Source: Candolleomyces eurysporus (Eukaryota; Basidiomycota; Agaricomycetes; Agaricales; Psathyrellaceae). From it: 64,000 bases of DNA. Position 1 is the stretch's first letter. The number at the start of each line of letters is the position of its first letter. A program made the position numbers and the translations under genes. Shown one piece after another: positions 1 through 64,000 of this stretch. Where the stretch lies: contig JANBPK010000730.1 in NCBI GenBank assembly GCA_027579435.1, forward strand, positions 124,001 to 188,000, written 5' to 3'. The notes beneath the pieces are model-generated. The model searched no databases, was not told the origin of the DNA, and saw only the letters and a program-made list of their open reading frames with translations.

Positions 1-1409
1 AGTGGTGATGTCATCATCGAGTCCGGTGAGTATACCCGCAAACATTCATTATGGCTTCAATCAACTTACATGCAACGATCAGAAAGGGCAATGGTTCAGA
101 CTATGTACAATCAAGTTATTTACGCAATCGCGATGGAGCAATTCAAAAACGACTCGGACGCCAAGTATTCAATATTGGAACGCGGGATGGCCCTCCTGTC
201 TGATAAAGATACTTCCCGCCTCAAACTTGTAAAATCATCACAAGTTCGTCGCGATCTTGAAGGTCTCTCGAAGGACGAGAGTAAATCTTTGCTGGAAGAA
301 AAATTTATTGCCAAATTCACAGATCCTTGTAAGTGGGCCAGCGTCTTGAGTCAAGAATGAACGATTCCTCACAATGTTTTTCTGTTCAACCCCGCAGTTA
401 TTCTACATAAAATGACAGGCAATGACTGGCATCAAGTGAGATCTGTTGCTGTCTCCCTCGATGGCAAGATTGTCTCCGGCTATTCCGACGAGAAAATCCG
501 TGTTTGGAATGCAGGGGAAGGGCTTGAAGAGTTGAAAGGCGACAAGACAGTTAACACTTGGGATGCAACCACGAAAGAGCACTGGTATTCGCGGCGACCC
601 GAAGAACACAAAGAAACCGTGATCTCAGTGGCAATCTCACCAGACGGCAAGCGCGTTGTCTCTGCCACTCGCGACAAGACGATTCGAATATGGGATACGG
701 AGACNGGGGGGACGGCTGATAACGATAAAAGAGCCAGGTGTCGCGCTGTCGGTTGCAATCTCGCATGATGGCAAGTACGTCGTCGCTGGATGCGAAGACA
801 AGATAGTTCGGGTTTGGGATGCAGCGACGGGGAGGCGTGTCGAGGGAACTACAAGGACATAAAGATAGGGTGAGGTCGGTCGCGATCTCGAAAGACGACA
901 AGTACATCGTCTCTGGTTCTAACGACAGGAGGGTACGGATCTGGGAGCTGGAAACGGGAGAACGGGTGCAAAAGATCAAAGCGACGCACAGAACCGCAGT
1001 GCGGTCTGTTGCAGTTACACTGCCAGACGACGGCAGGCACATCCAAGTCGTCTCTGGCTCAACTGATGGCACGATTGAGGTTTGGGAGGTCGAACGGGAG
1101 ACGAAGAAAACGAGGAAAGTTTGTACAGCCGAAGGACATACCGATCGCCTTTTGTGCGTTGCGATCTCACCGGATAGCAAGCACATCGTTTCCAGCTCTG
1201 ACGACTCGTCAATTCGGATTTGGGATCTGGATACGGGGACGCAGGTGGGAGAGCCGTTACGACGGCACACAAAGCCGGTCAGGTCTGTTGCGATTTTGTC
1301 AACACCTGACTCCGGGCTCAAGATCGTCTCCGGGTCCGACGATAACAAAATCCGGATTTGGGATATGGAGGAGGTGCTTCGGAAAGCGCGAGGGACCACT
1401 AATGTATGA
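1..1409 (+). pseudogene. 3' part of a DUF2235-WD40 gene, frame broken (5' end outside window)
   Basis: This is the C-terminal half of a paralogue of the gene at 4801-8219: a linker followed by a seven-bladed WD40 propeller. Exon pieces are 1-25, 83-328 and 398-1409, with GT-AG introns at 26-82 and 329-397 in the same places as in the complete copy. WD repeats with the usual VRSVA...G.D..IR.WD pattern are clear. The reading frame changes twice by +1: at an undetermined base (N705) next to a G run, and again near 835-850, where the intact copy has no extra base. The first is probably an assembly artefact; the second may be a real lesion. The stop is at 1407-1409. The catalytic DUF2235 half lies before the window or is missing. 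If only sequencing errors are involved, the gene could be functional. Confidence 0.7.
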
Positions 1410-1507
1410 TCATCCATCGTCTATTAATATTGTATGTCCTCTTCTATGTACTCAGGCTTCATGAACTCGCCTTTCATCTCCGCCGTGGTTGAATCGAAAA
1501 ACGCTTT
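1410..1507 (+). repeat. Duplicated 3' flank of the WD40 genes (partner 8220-8318)
   Basis: The bases after the stop codon match those after the stop of the intact paralogue at 8219, including the ATGATCATCCATCGTCT block, as far as the shared aacgcttt at 1500-1507. So the duplication covered the 3' UTR. The two flanks stop matching exactly where the tRNA-like sequence begins. Confidence 0.7.
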
Positions 1508-1509
1508 AA

Positions 1510-1582
1510 GAGCACGAGACTGTAACGCTTATGTAATCAACTGCCCATTTCGGGGTCGCCTGTTCGAGCCAGGCAGATCGGA
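1510..1582 (+). tRNA. 5'-truncated tRNA-Tyr(GUA)-like sequence with intron (probably a relic)
   Basis: The 3' two thirds of a tRNA can be folded. GAGC (1510-1513) is the 3' side of the D stem. CGAGA (1515-1519) pairs with TTTCG (1548-1552) as the anticodon stem. The loop begins CTGTAA, giving anticodon GUA, and is interrupted at the usual place by a 21-nt intron-like insert (1526-1546). The T arm is perfect: GCCTG, loop TTCGAGC, CAGGC (1558-1574). The acceptor 3' strand AGATCGG plus discriminator A ends at 1582, followed by TTTT at 1586-1589. The 5' acceptor strand and most of the D arm are missing; upstream bases belong to the WD40 gene flank. It is therefore probably a truncated tRNA copy or the head of a tRNA-derived element, not a working tRNA. 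Confidence 0.55.
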
Positions 1583-4500
1583 TTCTTTTGCACCTCTTGC
1601 CAATTTCCCGAGCAGCCACTCCAAACATTTTGGCTGGCCGGAACAGGGTCTGCACGACCATGGTTTTGCCTTTGATTCGACCAGTACTTCCGTGTTCCGT
1701 TGCTGCGTGTACCTCAAAACGCTCCCGGGAAAGCCCGTTTTGGCGCTTTGAATCAAGTCACCGCTTCCCTTCAACTCGGCGGTCATGGTGGCTCCCCACG
1801 CGAACTTCGTGCAACCTTCCCTTGTATCCCTGCCTCTGTACATCCTTCCGCTCGGAGATTGCTGGTGACGATGTCGACAGATATCGAATTGCCGATCCCC
1901 TTCCTCTTCCAGGGACCAGCGGGTGGCCTTTGCCCCCAAGCTTAAGCTTGGGCCAATTTTCAGTCCTCCCGTACGCACTTCCCTCTCCAACGGCAGGCCG
2001 CAGGAATTGACCACACGAAAGATCGGGGATCCCCTGATTCTGGGCCATCTGTACGCACAATTTTCAGAGTTCAAGAGGCAACTAAAACATTTAGAGGAAC
2101 CTGGCTGCAACTTGGTTCGTCATTGCCCTTCACAGCTACCTGTCCTCCACATGGCGCTTATCAGAACCCCTCCCTTCGCTTCCCCTTCTAATGAATTACA
2201 CGCCTTCACAGTTCTGTGTATCGTCTGCCCCTCAAGCAGACCTCGTCTAGCTTGTGCGTTGTACACGCTTTGAGCACGCCCTGCGATGCACCCCCAAGTT
2301 TCTCGCGATCGAATCGCTTCCCCGTCTAATGAATTGCATGCCTTCGCAGTTCAGTGTGTCGTGATGCTGTTATATTCCACCCCTTCTAGCTTGTACGCGC
2401 CTCGAGGAAACCCTATGAGACAACCTTGCCTTGCTCTTAAAGGCAACTTGCATCCCTCGCACTGGACACGAGCTCGATCCATGAAGATGCGAAGGGCCCC
2501 AAAGAAGAGAATTTCTCTTCACCCCATCCTTATTCTGCGACTGGTCACGAGTCTACCCTAAAGTAGACAACTGGCACTGCCAAGAAACATAGTACTGCTT
2601 TGTGCAGCTCTAATGACGTGTTGGAATTGCGGCGCAACATGCATTCACAAAACCCTCAAACCCAAGTGATGACTGTGATGTTGGTGAGCTCGATCACAGT
2701 TTCTCTGACATATCCAAATGTTTCCGCGGCTCACCCTCCTTCAGGCCCCCATGCGATCGTCATTTCCGTCCTGGAATTAAAGGCTTAGCATGTCCAGCGC
2801 TAACGAATGGCACGAGACGACTCGGGAGCGTGCCCGCTCTGGGAAGCGCCCTATGGACGACCCACTCAAACCCGCCTCGAGATTCAATAAGCAGATGGCT
2901 AGAGGGAGGGAAAATGAAGGAGATATCCGACGAGCTCACAACGGTCAGAAAAGAAAACGCCAGCATGAAAGACCTGACGAATACAAAGAAGCCAGCGGCG
3001 CTAAATTATGAAACTATCAAAAGGCATGGTACTACTTGGTGCTGTTGGTACAGTCACTAGATTAAGTACCGGAATTGCGGCACATTACATATAACCCTCA
3101 AACTCAAATGATGACTACGGTGTTGGTGAGTTTGATCATGGTCTTTCTGACATAGTATCCAATGTGTTTCACGCCCCAAGGATAGCATTTCCGCGTCAAA
3201 AGACCTTGTATGTCCAACCTCGTCGGATTAATGAACGGTACGAGCAGCCACCCAAACGTTTCGGCCCGCCTGCGAATGAACACCCGAGTAAGTTGGCGCA
3301 GGAATTTGCACTGCCCTGGTTTTGTCTTTGATTCGACCGCCACGTTCGGTTGCTGTGAACCTCAAAACGTTTGGCGCTTTGAATCGAGTCAGCACTTCTC
3401 ATCGATTTGGCGGTCACGGAAGCCCCCTCAATGTGCCGAGCTTCGTGCAACCTCCCCTTGTGGCCCCGCCTCCGTTCGTACTTTCGCTCGGACGTTGCTG
3501 GCGCCAATTAAGGGCCAAGAGTCGAGGTTGGCAGATGTCGACCCCCTTCCGCTTCAGTAGGGGTGGCCTTTGCCCCCAGGTTTGGGTCAATTTACGGTCC
3601 TCCCGTACTCATCCCCCTCTCCAATGGGAAGCAAGAATTGACCGCATAAAAGATCGGGGATCCTTCCAATCTCGGGCCCACCCGTTCGCACAAATTTCGG
3701 AGTTTGGGGGTTTCAAGAGGTACCATTTGGGGGGACTTTGCTGCAGCCCTCTGATTTGGTTCGTCACTGCCCTCCATGGCAGCTACCCGTCTTTCACACG
3801 GTGCTTATCAAAACCTTTTCTTTCGCTTGCCCTTCTAATGAATTACATGCCTTCACAGCTCAGGGTATCGTTTGGCACTGTTCTATGAACATGTTATCTG
3901 CACCCCGTCTAGCTTGTGCGTTGTACACGCCTCGAGCACAACCTGTGATACATCCCCAACTTTCTCTCAAAGGCAACTCGCTTCACTTGCGCTTCACTCG
4001 CGCTGGGCATCGATGTACCGATCAATGAAGCTATGCGAGGCTTCACAGTAGACAACTGTCGAAAAGCGCAATGCTGCTTGCTGCAGTTCTAATGAAGCGT
4101 TGGAATTGGGGTGCGTCCGTGCCATGCATAACCCTCAAATCTAAGTGATGACTGTGATGTTGCAGAGTTTGATCATAGTCTCTCTGACATATTCAACCGT
4201 CTTCGTGGCTCAGCCTCCTTCGGGCTCCCACACGATTGCCACCCCCATGCCAGGAGGCCCAGTATGTCCAGCGTTAATGAATGATACGAGAGGACTGGGG
4301 AGCGTGCCCGCTCCGCATAGTGCTTCATGGACGACCGTGCACCTCGAGACTCAAGAAAACAGATGGCTGAAGGGACGCATCCGGAAAAAACGATAGAGAC
4401 GCCCGACCAGCAAACGAACGGCCAGAAAAGAAAACTCGAGCCTACATGAAAAACTAGACGAATACAAATAAAGTTAAGAAGCCAGCAGCGCTAAACTATG

Positions 4501-4780
4501 CAACGATCGAGAAACACTGTGCTGCTTCGTGCTGATATATGGAATAGATAGTTTTCACGCCTTCAGGCTACCATACGATTGCCAAAGATAGCAGTTCCAC
4601 TCCTGGAGACCCAGCATGTCCAACCTTGTCCGATTAATGAATGGCACGAGAGCAATATGCCCACTCTGCATTGTACTTCATGGACGACCACTCAGACGAG
4701 CCTTGAGATTCAATAAAGCATGAACCCAAGACGGCTGGCTCCTCAAGCAACCTCTCCTCTCTTACCCGTCCCTTCTATTC
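1583..4780. repeat. Cluster of diverged non-coding repeat copies between the two WD40 genes
   Basis: No gene is supported here. The region is built from diverged copies of one or two units. About 1600-2110 resembles 3225-3700. About 2160-2480 resembles 3790-4000 (shared block around CTAGCTTGTGCGTTGTACACG). About 2660-2900 resembles 3105-3240, 4145-4380 and 4550-4720 (shared block around TGTCCA...TTAATGAATG.CACGAG). About 2960-3050 resembles 4430-4535. The unit order is preserved, so this looks like tandem duplication of a larger non-coding block followed by decay. A 73-codon hydrophilic frame at 2790-3011 is not conserved in the other copies and is not called as a gene. Confidence 0.6.
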
Positions 4781-4800
4781 ACCTTGTCGTCCCTGCGAGC

Positions 4801-7800
4801 ATGGACAACAACACTGGGTCCAACGCCGGGCATTCCAGTCAGTAGAGACTCGCAACACCGTATCTACTGTACGCACGCCACTGACATTCCAACTCTGGGC
4901 AGACACCGAGACGACCGACAATCCCATTATTCACTGTGGTTGTCGAAAGAACGGTCGGAACCTGATTGTCTGCATCGATGGGACTGAAAATCAGTTCGGA
5001 GACAAGGCAAGTCCCTACTAATAGCTCCATCCCCCCATTCCAACGACAGTCTGTTGACGTATTTTCTCTCACCAGAACACGAACGTCGTTGAGCTTTACA
5101 ATCTGATTCAGAAGGATACCAAATATGACCAAAATACCTGGTACAATAGTGGCATCGGAACTTATGCACGGTCGCGCGGACCCTTGCAGTGGCTGACTCA
5201 CAAAATCAATGCAGGCCTCGGCTTGTACGTGTGATGATCTTTCCCATATCCTGGTCTGACCATCGGCACAACCCTTGGCTAGGAACTTTGAGCAGACGGT
5301 TCAGGAGGCCTACAGATGGTTGTCAGACCACTACCAAGAAGGAGATCGTATATTTCTGTTCGGTGAGGCTCTTTCTATTCGAGATACCAATTTAACTTCA
5401 TCTAAATCTGCATAGGGTTCTCCCGGGGCGCATTCCAAGTTCGAGTACTGTCCGCGATGGTCGACAAGGTAGAGTACACCCATATCGTGTCTTCATTTTC
5501 TTACCGAGAGTATCTAGGTTGGCCTCATTTACAAGGGGAATCAAAGTCAAATCCCATTGTGCGCCCGTTTGTCATATTCCCATCCTTGCCTACATGCTAA
5601 CCTGTTTGCGTCAACCCAGTGCATACGCGCTCTACGAAAAATCAGAAAGCGAAACGCAGGACGATAAAGTCGAAGTCGGAACAGGAGTGAGGACGTCGGA
5701 TGCAGGACGGTTCAAGAGCGCATTCTGTCGCGACGTCAAAATTCACTTTGTTGGCGTTTGGTACGCTCCACTCACCTTCCTCTCTACCAAATTACCTTAC
5801 CTGTTTATCAAGGGACACGGTTTCATCCATTGGCGTCGCGAGAGGGAAGAAGATGTTACCAGGGATAACCGAAGGGATGGTGCATGTCTGCTACTTCCGA
5901 CATGCGCTGGCACTCGACGAACGCAGAGTCAAATTCCTGCCTGAATACGCTTATGGAGGATCAGGTCTTCCCGTTCATCGGAGGAATCAGAGATACGGAG
6001 AAGACGGTCCGCTGAGAATACAGGAGATCTGGTTCCCAGGCACTCACTCCGATATGCAAGTCAAATTCCCGTTCTCTGACTACCGGCAACAACTGACTTT
6101 GCGGACTGTAGAGGAGGTGGAAACAAGAATAACAAAGATATGGATCGAACTTCGCCTTCTTTTCGGTGGATGGCACTTGAAGCGAAGAATGTCGGTCTCC
6201 GAGTGAAGGAGCTTCAATCTCAGTCCATGTCGTATCAGAATATCATTGTAAAGGATTCTCTGACCTTTTTCTGGCGTCTATTCGAGTTCTATCCGTGGCG
6301 CCGGCTGTCTTACAAGGGTTCGGGATCAAAGGAAACTACTCGAATGTGAGTCAGGTAGTCTTCACCCAATGACCCGTTCTTAGCATGCTCCACAGGCCAC
6401 TGCATCGCGGGGCCGGTAGGGAAATCCGGGAGGGTCAGAAGATCCACTGCTCCGTCTTACTCGGCGAAAACTATAAGACTGCCACTACGGATGCCAAGAC
6501 TGCTCCTACGGATGCTGCTACGGATGCTGCCAAGACTGTTCCTCCTTACAAGCCAAAAGCGCGTATCCCAGCAGAGTGGGTGACCTCAAAGGGGAGACCT
6601 GCAGACGGGCAACCTGAAGATGGGCAACCTGCAGATGGGCAACCTGCAGATGGGCGACCTGAAGATGGGCGATCCATGCCCTTCGATTCGGTCGATTGGA
6701 TCAGCCATCTGATGACAAACGATCGCGAGTTAAGCCGGCTATCGTTCGACAGTGACAATATCAGAGCTCGTGTCAAACATGCGACGCAGCCCGACGATGT
6801 CATCAAGTCTTTGGAAAAACTGGATAGTGGTGATATTATCGTCGAGTCCGGTGAGTATACCCGCATACATCCACATCTGTAGCCTCAATCAACTTACATG
6901 CGACGATCAGAGAAAGCAAAGGTTCAGACTATGTACGATCAAGTTGTCTACGCAGTCACAATGGAGAGATTCAAAGACAACTCGGACGCCCAGTATTCGA
7001 TAGTGCAACACGGGATGGCTCTCCTACCTAAGAAAGATACTTCCCAGCTCGAACTCGTAGAATCGTCGCAAAGTCGTCGTGTACTGGAAGGCCTCCTGAA
7101 GGACAACAGTGAATCCTCGCTGGTAGAAGAATTCATTGCCAAGTTCATACATCCTTGTAAGTAAACGGCGTCTCTAATCAACAATTAACGATTCCTCACA
7201 ATATCTGTCTAATCAACCCCGTAGTCTATCTACGTAAACTGACAAGTGTTGACTGGCATCAGGTGAGATCTGTTGCAGTCTCCCCCAATGGCAAGATTGT
7301 CTGCGGCACTTCCGACGAGAAAATTCGTGTTTGGGATGTACGGGGGGAGCTTGAAGAGTTGAAAGGCAACAAGACAACTCGCACTTGGGATGCAACCGCG
7401 AAGGAGCACTGGTACTCACGGCGACCCGAACGACACACAGAACCCGTGGTGTCAGTGGCGATTTCACCTGACGGCAAGCGTGTTGTTTCTGCCACTCGCG
7501 ACAAGACAATTCGAATATGGAATACGGAGACGGGGGGACGGCTGAGAGCGATAAAAGTGCCGGGTGTCGCGCTGTCGGTTGCAATCTCGCATGACAGCAA
7601 GTACGTCGTCGCTGGCTGCGAAGACAAGATGGTTCGGATTTGGAATGCAGAGACGGGGAGGTTGGAAGCGATGCGGGGGCATACCGATCGGGTGAGGTCG
7701 GTCGCGATCTGGGACAGCAAGTACATTTTCTCCGGTTCTAACGACAGGACGATATGCATCTGGGACCTGAAAACGAGACGTCTGGTGAAAAGAATTGAAA

Positions 7801-8219
7801 CGTCGCACAAATCTGCAGTGCGGTCCGTTGCACTTGCATCGGTACGCGACAAGTACATCCGAGTCGTCTCTGGCTCAACTGATCGCACGATTGAGGTTTG
7901 GGATGTCGAAGTCGAAGTCGGAGAGATAACGGGAAACCCGAGGAAAGTTTGCACGGCCGAAGGACACACCGATCGCCTGTTGTGCGTTGCGATCTCAAAT
8001 GATGGAAGGCACATCGTTTCCGGCTCTGAAGACTCATCAATTCGGATTTGGGATTCGAACACGGGGATGGCGGTGGGAGAGCCCTTGCGACGACATACAA
8101 AGTCGGTCAGGTCTGTTGCGATTTTGGAAAGGGGTGGCTCCGGTTTAAAGATTGTTTCTGGGTCTGACGACAACAAAATCAGGATTTGGGATATGGCGAA
8201 GGCGGTAGGGGCCACATAG
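4801..8219 (+). CDS. DUF2235 (Tle1-like alpha/beta hydrolase) - WD40 repeat protein
   Basis: A 12-exon gene for about 929 residues. Exons: 4801-4837, 4903-5006, 5076-5224, 5283-5362, 5416-5468, 5518-5558, 5620-5760, 5813-6055, 6112-6345, 6384-6850, 6911-7156, 7225-8219; phases agree throughout. The N-terminal half is a DUF2235 domain: the CIDGTENQFGDKNTN start, the nucleophile elbow GFSRGA (GxSxG), the GVWDTV strand and the PGTHSDIGGG loop are all present. The family includes bacterial type VI phospholipase effectors (Tle1); fungal members are largely uncharacterised, so a serine esterase or lipase activity is inference. A Thr/Ala-rich and DGQP-repeat linker follows, then a helical stretch and seven WD40 repeats forming one propeller for protein binding. 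Two introns (5007-5075, 6056-6111) use a GC donor. The start is the only ATG that splices into frame. It is the paralogue of the broken gene at 1-1409. Confidence 0.88.
6595..6672 (+). repeat. In-frame tandem repeat coding for (A/E)DGQP/RP units
   Basis: Five to six near-identical 15-bp units (gcagatgggcaacct and variants with gaagat or cga) encode repeated ADGQP/EDGRP pentapeptides in the linker between the hydrolase and WD40 halves of the gene. Perfect 15-bp periodicity keeps the frame, so copy number can vary without breaking the protein. Confidence 0.85.
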
Positions 8220-8318
8220 GTATATATGATCATCCATCGTCTTTTAATATTGTATTTACTCTTCCATGTACTCTTCACGAACTCGCCTTTCATCTCTACC
8301 ATGGTCGAAAGAACGCTT
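8220..8318 (+). repeat. 3' flank shared with 1410-1507
   Basis: Second copy of the duplicated WD40 gene flank. It ends at aacgcttt and continues into unique sequence, giving the unrearranged counterpart of the insertion point seen at 1507/1508. Confidence 0.65.
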
Positions 8319-8652
8319 TGTAACTAGGGCATGAAGGTGGTTGCCAGCGCTTAGAAGAATAGACGACAATAAGGTATCGAGAAGGATTCAGGGAAGTGAG
8401 GCAGGACGTCCCGGGTACTAGTGGAGCGAACTTTAGCACCGCCTTGGACTGTCATCGATATGTCCGAACAATTTGCATACTACCTATCCTTGCCTTACTT
8501 TGAGGCCTTTCGCAGAGAACAATGACACAGCAAAGTGGCACTTGACCCGCAATACGGAGGTACTCATTGCTTGATATCTGGTTAATTGGGTCTGACGCTT
8601 TAGAATCCGGGTAATGGGTATGCAAAGAATATCTCAACACGCACCTATATGA

Positions 8653-8937
8653 CTAGGACTTCACCGGGCACTCGAAGCCGGCGAGGATCGCTTCTGAAGA
8701 TGTAACAGATAATTCATTCATGTTCGCGAGAACTAGACGACCCACATTTCTCACAATTTTCACAGTGCCGTTCTCTCCAGGTATTAGCAGGAAAGCTTTA
8801 TTGAGCTTGGAAGAGACTCCGGCGGGGTAGCTTATGTGAGTCCAGCATGTCGGCTCGTCTGAGTTCACGCAGAACGGGAGATTCTTTGCCCTTAACACAG
8901 CGGCCAGAAACTCGCGACATTTTGCCCAGTTGCTGTG
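8653..8937 (-). other. Possible terminal exon of an unrecognised gene
   Basis: On the minus strand an acceptor-like ...cacacag near 8964 leads into an open frame of about 95 codons that ends at 8653. It has a regular mix of hydrophobic strands and several cysteines (for example FCVNSDEPTCW). I do not recognise the family. It could be the last exon of a gene beginning with the signal peptide at 9636, but no convincing exons connect the two, so it may also be chance or a relic. Confidence 0.25.
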
Positions 8938-9416
8938 TGCGCTTTCACCAGGGATCTAATGTTGCCACCCAAAAGTTCCCGAATTTCTTGACTCCACATC
9001 CGTGGGCGCTTAGTCAGCGCTTGTCGGTTTCGCGAATGCCACCTCCTGCAACATGACAATTGGCTCAGGCAGGCATTCCACATCTGCTTTCCCTTGAAAT
9101 GATGCCTTTGAGGATAATTAATTTTTTGGTCCCCCTGAATCGACTTTGTTTGGTGTTCAGATTACGTCTTCCTGCACGCAGACGAGGCTATTCCAACCAG
9201 CTGAAACAGCACTCACTAGGCGCTGTATTCAGTTTTTTGGCCAAGTGCCTACAAGGAAACTATCTATCTAAGTTCGAGAGCATTTGTGTCCGAGGGCCGA
9301 AATTAAAATGCCAAAGAGAAATATTCTCCACTCGGCTGTTTCGAAGATGCTTCAAGTATTTCAGCCATTATTCGATTTCTGCTTTTGCATCCACTCACCG
9401 CTTAAGAGACTGGTGC

Positions 9417-9636
9417 TCATGGACTGTGGCTGGGTTCGGGCGAGTCGGGGGTTGGATTCTTCATGCGGAACCCCTTGACTGGCGTGAACGCTGTAGCAAC
9501 GTCAGACTCCGGAAGGTCGTGGTGCAACAAACTGGGGCCTACCGTAAGTTCCTGCCTCGGCATCTCCAGCAGCGGCGGCGTGGGTCGTCATCAAGGTCAG
9601 GACCAAGGCTAAGATCCAAGTAAGTTTTTTGGACAT
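9417..9636 (-). CDS. Candidate small secreted protein (about 55 residues)
   Basis: On the minus strand, exon 9636-9543 starts with a textbook signal peptide (MSKKLTWILALVLTL, then a small-residue AAAA region). It ends at a GTAGGC donor; the acceptor ...GCTACAG lies at 9491, and exon 9490-9417 finishes a 55-residue frame with a Pro/Ser-rich tail. The total length is a multiple of three. No homologue is recognised. It may be a truncated relic of a longer secreted protein. Confidence rests on the signal peptide and the clean intron only. Confidence 0.3.
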
Positions 9637-11264
9637 TGTCGCTGGTGAAAAGAGAAATGGGGGACGATTATTTATTGCACTGTGTTTCAGCTCAAGCCGT
9701 TTAAATACAATTTCGATTGGCGCTGGGCGAACCGATGATATGGCTCTTCACATCGGAGCCCTTAGATTCAGTATCAAGGTTTTGTAATATGATACGGAGA
9801 AATCTGATTGAGAGATGGACAAAGGTATTGATATGCATTACCCTTACTCCATCATCGCCACTCATGGAAGCTCACCTTGCTTGATATACCGGTGGACCAA
9901 CGGGGCTGCCATGGTCAACCATGCCTACATGTGACCAAGCAGACCACCATTGCTGAAGGCTGAGCTCAACGGTAAAATAGTGGAAGCTGCTTCAGATCTA
10001 GTCGAACCGAAATATCATCTAAATATCACCTTTATGTACTTTACCTAATATTTTCCGCCATTGAGAAAGCCGGGGCGCGTAAAGGGCTTGGCGAAAGATG
10101 GTTTTTCGAGTATGCAACCCCCCAATTGTTCCTGTTGTGAACGAGGTATGGGATTGGACTAATTGATTTCTAGATGGGATCAACTTAGAGTCGACGTTTC
10201 TCCGCTCAACTCGTCGAAGCAGTGAGGGCTGACCCCCTGGTAGCGAACATGAGCCATTCACGAAACCCGTTCCGCCCGACGCTCGCACGAAACTCCTTGA
10301 TAGAAGCATCAGCAACAAATGACATGTATCTTGAACGGGCAGGTTTCGCCCTGGTAGTGAATCTAAAGCCCTCGTTTCGGCAGCCAGGTGATTTGGCCCA
10401 CAATAGAAATTAAATGGTTGTCTGGACTGTTTCCTGGTGGCAATGTGAAGGTCTGGGTCGTGGATGACCATGCGAATCGGCATGCAAACCCCAAGGTCAA
10501 GGTCTGAACACTCATAGTAATACGTCCGAAAACCTACACTTCAACTCCACCAGTGACTCGTCTAGATGCTTCTCTGAATCCCCTCTACGGCCCCCGAACT
10601 ACCACACCTCGCTGCTTGAAACCCGAGCTCGTTAGTTGCCATGATCACCACTGGAATAAAGGACCTTTCGTCGGTCTCACAGCGGGTGAGTTTGACGTCA
10701 AGGCCGGTCTTCGACCTTCTTGCAGCTGGATGACGGACGACGGTAGAATCAGCTGGCTAGGTAAGGCCCACAGTTGCGTGGATGTAGCTAGACCATGAGA
10801 TTATCGTACGTCGGAAAGTGGTGACCCTCCAAGTCGTTTCCAACCTGGCGACTCACCCGTTACTGGTGACCAGCGCTGCCCTGCTTGCGGGGGGATAACG
10901 AGGCTCCATCCACCCTCTGTCGTTCACAGCCAGGCCAGACTGGGTTAGGCCACGAAGCCCCAAATCGACGTCGGTAGCAGCCTTCGAGGTTCTCAAGAAG
11001 AGTTCTCTAGTCGCATTGACGGTTCCCCAGGTGGGAGCATTGGTAGTCTCGACGCTGGTATTCTGGCCAAGTAGTGATCATGGCTGTTCTGAGAGTCGCG
11101 AAAATGAGCCGGAATCAGTAGCGTGAGTGTGCATTTACCTCAACGTGGATAGGGAGGTCAGCGGTGGGGATCCTCAATCAGCTGTTCGAATCGAACCCTT
11201 TCAGCATTTATAGAGATATGAAGGAAAGAGGGGCACACGCGAAGTCAATGGAACATCCGAGTTG

Positions 11265-12180
11265 GCGGTCTCACAGTGAACCAGCGGGGAGTGGGTCTGA
11301 TCATGCTCTGTCTCTGTGCGCTTTTCCAGAATCAATCGAATGCGCCATGAGAATAGACGAGATATGATATAGAGGATGTGGACGTGAGTCTGAACGCTCT
11401 CACCAAGAGGGAGTGCGATGGAGTCGCTCGAGAGAAGGAACTATGCATTGGTATCTATAGTCATGGGCTCGGTGACGGCAGCGCAGCATCTTAAACCTTC
11501 CCACCCAGAAGGAGTGCCCCAGGCTTCGATTGTAGAAACAATTCAATCTTATCCTCTGGCATGGTCAAATCGAAGAACATGAGTGAGAGCTTTGGGGCGT
11601 GAAGGCGGTTGTCAAGGCTTAAAGAAAGACGACGAGGAAGGCATTGCAGGAAACGCGAGTCAGGACTTGATCCTGCATGTTGCTTGCGGGTTCAGAAGAC
11701 ATCATGCCAGCGGTAGGAACGCTTGGTCGGGACCCATGGCCAAAATCTGAGGAAAGGGCTATGTTCAGACCCTGAACGCCAAGGAATCACCCCGTGGGGG
11801 CAAGATTAATGATGATTGTGAAAACCACAGGAAACGACTCGCACCGCATATCACTACTCCTTCGACAAAGACAGGAAGAATGCTGAACCTCGAGGAGGAA
11901 GATGACGTCGACGGTACAAAGTTGAGCTCAGGGTCCGTGTACGACATCGACTCGGATGTTCATGGGATTGAAGAGGGAGCCAAGCCTGGGGTGAAAGCCT
12001 TGAGGATGCACAGCAAGGAGGCTTGGTATTAAAGGACCACTGGAAGCTTGTATCTCATGCCCTTCCAGCTGAGCCAAGGGCTGTGATGATCGCCGTTCTT
12101 GGCGGGGCTAGCTTGACGTCATTTTATCCTACTGACAAAAATCCTTACACTTGGACAGATGGTGCCGGTGAGGAAGCTTG
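11265..12180 (+). pseudogene. Decayed coding-like sequence, possibly a transporter relic
   Basis: Several consecutive plus-strand stretches read like protein but are separated by stops and shifts: a hydrophobic piece near 11265-11350, an acidic piece near 11365-11490, another at about 11880-12030 and a final one ending at 12180. The hydrophobic-then-acidic pattern loosely suggests an MFS-type transporter, but no diagnostic motif survives, so the family is only a guess. Confidence 0.2.
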
Positions 12181-12821
12181 AGGGGTATTGTAAGTATGGT
12201 CACTAATCCAAAATGCAGCTGTTATAAATATCCTCCTCCTCCGAAGCGCTCCGGGGAAATTGAAATCACCATTATCAGTGACGACACGACGCTCTTACTA
12301 TTAACCCCAATGCCGGCCAGGATTTGTAGTGTGGCCGCAGTTTGGCAAAGCAAAGTATACGGTTATGAGATGAAACAATACGATAGTCCGAGTGTTACGG
12401 CGCGCATGAGAGTTTCAATTGATCCTTCTTCCCTTCTGACCATCATCACGATTTCTGTTGACCGCAGCGCATCGCCCCACTGCCTCGAGTTTCGTCTTGA
12501 TCCCACAAGGGGACCAGGACTCTGTGCCGGGTTGCAAAATTGGCCGGACAGGACGGTCCTTGCATTTCGTCATATACACACGGCCGGGCAGGGGCGGGTC
12601 CTCAAAGACTCTTGCTCAGCCCTCCAGCCATCGCCGCCGACAAGAAGGGGACCGAGGGCGCCGGAGGATTCACCCAGCTGCCAGTTTCATAGAAAATCAC
12701 GGCACGCTCATTAAATCACTAAGCTTGTTTCCTATTTGCGATAGAGGGGAGAAGCATCGCATTTGTCGCAGAGCCTGCTGCCTGTCCCACCCGCATCCTT
12801 GATCCCACCTGGCGTTGAGCG

Positions 12822-15800
12822 ATGGAGGACCCGCAACGAGCGGCGAGCCCAAAGACGGTGAGTACTTCCTTGAGGCTGCGTTGTGTGTGCTTCTCATCAG
12901 ACTGCCTAGGTCCGGGGGAGCAAGTTCTCCCAGACATTCTCTCGGTTCAAAGGCATCATTCGCATACCTCATCGAAAACCTACACCCAATGCCACATCCA
13001 ACACAAAGTCCACACCGAGGGCGTCCCACCAGAATGCCAACCACCCGTACCAGAGACAGTCGGCCCTGGTTGCGAAACCGTACATGTCTCAGCCGATGCT
13101 GGCATTGCAGCGCTCGTCCGTGGACACCGACCAGCCTTCTGACCCTGATTCAGAAGTTTCGTCAGGCTCGACAGACACTTCCCCGACTCGAGTGAACTCG
13201 GGATTCCCTCTCCCCACAGTTAAATCGCCCCGTGACAGTCATCGACTTTCCCGCAGGTTGTCCATGCACTCGCTATCCTCACCCCCACTGGACGATTTTG
13301 CCGTTCCCAAATCAAAGGTCATCGACGGTCTCCCGCAACCAGCATCCAACGATCTACCTTGGATACATGTATCACACGATGGTACGCAACTGTCTGTTTC
13401 ATTTCTAGAACTGCCATTTAAACTATCGTAGACGCTAAAGAGGACAGCGTGATGTCTCCCTCACCTCCAACACCACCGCCAAAGCCTGAGGGATGGAGAA
13501 ACTCTCGAGCTTCCCTACTTTCAAATCGTGTCGACTCGCCCCCGCCCTCCCTTTCGAGGACCGTTTCCCAACGTCGACCTTTGCCACCCATACCGCAGCC
13601 CGTGTCCTCGGTGACATCAACCTCTACGACATCAACAGTCACGGCCACGCCGAAACCATCCGCAAGCAACGTTCCTATAGACCGGAGTGGTGAAGTTGTA
13701 AAGCCAAACGCATCGTTTAGACGACCCTTGCCCGTTACGTACAAATCGAGCCCCGCAGTCTCGTCCAAGCCCCCATCTGCATCGCCCTCTGCATCATCGA
13801 CAACGCAAGCCCAGAGACCGAGCACTTCGCCAAGGAATACCCATAGTGTTCACCAAGAGAGTAAAGGTGGAGTTGCCAGAAGCCTCCCCTTGCCCGTACC
13901 AGAAGCCATAGCCCGATCTGCTAGCGAGGCGGATGGCGAGGTTCTTCAACACATCCTGGACCAAGCCACGCCGAATGACAACATGGACTCGACGACGGCA
14001 ACACACAAGAAAGAGACCTCTTTGCCCCCGAAGCTCACCCTTCCCACCTCCCTAAATCGCCGTATTTCGTTGCTTGCGGGTGCTCGGCTTTCACCGAGCA
14101 TCGTGCTCCGCACACCTCCCTTGCCCATTCTTAATTTGCCAAAGTTGCCGGTGGTGACGCCAAATGAGTCGGCAGGAGGCGCCTCTTCCGCAGGTGGGGC
14201 AAACGATCTGCAGAGAAGGAGGAGCGAAAGAGCCGGGTTGGGGAGCATGCCAGCTCTGACACTCCAGGGTACAACGCGGGGAGCGGGAGGGCACGAAGAG
14301 CCTGATGATATGGATGACGAAGATGACATGGAAGATATCGACGAAGAAGAGGACATGGATGACGAAGACCGCGATGACGTTGACGAAAATGACCAGGAAG
14401 ACATGACCCGAACAAGCATGAGCACGGACAGCATGAGCAGTGGGCTTAGCAGCGATGGGCCGCTCACGGGTCGAGGATCCTATGACCTGCCGCCTTCTCT
14501 GCAGAGGGTCGTGCCTCCCACCCAGCCGAATCCCCTTGACAAACCGGTGTTGCCTCCGCTATCCCTTTTCTCGCCGTTGGAATTTCGGTTCCAAAGCGAT
14601 TCGACGGCGAGCTCGTCGGGTCCACATCGTCTTGCCACCGCTACTACTGCTGCCGCTGGTGCTTCTGGTGCTTCCTCCTACCACGCGGGATCTTCGAGTT
14701 TGACGTCCGGAATGGTGGCAGCAGCAGCGGCAGGTGCGATTGGGAGTAGTGGGTTGCCGATGATGGATAAGAAGGGGAAGCACAAGCAGATCGTCGTGCC
14801 CACTTTTTCATCAAACTCGCCTTTGGAGTCTGGGTATGCGAGCAGCTTTGGCTCGTCGGCTCCGTCATCGTCTGCATCGTCGTCGTTCATGGGTTCCGCG
14901 CCGAGCACTGGGAGGTCGGTGGACCGGCCTTCGTTGGTGATCTCACCGCCGAATACGTCGTCGTCGTACAAGTCGTTTGGGGAGTCGTACAAGAGCGAGC
15001 AGCAGCAGCAGCATCAGCATGGGCATGGTGGGGATTATTTCGGCCAGCCGCAGGCGATATCGCATTCGAGGTCGGATGGGAGCGACAAGACGCCCTCTGC
15101 GATCCAGCGCCCGGACCCGTTTGATTCGCCGCAGACTCCTCGAGCGCAGCCGGTGTCGAAGATTGGACCATCGAGGGAGTTTGAAGTGAGGCCGAGGCCG
15201 AGACCTGCCCGGGAGGGAAGCTTTAATCTCAATCGGAACAGTGTTGCGTCCAATGCGAGGGACAGTCTGCTCGTCGAACGTCCGTCGATGTATAGGCGCG
15301 CTTCGAGGAGCTTGGTTGACCTGCATGCGGTGGAGAAGAAGGAGGAAGTGGAGAAGATGGTGAGGGAGAAGGAGCAGGAGCAGGAGCGCGCGGAGGTGGA
15401 GAGGCGGAGGTCGATCAGGCGCAGCATTATTATCGCGAATGCCGAGGCCGCACAAAGGGACTCTGCGATTTACCGCATGAGTGGGATCGACCGCGAAAAG
15501 GCGATTGTTAGTGGACTTGGGTGGCTGGTAGAGGAGGGGGAGACGGTGCCTAAACGGGAAGGCGAGGACAATGTCGCGGGCGCAACAAGATCGGTGCATG
15601 CCACCACACGCGGGGTTGGCCACAATGGACCACTGGATGGCCGTAGCAATGCAGCTGGCGGTGAAGTCTCTGATTTGGGGAATGCAGCCACCGGTGTTGT
15701 TTCAGGTTCTTTGGTTGTGCGAGGGGAACGGGAAGGGACGACAGCGAGTGCATCTTCGACTGTGACGACTGCGACACTTCAGCAGCAGAAGCAGCAGAAC

Positions 15801-17425
15801 CGGGTTAGCCTTGCACCGGCGTACGAGGTTTCGATTGGAGCGACAGTAGGACCGACACCGTTGCGCAAGCGAAGGTCGATGCCGATGTTTAATGAGACGA
15901 CTGCGCCGCCGCCGTATCCGACGTTTGCGCCTCATCCGTTTGGACGACAGAACATGTTTTCGCACCTCCAGCCGAGGGAGGATGAAGGGAGGGAGGCGTT
16001 GCCCTCGTACTCCAATGCCATCTACCTCAAGGCCATCCTACCCCGGAAGATGGAGTTTTTGGCTCCTGGTGTTCAGGCGAAGGACAGGAAGTGGAAGAGG
16101 GTGTTGTGCGTTTTGGAAGGGACGATGTTAAAGGTGTATCGGTGTCCTGTGGGCGCGGGCGGTGTGTCAGCTATTGAGCAGTGGTGGGAGAGCAAGGTTG
16201 GGGCAGGGGACATGACTTTGGCTAGTGGGCCTTCGACTACTACGGCTGCTGGATCGAGCAGGACGAATGGGGCTGCTGCTGCTGCTGCGGTTGCACAGTC
16301 CACGAGGAGCAGGGAGGAGGAGAAGGCGACTCAGCAGTACTTGCGATCTCATCATGTGCATGACGAGCTGCGATCGGGGGCGGGGCCGCAGCTAGGGCAG
16401 GCGCAGGCGACGGCTGGGGCGGGGAGGCAGGTGTATGGTTCTGCGAGTCAACAGTACCAGCCGGGGCAGACGCAGGTGGCGATCACCAAGTCTGCGTTGA
16501 ACTTGGCTGTTCATTACTTCAAGCCTGGGACGAGGCATACAAGATCCAGTAGCGATGCTGGTCCGCCAAGTCCCGTGGCGCCTCGACCTCAGGGTACCCC
16601 AAGACCGTCCTTGAATTTGCCAAGTGGGACTTCGACGCCGTCATCGTCTACGTTTGCCAGTAGCTCGAGGTCGCATTCACCTATGCCTTCGTCCTCCTCG
16701 GCTCAAGGCTCCAGGTCGGGTTCCCCGATGCCCTCCCAGTCGTCATCAAGGCTTACGGTCCCCTCGAACTCGTCCATGAGCGGCCTTTCCTCAAGGCCGG
16801 CGACCCCGAACTCGGGTTCTAGCAAATCTTCGAGGCCCAGGGGTGGCTCACGTTCTGATTCAGGGAAGAAGGGCGAGGTTGGCGAGCCTAACCCTCAGGA
16901 TCTGATTCGGTGCTATACGATGCAGAATGCAGAGAGCGGGTTGGGGAATGATTATCTCAAGAGGAAGAATGTGATTCGAGTTCGGCTCGAGGGCGAGCAG
17001 TTTTTATTGCAAGCCAAAGATGTTCCCAGCGTCGTTGAGTGGATTGAGGTACGGGTTGCTCGTTATCGTAAACTGCCAGGCGTTTCGGCTGACGATGCAT
17101 GTTTTTTTCTTTGATCGGTCAGGGATTGCAAGCTGCAACGAATATCTCATTGGATCTGGATGAAAGGCCTATGCCTCGAGGTCCGATTTTCCCCAGGTAT
17201 GTAGGCAACGCAACCAAAGGCCCCCCTCATTCAATTTGGTGTCGTACGAGATACTGATCATTGATGGATGCTTCTTTGTAACCTAGACGTCGACGGCGCC
17301 GCAGACCGCAAATTCCGCCGATAACGACCAACGGCATTCCGCCTGCCCAACCCACCATGGTGACGGAGACGTATACACCGACCTCGGCCACTGCGGGCCA
17401 GCCTGCGCTCAGGAGGACGCAGTAG
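12822..17425 (+). CDS. Large PH-domain protein with long disordered N-terminus
   Basis: Five exons (12822-12857, 12910-13381, 13432-17048, 17123-17196, 17287-17425) give about 1445 residues. The first two thirds are low-complexity Ser/Pro/Thr-rich sequence with an acidic Asp/Glu run (about 14305-14405), poly-Ser, poly-Gln/His and Ala stretches, and a charged coiled-coil-like segment near 15330-15470. The C-terminal third contains a split pleckstrin homology domain: the [13 protein letters not shown] and [11 protein letters not shown] strands, a long Ser-rich insertion, then [15 protein letters not shown] and the final helix VVEWIEGLQAATN, followed by an Arg-rich cluster and a short tail. PH domains bind phosphoinositides or proteins at membranes; basidiomycete proteins of this build are uncharacterised. 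The start is the first ATG that splices in frame. The downstream neighbour is PP1 on the same strand, with no evident functional link. Confidence 0.85.
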
Positions 17426-18152
17426 TTATAGTAGGATCCGGAATTAACTCTTGGAGCTGTTGCCTTGCATTCGTCTCTCTTTTTTCATCTATCTCTGGTG
17501 CTCAGCATCCATCGTTCCTTTCTTGCATATCTCATTTCGTTTTCATTTGTTGCTTTCTGCTTTGTTCTGGGACTCGCTCATCCATTCACATATCATTCAT
17601 TTATCTTCATTTATGATGGACGGGCTAAAAACTGTGGTGAGGGTGCACGTTCTGCTAAAGCACTGTGTGCTGTATGTTAGAGTTATCTTTATGTTGTTGT
17701 ACAGTAGAGGTGTGATAATAGTCGAGGTCTGCCGCTGTAAAACGCTTTGAGGCGATTGACAGGGGAAGAGGTGCAGGGGATGAGATTCCCACGGTGCGGT
17801 GAGAGCCGGATTTGGCGCTGGGCTGTTGGTCATCAACAAAACAATTCGCCTGTTATCTTGCACCGCCCACTGCCCTCAAACCACATCGATTTGTCCCTGC
17901 CTCCTCCTCCCCAAAAAACCCCCACAGCGACCGCAGTCGACTGAGCGACGTCGAGGGNCCCCCGAAAATCTGTGACGAGGGAAATCCCGTTCGAGTCAGC
18001 TGGTCATACCACCTTGCGAAAAATTCCTGGGCTTCCTCGACTCATCGACCATCCAGGGCGTTCTTGTTCCTTTCTGTTGACGTGTTAAACCGCCCCAAAC
18101 ACAGACCGAGTAATCGATAGCATCCCGGGACGTCCTTTTCAAGAGCAGCAGG
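17426..18152. other. Intergenic region, 3' UTR of the PH gene and PP1 promoter
   Basis: No coding sequence is supported. Pyrimidine-rich stretches (17460-17600 and 17860-17930) are typical of fungal UTRs and promoters. One N lies at 17958. Confidence 0.5.
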
Positions 18153-19782
<1,630 letters not shown>

Positions 19783-20749
19783 GGCAAGTACTAGACTCTG
19801 CACAGCTAGGTCGTGAGGACTAGAAGCTGTGGGGCTGAATCCGAGGATCGAGCGTGGCTGAGAGGTGATGGAAGGACCAAGAGAAGAGGGGTTGGTGCGA
19901 CCTCTATGGGCAATGATCAGACATTTTCCCTTCGGCTTCTTAATTTTGTTTGTATTTATCAGGTCTTTCATGTGGGCTTGCGTTTTCTTTTCTGGCCGAT
20001 CGTGTGCTGGTTGGGTGTTTCCATCATTTTTTCTGAATCTGTCCCTCATCCTCGCGCTTCCCTCCTTTCGATGTACACGCTCGTTCTCAAACTGACAGTC
20101 TACTCCCGTTCTGAAAGACATGTATCTGCGCGCAACCTTCTGTAGGTTGCTTCATGACCCGGGCTATCGATCCCTCCCTTGATCTTTGGAGGGCCTCACA
20201 ATTGTACAATATGATGATGATGATCACCGCCTGTAACGACTTTGGTCGCACCTATCTATTTACCGTACTTTATATCCCTAGTTAGCTACTTGAACCCAAA
20301 ACCGATTTTCGATGCCTTTCCTATCGTTGCACTCTTCCTTCCCTTCCTCCCTCGATCGGCCTATTTCCCTAGCACACACGAGCCCATACATCCTTGATCT
20401 GCCCGCCCTTGGTCACCCTCGCCGTCCCCTTCTCACAACCCTCATCCTTTTCCTCAACGCCAACAGTCTCGATCCATCCTTTTCTGCCCGTTCATCCTTC
20501 TCCGTCCTCTTTCACTTCACTTATAATAGTGTCTTACTTTCTCGGTTGCGGTTTCNTTTTTTCTTAGCTCGATACTATCTCGTTCTTTTCTATCTCTATC
20601 GTGTATGAGTATCCGTTTTCTCCGCCTCTTTAGACTGACAAGGGGATCCTTTGAGTTTCCTACATCTCTAGCTGGGTGAGTGGTGGGTTTGGGAGCCGTG
20701 TACGATGTGTTCTGTCTTGTTGGGTTATGCCCAAGGTTTGGTGGGGTCG

Positions 20750-20970
20750 AAAGACGAAGCCAGCCTTGACGGTGGAGGGGGTCATACCAGCGACCATGAT
20801 GGGGGGTTTGCCGAGGAGACGAGAGAATGGGGTGTCGAGGAAAAGTTCGCCCTCACTATTCAACTTGATCAGCAAGCGCCCCGGCGATAAACAAATCAGT
20901 AAAGACTTACCTGTTGCGCACAAGTCCCTGAATCGCTGCAAGTCAAAAAGGATGGGCTTGTCGAAGTCTC
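20750..20970 (-). pseudogene. Fragment of fatty acid synthase beta subunit
   Basis: On the minus strand the translation contains [20 protein letters not shown] followed by STVKAGFV, the characteristic start of the enoyl-reductase region of fungal type I fatty acid synthase beta. A related piece ([19 protein letters not shown]) lies just before it at about 20908-20967. The similarity stops abruptly on the 3' side and nothing of the other domains (acetyltransferase, dehydratase, malonyl/palmitoyl transferase) is near, so this is an orphan piece of a gene that normally spans about 6 kb. It may be a relic of transposition or of illegitimate repair. Confidence 0.6.
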
Positions 20971-22625
20971 TTAGTGCTCTTCGTATCTATCTCGATTAGC
21001 CTTGACTATAATGGAGATACATCATGCTTCTCTTGTGGCTTGATAAGGCGCCGCTCGGGCTCCTCCTTCTCGTGCTGCATCTTGGAAACTTTCCAGAAAT
21101 AACGCGAACGCTTTGCTCACAGATGATGTCTTGTGACCCGTGTGGATAGATATCTCCCCTCCCTCCCTTTCAAGAAAATGACCGGTGCCGAGATTGATAG
21201 AGAGAGATGTTGAGTTGGATATTTGGAGTATGGTAGTTGGGGATCGTGAAGTCCTGTTGATAAGATACAGGATCCGGTGCAGTCGGGAATGGAGTGTGGA
21301 AGGTAGGTACGTGGGTAGTAACGGCACAAGGTCCCAATAAGGAACGGCCAGGACGTGCAATCTCAATCGAAAGAGGATCTGGGGTGTTGGGAAGCAAAAC
21401 TGAAGAAATGGCTCAAAGGAAGGAAGGGGGGGGATGTGTCTAGGGGTCTAGGGAGAGCCAGGTATTCTTTGCTCCCGACGTCTCATCAAAACTTTACAGT
21501 GGTCGTATCTGTCACCGCTGAATGGCGCACGGTTTGTGCAATCCTCCAGTGATTCTCCGATGTATGCTCTCTGAACCCCCTTGAGGCCTGGACACGAGGG
21601 CATTCAGAGGACACGTATCCGTTCTTTATCGAGCCCCTCTTGATAATTGAGGATTGATCGGACGAGCGAAGTGTCGAGTAAGCTTCTGCGTACCAGAACG
21701 AGAACTGTATTGTACGGTCGTCAGTGAGAATCTGCAACGAGAAATCGATCTCTGAGGAATCTACGTCTAAAGAGGGAGGGACAAGCTATAGTACAGTAAT
21801 GGGCGCTCACGAGATCATACAGTGCCTACCCTACCGTGCTCGATTAAAAATTATACTGTGTCCGCTCGTCGTAAGTCTACCAGCTGTGAACACAACCGTC
21901 GATGCTCATGAGCCTGATGTTCCGTGCACAGATGTCAGCTGCGAAAATGACGGACGTTTTGTTCGGACGTCGCGACAGTCTCAGGTATCACTGGGACACA
22001 AAGGTGGCGACCAGCCTTTTCGTTGCCCCGCTTCACCTGCGATCTAGGTAGTACGCTTTGGGTATGACCACAAATCTGAGCAATTGATTAGATTAGCTAC
22101 TGATATTGCCAAGACCGGAATATGTAATAAGATTCACGAAAGTGCTAGCTTTCAAGGGGTATGAAAGCCGTTACCTACATGAATGCTGAGCAGCTGCTAA
22201 AAGTCTGTATATGAATGACTCCTCTGGGGCTTTACCACGTCTGCTCTATCCAGCAAACGCCATCACTTGACAGCTGAGGCTCACAAAGGCAGAGATGATG
22301 GTCGCAATAGTACTTGCCCCAAAGCGGAATGTCGCCACCCAGAAAGGAGAATGGCGCCGTTCTGATTCCACTTGGCAAGGTGTCGGTTGCTAATTTGAGC
22401 CATAAGACCGGACACGGGAACTATCTGAGAATTTCCGAAATGGAGTTGGGTAGCTCCAGCTGCTTCTGTCGTTTTATTTCTGGCACACATGCAATTCTCC
22501 GTCAACTGACCCAGGCCCAAATTCTACGGCTCTCATTATGTTATGCCGGCGTACCTCTGGAAGAACTCGTTTTGGGATGTTCTTCTCGCTCCGAATTAAA
22601 TCGGTTATCTTCTCTTTCGCATCGT

Positions 22626-22632
22626 TATAAAA
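22626..22632 (+). promoter_or_regulatory. TATA box of hexose transporter 1
   Basis: TATAAAA about 80 bp before the start codon at 22710. The inverted paralogue has the same element at a similar distance. Confidence 0.6.
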
Positions 22633-22709
22633 GCTAGCGCGATGCTTCCTCGGTTCCCCATCCCACACCTCGCTTTCCAAACTCCCCCCAGTTCATTCAG
22701 GAAACGACA

Positions 22710-24772
22710 ATGGGTGGTGGTGCTGTTGCAAACAGCGGCGGGAATGCTGCTTACACCCACCTCATCGACCCCAACAGGAAATGGTACAACAACAGGCGGT
22801 ACGTTTTGGTGAACTTCGGGTTGACCCACAAGCTGACTTTCTCACCCGCCTGCTCCTAGAATCATTGCCTTGAACGGATGGATCTTGCTGCTGTGGGTAG
22901 CCTGTTCGACGTGGTTGCGCGTGGTGCTGACAACATTCCAAATATTAGGCTCATCACCTCGTCGACCAACGGTTACGATGGAAGTATGATGAACGGTCTG
23001 CAATCTATTGACCAATGGCGCCTGTACTTCGGCGACCCCCGTGGTAGCATGTTGGGTCTCTTGAACGCCATCCAGGTAAGCCTGGTTCCTATATCTGGCT
23101 CAAAGATTGCCTTACATGGACTCGCAGAACATTGGATGCTTGGCTGCCTACCCTTTCTCACCATACGTTGCTGATGGACTTGGCCGACGATCATCCATCT
23201 TCCTGGGCGCGAGTATTATGTGTATCGCCACCGCTATTCAGACAGCTTCGCAGTCTGTGGGAATGTTCATTGGCGCTCGGTAATTTGTTTCGCTCCCTCT
23301 CGTCGCTATAGAGGCTCATTGTCGTTCAAAGTTTCTTGATCGGCTTCGGTTTGACTTTTGCTGCGAGTGCCGCCCCTCTGTTGGTCACCGAGATTGCCTA
23401 TCCCTCTCATCGTGCCGCCCTTACGTCCACCTACAACTCCCTTTGGTACTCTGGTGCCATCGTGTAAGTCCGNCCTCCTGNTTTTTTTTTGTTTACTCTG
23501 CTTTAACAGTTTAATAGGGCTGCATGGACGACGTTCGGTACCTTCAAGATCGACAATACCTGGTCGTGGCGTGTCCCGTCTGCCCTCCAAGGTCTTCCTT
23601 CCATCATCCAAGTTGCCCTTATCTGGTTCTGCCCCGAGTCTCCTCGTTGGCTCGTCAGCAAGGGTCGCCATGAGCAAGCTTTGAAGACCCTCGCGTACTA
23701 TCACGCCGATGGCAACGCTGAGGATCCTTTGGTCAAGTACGAGTACGAAGAAATCAAGGCCGCCATCGACCTCGACCGTGAAGTTGCTGCTAAGATTGGC
23801 TGGAAGACCCTCTTCTCCACCCGTGGCAACCTCAAGCGCATGCGTATTATTATCGCTATTGCTTTCTTCTCCCAGTGGTCCGGCAACGGTCTCGTCTCGT
23901 ACTATCTCAACCGAGTCTTCAACACTATTGGCATCACTGACGGCACCATTCAACTGCTCATCAACGGTATCCTTCAAATCTGGAACTTGGCTTGGGCTCT
24001 CGCTGCTTCCTTCCTTTGTGAGAGGATTGGTCGCCGAGTGTTGTTCATCACCTCTACCATCGGTATGCTGATCTTCTTCACCCTGCAAACCGCTTGCTCT
24101 GCCGTCTACGCAAACACCGGAAGCAAGCCAGCTGCCCACGCGGTCATTGCGTTCATCTTCCTGTTCTATGCCTCCTACGAGTGCGTTCAACTGCGTCTTA
24201 TGAATTATATAGTTTCTAAATTTTGTGTCACAGCATCGCCTTCACTCCCCTCATCGTGTCGTACACCGTCGAAATCTTGCCATACCAACTCCGTGCCAAG
24301 GGCTTCACCGTCTTCAACTTTGCCATCTCCTTGTCACTCATCTTCAACCAATATGTTAACCCAGTCGCTCTTGGTGCGTTCGCATATTCCCTTCCTTCGC
24401 CACATGCCTCTAACGTCTTGATGCAGATACCATCGGCTGGAAATACTATGTAAGATCTTGATCTCTGCGCCGACTTGCCGGAGCTACCTCTAACCACTTC
24501 TATAGATTGTATACTGCGTTTGGCTCGCCTTCGAACTCGTCTTTGTGTACTTCTGTAAGTGCACTCAACATCCGCTGATATATGGATTCTGATATGTTCC
24601 GTTTACAGTTGTCATTGAGACCAAGAACCGTACTCTCGAGGAGACCGCCGCTCTGTTCGATGGCGACGACGTTGCTGAACAGCTCGCGGGTGCAGCGGCT
24701 GGGGCCGTCGACGAGAAAGACGGCCACTCATCCGGATCTCTCCACGATGATAAGATCGAGGCAAAGGCCTAA
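22710..24772 (+). CDS. MFS sugar (hexose) transporter 1
   Basis: Ten exons (22710-22798, 22860-22892, 22949-23075, 23128-23279, 23332-23463, 23518-24180, 24234-24373, 24427-24449, 24506-24554, 24609-24772) give 523 residues, the normal size for a twelve-helix sugar porter. Recognisable family motifs: TSSTNGYDGSMMNGLQ in helix 1, GRRSS after helix 2, the PESPRWL loop after helix 6, the FFSQWSGNGLVSYYLN helix 7 motif, ERIGRR, and the C-terminal VFVYFxxIETKNRTLEET signature. It moves hexoses or related sugars across the plasma membrane by proton symport; the exact substrate is not readable. It faces a paralogue at 26631-28582 tail to tail. Two Ns (23473, 23481) lie within an intron and do no harm. 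Confidence 0.93.
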
Positions 24773-26630
24773 TATCCTCCTTTCCCTTTCCCCAGTATAC
24801 CCGAATAATCCCCATCCCTTGTACGACGAGTTCCATGTCACAATTTATCAACCTTCTGGTCACCTTGACGGGACAGCAGGTAAATTATACGCCGCCGTCT
24901 CCAGCTCTCAGGTTATAGTCGATTATGGTGAAATTGTCAGGCTTATCCTTATCATCAGCATTTCACTGTGTAGTAGTACTGCAATGGATTCCATTTCTCT
25001 CTCCTTCTTATTGGAGCTTTACAGTCCCTCAAGCTCGTCCATGGACCATCGGACTCTACAGCCCGGCGCTCCGAGTTCCAACACATACCTAAAGTGAGAG
25101 TTCTTCTCTCACCCCTGGCATCGACGATCCTAGCTGATACTTACATGAGGCAGGCATGCAGTAGGCTAAGCTTTCGTCCGTTGGAGTCGACACCCTCTGG
25201 CCATGTTGGTGGAGTGGACGTAGCCGGCCACAATGTTACCGACATGTGATTCCATTTCACGTTGAAGCCTAGAATGTTGGCTCTACTTCATGCTGTTGAA
25301 GATGTAGAAGTTTGAAAAGACCGAAGTCCAATATATACCACGACCCAAGTACAAGAAGGCACGCCGAGACTATTACAGCTTTATTAATAGGTAGGAGAAT
25401 GCTTCTCTTCAAGTTGTATTGTCGAGGAAGAACTTGAATGGTACTCAGTAATGATGGAAACATGGTTTTGCTACACGAGGCGACTGTACACCTGCCCAGA
25501 CTCACCGGAGATCCTTTCGACTCAAACCTCCGTTGGGGGGTCCCATTCCACATGGTTCACTCTACGCCCCTTGCCCCAAACGCACGAGGTCATTCTGGGA
25601 CGCTGAAGAACTCAATCTTTTTTGACGAAACAATGACGAGAGCCTGTCTACTTGGTTTCTAGGCATAAGACAATGTAGATTATCGTTTTGTGTTAACCCG
25701 AGTGCACTAGTAAATCCCCGTCCAATTCGAATGCCGTACGTACGTTTCAGGTGGCACCACAAGTCGACTGGCATTGACGAGTATCGCCGAGTGCGTCACC
25801 GATATTTCAGCGAGGTTTGCTAACATCGTCCATCTAAAGACTAAGCCCGGAGCCCACAAAAAGGTAAGTGGTTGTGTAACACATGTTGCTATCAAACCGC
25901 TGACCGAACACAATACATACCTCCAATCGACCTTTTTGCCTGACCAGGTAAAAACTTGACGAAAGCGGTAGTGACCGTCCAGCGTTGGCTATTGCGCGGA
26001 AATAGATATTGATTACTGAATGATCTTGGTGATGGATGCCCGGCCAACCTTGGCAAACGGACTTATTTCCTCCGTGGAGTTGGAGAATGCATTGGATGCG
26101 GGGTTTCAGGGGCCCACGGGATGGTTCGTCGCGTGGTTGCAAGTAAAGAAGACGGAGAACTTAAAAAGTCCGGTGATAGGCTCCATTCCGAACTCTGGTT
26201 GCACCGTCGTTGTGTTGGGGAGGAATTTTGAAGAGTCAACAACCATCGGACACCAACAAAGAGAGTTAGGCGGTGAGAAAGGAGTCTGATGATCAAGTCG
26301 TAATAGTACATGCGTGAGTAGCAAAAGAGAAAGCTCCTAAACGAATTTTACCGTGAAAAGATTATCGTGAATGGTACATAAAACTAAGAATTAACAAAGC
26401 CAATAACCCAAGGTATCCCATCGCTGAATGTTGCAAAGCGTGGGCTTCTTGGAACCATTGCAAAACAACCACAAGAGAATAGGACAAGGGGGTGGGTAAG
26501 AAGTGCTCTACCGATCCCATCGAGGGAACCTGGTGGCATATCGTGGAACGGTCGTGAGGGCCTATTCAGATGTGTGTCTTGGGTATGATGAAATGGTACC
26601 GAGAAGGGAGGGGGAGGAAAGGGGAGATTT
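24773..26630. other. Spacer between the two convergent hexose transporters
   Basis: About 1.86 kb containing the two 3' UTRs. No frame with recognisable domains or consistent splicing is seen on either strand. Confidence 0.5.
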
Positions 26631-28582
26631 TTAGGCCTTGGTGATCTTCTCGTCATGGAGCGATCCCGACGAGCCATCCTTCTCATTGACGGCAGCATGG
26701 CCGGCAGCACCAGTGAGCTGCTCGACAGCCTCCTCACCGTCGAAGAGCGCGGCGGTTTCCTCGAGTGTACGGTTCTTGGTCTCAATGACGACTGTAAGAG
26801 GAAAATAAGCATCGATCACATGTGAAAGGAGGGTAAACACCACGTACAGAAGTAGACGTAGACAAGCTCGAATGCGAGCCAGCAGCAGTACACGATCTGA
26901 GAAAAGAGGTCAGATGGACGCTCGGTTAACAAAGTGTGAGAATGGTACTCACGTAGTACTTCCAGCCGATGGTATCGAGAGCGACAGGGTTGACGTATTG
27001 GTTGAAGATGAGAGACAAGGAGATGGCGAAGTTGAACACGACGAAACCCTTGGCACGGAGCTGGTACGGAAGAATTTCGACGGTGTAAGACACGATAAGG
27101 GGGGGAGTAGGCAATACTATGGAAAAGGTAATTAGAAAAGAACAGACAGTGAGAAAAAAAGGCGACTTACTCGTAGGCAGCGTAGAACAAGAAGATGAAT
27201 GCGATGACAGCGTGGGCGGCGTGCGTGTTACCGGTGTTGGCGTAGACAGCAGAGCAAGCGGTTTGGAGGGTGAAGAAGACGAGCATACCGATGGTGGAGC
27301 TGATGAACAACACTCGGCGACCAATTCTCTCGCAAAGGAAGGAGGCACCAAGAGCCCAAGCCATGTTCCAAATCTGAAGGATACCGTTGATCAGGAGCTG
27401 GTGGACACTGCGGGTGATGCCGATGGTGTTGAAGACTCGGTTGAGGTAGTAAGAGACGAGACCATTGCCGGACCATTGGGAGAAGAAAGCGAGGGCAAGG
27501 ATAATGCGCATACGCCTGAGGTTGCCACGGGTGGCGAAGAGGGTCTTCCAGCCGATCTTGGCAGCGACTTCACGGTCGAGGTCGATAGCAGCCTTGATTT
27601 CTTCGTACTCGTACTTGACCAAAGGATCTTCGGTGTTGCCATCGGCGTGGTAGTATGCGAGGGTCTTCAAAGCTTGCTCATGGCGACCCTTGCTGACGAG
27701 CCAACGAGGAGACTCGGGGCAGAACCAGATGAGGGCGACTTGGATGACGGAGGGGAGACCCTGGAGAGCAGAGGGGATACGCCACGACCAAGTGTTGGGG
27801 ATCTGGAAGGTACCAAAAGTAGTCCAGGCAGCACTAAAAAAACCGTTAGCGGGAATGTGATTGCAGATGCCGGGCAGAACTTACACAATAGCACCAGAGT
27901 ACCAGAGAGAGTTGTAGGTGGAGGTGAGGGCCGCACGATAGGAGGGGTAGGAGATCTCGGTGACGAGGAGAGGAGCAGAGGTAGCCGCGAAGGTAAGACC
28001 GAAACCAATCAAGAATCTGTCGATGAAAGGGTTAGACTCTCAAATTTGTCGGCCGCTAGGGGTCAACGTACCGAGCGCCAATGAACATTCCGACAGACTG
28101 AGCGGCAGTCTGGATGGCTGTCGCGATACACATGATGGTTGCACCGAGGAAGATAGAAGACCTTCGTCCCAGACCATCGGTGATATAGGGCGCAAAGGGA
28201 TACGCAGCCAAAGATCCAATGTTCTGTGGAGGTTACTCTCAGTTTGTTGTCAAGGTCGGATTCGCGAGCTGACATACCTGGATGGCGTTGAGAAGACCCA
28301 ACTTACCACCACGGGGGTCGTTAAAGTAAAAGCGCCATTGTTCGATGGACTGCAGACCGTTCATCATACTTCCATCGTAACCGTTGGTCGAGGAAGTAAT
28401 GAGGAGCAAGACGATCCAGGCATTGAGAGCAATAAGTCTGGAAAGCGGCTGAGAACTTTGTGAAAATACAAGTCGACGAGGAGAAACACATACCGCCTGT
28501 TGTTGTACCATTTCCTGTTGGGATCAACGAGGTGGGTGTAAGCAGCGTTGCTGCCATCGTTAGCTACGACACCACCGCCCAT
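26631..28582 (-). CDS. MFS sugar (hexose) transporter 2, one-base frame break
   Basis: Inverted paralogue of transporter 1, with exons (in order) 28582-28494, 28437-28278, 28223-28072, 28016-27885, 27833-27171, 27116-26953, 26896-26848, 26791-26631. The same sugar-porter motifs are present (TNGYDGSMMNGLQ, PESPRWL, FFSQWSGNGLVSYYLN, ERIGRR, VIETKNRTLEET). Two introns of copy 1 are absent: the one within helix 1 and the one after NPVAL. The summed exon length is one base more than a multiple of three. The extra base can be placed in a run of seven Gs (27099-27105, Cs on the coding strand) at the start of the sixth exon; six would restore the frame. Given the N pattern in this assembly, a sequencing error is as likely as a real lesion. 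Confidence 0.85.
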
Positions 28583-28668
28583 TTTCGTTTCCTGAGTGCA
28601 CTAGTGAAGAGGACTTGGGAAAGTTGAGGAGGAATGGGATGAGAAACCGAACAAGCATTGGGCCGGCC

Positions 28669-28675
28669 TTTTATA
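28669..28675 (-). promoter_or_regulatory. TATA box of hexose transporter 2
   Basis: TATAAAA on the minus strand about 90 bp before the ATG at 28582, matching the element of the paralogue. Confidence 0.6.
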
Positions 28676-29797
28676 AGAATGTGAGAGCTTGAGGGCTACC
28701 GTGGTGTATACCATTTGATTCGGGGGAAAGTATCGAAACGAGTTTTTCCAGAGGTACGCCGCCGGGTGCAAAGAGGTGCAGAGTGGATCTGTTCCGGCGG
28801 AGATATCCCCATTTTGGGTGTCCGGTCTGTCCAAAGTCCTGTCCATCACGGGTGCTGATGCTTGATGCTGATTTCGTGCTTCTCAGAACTTCTCTTTTCA
28901 CATACTGCATCCCACTTGCTTCTACCAAGATCGTCCATGTATCCACGAGCTAAACCTTAACACAAAAATCGGCCAGTCTGTTCACCCTTTTTTGCATACA
29001 CTTACCCCGCACTAGTTGGCTGTTGTGCCCCTGTGGAGTGTCCACGAGTTTCTACGAGATTTCTCCACACTGGGTCCCTGTGTTACCCCAGGTCCTTGGC
29101 TTTGCGGTGCCATGCGAACAAATCACGATCTGAACTCTGCCTTCCCAATTGCCGCAAATAGTCATTTGAGAAACAGGAGCGTTTATTCAGTCCGAGAATC
29201 CCCCGGGCCAAGTGATGTGGCTTTTGATGCACCCGCAGAGACCTGGACTCCCAGTGGCATGAAATTAGGTTTACTCTGTGAAAAGTACTTGACGGGACAG
29301 GGTTACGTTGCCGGGTCCCCACGATGATTGGTCTCTTAACTTCGGAGGGCGTCAATAATTGACAGATTTCTCCGGGAGCGAATGCCATCAGGGGAGTCCT
29401 ATTATCGTCCACAAAACGAGCGATCAATCATGCATCCATCCCTCTTCACAGGGAAACACAATTCAAATATCAAAACGAGTTCACCTATTTTGACGATGAA
29501 AGATGAAGCAACGTAAAACGAGCAAAAAATGATAGCGAGTGAGTGGCCTGGAGCACGACAAGTCTCCGAAGATTGTACGCAGACTCGACCACTCCAATCC
29601 AGGGCCGACCCTGGCCATGGTCGCGAATCGACCAACAGCCATGTCGAAGTTTCCATATGGCTCCTCAGGGCCCAGCCGGACACAAGATAATGTTCACTAC
29701 TCCACTATAACCGAAATCTATTAAGAAAAGGTGATAAATGTACATGAATGACAGATTCCGATATCCACGTAAATCGAAAGAGGAAGATTTATCCTTG
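28676..29797. other. Intergenic region between hexose transporter 2 and ATG11
   Basis: Upstream flank of transporter 2 and 3' flank of ATG11. No gene, repeat or RNA is recognised. Confidence 0.45.
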
Positions 29798-32700
29798 TTA
29801 GAACCGCTTAAGCAACGCACGAGCCGAAGGGCCCGTCGTCGTCGACTGCTCAGCAGTAGCAACACCACCAGCTGAACTATTCGTCCTTGTTATGGGATTG
29901 TCGACGGGCGATTCAGGTGGAGGGGTGAGCTGACTGGATTCCGGGCGCTTCCTTCGACCAAACCCCCAACTGCTCGCAAGAGTAGCAAGAGCGCTCGTTG
30001 CACTTGAGGCGGTGATAGAGGAGCGTTGCTGCTGTGACAGTGCTGCGGTCTGGGAACCACCGGTCAAGGGAGAAGGCCGAGAAACATGATAAGAAGTCGC
30101 TCTTCGACGGTCACTTGAACTGTTCACTACATTAGCCATCGCGTCCGAGATTGAATCTTCCGGCGAAGGTGTAGTTGGTGAGACGAAAGGATTGTTGTTA
30201 TCAAAAGAAGATGGTGAGCCTGACAGAGGTTGTTCCACGAGGGCAACAGTAGGGGCTGCTTTACTTGGAGGTCCAGAGGCACCTGCCCCTAAAGTTGGTA
30301 TTCGGCCGACGGAGAATCTCGATGTGGAGGATAAACGAGAAGCACGCGATCCTGGTCTCAGTGGAGACGGTAGACCAGCTGGATACTGACGTGGGACAGA
30401 TCCTGTCGACACTATCGTTGGAGATGGTGGAGGAGGAGGGGAAATAACTGATACAGGTTCTTTGATTTCTGACGACGGCGGGTCTTCATCCTCATCCATG
30501 GCTGGGAACGGTGAAGGAGATAAATCCTCTGTCTCTGGGTCTCTTATTAGAGGGTTGTTGCTCTCTGCTGTCGGCGATGCCTGAGCTAGGAGACGCGACA
30601 AGGAGGATGGTCGTGCGCCCGGCGATGAAGTCGACCGGTTGCGCGTGGGGAAAGGGTGAGAGTTCGAGGGATGGAAAGTATCCTCTACCTCTGTCACGGA
30701 AGGCTCTGGCAACGGGACAGGGGAGGTGGACCTCTGCAGGTTGGGTGTGGACTGCGATGGATCGGGGACCGGTTTCTCGGTGGTCACCCTGCGTGAAGGC
30801 CCCCGTCGCTTATTGTGACTAGGTTGCGTCCAGTCTTCAACTTCAAGCATGTAGTACTTGACGCCATCTCCAAGACCGTATGGATTGGTGCTCTCATCCT
30901 ACACGCCAATTATGAACATAATCCCCGGTAGCAAACAAAACACACTCACCTTCTGGTCGACGATGCGTTCAGAAATGGAGGTTATGCGAGCAACAATCCA
31001 CTCCCTCGTCTTCAGCTGTTCCGCGAGGTGTCCCGTCGCTTGCAGGAAATAATGAGGAAACGACACTAAACGAAGGCCGCGGTTAATACGGGGAAATCTC
31101 GGAGTACGGGGTAGCACATAGCGGAACAAACTACGTCACTGAAACTGGACGGATCTAGCCCCCACATCCCGGACATCCAACGGATCTCACTTCCGTTCCA
31201 ATCAAAAAATGGTNAAAAAAAATTAAACGCTCACCATTGAATGCCGCCCATGGTTTGGACACCGAGTTACGAGTTGGCAAGAACAGAGCCAAATCTCCTT
31301 TGGCGAAATTTCTGAACGATATCTTGCCTTTGGCGCGCTCCCGGTATTCTCTGCACTGTTTCTGCCATTTCCTAATGGTGGACCCTGTCTTCGCGATTGC
31401 TTCCAGGAAATGATCGTGGTCGAATTCCCTGAGAACGTCGAGGGCGAGGGTGGGATCTGATGGGTCGATGGGTGAAGGCTCGCCTGTTTCTGTCAAAACA
31501 TTGTGATGATGTCGCATAGAGTTTGAGGCCATGGACTCGGCCAGATTCGAGACGTTGTTCCCATGTCCGTGTTTCGCGCCCGAGGTCGGCAGTGTGGACA
31601 TTGTCTGAGCAGCGTATAAGGCCCTGACATGCGAATTTCTGAAGCTGATGGCCACATCTAAAATTTGAGCGATGAGCTGCCGGCTCTCTTCGAGACGCCT
31701 CTCAAAGTCGGATTGCGATGATCTGCCGGCTTTTAGGTCCTCGCGAAGAAGGCGTTCGACGTGTTTAGCATCTCGGAGCTCGTGCTCGACCCGCTGCAGT
31801 TCTTCTCGAAGCCCAATCGCGTCGGCATTAGCGACCTCGACTTCTGCCCGTAGATCTTTAACTTGACGTTCCGTGTGTTCTTGGACCGCTTTCAATTCGA
31901 AGAACTGGCGCTCCAGAACAGCGCGATCTCCATCAGCCTCCGCAATGTGATCTCGGATGATTCGGTCGTGCTCCGATGCTTGCACCTTCAGCAACCGGTC
32001 TTTCTCTTCGCTGGTGTTCTTCAGTGCCTGGCGAACATCCTCGCTTTCCCCACGTGCCGCGTGGATCTGGCTTTCCAAATCTTCTCCTCGGGAGCGAGCT
32101 TCTTCCAGCTTCCGCAACGTGTTGCCTTGCTCCTCCAGCAGAGCAGCCACCTTAGCCGCATTCCTACTCTCCAATTCCTTCACCTGCTCAAACTCCGAAC
32201 GGGCTTGCGACAGTTCCTGTCTGAGCTTTTCGGCCGCCTTGGATTGCTCGGTGGCATCGGCAAGAGCACGAGAAATGGCGATCCGCTGGCTCTCGATGTC
32301 CTTGGCCAACTCTTGGTTCCGTTCCTCCACGATACGCCGGGCCGTGGACTCGCTTTCAACATGGCTACGCGCCTGAGCGAGTTCTCGTTCGACCTTGGTA
32401 GTTCGATCAATCTTCTCTGACGCGTTCGATTGAGATTCCTCGAGAGCGAGTTTAAGGCGTTGGATTTCGGCCTTCATAGAGCGACGTTCTTCGTCAAACT
32501 CCGAGGTTTGTTTCGCCTTTGCCTCTTCCATTGTGTGGAATTCTTCGAGAAGTTCTTGGTAAGCTTGTTCGTCTACGTCGAGAGCTGTATCCTTGTTAGT
32601 GAGTGTTCGAAGAGATGAAAGAAATTATCCGTACAGCGCTTGCGAGACATCGATACCCTGGAAGCAGAAAGCACTGGCGTCAAAGTTAGTGAGAAGAGGG

Positions 32701-34689
32701 GCAGTAGAGGGATCAAAGACGAACAGGATCGCTCAGCAATTTTGTCAAATCCTTCCTCTAAGCTATCCATCTTGACGACAAGCTTTTGCAGGGAACTCGT
32801 GCAGTCAAGAACCGCGTTCAGAGCGGTTTCGTCCCCTGTAGACCGTGCATACTGCTCTAGGTCTTCCAAGACACGCAGAAGTCCTGGGGAGCGCGACATC
32901 AGTACTCCGAACCCACAAGATGTCTCCAGATAAACGTACCATCGACGTCCGGCCTTTCCAGGGAATACGAGAAGTCCGAATTTCCGGAGGGAGAGAAGTC
33001 AATTGTGGGTACAGGATCGTCCATTCCCTTGGTCTCAAAAGGAAGCTGCCCGTGGACTTCGCTCCGGTATACTTGGCGTCGCTTCCGTTCGCTGGCACTG
33101 GAGAGAGACAAACATCAACACTAGGTCAAACTCAAGTTATAGTAGACATACGATAGTCTGGCCATGACCTCCAAAATGCTCTGTGCTCGTTGATAAAAGA
33201 AGCGCGAAAACTCCTTCCTGCGCACAATCTCAACCACCGTGGCACCATACGCATAAAGCATGCTGTGCAGTCGCTGGATGTGAGTGAAACTGTTTTTGCT
33301 GCGGAAGCTCGTTTGTAGGGCAGCGAAGCTGGGTGGGATGTGCAGAAGGTCATTGTTGAGGATACTGATGCGCCGTAGAGTCGCCAGGGATTGCTGAGTG
33401 TACGAATTCTACGCTACGATGGTTAACGGAAAGACGATGCAAGGTAGCTGGGACGTACCTTAATCTCCGTTATTGTCTGCACCTCTCTTCGATGAGCAGC
33501 ATCGAGTTGTTTAAGCTCCTGCAAGACAAAGTCTGGGTTCGACGCAGGACTGTCTAGTGTGGCGGCGCAGTCTGTCATCTTGTCCAAGATGTCTTGTGAC
33601 CGCCGAGCGCTGGAATCGGCATCTTGTATGAGCCTGACCTCATTGAGCGTAGCCCTAATAATATCTGCGCCTTCCTTCAGCCTCGATACAGCGAGTTCCG
33701 TCTGTTCATATTTCGCTTTGAGCTCCTCTAAGTGAACCAGTCAATACAACCCACAGCCGATCAACCCGGTCACATACCATGAGTCCGTCTGCACGCATCC
33801 GCCACTGTCTTCATTTTCGCACTCGAAACATAATCCCCCAGGGTCCTATGCTTCTCACCAGCCTCTATTGCCTTGCGAACAGCGTTCGACATAAACTCCA
33901 CGTGTATCCGGACCTGGCTGATCAACTCGAGATCTGCGCTTAGCCCTCCCAGTAGTATAGTCTGCTTATCCAGTTCCCGTTTTGAATTGGTCGCAATAGA
34001 GTCGAAAGTATCCAGAATGACAAGAACATGTGCGTCGAGTGAGGTTGCCGCAATTCGAGCTGATTCGTGTTGGTAGTGCACTGTGTTCTGAGTTTGGGTG
34101 ATGAAGTCGTGGTGCTTGTGGGCGTTTCGGACACAGGTAGCAGAGAACTGGGAGTGGCGGAGGGGAGGGGTCGCTGATACGGTGTCTAAGGCTTCCGAAT
34201 TAGCCAGAGTACTGAGACTTGGGGTCCACCACGAACCTTCCATCGGTGGTTGGAGTTGGGGTTGGACGTACAGTGTCCGCAGCACATCTTCGAGGTCGTA
34301 GTCCAAGTAATGCTTGTTGAATACGAATATGGTCTGGGTTCTTATTAGGAGCTGTATAGCTGCAGCGAGTGTGGAACTTACCTGGTCCTGAGATCCTGCC
34401 AATTCCCGAATGTTGGCGTTCGTCAATCGTGCTCCGTTGGACATGTAGGCGATGACGGCGTCATGGTCGATCCCAATCTCATTATGAAGGAATTGCTCCA
34501 AGCTTCCGGTTCTTGAGCGCCCATGAGTACACTTCCCCTCCTCCTAGACGTATAACTACGCACCGTTCGATGTCCCTCAACGTCGCTTTTGTCTGTTCCC
34601 GATGGTTAATACTGTAAGACAGTAAAGTGGCCCGACTACGAACGCACCTGAAACACCTGTCCATTCTCCGCAGCGCATATCTGTATCAT
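29798..34689 (-). CDS. ATG11: Autophagy-related protein 11 (selective autophagy scaffold)
   Basis: Twelve exons in order 34689-34648, 34592-34564, 34511-34382, 34333-33778, 33727-33459, 33408-33152, 33097-32940, 32883-32725, 32657-32635, 32591-31235, 31065-30950, 30898-29798 give about 1398 residues, typical for Atg11. The N-terminus (MIQICAAENGQVFQ, ubiquitin-like start, then LEQFLHNEIGID and IRELAGSQDQ) and the helical HxxF/LDxE region match basidiomycete Atg11. A long coiled coil occupies exon 10. The conserved C-terminal domain reads PWAAFN-VSFPHYFLQATGHLAEQ...REWIVARI...NPYGLGDGVKYYMLEVEDW, followed by a Ser/Pro-rich tail. Atg11 links cargo receptors to the Atg1 kinase at the pre-autophagosomal site in pexophagy and mitophagy. 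Exon 9 (23 nt) is the least certain. An N (31214) falls in the longest intron. A copy of exons 1-3 is found at 37733-38029. Confidence 0.92.
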
Positions 34690-35210
34690 TAGCTTGACCT
34701 CAGCACCGCCGTTGTTTTCGAAAGTGATAGTGGTAGAAAGAAAAAAGGAGAGTCAAAGCAAACGGTGGTTGATGGTCAACAACAAGCCTGTCAGTGGTTG
34801 CCAAGCCGTGGGCGCCAATTTACTTCCAAATTAGGGGCCTGCACGCGTCGACCTTTACAAGCCATGGCCACTTGGACGAAGGTTTCTCATCCAATTACTC
34901 AGGGTATTTTGGCTACGGATTCTAGGATGGCATGAGAGCCTTAAGTACTCTTTTTATTCCCGCTGACTCTTGTTTCAAATTCTACTGTAGTATTTCTCTT
35001 GAGGTGCCCAACTAGGCTAGTATGACCTCATCATCCGACTCCTCCTGTCTGTTGTGCAGAGCGCTCAAAGGGCTCAACTTCAGACGTGGATAAATCCTAT
35101 AATAATTTAAACATTGAACTAATGGCTTGCATAGGCTCCTCAGGGTTAACAAAGAAACACTGGCTAAATCAGCACGTCCGAGTAGCACCTGGATACTCCA
35201 TACATCAAGC
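34690..35210. other. Intergenic region between ATG11 and P450 copy 1
   Basis: Shared with 38030-38370: both contain the block GTGGTTGATGGTCAACAACA, the CCAATTTA.TTC segment and the region before the P450 stop. It belongs to the duplicated unit and holds no gene. Confidence 0.6.
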
Positions 35211-37547
35211 CTACTTGTTCCTCCTCACAAACCGAATCGGCGCATCCTTCACACCCAACGTAATCAAAATTTGCGCATCCAACACACGCTTCTTCCACTC
35301 CGGAATTGTCTCTCCCTTTTGCAGGAGTGGTTCCAATTTCCAATCACGAAGGAGGAGGGTGAGGAAGGAGACTGCTTCGACCGTAGCAAATTTACGTCCT
35401 AGACACTCTCGGGGACCTACAAGCCAGCAAACATATTTGAGCATGAACGGAGTCAAGAGAAAAGAAGGAAGACGCACCGACGCTGAAAGCCGTATACGCA
35501 TCTGTATCGCTCAGAGAAAGTCCGTACCATCGCGAAGGCTTGAACTTTTCAGGCTCGTCGAAATATCTCGGGTTGTACTCTAGATGATTGAAACCAAACG
35601 AGGTTGTGTCAGTCACACACCAAGTCCAAGGCTAAAACGCAGAGTACTCACGGACGCCAACCATATCAATGACAACTGTAGTTCCCTTAGCTACCGGGAT
35701 AGTCTCGCTCCCTTCTTGACCTAGGGGTCGAGGAATTCGAAGAGTCGTGTCCTTGGTTGCCCTACGGAACATAAGGTGGCCTGAAGCTAAACTCGACGGA
35801 TGTATGAGCGGATTGTCCTGAGATACCTTTGGAGTACGTACGGAATAATCGAAGAGCCTCGTAAAAGGCGGCAAGGACTTTGTCCAGTTTATCATAGTCT
35901 TCGTAAGTCTGGAGAACAATACCGTACTCAGTTGACGAAAACGAAGAGGAGCTAAAACAGAATATGTCCCGTACCGGTTTCCTATCCCACCCAATGACCG
36001 ATACGATATGGTCCAAGATCTCTTGCTGAATATCAGGATTGACAGCCAAACAAGAAATAGTAGCCGCAAAGGTGTGTGCCGTCGTCTCTGCATAACAGGA
36101 AACAAACGAGATTTATTTGAGACCACGAGCCGACGGTTAAAAAAAGCGTACCATGACCCGCGAAAAGCAATACGAAAACATTTCCAATCTGCGAACAAAA
36201 AAGGGGAGAGCTGGTATCAGACAACGGCCCTGAATTCAGGAAAGGCGTACGTACCAATTCGTCATCCTCAAGCACATACTTATTATCCCCCTCTTCATTC
36301 GCCTGAACCATCATAGTGAACGCATCAGGGTTGTCAACGTCCCCATTCCCAACCATCTGCTTCCTGAGGGAAATCTGTTCGTTCATGAACTTCTGCATTT
36401 GCTTAACGGCGTCACCGATTTCCTTCAAACTACATCCAAACAACGTTAGTTCCTGCAGACGGTGAGTTAAGCTGCAAATACATACTAGGTGATTGGGAGG
36501 TTATGCGTCCACCGAGGCAAGCTGGTCAGGGCGAGTGACCGTGCGCCCGTCACACTCAGCGCCTGTTGGACTGTCATCGAGCCTTTCTCCGTGATCGGGG
36601 GTTCCTGCCAGTTGAAGGGTAGACCAAATCCACATGTGCTGATCACCAAAAGGGCGACCTGGAAGGTGATCTTCTGAATAGCAGGGACTTCGATGGAATC
36701 TTTGCCCGTCCAGCCTTCACCCTCAACCATCTGGTCATATATTTCCGCCGTCTTCGTCCATACTGTCTGATATCTTTTGTTCTTGATGAGCCCTGGTAGC
36801 ACGAAGATTTGGGACGGTACGACTTACAGCTTGCTATTGAAGGCAGGACCCATGACACGGCGATGCTTTCTCCATGCATCACCATCTGCAGCCACGAGAT
36901 TCTGACCCCAGAATCTGATTTACAACAAAAGAGGTTAATTGCAAACGCCACCTCCGTAAGTAATGACGCGACGCACAGAAGAGCCTCGCTCATTTCTTCA
37001 GGTTTCTCGAAACCAGTCCTGTGCGAGCCGTAGGCGACCTGACGCATGACATCGAGATTGGAGCTGACGATCATGGGAGTACCTTCGAGCCAGGGCATGA
37101 TTGCAAAGTTCTCGCCATTGAAACGTTTGTATACTGAGTAGTAAGGAGCCTGAGCAGTCGAAGAGTTGCTGGGCGAAGTCATGTCATGTGGTACTCACGC
37201 TCGTGGCGACCCTTCCAGAGGAACCAGTATCCTGGAGTGAATCGTGTTTCAGGGAGGCTGAGCCCGACAACCGAGTACGGGCTGACGGCAATATTGAGAC
37301 TAGGCATATGAGCGATGAACTGCCGTGGGGTTTGGAACTCGTCAGCACTTGAACTCAGTACAATGGAGCGAGAGTGCTGGCTCACCTTGCGGCCATCGAG
37401 GATTTTGCGCAGCCTAGAGGTTACATAGATAACAGCAAATGCTACCAGGACCAGCCGGGTGATGCTGTAGTTTTCGCCTGCTGCGGAGCCCAGGAAAGGG
37501 AGTCTCGTCAAGAGCGAAGAGAGCATGGTGGGTAGCTCGACACCCAT
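35211..37547 (-). CDS. Cytochrome P450 monooxygenase, copy 1
   Basis: Twelve exons from 37547 to 35211 (phases consistent, about 549 residues). An N-terminal membrane anchor (LVLVAFAVIYVTSRL) marks an ER-bound class II enzyme. The WRKHRRVMGPAF C-helix motif, the I-helix oxygen-activation motif AGHETTAHT, the K-helix EALR (ExxR) and the heme loop FSVGPRECLGR (FxxGxRxCxG) with the Cys ligand are all intact. Such enzymes use NADPH-P450 reductase to hydroxylate hydrophobic substrates; the substrate and CYP family cannot be read here. The start at MGVELPT is preferred to the ATG 42 bases upstream because only this start is shared with copy 2. The gene is in a tandem pair with 38371-40686. Confidence 0.92.
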
Positions 37548-37732
37548 GTTGGGAGAGAGAGAGATGGTGGAGACTTCTAGACGCTCCATCGCCTTCTCTT
37601 AACCATTGTGGGTGCCGGCATCTGCGATCGTGCGAGTCCGTTCCACATTTATGCGGTGATTCCCAACATGATAGGCCAGTGATTGTGGATTTCGCCACTG
37701 ACGAGGTAGAATAAGGTTGTAGATCCACAAGC

Positions 37733-38029
37733 CAGATCCTGCCAATTCCCGAATGTTGACGTTCGTCCACTGTGCCCCGTTGAAAATGTAGGCGATGACG
37801 GCGTCATGAATCTCGTTATCAAGGAATAGCTCCAAGCTTGTGGTCCTTGAGCGCCTATGAGTACACTCCCCACCCTTTCCTAGACTTAAAACTACGAACC
37901 GCGCGATATTCCTCAATGTCGCTTTTGTCTGTTCCCGATGGTTGGTGCCCCGTAAGACAGTGAAGTGGCCAGACTACAAACGCACCTGACACACTTGTCC
38001 GTTGTCTACAGCGCATATCTGTATCATTA
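37733..38029 (-). pseudogene. Truncated ATG11 5' fragment (exons 1-3)
   Basis: On the minus strand a degenerate exon 1 (MIQICAVDNGQVCQ) starts at 38029, followed by traces of exon 2 (TKATLRNIAR, about 37900-37930) and of exon 3 (LELFLDNEIHDAVIAY...VNIRELAGS, about 37733-37840). Compared with true ATG11 it has a nine-base in-frame deletion, many substitutions and no continuation beyond exon 3: it runs straight into the 5' flank of P450 copy 1. It is the passenger left by the duplication. Confidence 0.85.
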
Positions 38030-38370
38030 TCTTGAACTCAGCACTGTCGTTGTTTTTCGAGAGTGATAATGGTAGAAAGAAAAAAAGAAAGTCAAAGCAA
38101 ACAGTGGTTGATGGTCAACAACAAGCCTGTCAGCGGCTGCCGAGCCGAGGGCGCCAATTTAATTTCAAGTTAGGGGCCCAACTGGGCTCGCGTGCCCTCA
38201 TCATCTGACTGCGTTCTTTCTCTCTGCTGTTCAGAGGATTTATACTGGTTCAGCAAGACTCATCTCCGGACGCGTATTAATGTTGAAATTTTTAAGAATA
38301 GAAATTATGGTTTACATAGGCTCCCCAAAGATGGCAAGAAAATACTGGCTAGATATACCATGTATCAAGC

Positions 38371-40686
38371 CTACTTGTTCCTCCTCACAAACCGAATCGG
38401 AGCATCCTTCACACCAAGCGTAATAAGAATCTGCGCATCCAGCACACGCTCCTTCCACTCTGGAACGGTCTCTCCCTTCTGCAGGAGTGGTTCCAATTTC
38501 CAATCACGAATGAGGAGGGTGAGGAAGGAGACTGCTTCGATGGTAGCGAATCTACGCCCCAGACACTCTCGAGGTCCTAAAAACCGATAGACACGGTTGA
38601 GCACGAGCAGCAGCAAAAGAAGGGAAGGGAAGACGTACCGACGCTGAAAGCCGTAAACGCGTCTGCATCGTTCAGAGAAAGTCCGTACCATCGCGATGGC
38701 TTGAACTTTTCGGGCTCATCAAAGTATCTCGCGTTATATTCTGAATCGGATTAAAGAAGAGCGGGGTTGTCGGTCACCAAAAGAACTAGTAAAGGACAGC
38801 GAAGTTCACTTACGAACGCCAACCATATCGATGACCACTGTAGTTCCTTTGGATACTGGGATAGTCTCGCTCCCTTCTTGACCTGAAGGTCGAGGAATTT
38901 GAATGGTCGTGTCCTTGGTTGCCCTGCGGAACATGAGATGGCCGGAAGCTAAATTCGAGGGATGTATGAATAGTTGTCCTAAGAAACCATTGAAGCACGT
39001 ACGGAATAGTCGAAGAGCCTCGTAAAAGACGGCAAGGACTTTGTCTAATTTACCATAATCTTCAAAGGTCTGGGGAACAATATACTCAGATGCCGGAAGT
39101 AGATGAAATGACGAGGGAGACGCACCGGTTTTCCGTCCCACCCAATGACTGAGACAATGTGGTCCAAAATCTCTTGCTGAATATCCGGGTTGATAGCGAG
39201 ATACGATAGAGCAGCTGCAAACGTATGTGCCGTCGTCTCTGCATAAGATAGAAATGAAACTTAATACCGACGCCATAGCACGGCAACCAACGCGTACGTA
39301 CCGTGACCAGCAAAAAGCAATACAAAGACATTTCCGATCTGTCAGGCATCCCCATGAGCCACAGGCCGACAACCACGAAACAATCCACAAAATACGGACC
39401 AATTCATCATTCTCAAGCGCATACTTGTTATCTCCCTCCTCATTAGCCTGAACCATCATAGTGAACGCATCGGGGTTCTCCATAACATTCCCTGCGCCGA
39501 CCATCTGCTTCCTTAGGGAAATCTGTTCATTCATGAATTTCTCCATCTGCCTAACGGCTTCACCTATTTCCTTAAAGCTATATCCAAGCGACGTTAGTTC
39601 CGGCAGACAGGGAATGGAACCACTAATACGCACTAGGTAAGTGGAAGTTTATGCGTCCATCGAGGCAAATTGGTAACAGCGAGTGTTCGTTCGTTCGTCA
39701 CACTCAATGCCTGTTGGACTGTCATCGAGCCATCCGAGGCGACCGGGGGTTCCTCCCAATTGAAGGGTAGACCAAATCCACACGTGCTGATCACCAAAAG
39801 GGCGACCTGGAAGGTGAGTTTCTGGACGGCAGGGACTTCAACGGAATCTTTGCCCGTCCAGCCCTCACCCTCAACCATCTGATCATATATTTCTGCCGTC
39901 TTCGTCCATACGGTCTGGTATCTTTTATCTTCAATGAGCTCGGGTAGCACGGGAATGTGTAATGGAACGACTTACAGCTTGCTGTTGAAGGCGGGACCCA
40001 TAACACGGCGGTGCTTTCTCCATGTATCGCCATCTGCAGCCGCGAGATTCTGGCCCCAGAACCTGATTATAATCAAAATGGTCACTACGGTCAGAAACGC
40101 CACCTCCGTAAGTCACAATGCGACCCACAGAAGAGCCTGGCTCATCTCTTGAGGTTTCTCAAAATCAGTCCTGTGCGAGCCGTAGGCGACCTGACGCATG
40201 ACATCGAGGTTGGAGCTAATGATCATGGGATCTCCTTCGAGCCAGGGCACGATAGCAAAGTTCTCGCCATTGAGACGCTTGTATACTGAGTAGTCAGGAC
40301 CCTGATCAGCCGAGGTTGCTGGAGGAAGTTATGCCATGCGGTACTCACGCTCGTGGCGACCCTTCCAGAGGAACCAGTATCCGGGAGTGAAACGTGTAAC
40401 GGGGAGGAAGAGTCCGAAAGGCGAGTACGGGCTGACGGCGACATTGAAATTTGGTACATGGGCGATGAACTGCCGTGGGGTTCGAGCTTGAGCTCGATAC
40501 AAATGAAGCGACTCGCATGCTCACCTTGCGGCCATCGAAGAATTTGCGCAACCTAGAGGTTACATAGATTGCAGCGAACGCCACCAAAACCAGCCGGGTG
40601 ATGTTGTGGTTTTCACCTGTGGCGAAGCCCAGGAAAGGGAGTCTCGTTAAGAGCGAAGAGAGCACGGTGGGTAGCTCGACACCCAT
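38371..40686 (-). CDS. Cytochrome P450 monooxygenase, copy 2
   Basis: Tandem paralogue of 35211-37547 with the same exon plan (first exons 40686-40525, 40469-40349, 40285-40129, 40062-39976). The membrane anchor, WRKHRRVMGPAF, AGHETTAHT, EALR and FSVGPRECLGR motifs are intact. Differences are mostly conservative, with somewhat more change in the region between the I helix and the K helix and near the N-terminus, parts that often shape substrate access. No stop or shift is seen. The substrate is unknown. Confidence 0.9.
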
Positions 40687-40886
40687 GTTGGGAGAGAGAT
40701 GGCGGAGGCTTCTAGACGCTCCATGGTTGTCTTATTTTCTTAACTATTATGGGTGACCGGCATCTTTGCCATCGTGCGAGCCCGTTCCACATTTTGTGTT
40801 TGTGGTGGTTCCTCAGATGATGGGTTGGTGATCGTGGATTCCGCCACCGATAGGGTGGGACAAGGTTGTAGGTCCAAATGGCCGAA

Positions 40887-42155
40887 TTGTCTAAGAGACT
40901 TTCTCGGTTGTCAGTCCGTTGGAAATCGTGCATCCAAATCCAACTCTGACAGTGTAGAAACCACACAAATTCAGAGATTCTTTCGAAAGGGTTGGCGAAA
41001 ACAACGAGAAGGCCAATATTGTCCGTGATTTGGCCTGGGTCCGATCAGCCCTATCAAACGCCGCGCATTAATGTAGGCCGTTTACCCAGATTATCAAATC
41101 AAGCTTATGACGACAGCAAGAACAATTGGGAAACCCCCCTTTCCCAGAAAAGACCTGAATCCCGATGCCCTGCTGGAGCCTGGCGGGCGGGGACTTCGAC
41201 GCCAACAATAGGATTGAGTCGGGGTGAGGCGCAAGGCAGGACTGATCCCATTTCTCTGCTCTAGACCAGGTGAAAGGCTATAAATACAAACCATCTGACT
41301 CTGATCAAATGCAATCCAAATTTCTGTCACCCCACCGCCAGCTGGTTTCTCGGCCGCCGGGTCAAACCAAGTCGCAGTGCAAAGATAGTTTTCCTGAGTA
41401 AAATAACACATCGACTGGGGGTGAAACTCATTGAAGTTATAAGTTTGGAGTATCGAGAGGCTACTATATTGCGAGGTTGGCCAATGGTCAGTTTGATAGC
41501 TGTTGACTCTGGCAAAAGCAATAGCAATATAACTTTAGTTAGACCGCGTTGCCCCGCGTAGCCCTTTGATATTTGTTTAGCCTTGGAACAAGACCCATCG
41601 ATTCCCTGTGAGCTGGAAGGACCATGTTCACCAAGCGAAATTATCAACGTCCTTCCTGCTGTCAGTGGGTCCCGGTGCACTCCCGGCCGATGACAGTTGA
41701 CACAAATAAGGATTGAGACCCAGGGTTTCCGGGAAAAAGGGGGGTTGCTCACTTGTTCTATTTTTGTAATAAATGAAGTTGGTCTGCGCGCCCAAGGTAT
41801 TTTTAGTGCATCAGGTGCTATTTTAAGCCCTCTTGATGAGTTCAGGATCTGGAGAGGTGGGACAGATATAAACTGGACAGCCCGTGAAGCTTGAGGCATA
41901 AAAATAGAGAAATCCCATTCTTTCCAATCCCCACCCTCATCGACGTCAATTCTTGGCCATGGGAGATGGTTGCGCGACGCCAAGGGCCTTGGGAGTGGCT
42001 TGGTGAAGAAGACAGTTGGAGTCGCTCAACATTGGCACCTCCTTCTTCTTGTTCTTCTACGTTGCCAGCAAAAAATCCTCTCTTCTTCTATCTTTCCCCA
42101 ATTTCTTTGAGCGCTGCCGGGCGAGTAAGGTTTGAGGCCAGAGACAGGCGAGAAC
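40887..42155. other. Intergenic region upstream of P450 copy 2
   Basis: A minus-strand open frame of 218 codons (41327-41983) has no recognisable domain or splice context and is not called. Nothing else is seen. Confidence 0.4.
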
Positions 42156-42551
42156 ATGGTTCACTCGAGGATTGTGTTGAGCGCTTGGCGTGCCGGTACG
42201 CTTTTACATAGAGGTTTTCTATTGGTAACCCGCTCACAGACACAACCCACTTTCAGGGCTGAATGAGGTCGTCGGAAATGAACGACACGCCGCGTCCACT
42301 CCGAGCGCCCTACCAGAATCGGTTACAGTATCCAAGCGTATCGCCAATGTTTGATTCAGACTACAGCAACGGAAGGCGCATCAGTGCAGAAACTAACAAC
42401 CGCCCCTCCTTCTCCTCTTCGATGGTCGTTCAGAAAGCCTATCGCTCTTTACTCTTGTTTGGTCGCTGCTCCGCTCTCGGGCCCGCTTGTTGCTATCGGG
42501 GACCGTGCGCTGGCATTCATCGGACAGTGCTCGCCGTTTCCCCACGCATAA
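42156..42551 (+). CDS. Candidate small protein with one membrane-like segment
   Basis: A three-exon model (42156-42195, 42257-42321, 42360-42551) gives about 98 residues. The N-terminus MVHSRIVLSAWRAG is basic and amphipathic, like a mitochondrial presequence. The C-terminal half contains PIALYSCLVAAPLSGPLVAI, a possible membrane span. The first intron has good signals (GTACGC...CTTTCAG). The second would be only 38 nt, unusually short, and is the weak point; without it the frame ends early. No family is recognised. Confidence 0.3.
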
Positions 42552-43084
42552 TCGAGTTTAGTCAGCGTGCAAAATATGCCTGTGAACGACTCTGGGACTA
42601 ACTGGCGAACGGCGAACGGAGTTTAATACCATATCCTGGACGAAGTATTGGAACTCGTCGAAGTTGGCAAAGGACTCTAGAGGACCCGGATAGGACTGGA
42701 AATTTTTNGGGGGGAAGCGGTTTGGTCTTGGCACTTTGGATCAGACTCGGACATGGATCGACGATATTCAGGTCATTTGCATTCGATTTTGAGCCCTTGG
42801 GCTGCTCATCCAAGGGCTATGGATAGCTTGGCCATTCTATTCGGGCGTGAGGCGATGAAACTAATCTCTGGCCTCTGCTTTTTGCTCGGGTTGAAGGAAT
42901 GCGAACCCACAATGACGAAATGACCTATTCGGTTTCGGAGAAACAAACAAGCCGTTTGTCACCCAGCGCCATCGCCACTCTCCCACAACCATCTCTCGAC
43001 CGTCCCTCTTGCTGGCGACGTTTCTTCCCTATTCCTTTATCTATCACTCCCTCCAAGACATTCTTTTCGACTAATTCTTATTCG

Positions 43085-45649
43085 ATGCTAATATTCGCTC
43101 TTTCGAGCGTCCTCCTTTCCATCACTACGCGGGCAGTCGAGGCCCAGGTGACGGTTTATGGACAGACGCCCTTGGCCCACCAGTCGACCTCTGTAGCAGC
43201 AGGCGAAGCTCCTCTACCGACTCTTGCTGCTTACGATGGCCTTGTATTGACACCCCCAACACCTCCAACACCACCAGTCACCGCTCTTGCCTTGGAAGTA
43301 GCTAGGGATGCGGCTACGGTGCCTGGCCTGTCCATTCCTCACACTCGAGCGGGCTTCTTTGGGTTCTCCGTCGAAATGTCCGTCATTACACAAACTAGTG
43401 CGTTTTTGTTCCCTTCCTGCCTGAATTTTGGCGTACTCATTCTGTCTCCGTCTTGCAGTTGGAAAGAACTCGTCAGTAACCAAGGGTCTTGCCTAAAACG
43501 GGAGTTCAGAATTACTGACGCCCTTGTACCCCCCAACAGCTCGCATCTGTTTGTACCGTTCCTCAACTTGATGTCCAATCTGCAAGAACGGTCAGGATCT
43601 ATCTTGATTCGGTTGGGAGGAAACACACAAGAATATGCAAAGTTCACGACGGAGGTTTTCGAGGACGGCCGTATCACCCATAAGGAAGACTCAGGAACTA
43701 CTCAAACGGTACTTACAAACCTAGTCTTTGTAGCATTTGACCAGGTCCTGACTTTGCCTCTGTAGACAGAAACCCCGGCGGTTCTGTACACAATGGATCT
43801 GTTCTACATGGCTGCCAACATTTCTAGCCTTGTGAACGTTGACTGGTTCCTCGGTATGTGGACAGTCAGCATCTGGAGGGGCAGCTGCTAAATTCTTCTC
43901 TCCCCACAGGTCTACCTTTCAACGATACATCGACCTTCCATCTTGAGATTGGTGAACTTGGGCAGGCAATTTTGGGTGACCACCTTGTTGCTCTCCAAGC
44001 CGGTAACGAACCCGATCTTTACGGCCCGTGAGTCCCACCAAAATTCCGTCACCCGTGCTCGGCATTTTCTAACCGTTCCTTTTCGCAGACATAACAAGCG
44101 TCCGGTGCCTTACCTTCCAGTCGACTACAGCGCAGAACTCGATCGCTTGTTCGATGTCGTTGACACCAACGATAGGTTGCCCATCAAGAACAAATTCGTT
44201 GCGCCCAGTATCTCTGCTTCTCAACCCGAGTGGACTCCAGAGCTTGTATGGGAAACAGGCTTCATCGACGCTTTCAAGGATCGTCTCTATGCTCTGACGG
44301 TTGAAAGGTACGGTAGCTTTTGTCTTTGGCAAGGGTAATGGATGTTCTGACCCCTTTCGCAGATACCCTGACAACAATTGTTTCGCCACTTTCGGTGTCG
44401 GTCGATACTACGATCCGCAAGAGAACTTCCACACCTTCTTGACTCACCAGACTGTGGTTGAGTTTGTCGGGTACTACGGGGAGTCTACCAGGCTTGCTCA
44501 GGAGGCTGGGTTGCCGTTCATCATGTTTGAGACGAACACGGGTTCTTGCGGTGGTTTCCCAGGTATCTCGCAGAGTTACGGTGCCTCGCTCTGGATTCTC
44601 GACTACGGATTCCAAATGGCCAACTACAACTTCTCGAATGCGTTGCTCCACATTGGTGGTCAGAACGTCTACTATAACGTGAGTACACCGTTCACGGTGT
44701 TTCGAAGATCTGACTGACTCAATCTTCGTTTTTACAGCCCTGGATCTGTGAGTCTTATCCCGTGTCGGTGGAGGCTGCTTACTGATTTTTTCCCCGCTAT
44801 CAGCTCCCCCAACTAACCAGTCGAACTTCAACGAATGGACTGTTGGAAGCGTCTTCTACTCTGCTATGATCATCGCCGAGGCGTTTGGCAAGTCTGGCAC
44901 CGCTCGCGTCGTTGACCTCCAATCTCCCTCTCCTTTCACACCTTCGTATGCCATCTACGAGCAGGGCACGCTCTCCAAGTTTGCGTTGTTCAACTATATC
45001 GACGATCCTTCTGGCGCCAATAATGTTAATGCTTCTATCACTGTTACTGGTGGTGTTCCTGCCACGGTTCGGGTCAAGTGAGTGTTATGTGGTTTGGTCT
45101 TTGATCTGATGTTGACGCCTTGGTTTCTTCCTTGCAGGTACTACCGCGCCGAGTCTGTCTCCTCCAAGACGGACCTTACATGGGCTGGTCAGGTAAGCTT
45201 TGAACTTCTATTTAAGAGGTTTCAGGATAATTGACAGCAAATTCTAGACATTCGGCAACAACTTCGAGGCCGACGGTCGACTCAAGGGCGACTTGAGCAT
45301 CGAGACCATTACGTGCGACACCACCGCCAACGTCTGTAACATCCCACTCCGCGCTCCAAGCTTCGCCTTGGTGTTCATGGACAGTAGTTCGGAAAGCCTC
45401 AGCGTCGGACAAGCAACTGCAACGTTCGCTACGACGGCCCATACGAGAGCCAGGAATACGGCTACGATCGACCCTGCGGTGCTTGCGACCTCCAACGGAC
45501 ATTCGGGGTTGGACAGGCAGCATATGGGGAGCACGAGTCATGGATCTGTGAGCGCTGCTTCGAGACAATATGAGCTCGTTTCTGTGTTTATGGTTCTTGT
45601 CTCGGCGGTTGTTGGAGGGTTCATCGTTGGTAGTGGACTGACGAGGTAG
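43085..45649 (+). CDS. Glycoside hydrolase family 79 protein, secreted and probably membrane-anchored
   Basis: Eleven exons (43085-43397, 43459-43471, 43540-43708, 43766-43853, 43910-44027, 44089-44307, 44363-44678, 44738-44747, 44804-45077, 45138-45192, 45248-45649) give about 658 residues. It opens with a signal peptide (MLIFALSSVLLSITT) and a Pro/Thr-rich linker. GH79 hallmarks: FFGFSVEMS, IRLGGNTQE, LQAGNEPDLYG with the acid/base Glu, and FIMFETNTGSCGG with the probable nucleophile Glu, followed by the C-terminal beta domain. GH79 enzymes are beta-glucuronidases, among them heparanase-like enzymes and those acting on arabinogalactan side chains. The tail is Ser/Thr-rich and ends in a hydrophobic segment (VSVFMVLVSAVVGGFIV), suggesting GPI or membrane anchoring. 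Two exons are tiny (13 and 10 nt). An in-frame ATG at 42899 would add an N-terminal extension before the signal peptide and is less likely. Confidence 0.9.
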
Positions 45650-46634
45650 AATTGTTCATGATATGCAAGCAAAGACGACTTTCTTACCCCTGCCACTGGA
45701 TAGAAGTTGGTAGGACTACATACTACTACTAATCATGTACCAGAGACTGTCCCAGAGACTCTTTTTCTACTCGTTATGATCCTCGAATAATAGACGACGA
45801 ATGAGCTGATCGATATTTGCGTGACTCCTGTATAGTAATGTGGACCTGCAACAGGTAAATGAAGGGCAAGGACTGCTAATATTTTGCTTTCACTCCCGTT
45901 GAAGGTAAAGCCGCTGACAAAGCTTGTTTGGAATCGAAGCTTCTGCCCAAGTGTGCTGCCTGGACTCCGGGTGGCGTGTGCCATTCAGCTAAACACCCTC
46001 TGGTTCTTACACTGGTCCAGGTCTTGAACTCCGAGAATCTACAGCCTTTCGAGCGCCAGTCCTGCGAATACTAGAAACTCTCACTCGGATTCTTCTGGCG
46101 GCACGCTCGGGGATAATCTTTACGGAACTACCGACACACAGTGAAGCTCAAGGCTGTTGGCAAACGCGCCTACTTCTTGCCGCTTTTGCAGAGCCACGCC
46201 CTAGGAGATTCCTCTGCTACGAGGCTGGAGAACGCACAATTGCAGTCTTGATCTCCGGGACAATCGAGTTTGGGGGGTCGACTACGATACGAAGACTTTA
46301 AAGGAATCTCTTATCCTTATCATACTACTACTACAACCGTTTTCTGAACCTGCCCGGTCTGTTTTCTCCGCGGCAGAGGTTTACTAAGCGTCTAACGCGC
46401 CATTCTTCGATTTGGGCCTTTTTTTTTCTTACCAATCAATCCTTTCAAGGCTCTCTGGAGAGTGTACACTAAGCAAGAGAGCCTTCAGTGTCTTGCTAAG
46501 CCAAAAGCTGTCGCCATTTGGTGTCTACAAACGCGATCTTTAACCGTTCTGGAGACCTATAAAACCTGGGCTGTCCTCGCAAGAAATGACTCCATCCAAG
46601 TCATAAAGAACTTCTACGGCGACTACATTCAATC
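45600..46634 (+). repeat. Flank duplicated upstream of AKR copies A and B (partner 48946-50008)
   Basis: The GH79 3' end and the following kilobase up to AKR-A recur before AKR-B: shared blocks include GGACTACATACTACT, AATAATAGACGACGA and GTGGACCTGCAACAGG. It forms the left part of the repeated unit that carries the reductase. Confidence 0.75.
46558..46564 (+). promoter_or_regulatory. TATA box of AKR-A
   Basis: TATAAAA within the conserved block CCTATAAAACCTGG, about 77 bp before the start codon. The same block precedes AKR-B, C and D. Confidence 0.65.
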
Positions 46635-48183
46635 ATGTCTCTTGAAGAGATCTTCCCTCCTGCCCCAGCACCTCGCTCTAAGCTTGGAGTCTACCGTCAA
46701 CTGTCCACCCTCGCTGGTGTCCGCGTCTCTCCTCTATGCCTGGGAGGTCTGGGCATTGGGGACTCGTCGTTGTACAAGTATAACTTCGGGGAGACCACCA
46801 AGGAGAGCAGTTTCAAACTCTTGGATGCTTACTTCGATCTGGGCGGTAACTTCATTGATACCGCCAACTGGTAGTGAGTAGCATTCAAGATATCGGCCCG
46901 CGTGGATTGATTAAAAATTCGCTTATGCGCCTACAGCGGCGAACAGACCTCTGAGATTTTCCTTGGCGAATGGGCCGAGAAGCGAGGTGTCCGGGACCAG
47001 CTTTTCCTCGCCACGAAGGTGAGAATGCCCGCCGTTTACTTATTTAGTCTGGGATAGCTCATGCCACACAATCTCCACCCATTATAGTATAGCGTCGGTT
47101 GGCCCAGGACCGATCCAACCGTCCAGCAGAAAATCCTCTATGCAGGGAACGGCACCAAGTCCATCCGTCTTAGCGTTGAAGGCTCGCTGAAGAAGCTGCG
47201 AACCAGTTACATCGATCTACTCTATGTCCACTTCTTTGATTTCTCGACGAGTATTGAAGAATTGATGCAAGCTCTGCATGCGGTTGTTCTCAGGGGACAG
47301 GTGCTTTACCTGGTCAGTGGACCCTTTTCCAAGAAAGGGTCGCGGTTGGCTGACATCCTTTCCTTTATATTCGGCAGGGTATCTCCGACGCCCCTGCTTG
47401 GGTCGTCTCCCAAGCTAATCAATATGCTCGCGATCACGCTTTAACACCGTTCTCCGTTTACCAGGGATCTTGGAGTATCCTGGACCGCTCTTTCGAGCGG
47501 GAGATCATCCCTATGGCACGAAGCCAAGGTCGGTATCCGTTCACGTGGCTCGGGTTTTCTTATTGGGTCTTACAACCACTTATACAGGCATGGCGCTTGC
47601 TCCGTGGGGCGTTCTTGCCGGAGGCAAGATTCGCTCTGACGCCGAAGAGAAGCAGCGTCTGGAATCTGGTACGCTTGGTCGAGGAAGCGCAGACAGTTGG
47701 AAACGCACCCCAGATGAGAAGAAGATCTCGAATGCGCTCGAGAAAGTTGCAGCTCAGATCGGGGCGAAGAGTCTCAATGCCGGTAAGGGTCTCATGGCCC
47801 TTCTAAGCATGGTGCATAGTAGACTAAACGAGCACCATAGTCGCTATCGCATATCTGATGCACAAGACCCGCTATGTCTTCCCTATCATCGGTGGTAGAA
47901 AGGTTGAGCACTTGCAGGACAACATCGAAGCGCTGGATATTGCCCTCACCAAGGAGCACATCGACTTTTTGGAAAGCATTCTACCCTTTGACAAAGGGTT
48001 CCCTACCGCTTTCATCGTGAGTTTCAGTTTAGCAAATGTCGTAAAACCCGGACTGACCGGTGGAATCTGTGTTAGGGTGACGGGACTGGGCCAACTCTGT
48101 TCATCCGTTCCAGTGGATGGACATCTGAATGGCCTGTTGCTGGTCCGATTGTTGGATCCAGGGCTGAACTGAAGGATGCTTGA
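46635..48183 (+). CDS. Aldo-keto reductase A (aryl-alcohol dehydrogenase type)
   Basis: Seven exons (46635-46873, 46937-47018, 47088-47312, 47378-47528, 47588-47782, 47841-48016, 48076-48183) give 391 residues. The AKR fold is clear: [25 protein letters not shown] with catalytic Asp and Tyr, ATKY with the Lys, and LLYVHFFDF with the His of the Asp-Tyr-Lys-His tetrad. The QANQYARDH and C-terminal NADP-binding region follow. The family includes yeast Aad and norsolorinic-acid-reductase-like enzymes, which reduce aryl or aliphatic aldehydes and ketones with NADPH in the cytosol. The substrate is unknown. It is the first of four tandem copies, and remains of the secreted precursor lie downstream on the opposite strand. 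This copy is intact. Confidence 0.92.
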
Positions 48184-48329
48184 TAAACGCGATTGCTGTT
48201 CCATTCTTTTTTTTCTCATGTTTCTGTTCCTTGCATGTTGCGCGATATTCGCCGAATCGATTCAAATTTCTTCTAGCTTGAATGCTTGTTATTGAGGGTA
48301 TCGACTTACCATTAAGGAAAATTACAGCG

Positions 48330-48480
48330 TTGCATCGTCAAGGACTCGATCCACGGCATCATTTAACACCTTAGTTGCTGTCTTCTTGGCCGAGCTCGAA
48401 CGGATCACGCTCATTAAAATCCTCGAAATGTTCAAAGTTGCTTTCCTCCAAGTCACTTAAAAGCACAGCAAACATTATAG
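48330..48480 (-). pseudogene. Relic of secreted multi-peptide precursor (C-terminal module)
   Basis: The minus strand reads SDLEES-NFEHFEDFNERDPFELG and then a stop. It aligns with the acidic spacer and third AREPFKLG module of the intact precursor at 62547-63323. Isolated and broken. Confidence 0.6.
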
Positions 48481-48671
48481 CTGCCCTTAGCTCATCTATC
48501 TAATTGTTGCGCGTCGTCTTCCGCTTGTGACATAGGAACTGCTCTCAATTGACGCGACTTTTTGGCTTATGAATATATTATTGTAGGTATCAACCTTGCA
48601 GATATATGAAACTACAGCGGAGACTACTTAAATCCAACACAGCCAGTCCGCAAACGAGGTGGTAAGGCACC

Positions 48672-48945
48672 ATATCTCTAATCAAGCACATGAAGGGACC
48701 GAACCTCAACATCATCCGCATCGTATAAGTCGCGCCACTCCAAGTCGAAGTCTGAAGGACCGAACATTCCGTCATCGAGTTCCCTGAACCCGAGAATATG
48801 AGCAGTGCGCACAATTTGGTTGGCAATATTCAACTCCTTGCTGACAGCGCCCCCAATTCTCCTGAACGTCCGGTCCGGATTGAAGGGTTTCTGGGCACCG
48901 AGGCAGGCGAGTTCGTCCGCGTCGAGCTCGCGCTAAAAAGGTTTT
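48672..48945 (-). pseudogene. Relic of secreted multi-peptide precursor
   Basis: The minus strand preserves RELDADELACLGAQKPF, a Lys/Arg-containing helical module, FRELDDGMF, an acidic stretch, and an ending like the LDELD terminus of the intact precursors. The first exon with the signal peptide is missing; at its 5' side (about 48945) the relic is fused to a copy of the GH79 3' end. Confidence 0.7.
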
Positions 48946-48992
48946 GGTCTCAGCGGTTATTGAAATGTTCGTCGTCGCTAGTGGATTGAAGA
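48946..48992 (+). pseudogene. Fragment of the GH79 last exon at a duplication breakpoint
   Basis: Plus-strand bases resemble the last codons and 3' flank of the GH79 gene (compare SAVVGGFIVGSGLTR-stop at 45603-45649 with the decayed SAVIEMFVVASGLKS-stop here), followed by the shared TTCATGAT flank. It marks the left end of the unit carrying AKR-B. Confidence 0.7.
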
Positions 48993-49931
48993 GTTAGAGC
49001 TGTTCATGATGTAAAGTTAAAGACGATTTCCTCAATCCTGCTAGTAGTTAGAAGCTGGTGGGGACTACATACTACTCATGTACCAAGGACTGACCAGAGG
49101 CTCTTTCTATGGTAGTTATGGTTTGCGATCGTGCTCTAAATAATAGACGACGAGTGAGCTGATTGATATTTGCGCAACTCCTGCATGGTAACGTGGACCT
49201 GCAACAGGTGTCTGACCGGTAGGGACTGAATATTTTGCTTTCACTCCAGCCACAGTGGGAGCAAAGCTGCTGACAAAGCTTGTTTGGAATCAAAGCTTCT
49301 GCCCAAGTGTGCTGGTGGCGTATGCCGTTTTCAACCATAAACACCTCTGTGGTTCTTACACTGGTCCAGGTCTTGAACTCGGAGAATCTACAGCCTTCGG
49401 AACGCCAGTCCTGCAAATACTAGGAACCTAATACCCCTGCCATCTACTTGGCTCTGCATACGTAGTGGCTTCGGCAACTCCCACTCGGGAATTCTTCTGA
49501 CAGCACGCTCCGGGATAACCTTTACGGGACTACCGATACACACTGGAGCTTGGGGCCATTGGTAAATACGCTTACCTCTTGCCGCTTCTTGAGAGCAACG
49601 TGTTGGGAAATTACTCTGCTATGGGGCTGAAGAACGCACAATTGAACTATGTTGATCTCCGGAACGATCGAACTTAGGGTCGACTACGATACGGTATCAG
49701 AACTACTACTGCAATCGTTTTCTAAACCCGTCTCGGTCTGTGTCGCGGAAGAGTTTTACTAAGCATCTAAGGCCTCGTTCTTCGATTCGAGTCATTTTTT
49801 GTTAATCAATCAATCCTTTCATGGTTTTCTGGAGTGTATACACTAAGCAAGAACGCCTCCAGTGTCTTGCTAAGCCGAAAGCTTTCGTCATTTGTTGTCT
49901 ACAAACGCGATCTTGAACCGCTTTGAGGATC

Positions 49932-49938
49932 TATAAAA
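49932..49938 (+). promoter_or_regulatory. TATA box of AKR-B
   Basis: TATAAAA in the conserved CTATAAAACCTGGACTGTCC block, about 77 bp before the ATG at 50009. Confidence 0.6.
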
Positions 49939-50008
49939 CCTGGACTGTCCTTGCAAGAGATGACTCCATCCAAGTCACAGAGAACTTCCACGGCAACCAC
50001 ATTCAATC

Positions 50009-51575
50009 ATGTCCATTGCAGAAGCCTTCCCTCCCCCCCCCAGCACCTCGCTCTAAGCTTGGAGTCTACCGTCAGCTATCCACCCTCGCTGGTGTCCGCG
50101 TCTCTCCTCTATGTCTGGGAGGTCTGGGCATCGGCGATTCGTCGCTGTTCAAGTATAACCTCGGGGAGATCACAAAGGAAAGCAGTTTCAAACTCTTGAA
50201 CGCTTATTTCGATCTGGGCGGTAATTTCCTAGATACTGCCAACTGGTAGTGAGTAGCATTCGCCCGTGAGCGTTGATTTATTGGAATCCACTTATCCGTC
50301 TACAGCTGCGAACAGACCTCTGAGATGTTTATAGGCGAATGGGCCGAGAAACGAGGTGTCCGGGATCAGCTCTTCATAGCCACCAAGGTGAGAACGCCCA
50401 CTGTTCTACATATCTAGGTCCGGGTAGCTCATCCCGAGTATTCTTCTTCCCCGTTATAGTATAGCGTCGGTTGGCCCAGGTCCGACCCAAACATCCAGCA
50501 GAAAATCCTCTACGCAGGGAACGGCACCAAGTCTATCCGCCTCAGCATCGAAGGCTCGCTGAAGAAGCTGCGAACCAACTACATCGATCTGCTTTATGTC
50601 CACTTTTATGACTTCTCGACGAGTATTGAGGAGTTGATGCAAGCTCTTCATGCGGTTGTTCTCAGGGGACAGGTACTTTACCTGGTTAGTCAACCTCTCT
50701 CGGATTATTCATATTCACCAAGAAAAAATACGGTGCGCTAACACGCTTTCGCTTTTGGCAGGGCATTTCCGACGCCCCTGCTTGGGTCGTCTCACAAGCC
50801 AATCAATACGCTCGCGACCATGCTTTGACACCATTCTCCGTTTACCAGGGACCTTGGAGTATTCTGGACCGCTCTCTCGAGAGGGAGATCATCCCGATGG
50901 CACGAAGCCAAGGTTGGTATCGTTTCACGTGCCTTTTATTTCTTTATGGTGTCTGAAGTACAACCACCTATACAGGCATGGCGCTTGCTCCATGGGGCGT
51001 TCTTGCCGGAGGCAAGATTCGCTCTGACGCTGAAGAGAAGCAGCGTCTGGAATCTGGCACACTTGGCCGAGGAGGCGCAGATGGTTGGAAACGCACTCCA
51101 GATGAGAAGAAGATCTCGGATGCTCTCGAGAAAGTTGCAGTTCAGGTCGGGGCGAAGAGTCTCAATGCCAGTGCGTCTCATTGTCCGTTTAAGCATGGCG
51201 CGCAATTTACTAAACGAGGATCGATATCACAGTTGCTGTTGCATATGTGATGCACAAGACCCGCTACGTCTTCCCTATCATTGGCGGTAGAAAAGTTGAG
51301 CACTTGCAGGACAACATCGAGGCGCTGGATATTGCCCTCACCAAGGAACACATCGACTTTTTGGAAAGCATTTTACCCTTTGACAAAGGGTTCCCTACCT
51401 CTTTCATCGTGAGTTTCAGTCCAGTAAATGTTGTAAAACTCGGACTGACTAGTGGAACGTGTGTCAGGGTGACGGGACCGAGCAAACTCCGTTCATCCGT
51501 GCCAGTGGATGGACATCTGAATGGCCTGTTGCTGGTCCGATTGTTGGATCTAGGGCTGAAGTGACGGAAGCTTGA
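50009..51575 (+). pseudogene. Aldo-keto reductase B, frame break in exon 1
   Basis: Same seven-exon plan as copy A (50009-50248, 50306-50387, 50460-50684, 50762-50912, 50976-51170, 51233-51408, 51468-51575), with catalytic Asp, Tyr, Lys and His codons kept. Exon 1 has one base too many: a run of nine Cs (about 50033-50041) directly after MSIAEAF puts the ATG out of frame with [11 protein letters not shown]. Eight Cs would restore it. Total exon length is a multiple of three plus one. Everything downstream is clean, so either this is a sequencing error in a homopolymer or a very recent inactivation. Residue after the catalytic Tyr is Cys rather than Gly. Confidence 0.8.
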
Positions 51576-51655
51576 TGAATGTGATTGCTGGTCTATTAAA
51601 TTTTTCATGCTTCTCTTCCGAGTGACAATCCGAATCGATTCAAATTTCTTCTGGC

Positions 51656-51870
51656 TCAACGAATGCGTGCTATTGCGAATATTGACCCGACTTTAAGGGG
51701 AATTACAGCGGCGCATCGCAAAGGAACTCTATTCACAACATCATTCAACACTTTGCTTGCTGTCTTCTTGGGCTCGCCAAGGAACCAACCAACCTTGAAC
51801 GGATTACGCTCATTCAACTCGACATCTTCAACGTTGTGTTCCTCCGAGTCAATCAAAAGCGCAGAGACGG
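51656..51870 (-). pseudogene. Relic of secreted multi-peptide precursor
   Basis: The minus strand reads SEEHNVEDVELNERNPFKVG-WFLGEPKKTASKVLND, which aligns with the acidic spacer plus third cationic module of the intact precursor. The signal-peptide exon and first modules are absent. It sits downstream of AKR-B exactly where intact precursors sit downstream of AKR-C and D. Confidence 0.65.
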
Positions 51871-52467
51871 AGGGGGTCCGATTCTGAGTACCGAGTCACC
51901 AGTTAGGCGCTGCCTGTTGCCGTCAAATCCACTGCCAAACGATGCCCGCAGGTATACGCTCGTCACTATGATAGCAAGGTCTTTCATCAATTCTCACTCC
52001 CACACTATGTACTTACCGCGATTTGAGGCTTTAGGTCTCGAACTGGGAACCCGTAGCCCGTGGTGCCCGAGTGCCTGACAGACTCCAAATGTTTGCCCTG
52101 TGCTTGAAGCTTATCTCTTACCGAGTCGTCGACTACTTAGTCTTGAACAACCTGCCCCGTTTGACACCCACTGCTGGACCTCAGTATCACAGAAGATGAA
52201 AGAAATACCTTGATTTCCTGGAAAATCTGGCTCTACAAAAGAAACGTCTCGGAGCGTCCGAGTCTTAGCCTTCCGCAGCAGTGGTTTCCTCACCTTGCGG
52301 GTTGGACGGACGGGGCCTTCAATATCGATGGGGCTCTATAGAGCTGAAGTGGCAACTTGCCGTTTTTCATTGGTACGTTGTGCCGTTACCACCTCCTTAT
52401 CTACCGGCCGAGAGCTGTCGTCACCTACTGTCTCCATATCATGACGTCTGCAGCCATTCTGGAGGCC

Positions 52468-52474
52468 TATAAAA
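52468..52474 (+). promoter_or_regulatory. TATA box of AKR-C
   Basis: TATAAAA in GGCCTATAAAACCTGAG, about 70 bp before the ATG at 52541. Shared with the other AKR copies. Confidence 0.65.
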
Positions 52475-52540
52475 CCTGAGTTATCCATGGGTCAAGTCCA
52501 GTCAACTCACACAGAGCTTACTTGCTAGTACCCCTCAAAC

Positions 52541-54092
52541 ATGTCCTTCGCAACAATCTTCCCTCCCGCCCCTACGCCTCGCTCCAAGCTTGGAGTCTAC
52601 CGTCAGCTATCTACCCTTGCTGGCGTCCGTGTCTCTCCTTTGTGCCTTGGAGGCATGGGTATCGGAGACTCCTCTCTGTTCAAGTATAACCTCGGTTCGA
52701 TCACCAAGGAGAGCAGCATGAAACTCTTGGACGCTTATTTCGACCTAGGTGGTAATTTCATTGATACCGCTAACTGGTAGTGGGTAGCCCTCACCATACC
52801 CGTATTGGCGTCTGCTTACCCGGGATATATCCAACTTGTAGCAGCGAACAAACATCTGAGATGTTCATTGGAGAATGGGCTGAACAGCGAGGTATTAGGG
52901 ACCAGCTTTTCATGGCTACTAAGGTGAGGACACCTACCGTGGCACGTTCCACTCGAGCTTTGAATATACTTACACTAATAAAATTTCCTCTTCCTATAGT
53001 ACACCGTTGGATGGCCCAGGGATGACCCAAAATTCCAGCAAAAGATTCTCTACGTAGGAAACGGCTCCAAGTCTATCCGCCTCAGCGTCGAAGCCTCGTT
53101 GAAGAAGTTGCGAACGAGCTATATCGACTTGTTTTACGTTCATTTCTGGGACTATTCGACCAGTATCGAGGAATTAATGCAGGCGCTTCATGCGCTTGTC
53201 CTCAAAGGTCAAGTGCTCTACCTGGTTCGTCCATCTCAGTCTAGCTTTCACCTGATAGAGGGACCGTCAGCTGACCTATTTTTATTCTCGGCAGGGTATA
53301 TCTGACGCCCCTGCCTGGGTCGTCTCGCAAGCTAATCAATATGCTCGCGATCACGCTTTGACCCCGTTCTCCGTTTATCAGGGCTCATGGAGTATTCTGG
53401 ATCGCTCTTTCGAGAGGGAAATCATTCCTATGACTCGAAGCCAAGGTTAGTATCCACCAAACCTCTTGCTTCTTACGCAGGAGTCTGAGGAACGTCCATC
53501 TCTACAGGCATGGCGCTGGCTCCATGGGGCGTTTTAGCGGGAGGCAAGATTCGCTCCGATGCTGAAGAAAAGAAGCGTCTTGAATCTGGTACTCTTGGGC
53601 GAGGAGACGCAGACAGTTGGAAGCGCACTCCAGATGAGAAGAAGATTTCTGACGCTCTCGAGAAAGTTGCCGCCGAAGTCGGGGCGAAGAGTCTCAATGC
53701 TGGTATGTATATATCCCTACGTGGTGGATAGTACACTAAACAAGCACTATAGTCGCTATTGCATATGTGATGCACAAGACTCGCTTCGTTTTCCCCATTA
53801 TCGGTGGTCGAAAGGTCGAACACTTGCAAGACAACATCGAAGCGCTGGACATCGCTCTCACTAGGGAACACATTGAGTTTTTAGAAAGCATTTTACCCTT
53901 TGACAAAGGGTTTCCTGCCACCATCATCGTAAGTGCCATTTTGCTATCATCGTCTCGTGAAATCAGGCAAGCGCTGACGAGTCATGTCAGGGTGACGGCA
54001 CCACGTCCGCCCCTATGATCCACACAAGCGGATGGACGGCTGACTGGCCTACTGCTGGACCGATTCTTGGGTCCAGCGCTGAACTCAAGTAG
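52541..54092 (+). CDS. Aldo-keto reductase C (aryl-alcohol dehydrogenase type)
   Basis: Seven exons (52541-52779, 52842-52923, 53000-53224, 53295-53445, 53508-53702, 53753-53928, 53991-54092) give 389 residues, all in frame. The tetrad is intact ([21 protein letters not shown]), as is the NADPH-binding C-terminal half ([15 protein letters not shown]). It differs from copy A in the loop after the catalytic Tyr (Ser instead of Gly) and at the C-terminus, the part that usually shapes the substrate pocket. It is convergent with the intact secreted precursor at 54334-54940, 241 bp away. Confidence 0.92.
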
Positions 54093-54333
54093 GCACAGCG
54101 AACGCGATAGCTGCCCTTAGTTCATCTATCTCATTGTTTCACGTCATCTTCTGCTTGTGATATAAGAAATGCTCTCAATTAATGCGATCTTCTGGCTTAA
54201 CGAATACATTATTGTAGGTTTCAACCCTGGAAATATATAGAACTACAGCGGGTGAGTCGTGAAAGCCGTTAAAAAAAAAAACTCGAGTCCAACACAGCCA
54301 GTCCGCAAACGAGGTGGTAAAGGTATCATATCT

Positions 54334-54940
54334 CTAATCAAGCTCATCAAGGAACCGAGCCTCAACCTCCAAAACATCATCCGCATCCAACAAGTTGCGC
54401 TCCTCCAAGCCGAAGTCAGAGGCGTACTCCCTCTGTTCAAGGTAGATTCCGTCATCGAGTTCCCTAAACCCGAGACCCGATTTAACCGGGTTAACCGGGC
54501 TGGCGACCTTCGCGACCTTCTTGACACCGCCCGATTTTAAATTCTTCAAGAATCCGGGTTCCCGAGCTTCGTAGGCGAGTTCGTCCGCGCTGAGCTCCCG
54601 TACGTAGACATTGCCTTCCTCGTCTCGGCGGAGGATGAGCGCAACTTTTGGTAACTTGGTAGCAGGTGCGGCTTTTTTAGAGACCTTGGTGATACTTCCC
54701 CAGAAGCTAGGCTCGCGGGCTTCGATGTCGAGCAAGGAGTCGGGGTTGTCAATCGAGCGTCGGTTGACACTGCGGATATAAGAAATTTAATCAGTCGTTA
54801 GCCTTTGATGTGTGTAAAATTGAGAGATGGTATACTCACGCAGAGGACTCGAGGTACTGGGGAAGAGCGGGAGCGGGAGCAGCGAGAACGGGGGCAACGA
54901 CAAAGGCTGCGGCGACGAGTAAAGTGGATGCTTGAACCAT
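54334..54940 (-). CDS. Secreted multi-peptide precursor 1 (AREP-type, two cationic modules)
   Basis: Two exons (54940-54840, 54769-54334) give 178 residues. Residues 1-21 are a signal peptide ending VLAA. A Kex2-like RR site (37-38) precedes the acidic LDIEAREP motif. Cationic module 1 (about 55-82) ends in RR; an acidic spacer DEEGNVYVREL follows; a second EAREP (101-105) opens cationic module 2 (about 106-136), followed by RELDDGIYL, a long acidic region and the terminal LDELD. The modules contain Lys/Arg with Val/Ala/Leu in helical spacing and almost no acidic residues, whereas the spacers are dominated by Asp/Glu. No known family is recognised. The design suggests proteolytic release of several cationic peptides from a charge-balanced precursor. 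It is convergent with AKR-C and has a paralogue at 55813-56445. Confidence 0.85.
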
Positions 54941-55086
54941 TATGGATGATGTGGATTCAGGTTTGAGGATAGAGAGATTGATAAAAAGGCAGAAGCGTTC
55001 GATGTCGACTGTGTTGTAGATTCGTGAGGGAGGAGTGGCGAATGCGAGACCGGCACTGAGGAGACCATGGGCTAGCACACTAGCCC

Positions 55087-55093
55087 TTTTATA
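55087..55093 (-). promoter_or_regulatory. TATA box of secreted precursor 1
   Basis: TATAAAA on the minus strand, about 150 bp before the ATG at 54940, followed by a conserved leader. The two other precursors have the same arrangement. Confidence 0.6.
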
Positions 55094-55344
55094 CCTCGAA
55101 GGCCACGAGCATCCGTAGTCCGGCTGGAAAGGGTCACCAACGGTACCCAAATTAAATGTCATTGCGTGCGGAATCCGGGGGTGTGTGCTCATGGGATGGT
55201 GATCTAAATTAATTGAGTGACCTTGGGAGGGAACCGAACCAAGGGCTAGGACTATGCAGTTTTCGCCCTTGCGAAGGGGCTCATCAGAGGGCTTAACCGC
55301 TTGTTGCGTGATATTCGCCGAATCGATTCAAACAATGAATGCTT

Positions 55345-55515
55345 GTTATTGCGGATGTCGACTCACCAGTTAGGAAAATCACAGCGGCGCAAAGGCCTCC
55401 ATTCACGGCATCATTCAACACTTCGCTGTCTTGCTCGCCAAGGAAGCAACCAAGCTTGATCCGCCTCGAAATCTTTCAAGTTGCGTTCCTCCAAGTCACT
55501 TCAAAGCGCACCGAC
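55345..55515 (-). pseudogene. Relic of secreted multi-peptide precursor
   Basis: Shares the layout and bases of 48330-48480 and 51690-51870 (block around GCATCATTCAACAC and the Cys/Leu-rich shifted remains of the acidic spacer and module 3). The frame is lost. It lies between precursor genes 1 and 2. Confidence 0.5.
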
Positions 55516-55812
55516 GGAGGGAGCCTACTGCTGGACCGATTCTTGAGTCCAGCGCTAGCGCTGAGCTCAAGTAGGCAGAGAGAACGTGATAGCTGCCCTT
55601 GGTTCGTCTATCTCATTGTTGCGAGTCGTCTTCCGCTTGCGATGTCCAACATGCTCTCTGATGCGATTTTTTGGCCAACGAATATATTATTGTAGGTATC
55701 AACCCTGGAAATATATAGAACTACAACGGGTGAGTCATGAAAGCCGTTAAAAAAAAGACTACTCGAATCCAACATAACCAGTCCGCAAACGAGGTAGTAC
55801 GGTATCATATCT

Positions 55813-56445
55813 CTAATCAAGCTCATCAAGGAACCGAGCCTCAACCTCCAAAACATCATCCACATCCAACAAGTTGCGCTCTTCCAAGCTGAAGTCAGAG
55901 GGATCGTACTCCCTCTCTTCAAGGTAGATTCCGTCATCGAGTTCCCTCAACCCTAGACTCGAGGCAGGGCGCGTAATCGGGCGAGCGACCTTCACTACAC
56001 CCCCTCCCTTCTTACCAAAACGGACTTTATCAAAGAATCCCGGCTGCCGGGCTTCGAGGTAGGCGACTTCGTCCGCGCCGAGCTCGCGAACGTAGACATT
56101 GCCTTCCTCGTCTCGCCGGAGGAGGAGAGGGGCAACCTTTCGTACGATAGGCGCAACNTTTTTTTACGATAGGTGCGACTTTGTTAAAGACCCTGGTAAC
56201 ACCTCCCCAGAAGCTAGGCTCGCGGGCTTCGATGTCGATCAGGTCGGGGTTGTCGATCGAGCGTCGGGTGACACTGCGGATATAAGAAATTTAACCAGTC
56301 GTTCGCCTTTGATGTGCGTAAAAATTGAGAGATGGTATACTCACGCAGAGGACTCGAGATACTGGGGAAGAGCGGGAGCGGGAGCAGCGAGAACGGGGGC
56401 AACGACAAAGGCTGCGGCGACGAGCAAGGTGGATGCTTGAACCAT
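55813..56445 (-). CDS. Secreted multi-peptide precursor 2 (AREP-type)
   Basis: Two exons (56445-56345, 56273-55813). The signal peptide and exon 1 (101 nt) are nearly identical to precursor 1. Exon 2 keeps RRSIDNPD, DIEAREP, a first cationic module extended by a VAPIV repeat, RRDEEGNVYVREL, a second motif changed to EARQP, a second cationic module rich in Lys/Gly/Val, and LRELDDGIYLEERE with the acidic C-terminus ending LDELD. The N at 56158 beside a T run adds one base to exon 2 (total length is a multiple of three plus one). Dropping it restores the frame, so the gene is probably intact. Confidence 0.8.
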
Positions 56446-56591
56446 TATGGATGATGTGGATTCAGGTGTGAGGATAGAGAGATTGATGAAGAGACAGAAG
56501 CGTTCAACGCGGACTGTGTTGAAGATTTGTGAGGGAAGAGTAGTGAGTGTGAGACCAGCTCTGAGGAGACCATGGGCCAGAACACCAATAC

Positions 56592-56598
56592 TTTTATA
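56592..56598 (-). promoter_or_regulatory. TATA box of secreted precursor 2
   Basis: TATAAAA on the minus strand about 150 bp before the start codon at 56445, at the same distance as in precursor 1. Confidence 0.6.
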
Positions 56599-56699
56599 CC
56601 TCCAAGGCCACGGGCAACCGTAATCCACCTGGAAAGGGTCCCCAACGGTGAATTGACAAGGCACCCAGATTAGATGGCATTGCGTGCGGAATGTGTGCT

Positions 56700-57110
56700 C
56701 ACGGGATGGTAATCTAAATTAACAGGTGTTTCAATACGGGGTTCATCAGACACTGCCATCCCTCGAAACTGAATACTTACTAGCCTCATTCAATCCGGAC
56801 GCGTTCCCTTGCGGTCACACAGATCCCGGGGATACCTGAGAGCAGGTCTGCTATTCTCTGAGTGATTTTTGGTAAAGCCTCTCAGAAATCGAACACAACA
56901 GTATCAGTTTCGATAAGTGAACGGTCAGCACCCAGGGGGATCTTCCTTTTGATGCACAGATCCGCGACTTTGAAGGGCTCTGTGAGCATTTAGGTAATCC
57001 CGGATCTACAAGCAGAGTGGCAGTGAGCACTGTGTACCGTAACGACAAGGGACATTGATAAGGTGATGCTTACCCGACAATATGGCCAGGCACTGCCCAC
57101 CGTCCACCCA
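56700..57110. repeat. Duplicated far-upstream flank of the precursor genes (partner 63590-63960)
   Basis: The segment beyond the promoter of precursor 2 recurs beyond the promoter of precursor 3 with many substitutions. Shared blocks include GTTTCAATACGG, GACACTGCCAT, CTGAATACTTAC and GAGTGGCAGTGAG. It shows that the repeated AKR/precursor unit extends at least 0.5 kb past the precursor. Confidence 0.7.
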
Positions 57111-57926
57111 GCCTCGATCAAAACGAAGAAGGGGTCAATACCCTCGATATCACCATAGATACAGCGAAATGTAGGCATGGATACTGAGTACTTGCCTTGA
57201 GAGTTGTTGGTAGAGAAGACTGATCAGAGGACGGTGTCGATTTGTACCACGAAGTGTCTTATCAGATCCATGTGTTGGATGGTATGGCATAGATGGATGG
57301 CAGGCGCAATCACTGGTTTCCAAAGTGGTTTACCCGTGAAACCGTCCTCGACAGAAAACAGAAAACAGAAAGCGACTACATATGAGGGGGAATGGGTGAT
57401 TCGGAACGAATGGGATAACTACTTGAAGATGTGGAGTGATGGTGATGGATGGAATGAACACCGCTGAAGGCCCAAAAAAGTCGGCACATCCAAGGATTTG
57501 GTTCGTTGGACGTTTCCATACGCATTTCCATCATGATATTCGCATCGAAAGACAGAATGCCTAGAATGCCTTTTACACACAGCCTTGTTTTCCCTCTGTT
57601 TCTCCCGATTGCCCTTGAGCGACGTATCTCCTTTGTCTCAGCCTACAGAATTAGAATTCAGATGCCATCTTCATGTGACGAGTAACGTGGGGATGCCATC
57701 TTAGGAGGTGTTACATTATGATTCGACCATTATTTCATGAATAAAGCATGGTCAACGCCAGGCAGTCAAGGACATTGGAATCATGGAGCGAGAGGCTCGT
57801 CCGCGCACGGCTCCGATGGCGTGGGTATAATTTGCGGATCAAATAAAGCCTTTATTAGGTCACCCCGCCGAGGATACTGTTTTCCCTCCCTTCCCTTACT
57901 TTGCTCCTCGGCTTACCATGCGTTAT
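57111..57926. other. Intergenic region, no feature seen
   Basis: No supported gene, RNA or repeat apart from ordinary AT-variable sequence. Confidence 0.4.
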
Positions 57927-59520
57927 ATGACAGAGATCAATGAACGTGCTGAGCGCTTTTACCCTTTGTGCTCTCCATGGCAGGCTGTCAACGAATACGA
58001 CGACCTTGTCGCCGACGTTCGGAGGGTGTAGTATGAGGGCAATATCTATATCGACCAGGTCCCCATCACTCTTTTCAGCCCTATCCTCGCACGACTTCAA
58101 CAGCAGCTTCAAGACCGGGTTATCCTTGATTAAGTTGCCGCTTCTCCAGATCAATTGAAGAACGCCTTCAGTTTCGTAAAGGGGGCAACAAAGCTTGTCG
58201 ATACTCAAGAAGATCGTCTGACGGCTGTACGCGGCCAACTCGAACAACTCTTGGCAGGATCGACGACAAAGGGCCAAAAGCCGATTTGGGCCGAGCGCAT
58301 TTCGTGGACGCCGTACACAAATCCGACCACAATCTGGTGGTCAGACGATCACGAAAAGGGCTTCCTAACTTTGATCCTCGAGCTCACTGCTGTGCCCGGA
58401 TTAAATGGCGACCCCCTCCACAAAGCTGTGGTGGACTACGCCACGATTGTATTACACGACAAGGTACGTTTAGTTTCGACGTAGTAATCTTTCCCTTTTC
58501 ATTACTCATGGAACATAAAATAATAGCATCGCAGGAATCGCGGAGCGACAAATTTCCCTACCATCCTCCTCGGCATCGCAGGGTCCCAACTCCGTGCCGC
58601 AGCTGCAATTTACGTCGGGTCGTCCATCTACATCTCGACACTGATTTCCTTGAATACTGCTGCCCCCATCGGATTCCATTCTACCAGCGACACGCTCGCC
58701 CTCGCCCGGGTGTTCCAAAGTCTATTCGAGTTCGTCTCTAGCTCGAGGCCTACTACCGTAGCATCAACACAAGTAGCACCGGGGGGGATAACGATATGTC
58801 AGAAGAACTCCGGGATAGGTTCCCCGGCAGCCTCTTCACCGTCTCAACGCCTGTTCACCCTGGTGTCATTTTGCCGGGTCTCACTTACCGGGGCTTCCTC
58901 TCAAGCAAGACCGGACAGATGATATGCCCTTTGGTCGATTTGGGGAAGGAGACGACAGCCAAGTCCGTCGCTACTCTCAACGACGGTACCGAGGTTGTCG
59001 TCAAATTCACAGCGAGTTACAACCCCGCCGCCCATCGACTCCTATGCGATTCTGGGCTTGCTCCGAGGCTTTATTTCTGTGAACGTGTAATGGGGGATGT
59101 GGCCATGGTCGTCATGGAGAGAGTGCGCAATTGTGTGCCGCTGGCGTACCTGCTGAACCACGGTCCTGAACGAACTGGAAGTGGGGTGAATCTCGTCGTC
59201 AAGAAGGTCGAGGAAGCGGTCCGCCTTCTCCACGAGAGACATTGTTTTTGGCAATTTGCGGGACGAGAATATCCTTTGCGTGGCCAAATGCAAATCGAGC
59301 GTCGCCTCAGTCCTTTGAGTTGATTTCGATTGGGCTGTCAAGGATGGCGAAGGACGGTATCCCGCAGGACTCAACGACAGCGGCAAGTTGGATTCGGACG
59401 AGAAAAGCTCTGGCGATCGTCAGTGGGCCGAAGGTGTACAGCCGTTTGGTGTCATGAAGAAGGCGCACGATGGTGGCAGGTGGAAAGACTCAGGAAGATG
59501 GTGAATGATTCGGTCACGAT
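57927..59520 (+). pseudogene. Broken kinase-like (PKL-fold) gene
   Basis: A plus-strand frame opens at the ATG 57927 (MTEINERAERFYPL) and runs through two in-frame stop codons (TAG near 58029, TAA near 58131) into a clear coding stretch at 58143-58463 (LVDTQEDRLTAVRGQLEQ). An intron ends before HRNRGATNFPTILLGIAGS. At least three shifts follow. The C-terminal half has kinase-like landmarks: a VVVKFTASYN lysine strand, MVVMERV hinge, VFGNLRDENIL in place of the HGDxRxxN catalytic loop (Asp replaced by Asn) and VDFDWA in place of DFG. This build resembles the large agaricomycete families of kinase-like proteins with an N-terminal nuclease- or crinkler-like part. Clearly inactivated. Confidence 0.65.
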
Positions 59521-59964
59521 TTAGTTATTTGCACTCATTGAGTTCTCAGCCCTTTCGGCCATTCTTAATCTCCAAAATTTCGCGTGTGCGCGGTTGTCCC
59601 TCAGCCTACCATCTCCATGGCTGTCACCAATTTGGGCGACTAGTACGAATGCCAGATTATGCGCAGAGGTTGCCAAGCCGTAAAACTTTATACATGTGTG
59701 CAGATTCCTCTAGGTGGCATATTCAATGTCCTGTGATCTCGGTCTATCGCATGCGCATCGCTAATAGAACGTTCGACCAAGTCAAAGTTTAGAGACAGAA
59801 GCCAGTGGGCCCTGACAAATTGGTTGCTGTAAAGCCTGCTTCTCGTCCGTTTATTATGATAGCAAACTTTGTCTTCCGTCATTGACAATTCTTATTTCCA
59901 CGATTCTTTAAATAACCGTCGAGTTAAGGTTTATGTGTGGCCTCCAAGTGAGAAACCGGTGTCC

Positions 59965-60333
59965 GTGATGCCAGACTCCACATGCTTTCTCTGTGCTTGA
60001 AGCTTTATCTTCCTCGTTTTGTCGCCGACGTAATCACAACCTTTCCCCGACTAATCCATTTCATGATCTACTGTTTCTCAGCACAACAGTAAGATGACAG
60101 AATACGAAATATCCTATTTCCTGGGAATTTACGTCGTAGATGCTCGTGGTGCCAGACTCCACATGCTTTCCCTGTGTTTGAAGCATTTATCTCCCTCCTC
60201 ATTCTGTAGCCGACGTAATCACAACCTTTACCGCCTTTACCAGACTACTTCATTTCACCGTCTGCTAAATCTCAGCACAATAGCAAAATGACAGAATACG
60301 AAATCTCCTATTTCTTGGGAATCTACGTTGTAG
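59965..60333 (+). repeat. Two direct repeats of about 180 bp upstream of AKR-D
   Basis: Two copies (about 59965-60140 and 60146-60333) share TGCCAGACTCCACATGCTTT, the CCGACGTAATCACAACCTTT block, CTCAGCACAA and ATGACAGAATACGAAAT...GTAGA. A diverged single copy lies upstream of AKR-C (about 52060-52250). They may be promoter elements; the short frame they contain (MTEYEISYFLGIYVV) is repeated only because the DNA is. Confidence 0.75.
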
Positions 60334-60629
60334 AGCTCAAGAACGACCTTAATCTCCTGCACAATCGAGGCCTAGGAAAGGACTGGCAGCAAAGAATGGA
60401 CCAGGAACGTTTGAGTCCAGATCTTAGCCTTCCTCCTTCCGCAGCGGTGGAGTGGTTTACTAAGATTTCAAGCCCAACTTATCTTCTACGGTTCTATTCA
60501 CTTCCCAATCTTTCTATATTTATAGATGCATGAGTAGAAGTGGACATTGTGCCGTTACTATCCACTGCAGCTGAAATTTGTCGTGACCTACTGTCTCCGA
60601 CTAGTGACGTCTACACCCGTCTGAAGGCC

Positions 60630-60636
60630 TATAAAA
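60630..60636 (+). promoter_or_regulatory. TATA box of AKR-D
   Basis: TATAAAA in GGCCTATAAAATCTGGG, about 70 bp before the ATG at 60702. Confidence 0.6.
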
Positions 60637-60701
60637 TCTGGGCGATCCATGTCAAGTCCACTCAAGTCACAGACGACTTATCTACTTGTACCTCTCTAAG
60701 C

Positions 60702-62265
60702 ATGTCTATCGCAACTGTCTTCCTTCCCGCCCCTGCACCTCGCTCCAAGCTTGGGGTCTACCGTCAGCTGTCCACCCTTGCTGGCGTCCGTGTCTCTCCT
60801 TTGTGCCTTGGAGGCATGGGCATTGGAGACTCCTCTCTGTTCAAATATAACCTTGGTTCGATCACCAAGGAGAGCAGCATGAAACTACTGGACACTTATT
60901 TCGACCTTGACGGTAATTTCGTCGATACCTCTAACTGGTAGTGAGTCACTTTCACAGTACCTTTTCTACTGGCGTTCGCGTTCGCTGACCCTAGATGCAC
61001 CCAACCTATAGCAGCGAACAAAGGTCTGAGACGTTCATCGGCGAATGGGCCGAGAAGCGAGGTATTCGCGATCAGCTTTTCATTGCTACCAAGGTGAGAA
61101 TATCTGCCAGAGCCTCGAGTATACCTCATTAATTTCTTTCCTTCAATTTCTAGTACAGCGCCGGCTGGCCCAGGGACGACCCAAACTTCCAGCAAAGGTT
61201 CTTTTCACAGGAAACGGCTCCAAGTCTATCCGCCTCAGCGTCGAAGCTTCGTTGAAGAAGCTGCGAGCGAACTACATCGACTTGTTCTATGTTCATTTCT
61301 GGGACTTCTCGACTAGTATTGAGGAGCTGATGCAGGCTCTTCATGCGCTTGTCCTCAAAGGACAGGTGCTCTACCTGGTTTGTCGACCTCTCGAGCTACT
61401 ATTCGATAAATAGACAGTCACCTAACNTTTTTTGTTCAATTTGTGCAGGGTATATCTGACACCCCTGCTTGGGTGGTCTCCCAAGCTAATCAGTATGCTC
61501 GTGATCACGCTTTGACCCCGTTCTCCGTTTCCCAGGCTCGTGGAGTATTCTGGATCGCTCTTTCGAGCGGGAAATCATTCCTATGGCTCGAAGCCAAGGT
61601 TAACATCCATCAAACTTCTTGTTTCTTCACGCAGGTTCTAATGACCATACATTTATACAGGCATAGCGCTCGTCCCATGGGGAGTTTTAGCAGGAGGCAA
61701 GATTCGCTCTGATGCTGAAGAGAAGCGGCGTCTTGAATCTGGCACTCTTGGGCGAGGAGACGCCGACAGCTGGAAGCGCACTCCCGATGAGAAGAAGATT
61801 TGTGATGCCCTCGAGAAAGTTGCCGCTGAAGTCGGGGCGAAGAGTCTCAATGCTGGTGTGTATATATCTCCCGGCCAATCCTCCTTAAATTTGAAACGTT
61901 ATGGATAGTACACTAAACGAGCACGACAGTCGCTATTACCTATTTGATGCACAAAACTCGCTTCGTCTTCCCTATCATTGGTGCTAGAAAGGTCGAGCAC
62001 TTGGAGGACAACATCAAAGCGCTGGATGTCGCCCTCACCAAGGAGCACATTGACTTCTTGGAAAGCATTTTACCCTTTGACAAAGGGTTCCCTGCCAGCG
62101 AAATCGCGAGTACCACTTTCCTGTCATCATCTTGTAAAATCGGGGCTTACCACTCCATGTCAGGGTGACGGTACCACGCCCATCCCCATGATCCGTGCCT
62201 GCGGATGGACCACTGACTGGGCTGCTGCTGCTCCAATCTCCGGCTCCAGCGTTGAACTGAACTAG
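60702..62265 (+). pseudogene. Aldo-keto reductase D, two one-base deletions
   Basis: Same seven-exon layout as copies A-C (60702-60940, 61012-61093, 61154-61377, 61449-61598, 61661-61855, 61930-62105, 62164-62265). Exons 3 and 4 are each one base shorter than in the intact copies: one base is lost near 61195 (before VLFTGNGSKS) and one near 61536 (after SVSQ), so the total is two bases short and the frame is not restored. Other changes fit relaxed selection: LDTYFDLDGNFVDTSNW in the catalytic Asp region, and a GC donor (GCGAGT at 62106) where the others use GT. An N lies in an intron (61427). Probably a recent pseudogene, although its neighbouring precursor is intact. Confidence 0.8.
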
Positions 62266-62546
62266 GCACCATATTGACGTGGTGAACGCGATTTGCCCAC
62301 GATCTGTCCTTAGTTTGTGTATTACTTTGCGTATAGTATTGCTCCGTACTTCTTCTCACTTGTATTATTACAATTGGACACTCAAATCGAGCTTTTCCTG
62401 TTCTGGCATAACGAATGCTTGATATTGCGGGTATCGACCTCCGTTAAGTAAGTTTACAGTAGTGTACCGTAAAGGCCATCGAAAAAAACCGACAACTCCT
62501 AAGCAACACAGTCAATCCGCAAACTGGATAGTATGGTATCGTGTCT

Positions 62547-63323
62547 CTAATCAAGCTCGTCAAGGGATCGAGCCTCAACCTCCATAATCTCATCCGCATC
62601 CAACTCGCGCAAGCCGAGGGAGTGAGCCGTAGAGCTGACCTTGTCCGCAACCCTCAACACCTTTCCTGCTACGCCCTTGGCCTTGCTGAGGAATCGACCG
62701 AGCTTGAATGGTTCACGCGCGTCCAGCTCGTCGAAATCTTCAAAGTCGCGCTCCTCCAACTCAAAGTCGGAGGGATCGAACTCCCTCTCCTCGAAGTAGA
62801 CGCCGTCGTCGAGCTCCCTCAGCCCGAAGCTCTGAGCGGTGCTCGCAACCCGGTTGGCGACGCGCAAGCCCTTGCCGACAGCGCCCCGAATCTTCTTGAA
62901 AGCCCGGCCCAGCTTGAAGGGCTCTCGGGCCTGGAGGTAGGCGAGTTCGTCCTCGTCGAGCTCGCGGACGTAGACATTGCCTTCCTCGTCACGGCGGAGG
63001 AGGAGGGGTGCAGCCTTGAGTGCGATGGGTGCAACCTTCTTGACGACTCGGCCGATGCTTCGGAATGCCTTCTTGAAGCTGAAGGGGTTGGGCTCGCGGG
63101 CTTCGATGTCGAGCACGTCGGGGTTGTCGATCGAGCGAGCAGCGACGCTGTAGATAGAAGAAATTCAATCAGTCGTTGGCCTCGGTGTGTAGAAAACCCA
63201 TGTATGATATACTCACGATTCAGGAGCGATGTGCCTGTGGGCGTGGTGGGGATGAGTGGGAGCAGCAAGGACGGGGCCAACGATGAAGGCGGCGGCGACG
63301 AGCAAAGTGGATGCTTTAACCAT
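62547..63323 (-). CDS. Secreted multi-peptide precursor 3 (AREP-type, three cationic modules)
   Basis: Two exons (63323-63217, 63147-62547) give 235 residues, the fullest member of the family. A signal peptide (1-21) is followed by a His/Pro-rich propart. AREP motifs at 52-55, 109-112 and 179-182 each open a cationic module: 56-88 (nine Lys/Arg, no acidic residue, ending RR), 113-146 (nine Lys/Arg, none acidic) and 183-216 (eight basic, one acidic). Modules 2 and 3 share EPFKLGR, a V/A-rich helical core, STA.S and GLREL. Spacers 89-108 and 147-178 and the tail 217-235 are dominated by Asp/Glu. Modules 2 and 3 resemble cecropin-like helices in composition and amphipathic spacing, a resemblance and not a homology claim. 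Release of several membrane-active or effector peptides by secretory proteases is inferred. It is convergent with AKR-D. Confidence 0.88.
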
Positions 63324-63471
63324 GATGAATGAAGTGGATTTAAAAATTTGGTGTGAGGATAGAGTGATTGATGAAGAGACAGAAGCGTTCAACGCCGACT
63401 GTGTTGTAGATTGTGAGGGAGTAGTAGTTGCGAGACCAGCTCTGAGGAGAACAGAACGAGCACACCGACCC

Positions 63472-63478
63472 TTTTATA
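63472..63478 (-). promoter_or_regulatory. TATA box of secreted precursor 3
   Basis: TATAAAA on the minus strand about 150 bp before the start codon at 63323, conserved in position with precursors 1 and 2. Confidence 0.6.
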
Positions 63479-63589
63479 CTCCCAAAGACAAAGGCATAGA
63501 CAGGTCTGTCAACCGGAAATGATCACCAACGGTGAGATTGGAAGCTGTCCCAAAATAGAACGTTATTGCCTGCGAATCGTATGTTGGCG

Positions 63590-63960
63590 GATAGCAATCT
63601 ACATTGACATATGTTTCAATACGGCGTTCATTGGACACTGCCATTTCGGAACTGAATACTTACCAGACTCGTTGAATCCGCACTGGTTCCCCCGCGTTCA
63701 CATAGATCCCGGAGATACTTGACCGTAGGTTTTCCCTACTCTCCGTCATTTTTGGCAGAGGGTCTTAGAAATCGGGCGCCCTCACACCGGTAATGGTTTC
63801 GAATAAGCGGCCAGTCAGCACCAGGGGGATCTGCCTTTTGATGCACGGATCCGCAACGTACATTGGAGTAACTTTGGTGATCTCGGATCTAGGGGAGTGG
63901 CAGTGAGTACGAACTGATAGCTGATGCCTAACAGCATGGCAGCGGGCGGTGCCCGTCGTC
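63590..63960. repeat. Duplicated far-upstream flank of precursor 3 (partner 56700-57110)
   Basis: Second copy of the flank described at 56700-57110. The window ends before its outer limit is reached. Confidence 0.65.
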
Positions 63961-64000
63961 TACGCCGCCTCGACAACCACTGAAGAGTTCAGCCTCATCA

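What the first reader, a model, noticed from the sequence alone, without database searches (positions are those of the whole stretch)
54334..63323. New-looking family of secreted multi-peptide precursors with alternating cationic modules and acidic spacers
Three intact minus-strand genes (54334-54940, 55813-56445, 62547-63323) encode a signal peptide followed by two or three Lys/Arg-rich, probably helical modules. Nearly all begin with Ala-Arg-Glu-Pro (EARQP once) and the modules are separated by Asp/Glu-dominated spacers. In the largest copy the modules carry about +9, +9 and +7 charge with at most one acidic residue each. Such charge-balanced multi-module design is typical of precursors of antimicrobial or otherwise membrane-active peptides. 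I know of no described fungal family with this AREP-module layout; novelty would need a search.
Basis: partly seen in the sequence, partly recalled or inferred. Interest (0 to 1): 0.85.

Follow-up and report, generated by a model that had tools for sequence, protein, structure and literature searches.

The report
Mushroom precursors of cecropin-like peptides
A mushroom carries a family of secreted precursor proteins that look built to be cut, by an unusually regular code, into several small positively charged helical peptides resembling the antimicrobial peptides of insects, fish and frogs.

Summary
The window is Candolleomyces eurysporus (Agaricales). Genes 1 and 3 are intact one-intron genes; gene 2 is interrupted at an N in the assembly. 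Three searches list 151 proteins (113 analysed); named ones are mostly Agaricales, with some Clonostachys. A second, nine-module candidate gene lies elsewhere in the genome.

The precursors follow a processing grammar. Cationic cores are bounded by single-Arg [L/I/V]-x-x-Arg sites, usually followed by Asp/Glu, rarely by dibasic sites. In 31 homologues, acidic stretches hold 329 Arg but 1 Lys. Prolines after the start Arg fall almost only on even positions, forming X-Pro dipeptides (EP, DP, EPNP). Kexin cutting at LxxR plus STE13/DPP-IV trimming would need exactly this. A profile of 94 cores hits 12 PDB chains, 10 of them antimicrobial peptides (cecropin, moricins, pleurocidins and others; best E 0.004). 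Reversed and shuffled controls hit none.

Best reading: multi-peptide precursors of membrane-active, probably antimicrobial, peptides, a new variant of the KEX2-processed repeat proteins (KEPs). Processing is strongly supported by sequence, activity is inferred, and nothing has been shown at the bench.

The parts
62547..63323 (-). Gene 3, three-module precursor, 235 aa (NCBI H1R20_g3151, P0001); exon 1 63217-63323, intron 63148-63216, exon 2 62547-63147
63264..63323 (-). Gene 3 signal peptide region (residues 1-20), assigned by inspection
   Evidence: no signal-peptide predictor was available
62997..63083 (-). Gene 3 core 1 (residues 58-86, 29 aa, +7), preceded by IEAR|EP-NP, followed by RR|DE
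62820..62918 (-). Gene 3 core 2 (residues 113-145, 33 aa, +8), preceded by LQAR|EP, followed by GLR|EL; weak moricin resemblance
62610..62708 (-). Gene 3 core 3 (residues 183-215, 33 aa, +6), preceded by LDAR|EP, followed by GLR|EL
54334..54940 (-). Gene 1, two-module precursor, 178 aa (within NCBI H1R20_g3147, P0021); exon 1 54840-54940, intron 54770-54839, exon 2 54334-54769
54631..54708 (-). Gene 1 core 1 (26 aa, +5, low amphipathicity)
54466..54555 (-). Gene 1 core 2 (30 aa, +6, low amphipathicity)
55813..56445 (-). Gene 2, two-module precursor (NCBI H1R20_g3148, P0019); intron 56274-56344; frame interrupted in this assembly at an N (56158)
55948..56040 (-). Gene 2 core 2 (31 aa, +6), preceded by LEAR|QP
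48636..48932 (-). Remnant of a precursor gene (one degraded module plus C-terminal spacer)
51743..51865 (-). Remnant of a precursor gene (part of a module 3)
46590..48172 (+). Aldo-keto reductase gene copy (outer limits of ORF pieces; intactness not checked)
49917..51564 (+). Aldo-keto reductase gene copy (outer limits of ORF pieces; intactness not checked)
52529..54018 (+). Aldo-keto reductase gene copy (outer limits of ORF pieces; intactness not checked)
60702..62265 (+). Aldo-keto reductase gene copy (outer limits of ORF pieces; intactness not checked)

Best explanation
These genes encode secreted multi-peptide precursors. [quoted passage not shown] (2) A kexin-type protease cuts after single arginines in [Leu/Ile/Val]-x-x-Arg sites, usually followed by Asp/Glu, at both ends of the cationic modules. 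(3) A carboxypeptidase (KEX1-like) removes the end arginine, and an STE13/DPP-IV-like dipeptidyl peptidase strips the X-Pro dipeptides (EP, DP, EPNP) that keep the peptide's N-terminus capped and acidic. (4) This frees about 18-36-residue cationic amphipathic helices that often begin with Phe or Lys/Arg-Phe. (5) These act outside the cell on membranes of competitors, most likely bacteria or other microbes, in the manner of cecropins, moricins and pleurocidins. Acidic spacers keep the basic cores neutralised until cutting. Steps 1-4 are inferred from sequence regularities; step 5 rests on resemblance. No step has been shown by experiment for this family.
For: Cleavage code: hydrophobic P4 at 83 of 83 core starts and 281 of 296 Arg|Asp/Glu sites, against 92 of 346 other Arg; in 82 further proteins 219 of 233 starts. 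Basic residues in acidic context are 329 Arg to 1 Lys; in basic context 162 to 193. Charge balance alone would not distinguish Arg from Lys. Published Kex2 preference: P1 Arg, variable P2, P4 Leu/aliphatic, expanded motif LxxR (PMC8528282, passages); apparent single-Arg products when C. cinerea KEPs are expressed in Pichia (PMC9769878). Trimming code: prolines after the start Arg at positions 2, 4, 6 = 69, 26, 4 of 83 starts, none at odd positions 1-9. In 82 further proteins, 233 starts gave 125, 6, 3 at positions 2, 4, 6 and 0, 0, 1, 0, 6 at positions 1, 3, 5, 7, 9. In 95 core ends there was no proline in the first six positions. The best Kex2 site, Lys-Arg, is depleted inside cores (23 against 64.7 expected) while Arg-Lys is enriched (110 against 64.2). 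AlphaFold gives no global fold (pLDDT 52.7, pTM 0.25) but helices at 60-85, 115-142 and 185-212; core 2 alone is a helix 2-30 (pLDDT 79.9). Cores are more amphipathic than their own shuffles (mean z 2.03, 62% at p<0.05 of 259). Profile of 94 cores against the PDB: 10 of 12 hits are antimicrobial peptides, best SibaCec-A E=0.004; shuffled 0 of 1, reversed 0 of 9. Pfam on the same 94: 7 of 11 matches to antimicrobial families, none among the shuffled or reversed. A separate locus in the same genome follows the code in 9 of 9 modules, with hydrophobic P4 at 31 of 31 Arg|Asp/Glu sites. The genome has three loci with the kexin P-domain and one DPP-IV-type locus.
Against: No peptide or activity has been observed. 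Synthetic peptides from other C. cinerea KEPs showed no antibacterial activity, and KEP peptides persisted in single kex knockouts (PMC9769878). Gene 1's cores are poorly amphipathic. Of seven PDB searches with single sequences or cores, only searches had antimicrobial peptides as best hits, with full-length gene 3, listed moricin fifth of six at E=1.4. All single-query E-values are 0.018 or weaker. No Pfam match to a single core reached its curated cut-off, and 4 of 11 matches are to non-antimicrobial families. Arg-Arg and Lys-Lys are not depleted in cores, and 69 LxxR sites remain inside cores (107.6 expected). 14 of 83 and 108 of 233 starts have no X-Pro prefix. Core and spacer identity among four orthologues are similar, and one orthologue's third core is strongly diverged. 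XP could also serve as a helix cap. Counts come from related sequences and are not independent.
Confidence: 0.66

Rival explanations
1. The precursor is cut as described, but the peptides are surface-active structural peptides (like Rep1 of Ustilago maydis) that coat aerial hyphae or fruiting bodies, not antimicrobials.
For: KEX2-released Rep1 peptides form amyloid-like surface fibrils (PMC8528282 and PMC9769878). Several relatives have long Asn/Gln/His tails on their cores, which may favour assembly.
Against: Median core charge is +5 and the directional sequence resemblance is to antimicrobial peptides.
Confidence: 0.12
2. The peptides are intercellular signals (alpha-pheromone-like), with X-Pro trimming as in Ascomycota pheromones.
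For: KR followed by XA/XP repeats is the alpha-pheromone layout, and basidiomycete KEPs with STE13 signatures exist (PMC6339444 passages).
Against: Cores are long (median 32 aa) and variable, 270 distinct among 311; pheromone cores are short and conserved (recalled). [quoted passage not shown]
Confidence: 0.07
3. The protein is not cut: it is a polyampholyte of alternating charged blocks that acts whole, e.g. as a cell-wall or coacervating structural protein.
For: Alternating charge blocks with a modest net charge (-8 for gene 3 after residue 20); no cleavage has been observed; AlphaFold shows no global fold.
Against: Does not explain Arg but not Lys in spacers, the hydrophobic P4, even-numbered X-Pro prefixes, or Lys-Arg depletion in cores.
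Confidence: 0.08
4. The cut peptides act against animals or fungal competitors (cytolytic defence against nematodes, insects or other fungi) rather than bacteria.
For: Cationic amphipathic helices are often broadly membrane-lytic (recalled); relatives occur in Clonostachys, a genus that includes mycoparasites (recalled).
Against: No direct evidence either way; the nearest solved structures are antimicrobial peptides.
Confidence: 0.07

Closest known systems
KEX2-processed repeat proteins (KEPs) of fungi
   Same: Signal peptide, several repeated peptide cores in one precursor, kexin-type sites between them, optional STE13 XP/XA motif (PMC6339444 and PMC7329392 passages; PMC9769878 sections and passages).
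   Different: Boundaries are mostly single-Arg LxxR|[DE]; only 118 of 1399 Arg|[DE] sites in 113 proteins are dibasic, and an approximation of the published dibasic rule passes 10 of 113. The cores are long cationic segments, mostly helical in character, alternating with acidic spacers.
Insect cecropins and moricins (also fish pleurocidins, frog magainins)
   Same: Length, charge, amphipathic helix; weak directional profile similarity. X-Pro removal before the mature N-terminus is how preprocecropin and melittin precursors are matured (recalled).
   Different: No statistically firm homology; several peptides per precursor; fungal; boundaries LxxR.
Ascomycete alpha-pheromone precursors
   Same: Kexin site followed by repeated X-Ala or X-Pro dipeptides, then the peptide (PMC6339444 passages).
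   Different: Core peptides are longer, cationic and variable; single-Arg sites.
Kex2-processed pro-domain (K2PP) effectors with LxxR sites
   Same: Same expanded Kex2 motif LxxR (PMC8528282 passages).
   Different: Those remove one N-terminal pro-domain from a folded effector; here many sites free many peptides.

Membership tests
KEX2-processed repeat proteins | N-terminal secretion signal | tested here: inconclusive
   A hydrophobic N-terminus ending near Ala20 is plain in genes 1-3 and in most full-length relatives displayed, but no predictor was run.
KEX2-processed repeat proteins | Three or more repeats of at least 8 aa between dibasic KR/KK/RK/RR sites (rule of PMC7329392) | tested here: not met
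   Approximate test: 10 of 113 proteins pass (1 of the first 31), none from this window; with LxxR as the cut, 51 of 113 pass (7 of the first 31). So most members, though not all, fall outside the rule.
KEX2-processed repeat proteins | Peptides actually released by kexin | not testable with these tools
   Needs peptidomics.
Cecropin/moricin family | Homology above the curated Pfam cut-off | tested here: not met
   Moricin 13.5-15.7 bits against a cut-off of 27.6.
Cecropin/moricin family | Cationic amphipathic helix freed by proteolysis | tested here: inconclusive
   Helix and charge supported; release untested.
Alpha-pheromone-like precursors | Kexin site followed by XA/XP dipeptide repeats | tested here: met
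   X-Pro prefixes in 69 of 83 and 125 of 233 core starts; chains of two or more in 26 and 4 of these.
Alpha-pheromone-like precursors | Short conserved pheromone core | tested here: not met
   Median core 32 aa, 270 distinct cores in 311.

The most novel reading that the evidence does not exclude
Agaricales mushrooms (and Clonostachys) have evolved, independently of animals, a large multi-gene arsenal of cecropin-like antimicrobial peptides made as tandem arrays. One of the three agaricomycete kexins may be specialised to LxxR|[DE] sites (single kex knockouts still made KEP peptides, PMC9769878, so this part is open), and X-Pro trimming may be the arming step. Modules multiply by duplication of whole exons, as in the nine-module second locus. 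Genome surveys keyed on dibasic sites would have missed most of it.
Probability: 0.4. Interest if true: 0.9.

Novelty: new variant of a known kind. Interest (0 to 1): 0.78.

Why it matters
It would give mushrooms a genetically encoded, multi-product source of helical antimicrobial peptides. It would also suggest a use for the three kexins and the STE13 activity reported in agaricomycetes (PMC9769878), whose peptide products have no known function there. The even-proline LxxR code is a simple search rule that could reveal many more fungal peptide precursors, each prediction directly testable by peptidomics and synthetic peptides. The similarity to cecropin-type precursors would be a notable convergence.

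Tried and rejected
Known structural or enzymatic family: rejected. Pfam gave only sub-threshold Moricin for gene 3 and nothing for gene 1. Full-length gene 3 against PDB sequences gave a designed protein, ribosomal L7, moricin (1x22, E=1.4, fifth of six rows) and a zona pellucida fragment, none convincing.

Pfam matches of the nine-module second gene (e.g. DUF502, 29.7 bits against a cut-off of 23.8) were rejected as repeat artefacts: no stretch of the DUF502 match passed on its own. Two 20-residue pieces of that gene gave no Pfam family. Single-core PDB searches with gene 3 cores 1 and 3, the Clonostachys core and the second-locus core gave nothing relevant.

Simple charge-balance design as the whole explanation: rejected because the spacers use Arg but not Lys. 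Dibasic kexin sites as the main cut: rejected because only 16 of 296 Arg|[DE] sites in the first 31 homologues are dibasic. Stronger conservation of cores than spacers: tested on four orthologues, not seen. Foldseek of the AlphaFold model was not run because the model has low confidence. Rows dropped: 11 of 94 raw core starts (second Arg inside an XP prefix, or spacer Arg; the same filter was applied). Some of the 311 cores overlap (e.g. P0057). Only 175 of the cores (length 20-45, charge at least +4, at most two acidic) were clustered to the 94 representatives used, with shuffled and reversed controls. The 38 proteins new (P0114-P0151) were not counted in the code statistics.

Literature: the listings of ten searches of an open-access library showed no paper describing this family. 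Subscription papers and supplementary tables were not searched, so members may stand unnoticed in the KEP tables of PMC7329392 or PMC9769878 (one KEP type of PMC7329392, #165, includes Coprinellus and Psilocybe). Seen in part: PMC9769878 (outline, sections 3, 10 and 14, the first of three parts of section 4, passages); PMC8528282, PMC7329392, PMC6339444 and PMC13127573 (passages only). Other papers: listing only.


Full report
WHERE AND WHAT. The window matches Candolleomyces eurysporus (Psathyrellaceae, Agaricales): the closest database protein to gene 3 is H1R20_g3151 of that species at 100% over its full length, and g3147 and g3148 correspond to genes 1 and 2. Gene 3 (235 aa) and gene 1 (178 aa) each have one short intron after the signal-peptide exon. 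Gene 2 is interrupted in this assembly at an N in a homopolymer (position 56158); both pieces match an intact relative. The genes stand in an array that alternates with plus-strand aldo-keto reductase copies (Pfam PF00248) and contains two precursor remnants, which suggests repeated duplication and loss of a reductase-precursor unit (inference).

FAMILY. One search with gene 3 gave 31 proteins at E<=1; those with names are from Candolleomyces, Coprinellus and Ephemerocybe, the rest from unnamed contigs. A second search with seven divergent members gave 95 at E<=1 (82 new), the named ones including Psilocybe, Gymnopilus, Agrocybe, Hebeloma, Lyophyllum, Cyclocybe, Crassisporium, Coprinopsis cinerea (CC1G_06461) and the ascomycete Clonostachys. 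A third from a Clonostachys member gave 46 at E<=0.1. In each search only the roughly 8000 candidates sharing most words were scored, so the lists may be incomplete. None has a convincing functional name; a few carry automatic labels such as ribosomal protein L30/L7E (P0005) and DnaJ-domain protein (P0055). Many full-length members come from contigs of about 1 kb in sequencing collections and read straight across the place where the window genes have an intron. I take this (weak inference; contigs not examined) as a sign of spliced transcripts. Weak hits in so large a search are enriched for acidic, Arg-rich sequence, and I do not claim that all are homologues.

THE PROCESSING CODE. In the first 31 proteins, Arg is followed by Asp/Glu 298 of 649 times (129.7 expected from shuffles) and Lys 5 of 413. 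In acidic context basic residues are 329 Arg to 1 Lys; in basic context 162 to 193. At 83 core starts, position P4 is hydrophobic in 83 (82 Leu/Ile/Val and one Tyr). Over all Arg|Asp/Glu sites it is 281 of 296, against 92 of 346 at other Arg. Only 16 of the 296 are dibasic. In the 82 further proteins P4 is hydrophobic at 219 of 233 starts; in 75 of them that are rich in such sites, Arg|Asp/Glu is 1047 of 1796 and Lys|Asp/Glu 35 of 1152. This is the expanded Kex2 motif LxxR reported for fungal effectors (PMC8528282, passages), and apparent single-Arg products were seen when mushroom KEPs were expressed in Pichia (PMC9769878).

THE TRIMMING CODE. After the start Arg, prolines fall at positions 2, 4 and 6 in 69, 26 and 4 of 83 starts, and never at 1, 3, 5, 7 or 9. 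All position-4 prolines belong to unbroken X-Pro chains (EPNP 22, DPEP, NPDP, APAPQP, EPEP one each). Three of the four at position 6 do not. In the 82 further proteins, 233 starts in 69 proteins gave 125, 6, 3, 3 and 2 at positions 2, 4, 6, 8, 10 and 0, 0, 1, 0, 6 at 1, 3, 5, 7, 9; five of the six at position 9 come from one repeated protein, P0078. X-Pro is not universal: 14 of 83 and 108 of 233 starts lack it. Of 95 core ends, none has a proline in the first six positions. Starts with no prefix in the first set mostly begin with the same kind of residue (Phe, Lys-Phe, Lys-Leu) that follows the prefixes elsewhere. Stepwise dipeptide removal by an STE13/DPP-IV enzyme predicts even numbers; a helix-capping role for Pro does not. 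XP/XA removal by STE13 is documented for fungal precursors (PMC6339444, PMC9769878). The genome has three loci with the kexin P-domain and one DPP-IV-type locus. Three kex2 genes are reported for C. cinerea and other agaricomycetes; KEP peptides persisted in all kex knockouts there, so they are at least partly redundant (PMC9769878).

INSIDE THE CORES. 270 distinct cores (311 in all, some overlapping) have median length 32 and median charge +5. The best Kex2 site Lys-Arg occurs 23 times against 64.7 expected, its mirror Arg-Lys 110 against 64.2, Lys-Lys 175 against 133.8, Arg-Arg 49 against 42.5, and LxxR 69 against 107.6. Lys-Arg and LxxR are thus under-represented, Arg-Arg is not. Amphipathicity exceeds the cores' own shuffles (mean z 2.03; 62% at p<0.05 of 259). 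Gene 3 cores score 0.82, 0.69 and 0.63; gene 1 cores only 0.42 and 0.35. AlphaFold of gene 3 with 29 sequences has no global fold (pLDDT 52.7, pTM 0.25) but helices at the three modules, besides the signal peptide, a spacer helix at 101-110, a short C-terminal helix and two three-residue strands. Core 2 alone gives a helix 2-30 at pLDDT 79.9 without an alignment.

RESEMBLANCE TO ANTIMICROBIAL PEPTIDES. Core 2 of gene 3 against all PDB sequences returned two chains, both moricin (E 0.034, 0.093). A Coprinellus aureogranulatus core returned two, both magainin-2 (E 0.096, 0.11). Gene 3 cores 1 and 3, a Clonostachys core and the second-locus core returned nothing relevant. Ten chosen cores against Pfam gave five matches in three cores, all antimicrobial families, all below cut-off. 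To remove choice, 94 representatives (from 175 of the 311 cores, passing length and charge filters) were used. Pfam at E<=0.1 gave 11 matches, 7 to antimicrobial families (frog antimicrobial peptide, Moricin, Dermaseptin, aureocin-like bacteriocin) and 4 to others; shuffled 0; reversed 5, none antimicrobial. As a profile against PDB sequences they gave 12 chains, 10 antimicrobial: SibaCec-A (a cecropin, by its name; E=0.004), three moricin chains, four pleurocidin-type, MSI-594 and myeloid antimicrobial peptide 27. The shuffled profile gave one multicystatin and the reversed profile nine chains of ribosomal protein L5, ketohexokinase and designed repeats. The likeness therefore depends on residue order and direction, not only on composition or periodicity. 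I read it as convergence, since only one hit is below E=0.01.

A SEPARATE LOCUS. Weak matches elsewhere in the genome led me to fetch four places. A scan for frames with at least three LxxR[DE] showed them in two of the four, C230 and C215, so the choice of C230 leaned partly on the code; the X-Pro and core features were not selected for. After splicing eight introns of 53-77 nt, C230 encodes 475 aa with nine modules, each LxxR|(D/E)P followed by an 18-19-residue +4 core (typical form: FF, basic residue, KIF) and then Arg|Asp/Glu (Arg-Lys-Arg|Asp after module 8). Arg|Asp/Glu is 31 of 50 Arg, P4 hydrophobic 31 of 31, Lys|Asp/Glu 0, and it ends in ELD like many of the family. Seven introns fall at the same place inside seven modules, so modules probably multiplied as exons. 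Splice sites were chosen by eye, not by transcript.

WHAT IS NOT SHOWN. No cleavage, peptide or activity has been observed. Boundary Arg are conserved 9 of 9 in each of four orthologues, but cores and spacers otherwise differ at similar rates, and the third core of P0006 is strongly diverged. Synthetic peptides from other mushroom KEPs had no antibacterial effect (PMC9769878). Relatives with His/Asn/Gln-rich cores may do something else.

VERDICT. Precursors of multiple cationic helical peptides, cut at LxxR and trimmed at X-Pro: well supported by sequence. Antimicrobial or membrane-active function: likely but inferred. It is a new variant of the KEX2-processed repeat proteins, mostly outside the dibasic rule by which those were surveyed (PMC7329392 methods passage; approximate test).

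Noticed in passing
own genome contig C230, 12425 downward (locus L030): Second candidate precursor locus: 475 aa, nine cationic modules each with LxxR|[DE]P start, eight introns of which seven lie at the same place inside modules.
   Followed up: yes
window 46590-62265 (+): Four tandem aldo-keto reductase (PF00248) copies alternate with the minus-strand precursor genes and their remnants.
   Followed up: partly
own genome contig C215 44000-47000 (locus L031): Acidic LxxR[DE]-rich reading frames with a Lys/Ala/Pro-rich stretch, ending QLD, possibly another branch of the family; contains an N.
   Followed up: no
Clonostachys proteins P0057, P0061 (sequences viewed), P0062, P0114-P0120 (listed only): Ascomycete genus with long LxxR-delimited arrays of about 20-residue cationic cores; common descent with the mushroom family, transfer or convergence is open.
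   Followed up: partly
P0053, P0054 (Coprinellus aureogranulatus): Repeated identical 19-residue cores whose only PDB matches are magainin-2.
   Followed up: partly
window 57940-59500: Stretch with ORF fragments, including a 175-aa ORF at 58796-59323 without a Pfam match, probably a decayed gene between gene 2 and the fourth reductase.
   Followed up: no
window N positions 705, 17958, 20556, 23473, 23481, 31214, 42708, 56158, 61427: Nine single N in the window; the two I looked at (56158, 61427) lie at homopolymer runs, so small frame errors in this assembly are likely.
   Followed up: partly
P0005, P0055: Automatic annotations (ribosomal protein L30/L7E, DnaJ-domain protein) on apparent family members look wrong.
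   Followed up: no
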